Positions 1-23,018 of a stretch of 23,018 nucleotides of DNA are shown piece by piece; positions within the stretch are counted from its first letter, which is position 1, and every line of letters begins with the position of its first letter. This DNA is from a virus: IMG/VR virus record IMGVR_UViG_3300017963_000766, positions 1 through 23,018 of that record. One strand, 5' to 3'. Under the pieces are notes generated by a model. That model saw only the letters and a program-made list of their open reading frames with translations, was not told the origin of the DNA and searched no databases. A program made the translations under genes and the position numbers.

Positions 1-1280
1 CTGATCAGAATTTATATTATGTTTCTCCAGATGGCACCTCTTACAATTTAACTGCTGGTGGTGGAACTGTTCCATCATATATTGAAAATAATACTAATGG
101 ATTTGCTAATACTCTTTCTTTATTAAATTATCCTGATGCTTATGATTGCCAACTAAATTATTCATTACTTGGTGATACTTTATTTACTATAGATAATTTT
201 GGATGTAGAATTAATTATGGAAGTGATACAGGAATTCTAGTAGATGATAAATTTATAGTTACATATAAGGGATTAGTTGCTTCAAAATTATATAAGGTGC
301 AACAACATATAGAAGTTTTAGGATTATATAATAATAATTATATAAATCTTATATCATTTAATCCTATCGTTGATTCTCCAGATCCAAGTACTGATCAAGA
401 GATTTTATTTCAATTAGAATCAATACCAGATAATAAACTTTATAATAATAGATCTATAATTTCACCAAATGATGGAATAATTTTTTCACGAAGCACTGAT
501 TATAATGTTATTAATCATACTCATACATTTAAAGATAATGGTGTAACAACTGTATATCCTATAACTGGTGATGTTATTTCATCTAATATTATTTCAGTAA
601 GTGACGATGAATATAATATCTCTGGTCCATTTGATAATACTTTGGTTTATTCTGAAGAATTTAGTATAACTCATGATTTTATTCCATTTCCTGTAAATGG
701 TCAGGTTCAAAAAGTATCAAAAATAAAAGATCGTAGGGGTCTAGCATTAAATACTTTTGAAGTTGTTAGCGGTGATGGTGTAATATCCTATCCACATCAA
801 GCTTCTTGTATTAATGTTGAATTTGTTGAATCTTTAGTATTAATTCCAGTTACTGCAACTACATATTTATTACCAATAGATGATAGCAGTGGAATCAAAG
901 AAAATATTGATATTACACCAAGTGTTGTTATTCCATTACATGCTGGTTCATATATGGTAAATGTAATATTTACTGGATTGAAACCTGATGGATTAAGTGA
1001 TACACGTTACCAATTATATATTCATAAATATAGTGGTGGTTCTACTATACAAGATAATATTGATATATCTCGTGGATATACTTCTATTGAGGTTGATTAT
1101 GAGGGTACTGATTATACAATGATTCCATTACAAGGAAGTACAATATTACATTTTACTGAAAGTGATATTAGTAATACTTCTTCATTTGCATTTGGTATAT
1201 ATAGAGAAGGAGGAAATACTTGGTCTTATATTAATACTCTATCACATATTTGCAAATTTTCTGTAGTTAAATTAACTTAA
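1..1280 (+). CDS. C-terminal part of a tail fibre/spike-like structural protein (5' end outside window)
   Basis: The frame is open from base 3 to TAA at 1278-1280, giving about 425 residues. There is no ATG in the first hundred codons, so the start lies upstream; the GTG at 297 is internal and has no ribosome binding site. The protein is rich in Asn, Asp, Ser, Thr and Ile with few charged helices, as in beta-rich fibre or spike proteins. The last 120 or so residues look like a beta-sandwich domain, with alternating hydrophobic/polar strands such as GSYMVNVIFTGLKPDGL. No signal peptide or membrane segment is visible. In podoviruses the fibre gene is usually the last late gene, which fits the strong terminator directly downstream. 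The fibre assignment rests on composition and position, not on a recognised domain; a baseplate-like or decorating protein is possible. Confidence 0.5.
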   Translation, partial: DQNLYYVSPDGTSYNLTAGGGTVPSYIENNTNGFANTLSLLNYPDAYDCQLNYSLLGDTLFTIDNFGCRINYGSDTGILVDDKFIVTYKGLVASKLYKVQQHIEVLGLYNNNYINLISFNPIVDSPDPSTDQEILFQLESIPDNKLYNNRSIISPNDGIIFSRSTDYNVINHTHTFKDNGVTTVYPITGDVISSNIISVSDDEYNISGPFDNTLVYSEEFSITHDFIPFPVNGQVQKVSKIKDRRGLALNTFEVVSGDGVISYPHQASCINVEFVESLVLIPVTATTYLLPIDDSSGIKENIDITPSVVIPLHAGSYMVNVIFTGLKPDGLSDTRYQLYIHKYSGGSTIQDNIDISRGYTSIEVDYEGTDYTMIPLQGSTILHFTESDISNTSSFAFGIYREGGNTWSYINTLSHICKFSVVKLT

Positions 1281-1284
1281 TATT

Positions 1285-1327
1285 AAAATCAAGAGTATAC
1301 TTGAATTATAAGTATACTCTTGATTTT
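1285..1327. terminator. bidirectional intrinsic terminator
   Basis: An 18-bp perfect stem (1285-1302 pairing with 1310-1327) has a 7-base loop. The stem begins with A's and ends with T's, and more T's follow on the plus strand. It lies between the late structural gene ending at 1280 and the minus operon ending at 1333, so it can end transcription from both sides. Confidence 0.9.
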
Positions 1328-1332
1328 TTATT

Positions 1333-1545
1333 TTATATAGACAATTCACCAATCCTTTTCAAAGCTTTATCTTTTTCAATTTGTATCTTTGAATAAGCCT
1401 GATGTTCTTTTAATATATCCTGATTTTTATCAAGATATTCTTGAACAAGTTTATAGTTGTTTTCAAGCTTAGCCTGTTCTTCATTACAGGATTTTACAAA
1501 CGTTTTTAATTCATCAAGATTAAGTTTTTCAATTTCAGCCATCAT
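1333..1545 (-). CDS. small coiled-coil protein, unknown function
   Basis: This 70-residue protein is acidic/lysine-rich with strongly helical heptad-like spacing of Leu/Ile (LNLDELKTFVKSC, then a long region to LKRIGELSI) and no membrane segment. It is the last gene of the replication/recombination operon, 21 bases after the SSB-like gene. AAAGGAG precedes two consecutive ATG codons (1545 and 1542). The second has the better spacing of 7 bases, so the true product may be 69 residues. The protein resembles small phage proteins of unknown role. Its place after the SSB-like gene suggests an accessory DNA-metabolism role, but this is inference. Confidence 0.75.
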   Translation of the reverse strand: MMAEIEKLNLDELKTFVKSCNEEQAKLENNYKLVQEYLDKNQDILKEHQAYSKIQIEKDKALKRIGELSI

Positions 1546-1566
1546 TATTCTCCTTTATAAATTAAT

Positions 1567-1815
1567 TTAAAATGGTAAATCATCATCTTCATCGACTTGA
1601 TCTACTTTAGTGTTTTCATTTTTATTTTGTTCTTCTTGTGCTGGAGTTACATAAATTTTAATATCTGGTTGATTCCCTTCTGGTTTTTTTGCAAAAGCAG
1701 TAATCCAGCTTCCTTGTGGAATATATGTATCTTCTCTAACCATTCCACTAAAATAAACGTTATTGTTCTTTGATACTTTTTTCCATAATGCAACAACTTC
1801 TGTCATATTTGCCAT
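1567..1815 (-). CDS. SSB-like small protein with DDDLPF acidic tail
   Basis: The protein has 82 residues. It ends in DEDDDLPF, very like the acidic tip of bacterial SSB (DDDIPF in E. coli), which docks replication and repair proteins. The N-terminal 58 residues contain a short beta-rich segment (ALWKKVSKNNNVYFSGMV, then IKIYV) that could be a reduced OB-like fold. A polar linker rich in Gln/Asn/Lys follows (about residues 58-72). The gene is well below normal SSB length (about 150-180), so it is either a minimal ssDNA-binding protein or an adaptor that mimics the SSB tail. AAGGA precedes the ATG at 1815. It sits between the M15 peptidase and the coiled-coil gene in the replication operon. The tail is seen directly; DNA binding is inferred. 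Confidence 0.7.
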   Translation of the reverse strand: MANMTEVVALWKKVSKNNNVYFSGMVREDTYIPQGSWITAFAKKPEGNQPDIKIYVTPAQEEQNKNENTKVDQVDEDDDLPF

Positions 1816-1831
1816 TTTTTATATTCCTTTA

Positions 1832-2191
1832 TTAATCTATCCAAACTACATTTGAAGCTTTTACTGGATGAAAATCACAATGGATATAATTTTTTCCAAT
1901 TCCTATTCTTTTTATTTTATCTTGTTGCATAAGCTCTTTAAGAATAACATGTCTTTCTCGTGAATTATTACAAGATATATCTATAGCATATCCTGTCAAG
2001 TGAGATGATAGGGTCGCCCCACCAACATCTTTATTATGTTTTTTACATCTACTTGCTGAAGTAATAAAAAACTTACTATCCTTTGGAGCTTTATCATTAA
2101 TTCTTTTTAGAAAATTATTTACCATTTCTTTTGTTTCTGGTGTAAAAAAATCTTCCTTACACCCACATTTACATTCGAACTCATTACTCAT
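1832..2191 (-). CDS. M15-family peptidase, probable endolysin
   Basis: This 119-residue protein belongs to the Peptidase_M15_3 type, zinc DD-/L-Ala-D-Glu peptidases that cut peptidoglycan cross-links. The family signature is visible: SASRCKKHNKDVGG, then SSHLTGYAID with putative zinc ligands H64 and D71, and YIHCDFHP with H104 and D106. No signal peptide is present, so release would need a holin or pinholin, none of which is obvious nearby. Cys residues 8, 10 and 49 are unassigned. The start ATG overlaps the rusA stop by 8 bases, so translation is coupled. A lysis enzyme inside an early replication operon is unusual for phages with a separate late lysis cassette; its expression could still be delayed post-transcriptionally. 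Confidence 0.88.
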   Translation of the reverse strand: MSNEFECKCGCKEDFFTPETKEMVNNFLKRINDKAPKDSKFFITSASRCKKHNKDVGGATLSSHLTGYAIDISCNNSRERHVILKELMQQDKIKRIGIGKNYIHCDFHPVKASNVVWID

Positions 2192-2615
2192 AATAATTAA
2201 TCCTTATTCTAAAAATGGTTTTGGGGTTTGATAAAGTATATCGCTTTATCGTTGTGTTATGCCATATTTGACAATCATCGAACATTATAAGATTTTTGAG
2301 AATGTCAAAATAAAATTTTTCCATATTATCGTTGTCTGGTTTTTTTGTAAAAAATTTTGGCAATCCAACTTTGCATTCTTTATCAGATGGCGCGAAATAA
2401 TGAACTGTTATTACTGAAACTGAACCTCCTTTATTCTTTAATTTTTTAAAATTTCTTGGTAATTGCTTATTAAGTAAAAGCCAGATTCTTCTTGAATCTT
2501 TTTTTTGTGGGTTATATTGTTTGATTGGCCCTTTTTTACCATATTGAAACATCCGATTCCTTTTGTTTGAGATCGGCTTCTCATTTAATATTAATTTAAA
2601 ATTAATTTTATTCAT
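2184..2615 (-). CDS. rusA: RusA-family Holliday junction resolvase
   Basis: This 143-residue protein is close to the family's usual length of about 120-150. RusA proteins are dimeric, metal-dependent nucleases that cut four-way junctions, resolving recombination or replication intermediates before packaging. The diagnostic block is KKPDNDNMEKFYFDILKN, followed by MFDDCQI. D94 and D96 match the two metal-binding Asp of E. coli RusA (D70, D72), K100 matches its catalytic Lys (K76), and D113/D114 match the third acidic site. The N-terminus is very basic (Lys/Arg/Asn rich), fitting DNA binding. The ATG overlaps the exonuclease stop by 8 bases. Exonuclease, annealing protein and resolvase in one operon form a complete phage recombination set. 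Confidence 0.9.
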   Translation of the reverse strand: MNKINFKLILNEKPISNKRNRMFQYGKKGPIKQYNPQKKDSRRIWLLLNKQLPRNFKKLKNKGGSVSVITVHYFAPSDKECKVGLPKFFTKKPDNDNMEKFYFDILKNLIMFDDCQIWHNTTIKRYTLSNPKTIFRIRINYYE

Positions 2616-3273
2616 CTTTTTTAGAGCAGCATTTTGGAGAACATACTTCTACAAATTCACAGGTTGAACATATATTTTGCAATCCATTTTTTCTTTTTCC
2701 GGTTCTATCTGGAATATTATCAATTGTTAATTGATCAACGAATTCTAATATTGTATCGACTATGTATTGATAAAAAGCATCGTCAAAACTAAACTGAATA
2801 ATTTTTTTATATTGTAAATCTTCTGAATTACATAATATAAAATATCCATCAGTTCTTTTTGTAATTCCCATATATAATGTTAATTGTGCTTGATAAGAGT
2901 GATATATTCCCTTATTAATCATTGTCCAGTATGACCATTGGTTGGCAGTTTTAACTTCAATTATTCCTTTATCACCAAAGATACCGTCGGGGTGACCACC
3001 AATAAATTCATACTTTGGATGATTAACAAAACCAGCATCATAACATTCAACATTATGTTCTCGATTAAACCATTCTATTATTTCTGGTTCTAATATATGG
3101 CCCATTTTCATTGCATCTGAATATACTTCTGGAACATCTGTTTTAATTCCAAGATATTGATACGCAAGTTTTCTTGAGCATGACCATTTTTTATCAGGTT
3201 CAAGTAGATGTACTAACGAACTGCCACCTATAATTTTTATGCGGTTATCAACCTCTCTATTTTGAACAGACAT
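2608..3273 (-). CDS. Cas4/RecB-like PD-(D/E)XK exonuclease with probable Fe-S cluster
   Basis: This 221-residue protein carries the nuclease core of the YqaJ/RecB/Cas4 group: H59, E64, GGHPDGIF with D96, IEVKTA with E106 and K108, and the QAQLTLYM motif around Q128/Q130. A Cys in the N-terminal CSRKLAYQYLG block (C32) and a C-terminal C202-x2-C205-x5-C211 pattern match the four-cysteine iron-sulfur arrangement of Cas4 and AddB; C215 and C216 are extra. The expected role is resection of linear dsDNA to expose single strands for the Rad52-like annealing protein encoded 4 bases upstream (stop at 3278, ATG at 3273). It is better read as a phage recombination exonuclease than a CRISPR protein, since no cas1 or array is present. 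Confidence 0.9.
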   Translation of the reverse strand: MSVQNREVDNRIKIIGGSSLVHLLEPDKKWSCSRKLAYQYLGIKTDVPEVYSDAMKMGHILEPEIIEWFNREHNVECYDAGFVNHPKYEFIGGHPDGIFGDKGIIEVKTANQWSYWTMINKGIYHSYQAQLTLYMGITKRTDGYFILCNSEDLQYKKIIQFSFDDAFYQYIVDTILEFVDQLTIDNIPDRTGKRKNGLQNICSTCEFVEVCSPKCCSKKDE

Positions 3274-3277
3274 TCTT

Positions 3278-3928
3278 TTATTTTCCTGTAGCTGATTTTA
3301 TAACTAAATATGCTGTGTCTTTATCAATTTTATCAAAAGTAGAAGGAGGATATTGATTCCATATTTTATGATCAGGAGCCCTATCATATAAAGCTTGTAT
3401 ATAATTCATCTGTGCTTTTGTTGGTGGATCTGTTGGTGTGTCTGGTTGTGTCTTCTTTTGTGTCTTTGTTGGTTCTTTTGTTGTTGTTTTTGTTTTTTCT
3501 TTTTTAATATTAACTGCTTCTTTAGGTTTTTTCTTTGGCAATGGACTTGTGACTACATCGTCTATAACTTCTTCATCGCTATATAAGTCTCGTGCTATAC
3601 CAAAATGCACAGCACATCTTTTTAGTGCATCTGAAACACCTGATTTAATTGCTGCAAATCTATTAACTTTATATTCTCCGACATCTTCTTTTGTATTCCA
3701 TTCATCAGAATATCTTACTGATAATTTTCCTTTTATTGCTCCAGGATGATTTTCTGAAGGAAGACATATAATCTCGTATGAAAATTTCCAGTTATTAGAA
3801 CCTACTGTTGAATCAAGAGTATCCTGAACATATCTTGCATCGACATAATCAACCATTTTACCAGCAAGTGGTCGCTGTTTGATTTCTTTTTTAGGCGTTT
3901 TTATAAGAAGGCTTGTGTAATCAGACAT
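3278..3928 (-). CDS. Rad52/Rad22-type single-strand annealing protein
   Basis: This 216-residue protein belongs to the Rad52-like (Sak) group of phage recombinases, which anneal complementary single strands as rings. The N-terminal core (about 1-122) has the recognisable blocks YVDARYVQDTLDSTVGSNNW and IKSGVSDALKRCAVHFGIAR followed by LYSDEE. A low-complexity Lys/Thr/Pro linker (about 128-170) leads to a small C-terminal helical module starting TKAQMNYIQALYDRAP, similar to tails on other phage annealing proteins that may recruit SSB. That fits an SSB-like gene in the same operon. Its ATG overlaps the stop of the ribbon-helix-helix gene by 8 bases. The Lys/Thr linker makes long open but meaningless frames on the other strand. 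Confidence 0.88.
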   Translation of the reverse strand: MSDYTSLLIKTPKKEIKQRPLAGKMVDYVDARYVQDTLDSTVGSNNWKFSYEIICLPSENHPGAIKGKLSVRYSDEWNTKEDVGEYKVNRFAAIKSGVSDALKRCAVHFGIARDLYSDEEVIDDVVTSPLPKKKPKEAVNIKKEKTKTTTKEPTKTQKKTQPDTPTDPPTKAQMNYIQALYDRAPDHKIWNQYPPSTFDKIDKDTAYLVIKSATGK

Positions 3929-4091
3929 TTGGTTTCTCCTCTTTTTTATATTTTTTAATAAATTTCTCCAATGCTCTTACAACTACCTTATTCGCAGAGA
4001 TTTTTTTTTCTTTTGCAATTTCGTGAATTTCTTCAAAGATTGCGTATGGTGCTCTTATATATAATGTTGCGTGAGGTTTTTGGTTTGACAT
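3921..4091 (-). CDS. small ribbon-helix-helix DNA-binding protein
   Basis: A 56-residue protein with a good ribosome binding site (AAGGAG-like, 6 bases before the ATG at 4091). It begins MSNQKPHATLYIRAPYAIFE and continues through EIHEIAKEKKISANKVVVRA. This is the Arc/CopG/MetJ ribbon-helix-helix layout: a beta strand (residues 7-13) for the DNA groove, helix A (about 15-29), the turn with KISAN, and helix B (32-45). The basic tail is rich in Lys/Glu. The gene fills the gap between the primase-helicase and the Rad52-like gene, overlapping the latter by 8 bases. RHH proteins act as dimers, often as autoregulators, so it is one candidate for binding the operator palindromes upstream of the three minus operons; this link is inferred. 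Confidence 0.82.
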   Translation of the reverse strand: MSNQKPHATLYIRAPYAIFEEIHEIAKEKKISANKVVVRALEKFIKKYKKEEKPNV

Positions 4092-4104
4092 GCTAACTCC
4101 TTTT

Positions 4105-6345
4105 TTAAAACAAATTATTTTCTGTTAATGAATAGCCTTTTATATAATTTTTATCTGTTGACAAATAGCTTACATTATTGCTTGCTATTGTGTCAACAAA
4201 ATTTTTCTTATTTTTAGGCTTATATCCATTTTCTAATGACCATTCTTTATAAGCTCTATAAACATCACTCATTGAAGTTAATGCTCGTGGTGAAGGAGAC
4301 AGCTGTTCATTAAGAAAATTTTCAGTAGGATTACTTTTCTTCCTGTATTCTTTTGTCCATTCTTTAATATCAAGTGGATGATTCAAGCTTTTATATTGTT
4401 TATAATCAAGTATCCCATAACATAAGGATGCTATAATTCCTGGTGCTTCATCTATTAATTTTTGTTCAAGATTTTTATTTGCCTTAAGTTCTCCATCTTT
4501 TGGGTTTTCTCGAAATGTTGCATCAAATTTTATAAATTTTATTCTTCTCCATACTCCTTCATCTTCAGATTTAATTGGAGGAAGCTTGTTACAAAGCATA
4601 AATAACGTATGAGTTTTCTGCCAACTTAGCGGGACAGAGCCATAAGGAGGTCGCGCACTCATAAATCCTCCCCCTGTAATTTCTTTGAACGATGATTCGT
4701 CTATTGGTTTTGTTGATGAGATTTCTTCAACATAAGCAATTCGTTTCCCAAAGAATGAATATCTTGCAGAATCATGAGTATTAGGAGACCCAACATTTTT
4801 AAATTGTTGAAGATATGATTGTTTAATTTCACCACAATAATCTCCAAGAATATTTTGAAGAACACTCATGAGTGTTGTTTTTCCATTGCCTGATTTTTCC
4901 CCTATAAAGACAAATCCTACTTCTTCTGAGGACACCCCTGCCAGTGCATACCCAAAGATCGTGTTAAGATACATTGCTACTTCTATATTATTAGAAGAAA
5001 GCTGTAGTAAGAATCTTTCCCATTCTGCTGAAATTATAGAAGATAAGTCTTCTCTGGAATATGCCTTATGTTCCCATCCAAGAGTGACAGGAATTATTTT
5101 TGATATATAATCTTTTGGTTCTCCTTGTCTAAAAACAACTTTGTCTTTTTCTAAACCAAGATCAAGTACACCATCCCGAGTTCCTATAAGGTTTGACGGA
5201 TTCCATTCATTCCCTTTAATGTTTAATTTTTCTTGAGCAAGAGCTACTATATTGTTGCGACGTGTTTTTGTGTTTATTTTCGTAAGTCGTTGTTGAATTA
5301 AATTCCCAGCTTGTGGATTTTTTTCTGCGATCGCATCAAATTCTGTTTCATAATATTCTGCGAGTTTATCTAAAATAATTGGGACATTAATATTATTATC
5401 TATTTTCCAATAATTACCATTAAAGCTCATCCATCTTTTGTTTGCATTATCATAAATCAAATGTTGTTTTCCAAACACACAAAACAATTCCATGTCACCT
5501 ATTTCATTTTTTTTTATATAATACATGGTGTCAGAAGTTTTTTTTTTATAATATCTTGCCATAGAGTCGGCACACTTGGATATCTCATCTGTGGGGAGAC
5601 CTACACGTTTCCCATATTCCTCAATAAATGAAAAAACAACAGAAGATGGAAAACCACGATGTTTTATGTATCCACTAATTTCCATTAAACGAGTATTTCT
5701 TTCTCCGTTTGATGGTGGCAAAAACTTCATTAGTGGTTGTGGAATAATTCCTGTTTCATATTGTTTTGGTGATTTTTGTGTTCCTTTGCGTTCGTTTAAT
5801 AATGCCACAAGCCATTCTGGTGGATCAGATGGATTAACGTCATTATATACACTGTATTTATAATATTGGTTATCTTTTTTAACCACGCTTCCTGGACATA
5901 CTATTTGAAATTTATTAATCATTATTTCAAAACCTATGTCTAAAGTTACTATTTTGTTTGGTAATTTCATCATATGAAGAGGTGTGTTATAAATGACATG
6001 CCATCCCTTTGGTGTTTTATGAATACGTGTGTCGAAATTAATATCATTTTGTTGCATCCAGTCAGCTGTTTTAACTATATCATCAACGTCAATAACAATA
6101 ATGTTGCTTGCAACTCCAACAGTAATTCCTGCATTTTCATTTTTTTTAAGTCTTAAGTCTTCCCAACTTCTTCCGATATCACAAAACTGTTGCCAATTTT
6201 CTTCACGGTCTGCATTTTTAGCTAATGGCCTGACTCGCACCAGTGAGTATTTTCTTGACACAAACTTTTTAAATAGGTCATATTGTGGATGTTCATGTTT
6301 TTTCGTACAATCAGGCACATGATTTAATAATTCTAAAAAATCCAT
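4105..6345 (-). CDS. Prim-Pol primase / D5-type SF3 helicase replication protein
   Basis: This 746-residue protein is the phage's main replication enzyme. An N-terminal Prim-Pol domain (about 20-185) has the catalytic VIDVDD motif (D86, D88) and KGWHVIY with H116. A PriCT-like helical domain follows (about 213-267, around GERNTRLMEISGYIKHRG). Next come a D5_N region and an SF3 AAA+ helicase with Walker A GEKSGNGKTT (482-491), Walker B RIAYVEEIS (535-543), sensor FMLCNKLPP (N586) and arginine finger VWRR (R600/R601). The C-terminus is a D5-type winged helix. Start choice: an upstream in-frame ATG at 6393 lies inside the promoter -10 box, whereas the ATG at 6345 follows GAGGAG at good spacing. 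It is the first gene of the operon and could also act as origin initiator. Confidence 0.93.
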   Translation of the reverse strand: MDFLELLNHVPDCTKKHEHPQYDLFKKFVSRKYSLVRVRPLAKNADREENWQQFCDIGRSWEDLRLKKNENAGITVGVASNIIVIDVDDIVKTADWMQQNDINFDTRIHKTPKGWHVIYNTPLHMMKLPNKIVTLDIGFEIMINKFQIVCPGSVVKKDNQYYKYSVYNDVNPSDPPEWLVALLNERKGTQKSPKQYETGIIPQPLMKFLPPSNGERNTRLMEISGYIKHRGFPSSVVFSFIEEYGKRVGLPTDEISKCADSMARYYKKKTSDTMYYIKKNEIGDMELFCVFGKQHLIYDNANKRWMSFNGNYWKIDNNINVPIILDKLAEYYETEFDAIAEKNPQAGNLIQQRLTKINTKTRRNNIVALAQEKLNIKGNEWNPSNLIGTRDGVLDLGLEKDKVVFRQGEPKDYISKIIPVTLGWEHKAYSREDLSSIISAEWERFLLQLSSNNIEVAMYLNTIFGYALAGVSSEEVGFVFIGEKSGNGKTTLMSVLQNILGDYCGEIKQSYLQQFKNVGSPNTHDSARYSFFGKRIAYVEEISSTKPIDESSFKEITGGGFMSARPPYGSVPLSWQKTHTLFMLCNKLPPIKSEDEGVWRRIKFIKFDATFRENPKDGELKANKNLEQKLIDEAPGIIASLCYGILDYKQYKSLNHPLDIKEWTKEYRKKSNPTENFLNEQLSPSPRALTSMSDVYRAYKEWSLENGYKPKNKKNFVDTIASNNVSYLSTDKNYIKGYSLTENNLF

Positions 6346-6379
6346 AGACTCTCCTCTTTTTAAATAGTTAGCTTGTTTG

Positions 6380-6418
6380 CTTGCAAGTATCATATGAGAG
6401 AGCTAGCAACTTGTCAAG
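6380..6418. promoter_or_regulatory. operator pair 1 (CTTGCAAG and CTTGTCAAG)
   Basis: Two palindromes, CTTGCAAG (6380-6387) over the transcription start and CTTGTCAAG (6410-6418) over the -35 box, have centres 30.5 bp apart (about three helical turns). Related pairs occur at the promoters near 9.7 kb and 12.68 kb. Confidence 0.6.
6389..6417 (-). promoter_or_regulatory. sigma70 promoter of the replication operon
   Basis: On the minus strand, TTGACA (6417-6412) and TATGAT (6394-6389) are separated by 17 bases, an almost perfect sigma70 promoter. Transcription should start near 6382, leaving a leader of about 37 bases before the primase ATG at 6345. Confidence 0.85.
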
Positions 6419-6429
6419 CACTTTTTTTA

Positions 6430-6458
6430 TTGACCTGGAATTAGTGAATTGTTATAAA
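6430..6458 (+). promoter_or_regulatory. sigma70 promoter for the small-terminase-like gene, giving a leaderless transcript
   Basis: TTGACC (6430-6435) and TATAAA (6453-6458) have an ideal 17-base spacer. The expected start of transcription is about 6464-6466, that is at the ATG of the next gene, and no Shine-Dalgarno sequence lies before that ATG. It is divergent from the replication-operon promoter, with 12 bases between the two -35 boxes. Confidence 0.65.
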
Positions 6459-6463
6459 CGAAT

Positions 6464-7054
6464 ATGCCTAAAGATTACAAAACAAAATATCAATATATCA
6501 AAAATGCAGAAGGCGAACTTATTATGCATGATATGGATGGTAATATTCTGTATAATAAAAAAGGGGAGCCAAGAAGGAAGCCAGGTATTTCTGGAGAAAG
6601 AAAACGAAAAAGAACAAAAAAAGCAGTTTCTCAAAAGAAAGTTGATTTTGTTAAACAAATCAGAAGAGGCTTAAATATTACTCAAGCCGCAGCCATGGTT
6701 GACTGGCACCCAAGTACATTTAATTATCATGTATTAAAAGATGAAGTCTTTGCACAGAAAGTAACGAAAGCAAGAGCAGAACTGGTTGGTGACCTTGTTG
6801 ATGTTGTAAGGGATAGCGCAGCATCTGATTATAAGGCTGCTGTTCAAATGTTAAAAGCGGTTTCTCCACATGATTGGAATCGAAAAGCTGTTACTATAGA
6901 AGATTCAAGGAGCTCCATTAATATGAGCAATGTCGATGAATTCTTGAAGATTGCTACACAAAGAGAACAAAAACTCATCGACGATAAAGATACTATTGAT
7001 ATTAAACCTATTCTTGTTGAGCAAGTTAATTTTGAAGACGCTCAAAATGAATAA
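6464..7054 (+). CDS. probable terminase small subunit (HTH protein)
   Basis: The protein has 196 residues. After a basic N-terminal region (RRKPG to TKKAV), a helix-turn-helix is visible at about 62-91 (FVKQIRRGLNITQAAAMVDW followed by HPSTFNYHV). A helical segment leads into DYKAAVQMLKAVSPHDWNRK, a block common in phage small-terminase/HTH proteins before their oligomerisation part. Small terminases recognise the packaging site on the genome and load TerL. Here the gene stands alone on the plus strand, 7 kb from TerL, between two minus operons, and its last 13 bases overlap the convergent DUF1353 gene. There is no Shine-Dalgarno before the ATG at 6464; the ATG at 6524 has AAGG 10 bases upstream and could be an alternative start. 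A transcription regulator is the main alternative role. Confidence 0.65.
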   Translation: MPKDYKTKYQYIKNAEGELIMHDMDGNILYNKKGEPRRKPGISGERKRKRTKKAVSQKKVDFVKQIRRGLNITQAAAMVDWHPSTFNYHVLKDEVFAQKVTKARAELVGDLVDVVRDSAASDYKAAVQMLKAVSPHDWNRKAVTIEDSRSSINMSNVDEFLKIATQREQKLIDDKDTIDIKPILVEQVNFEDAQNE

Positions 7055-7392
7055 TGACCTCCAAATCTAACTGCTAAATACATTATATTTCTTCTCCACC
7101 ATGAAACTCCTTCCTCTCTAAGCAGAAGTTTAAATATTTCATCTGCTCTTCTTCTTGATGTTTTATGAATTGAATATAAATAGTCATGTACTACTGCTGG
7201 AATGTTCCATGGTCCAAGTTTTGGTATAAGCCAGTTTGCCCAGTTGGGAATGCTTGCCATATCACAAATAAAACCTTTTGGAACACACACACATTCATTT
7301 TCTTCCCATGTGACCCATAAATTAGAATCAAGTCTTACAAATTTTCCATTATGTAAAAAAGTTATTTTTAAATCAGTAAAATACATAATCAT
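7042..7392 (-). CDS. DUF1353 family phage protein
   Basis: This 116-residue protein matches the DUF1353 pattern known from many tailed phages: VPKGFICDMASIPNW, then AVVHDYLY, then RRRADEIFKLLLREEGVSWW and the closing MYLAVRFGGH. The family's function is not established. Its conserved Asp/His residues (D45, H69, D70) hint at a metal-binding or hydrolase fold, and it is often found near structural or lysis genes. Here it ends the nucleotide-metabolism operon. Its ATG overlaps the thymidylate synthase stop as ATGA, so the two are translationally coupled; a second ATG lies two codons downstream. The 3' end overlaps the end of the convergent small-terminase gene by 13 bases. Confidence 0.85.
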   Translation of the reverse strand: MIMYFTDLKITFLHNGKFVRLDSNLWVTWEENECVCVPKGFICDMASIPNWANWLIPKLGPWNIPAVVHDYLYSIHKTSRRRADEIFKLLLREEGVSWWRRNIMYLAVRFGGHYSF

Positions 7393-8048
7393 CTTCCTAA
7401 AATTTTTTTCACAAAATTAAAAGTATAATCATATAGATGTAATCCTTTTGATGAAGCAATGATTGATCCATTCTTTACACCTATTTCTTCTGCACAATAT
7501 TGTTTCATTATTTCAATTGCACCAAGATTTGCAGGAAATCCATTGTAAAGGTCCCATGATCTAAAATATGGAAAAAAATGAAGAGTATCGTCTTGTATTT
7601 TAGTATCAATATGACGCAAACAAGGCGGATCAGACAATTCCATATCCGATGGCTTTCCTATTTGTAATATCATTTGATTATTTCTATATCCATTTTTCTT
7701 ATATGTAGAAATTAAAAGATCAAGTTGATTGTTACTACAAAGCCTTTCGCCATACGTATACTCTTCGTTTTCGTGTTTATGATTTGTCATTAAATATGTT
7801 AAATAAGCAGACAAATAATCATACGAGACAGGATTTGGTATGTTCAATAAAGGGCTTATTTCTGGAAGTAATGGGGTCACCCCCGCCATTGGGATATTTA
7901 TTGTGACATAATCAAGCTCAAGTCTTCTTTGTCCTGCAAAAGAGCCTGAATCAATTTTGTATTCTCTTCCATATTTAAAGCAATTGTATAATGATTGATG
8001 CCATGCATCAGGTAATGTTGTTGCTTTAATATATATTGGATTTAACAT
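7389..8048 (-). CDS. thyA: thymidylate synthase (ThyA superfamily)
   Basis: This 219-residue protein makes dTMP from dUMP with methylene-tetrahydrofolate. The catalytic Cys lies in DPPCLRHID (C143). The dUMP-phosphate and pyrimidine-binding block is FRSWDLYNGFPANLGAI (R163, S164, D166, N174). H204 and Y206 in GLHLYDY match the usual H-x-Y. It is shorter than bacterial ThyA (about 264) and its wording (LHFFPYFRSWDL) is closer to the short, archaeal-type branch. Asn174, the uracil-selecting residue, is kept, which argues against a dCMP substrate, but a dUMP hydroxymethylase cannot be excluded by eye. Its ATG directly abuts the dTMP kinase stop (TAAATG) and its own stop overlaps the next gene, so the operon is tightly coupled. 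Confidence 0.88.
   Translation of the reverse strand: MLNPIYIKATTLPDAWHQSLYNCFKYGREYKIDSGSFAGQRRLELDYVTINIPMAGVTPLLPEISPLLNIPNPVSYDYLSAYLTYLMTNHKHENEEYTYGERLCSNNQLDLLISTYKKNGYRNNQMILQIGKPSDMELSDPPCLRHIDTKIQDDTLHFFPYFRSWDLYNGFPANLGAIEIMKQYCAEEIGVKNGSIIASSKGLHLYDYTFNFVKKILGR
7871..7887 (-). repeat. GC-rich polar motif copy in thyA (GGCGGGGGTGACCCCAT)
   Basis: Minus-strand copy inside the thymidylate synthase gene (peptide MAGVTP), with a GGGG-TGA-CCCC hairpin. It uses GCG, GGG, GTG and ACC codons that are rare around it. Confidence 0.5.
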
Positions 8049-8690
8049 TTAGCTCTGCTCTCTTATACATTCTTGTACTGCTAACCAAATATCATCTGCG
8101 ACATTGTCCTGTTCTTGCTCGCCATTGATAATTTTGATTTTTTCTAGCTTTTTTAATTTTTTAAAAGCCTTAAAATAATTTTTTCTAGCCTTTTTCATGC
8201 TATCTATTTTTTCATATGACCCAAGAGTGTATCCCCTTTTGATGATCCTTTTCAAGCAACGTTTTGGATTAACATCTATAAAAATAGTAAGGTCTGGCCT
8301 GAGAAGTTTTGCATTTAACTCATTTAACTGGATTACAGAATCCATGTTAAGATGCTGCCCATCATATGCATATGAAGAAAAATAATACCTGTCACAAAGA
8401 ACTATTTTCCCCTGATCGAGCTTTAGTTTAATTCCGTTTTCCTTATTGACTAAATGATCTGTCCTATCTGCAGCAAAAAGGCATGCAATGGTTTTTTGTT
8501 GTGCGGCTATCTCACCATATAGTATTTGACGAATAAGTTTTCCGATTGGACTTTCAGTTGGTTCAAATGTTTTATATGGTTCATAACCGCGAGACAAAAG
8601 ACTGTTTGATAATAAATTAACCTGTGTGCTTTTACCAGACCCATCTAGGCCTTCAAACACGATAAATTTTCCGTTGTTCGTCTTTGTCAT
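8049..8690 (-). CDS. tmk: thymidylate (dTMP) kinase
   Basis: This 213-residue protein, near the usual 205-215, phosphorylates dTMP to dTDP with ATP. The P-loop is GLDGSGKST (14-22). The substrate block FEPTESPIG (42-50), FAADR (72-76) and the DRYYFSSYAYDGQ motif (100-112) are all characteristic of Tmk. The C-terminal part is Lys-rich. Start choice: GAGGTG lies 6-8 bases before the ATG at 8690. The GTG at 8699 in the same frame is part of that ribosome binding site, so the longer form is unlikely. With the adjoining thymidylate synthase it forms a two-step dUMP to dTDP pathway, useful for replicating an AT-rich genome or for supplying a modified thymine analogue. Confidence 0.92.
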   Translation of the reverse strand: MTKTNNGKFIVFEGLDGSGKSTQVNLLSNSLLSRGYEPYKTFEPTESPIGKLIRQILYGEIAAQQKTIACLFAADRTDHLVNKENGIKLKLDQGKIVLCDRYYFSSYAYDGQHLNMDSVIQLNELNAKLLRPDLTIFIDVNPKRCLKRIIKRGYTLGSYEKIDSMKKARKNYFKAFKKLKKLEKIKIINGEQEQDNVADDIWLAVQECIREQS

Positions 8691-8700
8691 AATTTTCACC

Positions 8701-8934
8701 TCAAATTAGTATTTCTTCAGACCTATCTATTAACTCATCTAATGTTTTTGTAATATTAGTTTTCTTTAATTGAGACAAAAGATTTTTCGACTTTTCTTTA
8801 CCACCATCTGTACGGTATAATGCATAATTATCAATCCAGAATAAAAATTCTTTCAGAACTTCATATGCAACATATGAGTTCATAATATATGCATGCAAAT
8901 CAACTATTTTTTTATCATATACTTGTTTTTCCAT
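8701..8934 (-). CDS. small unknown protein
   Basis: This 77-residue, mostly helical protein has an aromatic-rich centre (VLKEFLFWIDNYALYRTDGG) and a Lys/Leu-rich C-terminus. No membrane segment long enough to be convincing is present and no family is recognised. AGGG lies before the ATG at 8934. It is the second gene of the operon, between the HTH/pentapeptide protein and dTMP kinase. The kinase's ribosome binding site sits on its stop codon, so the two are probably translated together. Confidence 0.75.
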   Translation of the reverse strand: MEKQVYDKKIVDLHAYIMNSYVAYEVLKEFLFWIDNYALYRTDGGKEKSKNLLSQLKKTNITKTLDELIDRSEEILI

Positions 8935-8965
8935 AAAACCCTCTATTTGTAATAGTTTTACGAGA

Positions 8966-9646
8966 TTACATTAATATTGTATTTAAAAAATTAGCATTGT
9001 CTACGTTTGCTCCAAGAAAAGAAACACCTTCAAGATTTGCATTCTCAAAATTTGCTAAACCAAGATCACAATCACAAAATCTTGAGTTTCTAAGATCAGA
9101 TCCAGAAAAATCAACTTCAAGCACAAATTCAGCTCCACTAAAAACACAATCTTTCAAAGGCAAATTGCTAAAATCACATGGTTCTTTAAACGTTGCGCCA
9201 ATAAAATGTCTTTTTGATATACCAATTTCGTATCTTCTTACTTTTTGTACATCACCATATTTATCTAGATATTCAAACTCTTTATCATCTCTTATCGTTC
9301 CTTTGTTTTTACATGCCATTACATCAAACAAATAATAGAATATTTTTCTTCCTACTTTATATGGCTTTGGTCCTTTTTTTTGTCTATTCCACACACAAAG
9401 TGTTGATTGTGAGACGTTTAATATAGTTGCCGCTTCAAGTGTGCTTAATATTTCAGAGCTCATCCCTTCTGGGTTTTTTACGCATTCTGTATGCTTTTCC
9501 CATTTTTTTATTTCGTTAATATGATAAAATAATACTCCTTCTTTTAGAAAAGGAATTGGCCCCTTGCCTGATTTTTGCCATCTTAATAATGTTGGCAATG
9601 TTATTCCTATTTTTTCTGCTGTTTCTTGTGCTGATAAATAATTCAT
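8966..9646 (-). CDS. tandem excisionase-type HTH protein fused to a pentapeptide-repeat domain
   Basis: The protein has 226 residues in three parts. Residues 1-55 form a MerR/excisionase-like winged HTH (YLSAQETAEKIGITLPTLLR, then a wing with FYHINEIKKW). Residues 66-112 form a second copy of the same type (LSTLEAATILNVSQSTLCVW, then GRKIFYYLFDV). Residues about 147-226 are pentapeptide repeats with the usual A(D/N)LxX rhythm (CDFSN, AEFVL, SDLRN, ANFEN, ANLEG, ANVDN, ANFLN), roughly fifteen units or nearly four coils of a beta-helix. Pentapeptide helices are known to mimic DNA (MfpA/Qnr) or act as scaffolds. It is the first gene of its operon, directly behind promoter 9683-9710, and is a candidate regulator of the shared operators. 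An anti-gyrase function is also conceivable. Confidence 0.85.
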   Translation of the reverse strand: MNYLSAQETAEKIGITLPTLLRWQKSGKGPIPFLKEGVLFYHINEIKKWEKHTECVKNPEGMSSEILSTLEAATILNVSQSTLCVWNRQKKGPKPYKVGRKIFYYLFDVMACKNKGTIRDDKEFEYLDKYGDVQKVRRYEIGISKRHFIGATFKEPCDFSNLPLKDCVFSGAEFVLEVDFSGSDLRNSRFCDCDLGLANFENANLEGVSFLGANVDNANFLNTILM

Positions 9647-9682
9647 AGATTTTTTCCTTTCGTTTTGTTTAAGCCTAATTTG

Positions 9683-9710
9683 ATTATATCAACATATAAA
9701 AACTTGTCAA
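9683..9710 (-). promoter_or_regulatory. sigma70 promoter of the nucleotide-metabolism operon
   Basis: On the minus strand TTGACA (9710-9705) and TATAAT (9688-9683) are both perfect consensus boxes, with a 16-base spacer. Transcription should start near 9676, about 30 bases before the ATG at 9646. Confidence 0.88.
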
Positions 9711-9731
9711 GCAGAAAAGTATGCTTGCAGT
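9703..9731. promoter_or_regulatory. operator pair 2 (CTTGTCAAG and CTTGCAGT)
   Basis: CTTGTCAAG (9703-9711) covers the -35 box of the minus promoter. The imperfect site CTTGCAGT (9724-9731) covers the -35 of the divergent plus promoter. The centres are 20.5 bp apart, two helical turns. Confidence 0.55.
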
Positions 9732-9753
9732 GTGTTTTATTTTAATGTATTCT
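9725..9753 (+). promoter_or_regulatory. weaker sigma70 promoter for the plus-strand small genes
   Basis: TTGCAG (9725-9730), a 17-base spacer and TATTCT (9748-9753) would start transcription near 9760, 34 bases before the ATG at 9794. Both boxes deviate from consensus, so this is a moderate call. Confidence 0.45.
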
Positions 9754-9793
9754 TACATATAGGTTTAACAAAATTAAAAGGAGGATTTTTATC

Positions 9794-10216
9794 ATGCACA
9801 AAGAAATTTTTAGAATTTTTAATGAGTTAAAGGAAATGAAAGTTGAAGAAGAGACATTTTTTAGACTAAACGACTCATTAAAATTAAAAATGCAAATAGT
9901 TAATAAGTCAAAGAAGAAAGCTGGAATTGTTTGGATTGATCATTTAGACGACTTCGGGTTTCAATATCGTCTATCTCTTCCGCTTAAATGGGTTAATGAT
10001 GTTCAATTCCAAAATATTAAATGGAATAATTACAATTATCATAATTTTGCTATGGTTATTATTCAAGAATTCTCAAGGCTTAGTGTCGATTACGAATGCA
10101 CTTGTACAAATTGTTCTAAACGTACTAACTGTGGATATGAAGGTATATCTTATAATATTGGGATGAAATGCTGGGTTGAAGATCATAAGTTTAATAATGC
10201 ATGGCTGCTGAAATAA
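9794..10216 (+). CDS. unknown protein with a cysteine-rich, zinc-ribbon-like segment
   Basis: This 140-residue protein is preceded by a very strong AAGGAGG about 9 bases before the ATG. The N-terminal half is a helix (KEIFRIFNELKEMKVEEET) followed by beta-like segments (AGIVWIDHLDDFGFQYRLSL). The C-terminal part holds five cysteines, C102, C104, C107, C113 and C126, in a CTCTNCSKRTNCGYEG context that looks like a small zinc-binding or disulfide-rich knuckle. No family is recognised. It is the first gene of a short plus-strand unit that diverges from the nucleotide-metabolism operon at a shared control region, so an early host-takeover or regulatory role is possible, but this is inferred from place only. 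Confidence 0.75.
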   Translation: MHKEIFRIFNELKEMKVEEETFFRLNDSLKLKMQIVNKSKKKAGIVWIDHLDDFGFQYRLSLPLKWVNDVQFQNIKWNNYNYHNFAMVIIQEFSRLSVDYECTCTNCSKRTNCGYEGISYNIGMKCWVEDHKFNNAWLLK

Positions 10217-10229
10217 GAAGGATATAATT

Positions 10230-10472
10230 ATGAGAAAAGAAATAGGAAATCTCAACGATGCTATCAAAGAAACATATTCTTCAATAGATTCAATACTGTA
10301 TTGTGTTGTACAATTTCAATTCTTTGCAAGCCAATATAAAATAAATGAAGAAGAAATTGAAACGCTTGCGCGCTTAATAAATGAAAATTTAAACTGTGAT
10401 TTGTCTATATTATATGATAATTTGAAATCTATCTTAAAGCAAATCAAGAAAAAAACTAAAAATACAAACTAA
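10230..10472 (+). CDS. small helical unknown protein
   Basis: This 80-residue protein is predicted to be nearly all helical (KEIGNLNDAIKETYSSIDSI, YKINEEEIETLARLINENLN), with a basic C-terminal end (ILKQIKKKTKNTN). GAAGGA precedes the ATG at 10230, 13 bases after the stop of the Cys-rich gene, so the two are cotranscribed. No family is recognised. Confidence 0.65.
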   Translation: MRKEIGNLNDAIKETYSSIDSILYCVVQFQFFASQYKINEEEIETLARLINENLNCDLSILYDNLKSILKQIKKKTKNTN

Positions 10473-10614
10473 AAAGAGATATAGGGTGATTTAATTGACT
10501 TTTGGATTTGGCCTTTGATTTTACAGTAGTGTTTTAAATGATGCTTATAACTTACATTAGCGTGTATAAAATATTGTCTCATTTTATTGGATGGTAAAAT
10601 AAGGAGCTTATATA

Positions 10615-10680
10615 ATGGGTATTTTTAGATTGTTTGAAATAGGAGACTCATACATTTTTTTTATAAACTTTCTATGTTAG
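10615..10680 (+). CDS. possible 21-residue hydrophobic microprotein
   Basis: AAGGAG lies 8 bases before an ATG that opens a frame of 21 codons (MGIFRLFEIGDSYIFFINFL plus Cys). The C-terminal half is hydrophobic enough to touch a membrane. Only the good ribosome binding site and isolation argue for it; the length gives no statistical support. The rest of the 10473-10832 gap holds AT-rich sequence with a possible -10 box (TATAAA at 10565-10570), the hairpin at 10691-10722, and nothing else recognised. Confidence 0.25.
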   Translation: MGIFRLFEIGDSYIFFINFLC

Positions 10681-10690
10681 TAAATAGAGA

Positions 10691-10722
10691 AAGCCCGACA
10701 TAGCTTGTGTTATGCCGGGCTT
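10691..10722. terminator. hairpin between convergent transcription units
   Basis: A 12-bp stem with one A/C mismatch (10691-10702 with 10711-10722; outer arm AAGCCCG) has an 8-base loop. On the minus strand it is followed by TCTCTATTT, a modest U-tract. It sits between the plus small genes and the end of the third minus operon at 10833, so it probably ends the minus operon and perhaps both. Confidence 0.65.
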
Positions 10723-10832
10723 AGTAATGCGCCCACACCATCTCCAGAATTTTTCCACTTTTTATATTATATAAAACACTTTTCCTCGTCAACTAATATT
10801 TTTCATATTCCAAGATTATTGAATCTCTATAT

Positions 10833-11072
10833 TTATTTCATATAGAAACTCTTTGTCATAGAAAAATCAATAACATCTGGCTCTTCTTTAAATACAAATT
10901 TACTGTGATCTTTAATATGATTCGACCGCTTCTCATCTTCTTCTTTTAAAGAAACTTTAATCTCTATAATATTAAGACCTTCTAAGTTGGCTTCGCGTAA
11001 AGCTTTTTTAAAAATATCAAGAATCAAAGACGTTTTTTCTTTATGTGTTTTAATTATTTCTGCTTTTTTCAT
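10833..11072 (-). CDS. small unknown protein, last gene of the third minus operon
   Basis: A 79-residue Lys/Glu-rich protein: an N-terminal helix (KKAEIIKTHKEKTSLILDIF), then a probable strand (LNIIEIKVSL) and an acidic C-terminal part. Start choice: the ATG at 11072 overlaps the upstream stop as ATGA and has GGAAGAA nearby. An ATG at 11090 in the same frame would add six residues but lacks a proper ribosome binding site. No family is recognised. Confidence 0.7.
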   Translation of the reverse strand: MKKAEIIKTHKEKTSLILDIFKKALREANLEGLNIIEIKVSLKEEDEKRSNHIKDHSKFVFKEEPDVIDFSMTKSFYMK

Positions 11073-11290
11073 ACTTGTTCTTCCATCCATTTATGAGTTT
11101 CATTTATAGAATCTAAAATATCCAATAATTTATAAAAACATTTTTCTCTGATATGATCACTTAATCCTCTGTCATTTTCATAGTTCTTAGTTTTTGTTAG
11201 AAATTTATTAAGTTTATTTAATTTTATCTGAAGCTCTCTATTTATTTCATATACTTCATTCAAAACTTTAATAGAGTGTTTATTATTCAT
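11069..11290 (-). CDS. small helical protein, paralogue of the gene at 12127-12354
   Basis: This 73-residue protein begins MNNKHSIKVLNEVYEINREL. The gene at 12127-12354 encodes MNNKHSIKTLNEAQAINKEI. The two also share NxFLTKTKxYxND followed by GLSDxIRExC and a Lys/Leu-rich end, so they are clear duplicates along the full length. Both look like long amphipathic helical hairpins. AGGAG lies 8 bases before the ATG at 11290. Function unknown; two copies in one operon suggest a hetero-oligomer or dosage effect. Confidence 0.78.
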   Translation of the reverse strand: MNNKHSIKVLNEVYEINRELQIKLNKLNKFLTKTKNYENDRGLSDHIREKCFYKLLDILDSINETHKWMEEQV

Positions 11291-11303
11291 TTTATGCTCC
11301 TAA

Positions 11304-11855
11304 TTAAGAATAAGGGGGTCGCCCCCCGGTGCGATAGTTATCCTTGTTACAAATAACTTCAATAACAGCGCAGATCATGCTACCGATTACTAATTGCAAC
11401 GGTGTTCCTATTTCAAATAGCTTTCTTTTAAAGTCATTTTTCATCCATAATACTAAATGCGTAGATAAACAGGTTTCTTTCAAATGGTTTTTTATAAGTG
11501 CTATTTTAAATTTGAAATCTTTAATTTTTGAGGTTGAATTCATCCGACTATCAAACAGCAACAGCTCTAATAAAAAATATTCCAACCCATCAGAATTGTC
11601 GTCCTCTATCAGCTTTATGTCTAATGCTTTCAAGCTGGATGCTGTTTCTTGAGATGATTTAAAATCCAACGAACAAAATTCAAATGTTGATTTTAATAAA
11701 ACAGCATAATGATTATATTCATAAGAGTGGTCTTCACAAAGATCTTTTAAGCTGTCTATTTGTTTTTTAAAGTCTTTCTCTATCAGTGTTTTACGATCAT
11801 GTTTAATTAAATCCTTAGCCTTTGTTATAGCTTCTTCTAAAACTTTATCTATCAT
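11304..11855 (-). CDS. unknown protein with C-terminal membrane segment
   Basis: The protein has 183 residues. Most of it is helical and charged, with a leucine-rich stretch at about 91-101 (LEYFLLELLLF). A hydrophobic segment at about 151-169 (TPLQLVIGSMICAVIEVIC) is followed by a short polar tail, the layout of a tail-anchored inner-membrane protein. Start choice: the ATG at 11855 overlaps the upstream stop as ATGA and has GGAGG at good spacing, whereas an in-frame upstream ATG at 11894 has none. The last codons (RTGGRPPYS) are written with GC-rich codons that form the hairpin-like repeat at 11312-11329. No family is recognised; a lysis or membrane-disruption role is possible but unsupported. 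Confidence 0.72.
   Translation of the reverse strand: MIDKVLEEAITKAKDLIKHDRKTLIEKDFKKQIDSLKDLCEDHSYEYNHYAVLLKSTFEFCSLDFKSSQETASSLKALDIKLIEDDNSDGLEYFLLELLLFDSRMNSTSKIKDFKFKIALIKNHLKETCLSTHLVLWMKNDFKRKLFEIGTPLQLVIGSMICAVIEVICNKDNYRTGGRPPYS
11312..11329 (-). repeat. GC-rich polar motif copy (CCGGGGGGCGACCCCCTT)
   Basis: Minus-strand copy at the 3' end of the membrane-protein gene. It contains a perfect 5-bp G5/C5 hairpin with a CGA triloop. The codons used (ACC GGG GGG CGA CCC) are foreign to this AT-rich genome. Confidence 0.5.
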
Positions 11856-12130
11856 CTGTCTTCCTCCAAAGTAACACCATTTTGTTCTGCCCATAATTCT
11901 AAAATACCATTAAAAAACGATGGAAGTTTATTTGTGTCGGTTTCTATATTATAATAAATTTTAGTTGTCTCATTTTTCCCTAACACAAAAGAAATACGAT
12001 TTAACCATTTATAAAATTTGTCGTACAAAACATTACAATCAGGGTCTATTGTGTGAATTAAATAGATTTCTTCATCAGAACGAACAGTTACAAACAAGCG
12101 ATTTATATAAATTTTAACCTTACGTTTCAT
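11852..12130 (-). CDS. small unknown protein
   Basis: This 92-residue protein looks mixed alpha/beta: a strand-rich first half (RKVKIYINRLFVTVRSDEEI, then YLIHTIDPDCNVLYD) and an aromatic C-terminal helix (FFNGILELWAEQNGV). Start choice: the ATG at 12130 forms an ATGA overlap with the upstream stop and has AGGGA six bases before it; the ATG at 12136 is too close to that site. Both neighbours are coupled by ATGA overlaps. No family is recognised. Confidence 0.72.
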   Translation of the reverse strand: MKRKVKIYINRLFVTVRSDEEIYLIHTIDPDCNVLYDKFYKWLNRISFVLGKNETTKIYYNIETDTNKLPSFFNGILELWAEQNGVTLEEDR

Positions 12131-12354
12131 TTCCATTCCCTGTTTTTAAGATGTTTATGACCGTTCTTTATAAACTTCGAAACATCTCTCAATTTATTGA
12201 TACACTCTTCTCGAATATTATCACTTAACCCTCCATCATTTATGTAGTCTTTAGTTTTGGTTAGAAATTGATTGAAGCTATTTAATTCTGTCTCAATCTC
12301 TTTGTTTATTGCCTGTGCTTCATTTAAAGTTTTAATTGAGTGCTTGTTATTCAT
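12127..12354 (-). CDS. small helical protein, paralogue of the gene at 11069-11290
   Basis: A 75-residue all-helical protein that duplicates the 73-residue product of 11069-11290 (shared MNNKHSIK start, FLTKTK and GLSDxIRE blocks). AAGGAG lies about 10 bases before the ATG, and the ATG overlaps the upstream stop by 8 bases. The upstream 90-residue protein (12347-12619) has a similar layout (MNKHEIVNETIEI, then RTILTKAKTKELD), so it may be a third, more diverged copy. Confidence 0.78.
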   Translation of the reverse strand: MNNKHSIKTLNEAQAINKEIETELNSFNQFLTKTKDYINDGGLSDNIREECINKLRDVSKFIKNGHKHLKNREWK

Positions 12355-12619
12355 CTTGGCAAGACTCCTTAGAAGATGCTATTGATCTAATTTCATAGCT
12401 AAGGTTTGATAAAGGAACCGAAATCATGTTTTCAATATAACCCGTTGTCATTTCAATAGAATAAAAAATATCGTCTAATGTTTCTATATCCAGTTCTTTT
12501 GTTTTGGCTTTGGTAAGTATTGTTCTCATTTTTAAAACTTTTGCGTTAACGACTTCTAGCTCGGTGTCTAACTGAGACATGATTTCAATTGTTTCATTTA
12601 CGATCTCATGTTTGTTCAT
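12347..12619 (-). CDS. small helical protein, first gene of the third minus operon
   Basis: A 90-residue protein made of amphipathic helices (NETIEIMSQLDTELEVVNAK, then RTILTKAKTKEL). AGGAGG lies 7 bases before the ATG at 12619, about 35 bases after the expected transcription start. Its TILTKAKTKELD segment and overall pattern recall the duplicated proteins downstream, so it may be a distant member of the same family. No known family is recognised. Confidence 0.75.
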   Translation of the reverse strand: MNKHEIVNETIEIMSQLDTELEVVNAKVLKMRTILTKAKTKELDIETLDDIFYSIEMTTGYIENMISVPLSNLSYEIRSIASSKESCQDE

Positions 12620-12660
12620 AATCTAATCCTCCTGCTTGGTTTTTGTTTATCTTGGATGTA

Positions 12661-12690
12661 ATCATAATACTGCTTGCAAGCAAGTGTCAA
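12661..12690 (-). promoter_or_regulatory. sigma70 promoter of the third minus operon
   Basis: On the minus strand TTGACA (12690-12685) and TATGAT (12666-12661) have an 18-base spacer. The spacer is filled by the 12-bp palindrome TGCTTGCAAGCA. The start should be near 12654, with a short leader before the ATG at 12619. Confidence 0.82.
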
Positions 12691-12691
12691 G
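12671..12691. promoter_or_regulatory. operator pair 3 (TGCTTGCAAGCA and AGTGTCAAG)
   Basis: TGCTTGCAAGCA (12671-12682) is a perfect 12-bp palindrome between the -35 and -10 boxes. The partial site AGTGTCAAG (12683-12691) over the -35 matches CTTGTCAAG at 7 of 9 bases. The centres are 10.5 bp apart, one helical turn. Placement in the spacer suggests repression. Confidence 0.6.
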
Positions 12692-12720
12692 TGTTTTTTT
12701 AACTATTTTTTTTAAAAAAC

Positions 12721-12830
12721 GATAATCACTGCTAATCGCAGATAATCCGGAATAACTACTTATAATCGACTGTAATCGGATGTAATCGGATGTAATCGGA
12801 AATAATCACAGATAAATTGAGTTAATTATC
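12721..12830. repeat. ten-base phased repeat array A (NNTAATCGGA)
   Basis: TAATC or a one- to two-base variant begins at 12723, 12733, 12743, 12753, 12763, 12773, 12783, 12793, 12803, 12813 and 12823, so eleven units fall in exact 10-base register. The middle units read TAATCGGATG. Ten is not a multiple of three and no gene spans it, so this is a DNA-level signal: an origin, packaging or bending element. It begins 30 bases upstream of the third operon's -35 box. Confidence 0.9.
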
Positions 12831-12897
12831 CATTACAACCAACCATAGCTCTTGTGGTCACAGCTCATATCGAAGAGAAGGGATCCATATTAAGAAT

Positions 12898-12915
12898 AAT
12901 AGGGTCTCCCCCACC
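12898..12915 (-). repeat. GC-rich polar motif copy (GGTGGGGGAGACCCTATT)
   Basis: Non-coding copy of the recurring motif, between repeat arrays A and B. It reads on the minus strand and can form a small GGG-AGA-CCC hairpin. It stands out in very AT-rich sequence. Confidence 0.5.
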
Positions 12916-12970
12916 AATTGGCTTACTCTCTGGATTGTTTTATAACTTTTTTTGAGAAAATATATTGAGT

Positions 12971-13050
12971 AAACAAAAGGAAATCGAAGCAAATCAAAGC
13001 AAATCAGAGCTAATTCTGGATAAAAACCACACACTTGATGTAATCACTTG
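12971..13050. repeat. ten-base phased repeat array B (AAATCNNAGC)
   Basis: AAATC/TAATT units begin at 12981, 12991, 13001 and 13011. The same register continues with TAATC at 13041 and, outside this interval, at 13071. A 17-base stretch (12999-13015) is repeated exactly in array C (13116-13132). Between arrays A and B (12831-12970) there is AT-rich sequence with one copy of the GC-rich motif and no gene. Confidence 0.85.
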
Positions 13051-13070
13051 TAGTTGACCGTGAAAGACAA

Positions 13071-13175
13071 TAATCCGGGATAACAGCAAATCGGAGTAAA
13101 TCTAAGGAAATCAGAGCAAATCAGAGCTAATTACAGATAATCTGATATAATCGGACGTAATCGCTGATAACCCAC
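13071..13175. repeat. ten-base phased repeat array C (WAATCNGANN)
   Basis: After TAATCCGGGA at 13071 and a 7-base phase slip, units begin at 13088, 13098, 13108, 13118, 13128, 13138, 13148, 13158 and 13168 with exact 10-base spacing. Consensus is (A/T)AATC followed by a G/A-rich half; AAATCAGAGC occurs twice in tandem. Same family as arrays A and B. Confidence 0.9.
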
Positions 13176-13286
13176 ATTGATTTTTGGGGTAAAAATATGG
13201 TATAGATCGAGCTATAGAACACAGAGTGACAGAGAAAGGTCTTTGAAAAAACGTGTAACTTAGAACGGGGAAGGTCACCCCACATT

Positions 13287-13302
13287 GCGTCAGCGCTGAC
13301 GC
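13287..13302. repeat. 16-bp perfect palindrome GCGTCAGCGCTGACGC
   Basis: A GC-rich perfect palindrome, the longest seen outside terminators, lying just after the phased arrays. It could bind a dimeric protein or extrude as a cruciform. It directly follows a GC-rich motif copy (13267-13288). Confidence 0.8.
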
Positions 13303-13509
13303 GCCGACGGCACGTAGTGACGGAGGCTGCATCTTTATAACAAAGGCTCCTCCTCTAAGCAATGTAAAAAAATACAGGGTTAGTCCTGTTCTTGTCATCT
13401 CTTTTCTGCGGCTTACTGTTGATCCCACAACCATGTATAAAATATCCACCTTGCGGTTCGGTCCCGCTGCCCTCTACGGCTCCTCTTTCGTCAAAAAATA
13501 CTAAACTCC

Positions 13510-13529
13510 GGGCGGCGGTGACCCTATCG
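13510..13529 (+). repeat. GC-rich polar motif copy (GGGCGGCGGTGACCCTATCG)
   Basis: The first plus-strand copy going left to right within the non-coding region. The nearest copy to the left (13267-13288) is on the minus strand, so the orientation switch lies between them. Confidence 0.5.
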
Positions 13530-13623
13530 TTTCTTTCCCTCGCTATTATTGCTATTGACTCTCATCAGAGAATTATGGTAACCCTGTTAATACATAACCC
13601 GAGCGGATACCACCTCCTTCTTC

Positions 13624-13651
13624 TTGTTTTTATTAGCTTTTGTGATAAAAT
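13624..13651 (+). promoter_or_regulatory. probable promoter of the late (packaging/structural) operon
   Basis: TTGTTT (13624-13629), a 16-base spacer and an extended -10 (TG-A-TAAAAT, hexamer 13646-13651) point toward the late genes. Transcription would start near 13658, giving a leader of about 330 bases before the first late ATG at 13992. Confidence 0.45.
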
Positions 13652-13785
13652 CTTAGGTGGGGAATTCGGGGTGTGGATTATGATAATAGGGAGGTGAATT
13701 ACGACGGCCGCGATGACTGGGCAGAAACAATAATAACATCAGAGGGTTATTAACAACTAACCTGAGGGTAATTACCGTATGGTAG

Positions 13786-13805
13786 TGAGACAGTTTGAGA
13801 CAGTT
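13786..13805. repeat. tandem direct repeat of TGAGACAGTT (2 copies)
   Basis: Two exact adjacent copies of a ten-base unit, 13786-13795 and 13796-13805. It has the same period as the phased arrays but a different sequence. Confidence 0.75.
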
Positions 13806-13991
13806 GTTAGATGTTAGGCTACCGGAGATGCAGAACCAGGGGGGAGCGACCTTGTTATGGTTGGGTTGGAAACCAAATGAACCTTATAGGGTTCAATAAT
13901 ATAGACAAAGTAGTGGGGTACCCCAAAATTTTTGCTTGGGTTTTTATCACATACACCCCTCACGAAATTTCAACTTGCATACGGGGGACTG

Positions 13992-14162
13992 ATGTCTAAG
14001 GCGAGGTTAGGAAGTGGAAAGAGGTTTGCAGAATTAAAGAGGAAGTTATCAGCGCGAGGAGTAAAGAATCCTGGAGGGTTGGCGGCGTGGATAGGTCGTC
14101 GTAAGTATGGGAAGAAGAAGTTTGCGAAGTTATCGTTAGCGGGCAAGCGTAGAGGCAAGTAG
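13992..14162 (+). CDS. small basic phage protein upstream of TerL
   Basis: This 56-residue, strongly basic protein (Lys/Arg about one third) has the sequence pattern RFAELKRKLSARGVKNPGGL, then AAWIGRRKYGKKKFAKLS. It recalls small proteins found next to the terminase genes in many phages (RGVKNPxxLAAxIGRKKYGxxxF); their function is unknown, and nucleic-acid binding is likely from charge. The ATG at 13992 is preferred over an in-frame TTG at 13932; the upstream GGGGGA is a modest ribosome binding site. Its stop TAG shares one base with the GTG start of terL, so terL translation is coupled to it. Codon choice is more G-rich than in the early genes. Confidence 0.8.
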   Translation: MSKARLGSGKRFAELKRKLSARGVKNPGGLAAWIGRRKYGKKKFAKLSLAGKRRGK

Positions 14163-15544
14163 TGTCAAATACAGAGACAAGATATGAGGAGTTACGATCG
14201 ATATGGCGTCGTGATCCTGTATATTTTTGTATCCATGCACTTGGCATGAGTCCGACGAATCAGCAGGTTGATTTAATGCGTGCAGTTGTTGATAACAAAT
14301 TTATTGCATGCAAGAGTGGACATGGTACAGGAAAGAGTACTGCGTTAGCTGCATTGATCTGGTGGTTTTTAATTTGTTTTGATGATGCGCAGGTTCCGTG
14401 TACTGCTCCGAGTGCTCCGCAATTGAAAGATGTTTTGTGGGCGAGAATATCAGAGTTGAAAGCAGGCTTGCCTCCGTTTATTGGTGAGCAATGGGAAGTA
14501 ATTGAGGGTCGAGTAAAACATGTAGAGAAGAAGCATTCATTTGCTGTAGCTCGAACAACCAAGATGAATCAAACTGATGCGTTGCAGGGATTTCATGCAG
14601 ACAATTTATTGATTGCAGTCGATGAAGCTTGCGGAGTTGCAGAAGATGTTTTCATGCCAGTCTTGGGTGCGCTCACCAGTACGTCTGGTAATAACAAAAT
14701 TGTATTGATTGGTAACCCCACTCGTGTGAGTGGGTTTTTTTATGGGTGTTTTTCAAAGGACTCTTTTTGGAGGCAGCTTACATTTAACGCAGAGAAGTCT
14801 GATCTTGTCAGTGGTAAGCAGATTAATTTCTGGCGCAAAAGATATGGAGAAGATTCAGACCAATATAGAGTACGAGTAAAAGGACAGTTTCCTCTCAGCG
14901 ACGACAGCTCACTTTTCGACAGGGGTGACCTAGAACTTGCCAAAACCTTGGAGTACTCGGATGACTTTCCAATAATATGGGGACTTGATGTTGCTCTTGG
15001 TGGCTCTGATAATAGCGTTCTTGCCAAACGTCATGGACATGTCATAAAAGAAATTACGAAATTTTCGTACGCTGATGCGATGATGGTTACGAATTTTGTA
15101 ATGGGTAATTATAATCAAACACCGATGAGGGATAGACCACAGGCTATTATGGTCGATTATATGGGTGTCGGTGCTGGTGTGTGTGATAGATTACTTGAAA
15201 AAAAATATCCTGCAAGAAGAATTCAAGCTGGCTCCTCTGCTTTTGAAAATCATCTTTATGCAAATTTGCGTGCAGAAATGTATTGTCGGCTTATGCGTGA
15301 GTTTAGAGAAAGAAGTTTAAAGATTCCAGATAATGACGAGTTGGTTGACGAATTATTATCGATTTCGTATAAATACGATACTAAAGGAAGATATTTGTTG
15401 AAATCAAAACAGGATATGAGAAGAGCAGGAGTAAAGTCACCCGACAGTGCCGATGCTGTTGCTCTGACTTTTTCTGAAACTCTTCCTGTTGATTTCGTTG
15501 CGTTTAGTGAGCCGACTAATTATATGAATTATGCAGTTTTATAA
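14162..15544 (+). CDS. terminase large subunit
   Basis: This 460-residue protein is the packaging motor ATPase and headful/cos nuclease. The ATPase domain has Walker A GHGTGKST (53-60), Walker B LLIAVDE (149-155, with D154 and E155) and the coupling block VLIGNPT (181-187). The RNase-H-like nuclease domain has D276 (WGLDVALGG), D332 (IMVDYMGVG) and D431 (SPDSADAVAL). The start is GTG, the only sensible one, overlapping the preceding stop by one base with AGAGG upstream. A strong terminator-like hairpin lies inside its coding sequence (14717-14741). The likely small subunit is encoded 7 kb away at 6464-7054. Confidence 0.95.
   Translation: MSNTETRYEELRSIWRRDPVYFCIHALGMSPTNQQVDLMRAVVDNKFIACKSGHGTGKSTALAALIWWFLICFDDAQVPCTAPSAPQLKDVLWARISELKAGLPPFIGEQWEVIEGRVKHVEKKHSFAVARTTKMNQTDALQGFHADNLLIAVDEACGVAEDVFMPVLGALTSTSGNNKIVLIGNPTRVSGFFYGCFSKDSFWRQLTFNAEKSDLVSGKQINFWRKRYGEDSDQYRVRVKGQFPLSDDSSLFDRGDLELAKTLEYSDDFPIIWGLDVALGGSDNSVLAKRHGHVIKEITKFSYADAMMVTNFVMGNYNQTPMRDRPQAIMVDYMGVGAGVCDRLLEKKYPARRIQAGSSAFENHLYANLRAEMYCRLMREFRERSLKIPDNDELVDELLSISYKYDTKGRYLLKSKQDMRRAGVKSPDSADAVALTFSETLPVDFVAFSEPTNYMNYAVL
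14717..14741 (+). terminator. intrinsic-terminator-like hairpin inside terL
   Basis: CCCACTC (14717-14723), loop GTGT and GAGTGGG (14728-14734) are followed at once by seven T's (14735-14741). It is encoded within the NPTRVSGFF stretch at the ATPase coupling motif. It fits the textbook intrinsic terminator form, but translating ribosomes may prevent its folding. Confidence 0.55.
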
Positions 15545-15555
15545 ATGGAGATAAT

Positions 15556-15729
15556 ATGGGTGGTCTTGTTAATGCATTTTTAGGTTTTGGAAATGAAGTA
15601 AAGACAGAGAAGGAAGACGAAAAAATTCGTAAGAAACGACCAAGAAAACGTCGTGTTCTGTTGAGCTCTTTGTCGGCTGATACTCCTGTCGATTCTACTG
15701 CTAAAAAGAAAACGTTACTCGGAGATTAA
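15556..15729 (+). CDS. small basic/acidic tail-less phage protein between TerL and portal
   Basis: A 57-residue protein starting MGGLVNAFLGFGNEVKTEKE with a short hydrophobic N-terminal helix. It then has a very basic patch (IRKKRPRKRRVLLSS) and ends STAKKKTLLGD. AAATGGAGATAAT before the ATG at 15556 provides GGAG. The C-terminal KKKTLLG ending recalls small phage proteins of the same place and size, seen between terminase and portal; their function is unknown. It lies 11 bases after terL and 5 bases before the portal gene, within the late operon. Confidence 0.72.
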   Translation: MGGLVNAFLGFGNEVKTEKEDEKIRKKRPRKRRVLLSSLSADTPVDSTAKKKTLLGD

Positions 15730-15734
15730 AATTA

Positions 15735-17348
15735 ATGAGTACTCCTCTTGAAAATTTGAGTAACCTAGTTGACGAGTTGGAATCAAAAAGATCTAACTGG
15801 ATGAATTTATGGCAAGATCTTGCTGATCATATTTTGCCATCAACAAATAGGTTTACTCTTAAAGAATCTCCTGGATTGCAAAGGCATCAATATATATATG
15901 ATTCTCATCCGGAACATGCAGTCCATCTGTGGGCTTCATCATTGCATTCAATGGTTTTTGGAAACGCAATGAAATGGTTCGGATTAACTGTGTCTAATAA
16001 GGAGGTCGCAAGTAGAGGACGTGTGATTCATGCTCTTCAGGAACGTACTGATATTATGCTGGATGTTTTGAGTCAAAGCAATTTCTATGGGCAAGCATAT
16101 GAAATGCTACCTGGACTTATTGTCTTCGGAACATCTTGTATGTCATGTCTTGAAGACGAAGAAACAGCAGTTCGTTTTAAAAATACTCACCTTGCAGAAG
16201 TTATCATACGACCAAATGCTCGTGGAGATGTCGATACTGTTTTCCGTAAGTTTAATATGACTCTGCGGAATCTGTATTCTCAATTCCCAGGGTACGATTT
16301 CGACGATATGAAAAGGGAGTACGGGACGGCGGGGGAGACCTCCATTGAGATTTGTCACGCAGTTTTTCCTTCTGATGATTATGGCATGAATTATTGGGAT
16401 TCTAATATGCCATATACTTCTCTTTATTTTACTTCGAATGGTAAACATTTGTTGTCCGTAGGTGGATTTGAAGACTTTCCATATTTTGTAACAAGATGGT
16501 TTGTTGGCCCTGGAGAAGATTATGGAAGAAGTCCTGGTATGCAAGCGTTGCCTGATATTAAGACATTGTATGCCATGAGTCGTACTTCTCTTGCAACTGC
16601 TCAAAAAATGGCTGACCCTCCGTTGGCTGTTTCAGAAGGATATACTTCTGCTCCATTAAAAATGGGGCCTGGTGATATAAATTATACAAGACCTGCTATG
16701 GGGAATATTACTCAATTCGCGCCAACTGGTGATTTGTCTTATGCGCATAGTGAAATTTCTGATAGGCGGGCACAAATTAGAAGTATCTTTTTTAATGATC
16801 AGTTACAGTTGTTAAATAAAACAATGATGACTGCGACTGAAGTTGTACAGCGTGTTGAAGAAACAAGAAGAATCCTTTCCCCAATCAATGAACGTCTTGA
16901 GTCGGATTTTTTACGTAGAGTTGTTATGAGAGTTTATAACGTTCTTGATAGAAAAGGATATTTTCCTGATGCTCCTGTTGAGTTTGAAGAATTTGGTGTT
17001 GATGTTGAATTTTTATCTCCTCTTGCTCGTGCTCAACGAATGAATGATCTTAATTCTGTAACCCGATTATTTGAAGTATTGGCTCCCTTTGCACAAGTTA
17101 ATCCTCAAATATTACAGGGAGTTAGTGGCGAGGACTTGCTGCAGTATGCCTCTAAGGTTCTTGGTGTTCCAAGAGAAGTATTAAAAAGCAAGTATGAAGT
17201 TCAGGAAGAAAAAGAAGCTGCAGCAAGATTAATGCAAATGCAACTTGAGTCTCAACAGGCACAAAGTTTTACTGAATCATTGGAAACTGTTGCGGGTGCT
17301 CAGGAAAAGTCTGCTAAAGCTCAAACTTTGGTTGAAGGTATTTCTTAA
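15735..17348 (+). CDS. portal (head-to-tail connector) protein
   Basis: This 537-residue protein is the twelve-fold ring at one capsid corner through which DNA enters and the tail attaches. It resembles the T7 gp8-like head-tail connector family (about 530-560 residues). Recognisable blocks are the N-terminal SKRSNWMNLWQDLADHILPS, then WASSLHSMVFG, the central YGRSPGMQALPDIKTLYAMS and the long barrel/crown helices near TMMTATEVVQRVEETRR. The C-terminus is Gln/Glu-rich and coiled. GGAG lies 10 bases before the ATG. Its stop TAA is followed directly by the next ATG. It contains a GC-rich motif copy at 16328-16346. Confidence 0.93.
   Translation: MSTPLENLSNLVDELESKRSNWMNLWQDLADHILPSTNRFTLKESPGLQRHQYIYDSHPEHAVHLWASSLHSMVFGNAMKWFGLTVSNKEVASRGRVIHALQERTDIMLDVLSQSNFYGQAYEMLPGLIVFGTSCMSCLEDEETAVRFKNTHLAEVIIRPNARGDVDTVFRKFNMTLRNLYSQFPGYDFDDMKREYGTAGETSIEICHAVFPSDDYGMNYWDSNMPYTSLYFTSNGKHLLSVGGFEDFPYFVTRWFVGPGEDYGRSPGMQALPDIKTLYAMSRTSLATAQKMADPPLAVSEGYTSAPLKMGPGDINYTRPAMGNITQFAPTGDLSYAHSEISDRRAQIRSIFFNDQLQLLNKTMMTATEVVQRVEETRRILSPINERLESDFLRRVVMRVYNVLDRKGYFPDAPVEFEEFGVDVEFLSPLARAQRMNDLNSVTRLFEVLAPFAQVNPQILQGVSGEDLLQYASKVLGVPREVLKSKYEVQEEKEAAARLMQMQLESQQAQSFTESLETVAGAQEKSAKAQTLVEGIS
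16328..16346 (+). repeat. GC-rich polar motif copy in the portal gene (GGCGGGGGAGACCTCCATT)
   Basis: Plus-strand copy inside the portal gene (peptide GTAGETSIE). It can form a 5-bp stem (GGGGG-AGA-CCTCC, one G/T pair). It lies in a local patch of GC-rich codons. Confidence 0.5.
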
Positions 17349-17609
17349 ATGGATAAAATTGATAAGCGTTCATATTATCGAGATGTGTTTAATTCAGAAG
17401 CAGGAAAAATTGTATTAAATGATTTAATGAAATTCTGTCATTTAGATTTCTCTATATATAATAATGAAGTAAATGTGAATGATATGATTTTTATGAGTGG
17501 TGAACGAAATGTTGGGTTATACATTTTGAATATGTTACATAGAAAACAAAAAGAAGTATTGGTTGATTTGATGAATGAGTTGGATGAGCAAATGGGAGGA
17601 GTTTGGTAA
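17349..17609 (+). CDS. Bbp19-like small phage protein
   Basis: This 86-residue protein has the pattern of the Bbp19 family named from Bordetella phage BPP-1: YYRDVFNSEAGKIVLNDLMK at the N-terminus, then FMSGERNVGLYILNMLHRKQ, with a short helical C-terminus. Genes of this family sit between portal and scaffold in many podoviruses; their function is not established. The ATG directly follows the portal stop and its own TAA directly precedes the next ATG, so the three genes are translationally linked. Confidence 0.82.
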   Translation: MDKIDKRSYYRDVFNSEAGKIVLNDLMKFCHLDFSIYNNEVNVNDMIFMSGERNVGLYILNMLHRKQKEVLVDLMNELDEQMGGVW

Positions 17610-18398
17610 ATGGTAGAGAATATTAATCAAGATTCTGTAGTTGGAAGTAACCCAGATGAAGCAAGTGATATAACGCTCGTCAATGAGGCTATTAATGAAG
17701 GAAGTAAAGTAGCACCGGAGTGGATGGGCAATAGTGTTGATTCAAAATATAGTGAATTATCAAAATTTAAAAGTGTTAATGATTTAGCAGATGCATATTT
17801 GTCTATTGAAAGTAAAATGGGAAGGCCTTCTGGGATACCAGAAAGTCCAAATGATTATAAATATGATTTCCCAGAAGAATTTCAATATGATGAAAAATTG
17901 GAAGATAAGTTTCGTGCCCTTGCTCATGAGGCAGGGATAACACAAGACCAATATTCCAAGTTTCAGGATTTTGCTGTTTCTATTGCGACTGAGGTGGCGG
18001 AGACCAATCAGGTAGAATCAAAGCAAATGGGTGATGATAATCGTGAGAAAATGGAACAACTAGAGAAAGAATGGGGTGATAATTGGGATAAAAATATTAC
18101 GAATGCTCGTAAAGCACTAAAAAAGTTTGTTGGGGATAATGGTGTAGAGTGGGCAGAAAGTCGTGGTATTGATAATGATCCTGTTTTTTTAAAATTGTTG
18201 TCGGGAATGGGTAACAGTATGAAAGAAGATACAATACGTGAAGGTGAATCAATGATGAGTACAGAGGCTATTAGAAGGAAAATTGCAAGCATTTCTGGAG
18301 ATAAGTCTCATCCTTATCGAGATGCATTACATCCTGGTCATGATCTCGCGGTTAAGGAAGTAAATGATTTATATAAAAAACTACATAATACGGGGTAA
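17610..18398 (+). CDS. capsid assembly scaffolding protein
   Basis: This 262-residue acidic, helical protein has a typical scaffold layout: an N-terminal acidic region, SVNDLADAYLSIESKMGRPS, the IPESPNDYKYDFPEEF block, and a charged helical middle (LEKEWGDNWDKNITNARKAL). The C-terminus is helical (HDLAVKEVNDLYKKLH) and presumably contacts the capsid protein. Scaffolds guide shell assembly and leave before DNA packaging. Its position directly before the major capsid gene (3 bases between stop and next ATG) supports the call. GGAGGAG precedes the ATG. A weaker GC-rich motif copy lies at 17993-18010. Confidence 0.87.
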   Translation: MVENINQDSVVGSNPDEASDITLVNEAINEGSKVAPEWMGNSVDSKYSELSKFKSVNDLADAYLSIESKMGRPSGIPESPNDYKYDFPEEFQYDEKLEDKFRALAHEAGITQDQYSKFQDFAVSIATEVAETNQVESKQMGDDNREKMEQLEKEWGDNWDKNITNARKALKKFVGDNGVEWAESRGIDNDPVFLKLLSGMGNSMKEDTIREGESMMSTEAIRRKIASISGDKSHPYRDALHPGHDLAVKEVNDLYKKLHNTG

Positions 18399-18401
18399 AT
18401 T

Positions 18402-19295
18402 ATGACTCAATTGTCTACTCAGCCCACTGGTAATCCGAGTACTTGGTGGGTAGAACAGTATAGAAACAATGTATTACTACTGGCACAGCAGGAAATGTCT
18501 CTGCTACGTCCTTTTGTTCAAAGTGGTCAGATTACTGGCGCTGGTGCATTTGAAGAAAGTATTGGAGAAATTGAATTTGAGAAAGTAAAGACTCGTTTTC
18601 AGCCTACTCCAAGAACTGAAGTACAGCATGGAAGAAGGTATTATAAACTTGATTCTTTTGTTGCTGCTCCTATGATTGATAGGTTTGATAAACTTAAACA
18701 GCTTGTTGACCCAACTAGTAGCTATGTGAAATCTGTTGCTGCTGGTGCTGGAAGGAAATTCGATAATATTATTATTGAAGCTGCTATTGGCGAATCTGCT
18801 AATGGTATTCATGGTTCTGATTTGCAGCCATTTCCTGAGTCTCAGAAAGTTAACGATGGAACACCGGTTGGTATGGATCTGGCTGCTTTGCGTGCTATCC
18901 GTCGTATTTTTGATGATAATGCAGTTCGTGATTATGAAAAGAAATGTCTTGTAGTGGCTCCGAGTCAGATTGAGGCATTGCTTGGTGAAGAGCAGCTGAC
19001 TAGTTCTGATTATAATGTTGTTCGTGCATTGGTTAATGGTCAGATTGATGAGTTTATGGGTTTTAGGTTTATAAAAAGTACTTTACTTCCTTATGATGCT
19101 GATACTCATACTAGAACTTGTTTTGCATTCTCAGAAGAAGCATTGAAACTTGGTCTGGGTGAAGATTATAATGTTACTATTGATCGAGATATAACACATA
19201 TGAATAATTGGATTATTCTTGCCACTATGACAGTTGGTGGTATTCGTCTTGACGACAAACGTGTTGTTATGATTAATGTAGATGAAAGCGCTTAA
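18402..19295 (+). CDS. major capsid protein
   Basis: This 297-residue protein is of the HK97-fold capsid type (Phage_capsid_2-like group). Visible blocks are an N-terminal helix (WWVEQYRNNVLLLAQQEMSL), TRFQPTPRTEVQHGRRYY with LDSFVAAPMID, the spine-helix region DLAALRAIRRIFDDNAV, CLVVAPSQIEALL, and the C-terminal strand set FMGFRFIKSTLLPYD ending in VGGIRLDDKRVVMI. No prodomain is obvious, in line with a separate scaffold gene just upstream. Codons are comparatively rich in GCT/GGT/CGT, as expected for a highly expressed gene in this genome. Confidence 0.9.
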   Translation: MTQLSTQPTGNPSTWWVEQYRNNVLLLAQQEMSLLRPFVQSGQITGAGAFEESIGEIEFEKVKTRFQPTPRTEVQHGRRYYKLDSFVAAPMIDRFDKLKQLVDPTSSYVKSVAAGAGRKFDNIIIEAAIGESANGIHGSDLQPFPESQKVNDGTPVGMDLAALRAIRRIFDDNAVRDYEKKCLVVAPSQIEALLGEEQLTSSDYNVVRALVNGQIDEFMGFRFIKSTLLPYDADTHTRTCFAFSEEALKLGLGEDYNVTIDRDITHMNNWIILATMTVGGIRLDDKRVVMINVDESA

Positions 19296-19307
19296 GGAGG
19301 AAGTATA

Positions 19308-19796
19308 ATGGCTATTGTATTAAGCCCTGTAAAAAGTAAGTTCTATGGAGAACTATGCGATAGTAATAATCAAGAATTTGTTAAAAGTGGAGAATCAATT
19401 GTAAGTTCTGCTTATATCGGTGGTTCAGTACATCACTATGGTGATTATATTGATTATACTCAGCATGGTGGATCTGCAGCTAATGAATATGTTTTATGTT
19501 GTTTTTTGCCAGAAACTGTTGATTTGGTTATTGGTGCTGCTCTTTCGGTATATACAAATGGTACTGGTTCGGCTGATGTTTTTGCATTGAGTAATCTTGA
19601 GTCAGATTCAGATAGAATTAGACTTACTCCAGCACTTGATATTAGTGCTGCAGGACCAGGTATTGTTACTATGGAAGAAATTTCTGATAAGCCACTTTGG
19701 CTCAGTGTCGAAGGATATAAATATATTGCTGTTCATAATAATGCTGCCAATAACGCTGCTGCTCTTAAGGTAAGGCTTTCTTTGGCTTTTAGGTAA
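19308..19796 (+). CDS. capsid-associated (decoration-like) protein
   Basis: This 162-residue protein is mainly beta and low in charge: Gly/Ser/Ala-rich strands such as SIVSSAYIGGSVHHYGDYID and LVIGAALSVYTNGTG. A C-terminal part ends in ALKVRLSLAFR. The gene follows the major capsid gene after 12 bases with a very strong AAGGAGG. It is closed by a strong terminator (19805-19836), so it belongs to the capsid expression unit. Position, composition and strong translation signal fit a head decoration or second head protein present in many copies. No defined family is recognised. Confidence 0.65.
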   Translation: MAIVLSPVKSKFYGELCDSNNQEFVKSGESIVSSAYIGGSVHHYGDYIDYTQHGGSAANEYVLCCFLPETVDLVIGAALSVYTNGTGSADVFALSNLESDSDRIRLTPALDISAAGPGIVTMEEISDKPLWLSVEGYKYIAVHNNAANNAAALKVRLSLAFR

Positions 19797-19804
19797 AAGT
19801 AAAT

Positions 19805-19836
19805 ATTTGAAGAGCCAATAATTTGGCTCTTCAAAT
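19805..19836. terminator. bidirectional-type terminator after the capsid genes
   Basis: A 14-bp perfect stem (19805-19818 with 19823-19836) has a 4-base loop (TAAT). It is AT-framed with a GC centre and followed by TTAATATGGATTTTTG. It probably reduces read-through from the capsid genes into the tail genes. The tail genes would then need read-through or their own promoter, which I do not see. Confidence 0.8.
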
Positions 19837-19856
19837 TTAATATGGATTTTTGATTT

Positions 19857-20447
19857 ATGCCTTTTTCTAAGACTCAAGTTTGTAATCTTGCTTTGAATTC
19901 TATTGGACAAGAATCAATTGTAACTTTTGATGAAGATTCAAAAAATGGCGAGCTATGTCGATTATGTTATGATTTTGTTTTATTGTTAATGTTGAATAAA
20001 AGTACATGGAAGTTTTCAAAAAGACGAATTACTCTTGATCAAGAAGAATTACCGCCGCCAGCATGGGGATATCTTCATCGCTTTGCTTTACCAAGTGATT
20101 GTTTGCGGGTTATAATGGATGATGATGAGTATACAAGTTATAATTGTTCTCAAGGATATAAAATTGAAGACAATTATGTGTTAACTAATTCTGATTCTGT
20201 TAATATTTTGTATGTTTCAAAAGATGTTAATATCCAACATGCAAGTCCTGTTTTTATTTCTGCTTTTGTAGCTCGATTGGCTGCTCAAATGGTTATTAGG
20301 GGAGAAGGAACTGAAAGTATGTTACAAAACATGACAGCTCTTGAACAAGAACGTTTTCTTGAAGCAGCTCTTATTGAAGATAATGAAGGTTCATATGCTA
20401 AAAAACCATCATCATGGATTGATGTGAGATATACTTATGGGCGGTAA
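19857..20447 (+). CDS. tail adaptor protein (T7 gp11/tail tubular A-like)
   Basis: This 196-residue protein starts with the family's typical TQVCNLALNSIGQESIVTFD. A helix-rich core (NGELCRLCYDFVLLLMLNKS, then WKFSKRR) and the block YLHRFALPSDCLRVI follow. The end, ASPVFISAFVARLAAQMVIR, is also typical. This adaptor ring connects portal and tail nozzle. Length (about 195) agrees with T7 gp11. The ribosome binding site is weak, and the gene lies behind the capsid terminator. Its last 11 bases overlap the start of the nozzle gene, so the two partners are cotranslated. Confidence 0.88.
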   Translation: MPFSKTQVCNLALNSIGQESIVTFDEDSKNGELCRLCYDFVLLLMLNKSTWKFSKRRITLDQEELPPPAWGYLHRFALPSDCLRVIMDDDEYTSYNCSQGYKIEDNYVLTNSDSVNILYVSKDVNIQHASPVFISAFVARLAAQMVIRGEGTESMLQNMTALEQERFLEAALIEDNEGSYAKKPSSWIDVRYTYGR

Positions 20448-22635
20448 AACGTATGTAGTACAAACAAATTTTACTGCTGGTCAGTTTGCTCCTAGTTTAT
20501 ATGGCCGGATTGATCTTTCTAAATATTATAATGGATTGTCTGAAAGCTTAAATTTTATTTCAAGTCCATATGGCCCATTAGAAAAAAGACATGGTTCTAA
20601 GTTTATAACGACTACAAAAAGTAATTTTGGAAATATTCGTCTTATTGGTTTTGAAATTTCTACTGAATTGTCTTATATGCTTGAGTTTGGTTATTTGTAT
20701 GTGAGATTTTTCAAAGATGGTGAGCCAATTTTAAATCCAGCTTTTCCTCATGATCCATATGAGCTTGTTACTCCATATAACGATTCTTTATTACAAAAAC
20801 TTAAATTCGTTTTTAATGAAAATACTTTATATATAGTTGATGGTGTTAATCCACCATATAAACTTATTTTTGGAGGTGATGATGTTTCTTGGGTTCTTGA
20901 AAAAGTTGTTCTTGATGGGCCATATAACGATGAAATAACTTATAAGCAAACGTTCCCTACTGCGCCTCCTTATCCAGCAATTGAATGGGGTGGTGATGGT
21001 GGCTATGGCCAGACTGCTACTATTTCTGATGCAAATAACCAAAATTTATTTGCTTCTACTGATGTTGGAAGGTCGCTTCAATTTTATAAAGGCAAGTTAG
21101 ACGATGCATCTGAACGCTCTGATGATGAAAGATATTTTAGTGGAATAATTACATCATATATTGGTTTTAATATTGTTGAAATTGAATGGATTCGTTCCCC
21201 AGATTCAAGATCTATTGAATGGGCACAAGGTGTTGCTGCAGATGCTGTTTTTTTTGGAACATTTGGTAATGGCTGGGAAACTGAACGAACCAATTATCCA
21301 GAAACACAATCTTATGGATGGCCTAATGCTATAGGTTTTTTTGAAGGTCGTTTAATTTATGGTGGTGCTTCTGCTGCTATCCAAACTTTATGGGCATCTG
21401 CTTTAAGTCCTCCTCTTGGAGTTTCTCAATTTCCAGTTGTTGATTATTTTGCAAGATTTTTAAGTGTTGAACAACAACCAGATGATCTTAGTTATAGTTA
21501 TACACTTGTTTCTGATGTATTAACTCAAATTGAATGGTTTGTTTCTTCAAAAGTATTGGTTATTGGGACAGCTGGTGGTATTTGGAGACTTGGTCAATTT
21601 GATAGTACCACCACTGTAACTCCTAGTTCTGTGTTTGCTAAATATGAAACATCTTATGGTACAAGTAAAATACCAGGAGTAAATTTTGGAAATACCATTT
21701 TATATACCCAGCGAAGTAGACGGAAATTAATGTCATGGAGTTATTTATCTGAACATGGTGCTTTTCAGGGTAATGATTTAACATTATTAGCTAATAATAT
21801 TTTTGAATCTCCTATTGTTGATATGGCTGTTGCTGTTGACCCTGAAGAAAGATTATATGTTATAAGAGAAGATGGTAAAATCGCAGTTTTAACATATCTT
21901 GAGGAACAAAGTGTTGTAGGTTGGTCTATTGTTGAAACTGATGGTAAATTTATTTCTATTAATACAATCCCACGTGTTGTTGATGGTATTCTTCAAACTG
22001 AGGTTTGGGTTATCATAGAGCGTGAGAATCAAAATGAAACCTTTTATAGTATTGAAACATTTACACATAGTATAGAACATACAGACAAATCATTTTACAC
22101 GGATTCCTCTGTTTTTTATTCTGGTATTCCTACAAATGAAATTGTTGGTCTTGATCATCTTATTGGTATGGAAGTACAGGTTCTTGGAGATGGATTGCCA
22201 TTAGATTCTTATACTGTTGAAGATCTTGGTGATGATAAATATGGAATAATATTAGATAGAAATGTCGAAGAGGCTATAGTTGGATTACCATATGTTTCTA
22301 GGATTAAAACTTTAGATGTAGAACCTGGCGTTCAAGTCGGTGCTGGTGGCCAGTTTGGACTTGGATTGATGAGACGTGTGGATGAAGTGACTATCCGTTT
22401 TTATAATACGATGAATGGTTTTTGTGGTTCTAGTAAGAAGTTATATCCAATTCCATTTAGAAGCACTTATGATCCAACATATGATGGGCCACCAATTTTT
22501 AGTGGTGATAAAATTATAAATTTTCCTGGTAATATGGGTGGTGATAATCGTATTATTATTGAGTCAAGAAGCAATACTCCTATGACAATTATTGCTATTG
22601 GTACCATGATGAGGATTTCTGACAGAACTTTTTAA
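20437..22635 (+). CDS. tail nozzle protein (T7 gp12/tail tubular B-like)
   Basis: This 732-residue beta-rich protein starts with the conserved FTAGQFAPSLYGRIDLSKYY and the N-terminal block NFISSPYGPLEKRHGSKFI found in podovirus nozzle proteins. Mid-protein motifs, such as FFEGRLIYGGASAAIQTLWA and the propeller-like repeats after it, agree with the family, as does the C-terminal YPIPFRSTYDPTY. It forms the six-fold tail tip that closes the DNA channel and carries fibres. The ATG is inside the adaptor gene (11-base overlap). Codon choice is extremely A/T-ending, like the fibre-like gene at the left edge. Confidence 0.9.
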   Translation: MGGKTYVVQTNFTAGQFAPSLYGRIDLSKYYNGLSESLNFISSPYGPLEKRHGSKFITTTKSNFGNIRLIGFEISTELSYMLEFGYLYVRFFKDGEPILNPAFPHDPYELVTPYNDSLLQKLKFVFNENTLYIVDGVNPPYKLIFGGDDVSWVLEKVVLDGPYNDEITYKQTFPTAPPYPAIEWGGDGGYGQTATISDANNQNLFASTDVGRSLQFYKGKLDDASERSDDERYFSGIITSYIGFNIVEIEWIRSPDSRSIEWAQGVAADAVFFGTFGNGWETERTNYPETQSYGWPNAIGFFEGRLIYGGASAAIQTLWASALSPPLGVSQFPVVDYFARFLSVEQQPDDLSYSYTLVSDVLTQIEWFVSSKVLVIGTAGGIWRLGQFDSTTTVTPSSVFAKYETSYGTSKIPGVNFGNTILYTQRSRRKLMSWSYLSEHGAFQGNDLTLLANNIFESPIVDMAVAVDPEERLYVIREDGKIAVLTYLEEQSVVGWSIVETDGKFISINTIPRVVDGILQTEVWVIIERENQNETFYSIETFTHSIEHTDKSFYTDSSVFYSGIPTNEIVGLDHLIGMEVQVLGDGLPLDSYTVEDLGDDKYGIILDRNVEEAIVGLPYVSRIKTLDVEPGVQVGAGGQFGLGLMRRVDEVTIRFYNTMNGFCGSSKKLYPIPFRSTYDPTYDGPPIFSGDKIINFPGNMGGDNRIIIESRSNTPMTIIAIGTMMRISDRTF

Positions 22636-22637
22636 TT

Positions 22638-23018
22638 ATGTTTTATAGAAATTTTTTAGAAAAAGACTTAATAGACTTTAATCCTCGTGAAAGAGATTTT
22701 GAGTTATTTGACGATGATTGGATTGAATTAATTGAAAAACAAATTTGTTCATCAATTAAAGTTTTTACATTGACTGATGGATGCAAAGTATATTCTATTA
22801 TTGGTCAAGTAAATTATGAAGATTTTTATTCGATATGGATGATATCCTCTGACAATATTGTTCTTTATAATAAACAGAAAGATTTTATTAAGTGCTTTAA
22901 TGAATTATATTTACAAGAAAAACCTGATAATGATAAACCAATTAAAATTGTTGTTGATAAAACAAAACCATCTACTATAAAATTTATTAGTAGGTATGGC
23001 TTTGTTCCTGAAATTAAA
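22638..23018 (+). CDS. GNAT-like phage protein, probably virion-associated (3' end outside window)
   Basis: Open from the ATG at 22638 to the right edge, 127 codons. It starts MFYRNFLEKDLIDFNPRERD and shows an alpha/beta arrangement (KVFTLTDGCKVYSIIGQVNY, then YSIWMISSDNIV). The visible end, TIKFISRYGFVPEI, resembles the last helix-strand of GNAT acetyltransferases (...FYxKLGF.P). Many podoviruses have such a protein, related in place to T7 gp13, right after the nozzle gene, and before the internal virion proteins. The stop of the nozzle gene is 2 bases upstream. Acetyltransferase activity is not shown, as the binding loop is not clearly recognised. Confidence 0.65.
   Translation, partial: MFYRNFLEKDLIDFNPRERDFELFDDDWIELIEKQICSSIKVFTLTDGCKVYSIIGQVNYEDFYSIWMISSDNIVLYNKQKDFIKCFNELYLQEKPDNDKPIKIVVDKTKPSTIKFISRYGFVPEIK

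Follow-up and report, generated by a model that had tools for sequence, protein, structure and literature searches.

A short word that recurs at steps of ten bases, about one turn of the DNA helix, in a gene-free part of a phage genome raises the question of which protein docks there and for what task. The locus lies in a 23-kb IMG/VR virus record (IMGVR_UViG_3300017963_000766), whose 23,018 analysed nucleotides are referred to here as the window. A preliminary description had offered four readings at once, namely an origin bound by the Prim-Pol/D5 protein, a site for a ribbon-helix-helix (RHH) or helix-turn-helix (HTH) protein, a pac site and an intrinsically bent region. The pac reading, with the small terminase TerS as binder, was found to be the best supported, on the grounds of the direct repeats at the cos site of 936-type phages, the terminase neighbourhood and the geometry of TerS rings; the bend is supported by calculation.

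Architecture and genomic setting of the repeats

The window encodes a podovirus-type portal protein (PF12236, E 1.5e-121), together with TerL, a P4-family Prim-Pol/D5 primase and Rad52, YqaJ and RusA proteins. Most of the remaining structural genes are supplied by a sister contig (L006, IMGVR_UViG_3300028840_006182; 18,266 bp), which is 100% identical to the window over positions 15801-23018 (7,218 bp). Since the last ORF of the sister contig and the first ORF of the window appear to be two parts of a single tail-fibre gene, both contigs together probably make up almost all of a genome of about 34 kb. TerL and portal searches revealed no close relative beyond this overlapping contig.

Three arrays were delineated, all on the plus strand. 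Array A (12723-12832) consists of 11 head-to-tail 10-bp units of the form (T)AATCNNNNN, starting at positions 12723 to 12823, with 8 of the 11 carrying an exact WAATC. It is followed by an unphased spacer of 138 bp (12833-12970). Array B (12971-13087) has exact WAATC words at 12981, 12991, 13001, 13041 and 13071 and a TAATT at 13011; it keeps a single 10-bp frame, in positions ending in 1, which extends to 13081 with weaker units interspersed. Array C (13088-13177) comprises nine units with starts from 13088 to 13168, seven of them exact. The 26 units thus counted, where about 25 had been announced at the same array coordinates, share one strand, and 20 of them read exactly (A/T)AATC. They form three blocks of ~100 bp (A, 110 bp; C, 90 bp; B, a frame of ~110 bp). 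The 17-base block said to be common to arrays B and C was recovered as GCAAATCAGAGCTAATT at 12999-13015 and 13116-13132.

Across the 26 units, A is invariant at positions 2 and 3 (26/26), followed by T at position 4 in 23 and C at position 5 in 21 units. The rest of the unit is less conserved and purine-rich, with A at position 8 in 16/26 and G at position 9 in 15/26, and pairwise identity across the five spacer bases ranges from 0.47 to 0.60. The combination of divergent spacers with a strictly kept frame points to selection acting on the phased core and not to recent tandem duplication.

The arrays are located where leftward early genes give way to rightward late genes. The region was confirmed to be gene-free, as only short unsupported ORFs (58 and 112 codons) occur between the minus-strand gene starting at 12619 and the plus-strand ORF starting at 13989. 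The large terminase gene terL (14162-15544, plus strand; PHROG 2, E 3.9e-45) lies downstream of array C, at a measured distance of 987 bp, in agreement with the 1 kb given before. Immediately 5' of terL, a small, very basic ORF of 57 aa (13989-14162, plus strand) has no family match. The segment 13240-13980, between the arrays and terL, is gene-free, has ~46% G+C and contains several small inverted repeats as well as an exact tandem of two copies of TGAGACAGTT at 13786-13805; an Rfam search gave no match, this segment included. On the early side, the operon beside the arrays encodes two paralogous small proteins (MNNKHSIK...; 11069-11290 and 12127-12354, minus strand), reflecting a local gene duplication.

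Periodicity, uniqueness and predicted curvature

Self-match at lag 10 over positions 12721-13180 was 0.469, compared with 0.276 ± 0.021 in 2,000 dinucleotide-preserving shuffles of the same segment (z 9.4), and harmonics were present at lag 20 (0.443) and lag 30 (0.405). The highest value in these shuffles at any lag from 2 to 39 was 0.351. An equal autocorrelation in shuffled sequence had been named in advance as the result that would speak against the period, which therefore withstood this comparison. Exact WAATC-N5-WAATC pairs numbered 13, as opposed to 0.025 per shuffle, and all 13 such pairs of the 23-kb window fall within the arrays.

In the window and the unshared remainder of the sister contig, neither exact phased pairs nor, on both strands, phased triples with up to two mismatches were detected outside the arrays, which are the sole dense repeat cluster in the two contigs. 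The presence of phased repeats at one place only implies a single-site cis element. The reading of the arrays as one operator of a regulon was rejected, given that the window and sister contig hold no further phased triples. When the arrays were searched with BLASTN in 50,697 phages, a single match of 30 bp was obtained, which is at chance level.

The confinement to one place also bears on a regulatory role, in which the arrays would nucleate a head-to-tail filament of winged-HTH subunits, comparable to BldC, RdfS, Cox or Xis, and govern either the neighbouring early promoter or the switch from early to late genes. The candidate binder is encoded at 8966-9646 (minus strand) and carries excisionase/MerR-like HTH domains (PHROG 66, E 8.4e-11; HTH_17) fused to pentapeptide repeats. 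Precedents are at hand in BldC, which occupies 9-bp direct repeats containing AATT in head-to-tail fashion (PMC5859096), and in RdfS, of which one subunit is bound per 10 bp (PMC11963761); these filaments share with the window direct repeats with an AAT core and about one turn per subunit. In addition, the leftward early operon has a strong sigma-70-like promoter (TTGACA-18-TATGAT; 12661-12690, minus strand) that agrees with the consensus at 11 of 12 bases. It is 33 bp away from array A and is overlapped, at 12654, by a ten-base word, GGATGTAATC, that recurs unchanged among the array units. This promoter copy, however, is within chance expectation, with ~0.2 such words expected nearby by our own estimate, and a second target promoter with phased units is absent. 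BldC repeats measure 9 bp and a clear motif is lacking for RdfS, whereas the window presents one long site with a step of exactly 10 bp and an AATC core, and 9-bp AATTNNNNC repeats of the BldC type were not found in the arrays. As 26 units also far exceed the needs of a promoter switch, we regard a filament as improbable. The HTH/pentapeptide fusion itself is unusual; its best NCBIfam match is the Qnr family, at a score well under the cut-off, and it is perhaps a DNA-bound gyrase modulator.

Curvature was predicted with a dinucleotide wedge model, which placed blocks A, B and C at the 99.1, 98.8 and 99.9th percentile across the window. The bent region of the preliminary description is thereby supported as a prediction, but bending alone leaves the conserved AATC core unexplained. 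The same difficulty is met by the idea that the arrays have no dedicated binder and are curved, minisatellite-like DNA grown by local duplication, with at most host nucleoid proteins bound. It would account for the high predicted curvature, and many viral WAATC arrays are indeed near-identical tandem copies; here, the divergent spacers around an invariant AA in exact frame make such an origin very unlikely.

Origin and partition readings

The strongest rival to packaging is a phage replication origin. The arrays would then act as short iterons to which the P4-family Prim-Pol/D5 primase-helicase, or an unrecognised initiator, binds cooperatively, with opening of the A/T runs that flank them, at 12694-12720 or 12940-12970. 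The primase (4105-6393, minus strand; TIGR01613, E 1.6e-49) with its C-terminal Pox_D5 region is a candidate binder, and the status of the arrays as the only dense repeat cluster fits this role. Iteron origins of the P4 type and SPP1 oriL/oriR likewise combine direct repeats with nearby A/T-rich DNA, and oriR of SPP1, with direct repeats and an A/T-rich element, is situated within the late region (PMC6316719).

Further support came from 80 TerL relatives, where 58 DnaA boxes were counted in the 1 kb upstream of TerL (0.84/kb) and 12 elsewhere (0.02/kb). In 70 non-redundant loci, the terS-terL gap contained 46 DnaA boxes compared with 1.0 expected after shuffling, and 11 of the 70 had at least two. 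Among these relatives (L341-L420), a subset has the boxes clustered 100-550 bp upstream of TerL, some at 11-bp steps (e.g., L374), and accompanied by C-tracts; judged from sequence, this suggests the gap as a possible location of the origin in that subset. The array region of the window is the positional equivalent of this gap, and a primase-like gene, annotated by eye, is found a few kb upstream of the gap in the relatives, so that the window arrays might be an origin with iterons of its own. The relatives differ from the window in having terS immediately 5' of terL. Finally, a similar 10-bp TTAATCCCTG array is found in two contigs (L044, 1456-1490; L094, 8146) with ssb on one side and a replication-initiator-like gene on the other, an origin-like arrangement.

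Several properties of the window do not conform with an origin. The DnaA box TTATNCACA is absent from the window and the sister contig. Duplex stability is ordinary over 50-100 bp, and the best 100-bp stretch is only in the top 26% for easy melting, although on a smaller scale one A/T run of 25 bp, at 12694, ranks among the least stable 0.7% of the sequence in the window. GC skew, which had been put forward as a check for an origin, turns at the arrays but proved uninformative. With plus-strand genes of the left arm showing positive or near-zero skew (0.17, 0.24 and 0.02) and minus-strand genes mostly negative skew, the turn is an effect of gene strand, and the skew minimum was discarded as an origin signal. 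DnaA boxes occur in many iteron-type origins, though not in all, and origin iterons rarely form eleven head-to-tail units at exactly 10 bp, as array A does within a total of 26 units. Taken with the evidence in its favour, an origin is possible, if on balance unlikely; if true, a Prim-Pol/D5 phage would here use iterons spaced one turn apart, which would be unusual.

The parC sites that are bound by RHH ParR proteins are likewise built from direct repeats about one turn long. The arrays might accordingly be a partition or centromere-like site for the Arc-like RHH protein encoded at 3921-4091 (minus strand), a weaker candidate binder, by comparison with ParR/parC plasmids with 10-11-bp direct repeats; a paper on a Clostridium ParR mentions 10-bp direct repeats. 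Against this, the RHH gene is part of a recombination operon 8.6 kb from the arrays, which differ from parC in being a three-part array near terL. No match to ParM, TubZ or ParA, and hence no partition NTPase, was recognised among the window proteins scanned and the part of the sister-contig proteins covered. A centromere is the most improbable of the roles considered.

A candidate packaging site

Phased repeats in one orientation at a single place, their predicted curvature, their position ahead of terL and the presence of a terS gene in this phage are direct observations, and they are combined most readily in a packaging site. We tentatively propose, with a probability of roughly 45%, that the ~450-bp region is a single cis docking site for packaging initiation (pac or cosB) by the phage's own HTH TerS. 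A TerS site is favoured because one core per turn over 90-110 bp of curved DNA suits sequence-specific wrapping and because the window encodes an HTH small terminase (6464-7054, plus strand; PHROG 4102, E 1.4e-8; PHROG 4044, E 1.5e-4). TerS rings have a circumference of ~300 Å, with adjacent HTH motifs about one B-DNA turn apart, and curved segments of ~100 bp have been proposed to wrap the ring (Greive et al., PMC4737164).

In the proposed mechanism, an HTH protein of the phage, most likely TerS, would line the three curved segments, with its subunits arranged head to tail and spaced one helical turn apart. Each AATC would contact one HTH of the TerS ring, and the DNA would be wound round it. 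TerL would then be recruited to cleave the DNA in the vicinity, for instance within the 138-bp spacer that separates array A from array B. By analogy with pacL-pacC-pacR of SPP1 (PMC6316719), array A on one side and arrays B and C on the other may form two binding zones flanking the spacer as cleavage segment. The pac sites of SPP1 and SF6 resemble the window in the HTH TerS, repeats around a spacer, curved DNA, a nearby terminase and ~100 bp per binding segment. They differ in that the SPP1 boxes are few and do not form helically phased arrays.

Among general features of pac and cosB sites, the position upstream of the terminase and an encoded HTH small terminase were both found, and the lack of an easily melting 100-bp element and of a DnaA box speaks for packaging. 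Other observations count against it. The HTH of SF6 TerS shows little preference for pac repeats (PMC4737164). The window's terS adjoins the primase gene divergently (6393-6464), which leaves it ~6 kb away from the arrays and ~7 kb away from terL. A motif-free period scan detected a 10-bp array in 0 of the 80 TerL relatives (36-41% identity) and in none of the known relatives, including HTVC010P and HTVC204P. Searches found no homologues of TerS or of the small basic ORF, and an AlphaFold model of TerS computed without alignment (pLDDT 46) was too poor for use.

The closest described match contradicts the earlier statement that the arrays resemble no familiar iteron set. In 936-type lactococcal phages, "5-6 direct repeats (AATCT)" have been reported in the cos region along with putative terminase-binding sites (PMC6105707), and inspection of 936 genomes revealed these repeats at exact 10-bp steps between cos and terS, with variable spacers, e.g., TAATCTAAATTAATCTATTTTAATCTAGTAAAATC. 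The 936 cos repeats (D1-D6, beside the R sites) thus share with the window the AATC core, here in 20 exact WAATC units, the head-to-tail 10-bp steps and the variable spacers; both sets are gene-free, upstream of the terminase genes and on the same strand as terS. The 936 phages have 5-7 units in one block directly beside cos and terS, compared with ~26 units in three blocks in the window. Their TerS (phrog_1437/PF07141) has no sequence similarity to that of the window, which counts against packaging, and an adjacent terS of the same family is lacking here. The 11-nt 936 cos sequence CACAAAGGACT had no match with up to two mismatches in 11746-14751 and no exact match in the window, and no inverted repeat matching those that flank the 936 cos was seen beside the arrays. 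The window repeat is unusual in extent and, with the 936 cos repeats as a known, smaller relative, is a variant and not a new category.

Viral contigs were also scanned for WAATC at 10-bp steps. A five-unit threshold gave 68 stretches, a large share of them from lactococcal 936-type phages. The arrays outside this group (about 40 of the 68) were not clearly commoner than the 32 stretches obtained with a control period of 13. Among the matches listed, 36 arrays had at least four WAATC at 10-bp steps on a contig with a detectable TerL. Of these, 13 were placed 0-3 kb upstream of TerL, compared with 4.3 predicted from the lengths of the contigs (p 4e-5), and the 3 kb downstream of TerL contained none, where 5.3 were expected. 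Arrays upstream of terS-terL were present in the unrelated contigs L019, L020, L024, L049, L079, L087, L114 and L130, and nine of ten array-neighbour genes picked by eye as TerS-like matched small-terminase families, eight different ones. The controls followed a weaker but similar trend, with CTAAW arrays at 10 bp near TerL in 7 of 20 cases (3.5 expected; three of them one phage) and 13-bp WAATC arrays in 3 of 11 (1.4 expected). The enrichment is therefore not specific to motif or period, and the statistic alone is no proof of a terminase role; in part, it may reflect the gene-free space in the terminase region. The genome-contig matches listed were assumed to be mainly minisatellites, judged by their titles and multiple matches.

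Two further kinds of phased element were encountered in this survey. One, seen in L106 (6464-6498, in minus-strand orientation) and conserved in 18 records like it, has four AAATC words at 10-base steps with variable spacers, close upstream of a DNA-methylase-like gene; it represents a separate family of phased AATC elements. In L023, L032, L105 and about 19 more records, (A/T)AATCC words at 10-base steps run up to the start codon in the leader of a conserved gene starting MSFANLKKQSKLG; they are possibly an mRNA operator.

A broader form of the packaging reading holds that the three ~100-bp blocks, with one AATC per turn matched 1:1 to the HTHs of the TerS ring, would represent a sequence-specific, nucleosome-like wrapping for packaging, and that phages whose TerS families are unrelated, those of the 936 type among them, would have arrived independently at the same code of one AATC per 10 bp. 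We consider this extension doubtful. How TerS chooses phage DNA is a long-standing question, for which the wrapping model predicts one contact per helical turn. The best-studied pac site has no phased array, and the natural array described here would offer a clean substrate for testing sequence-specific ring wrapping.
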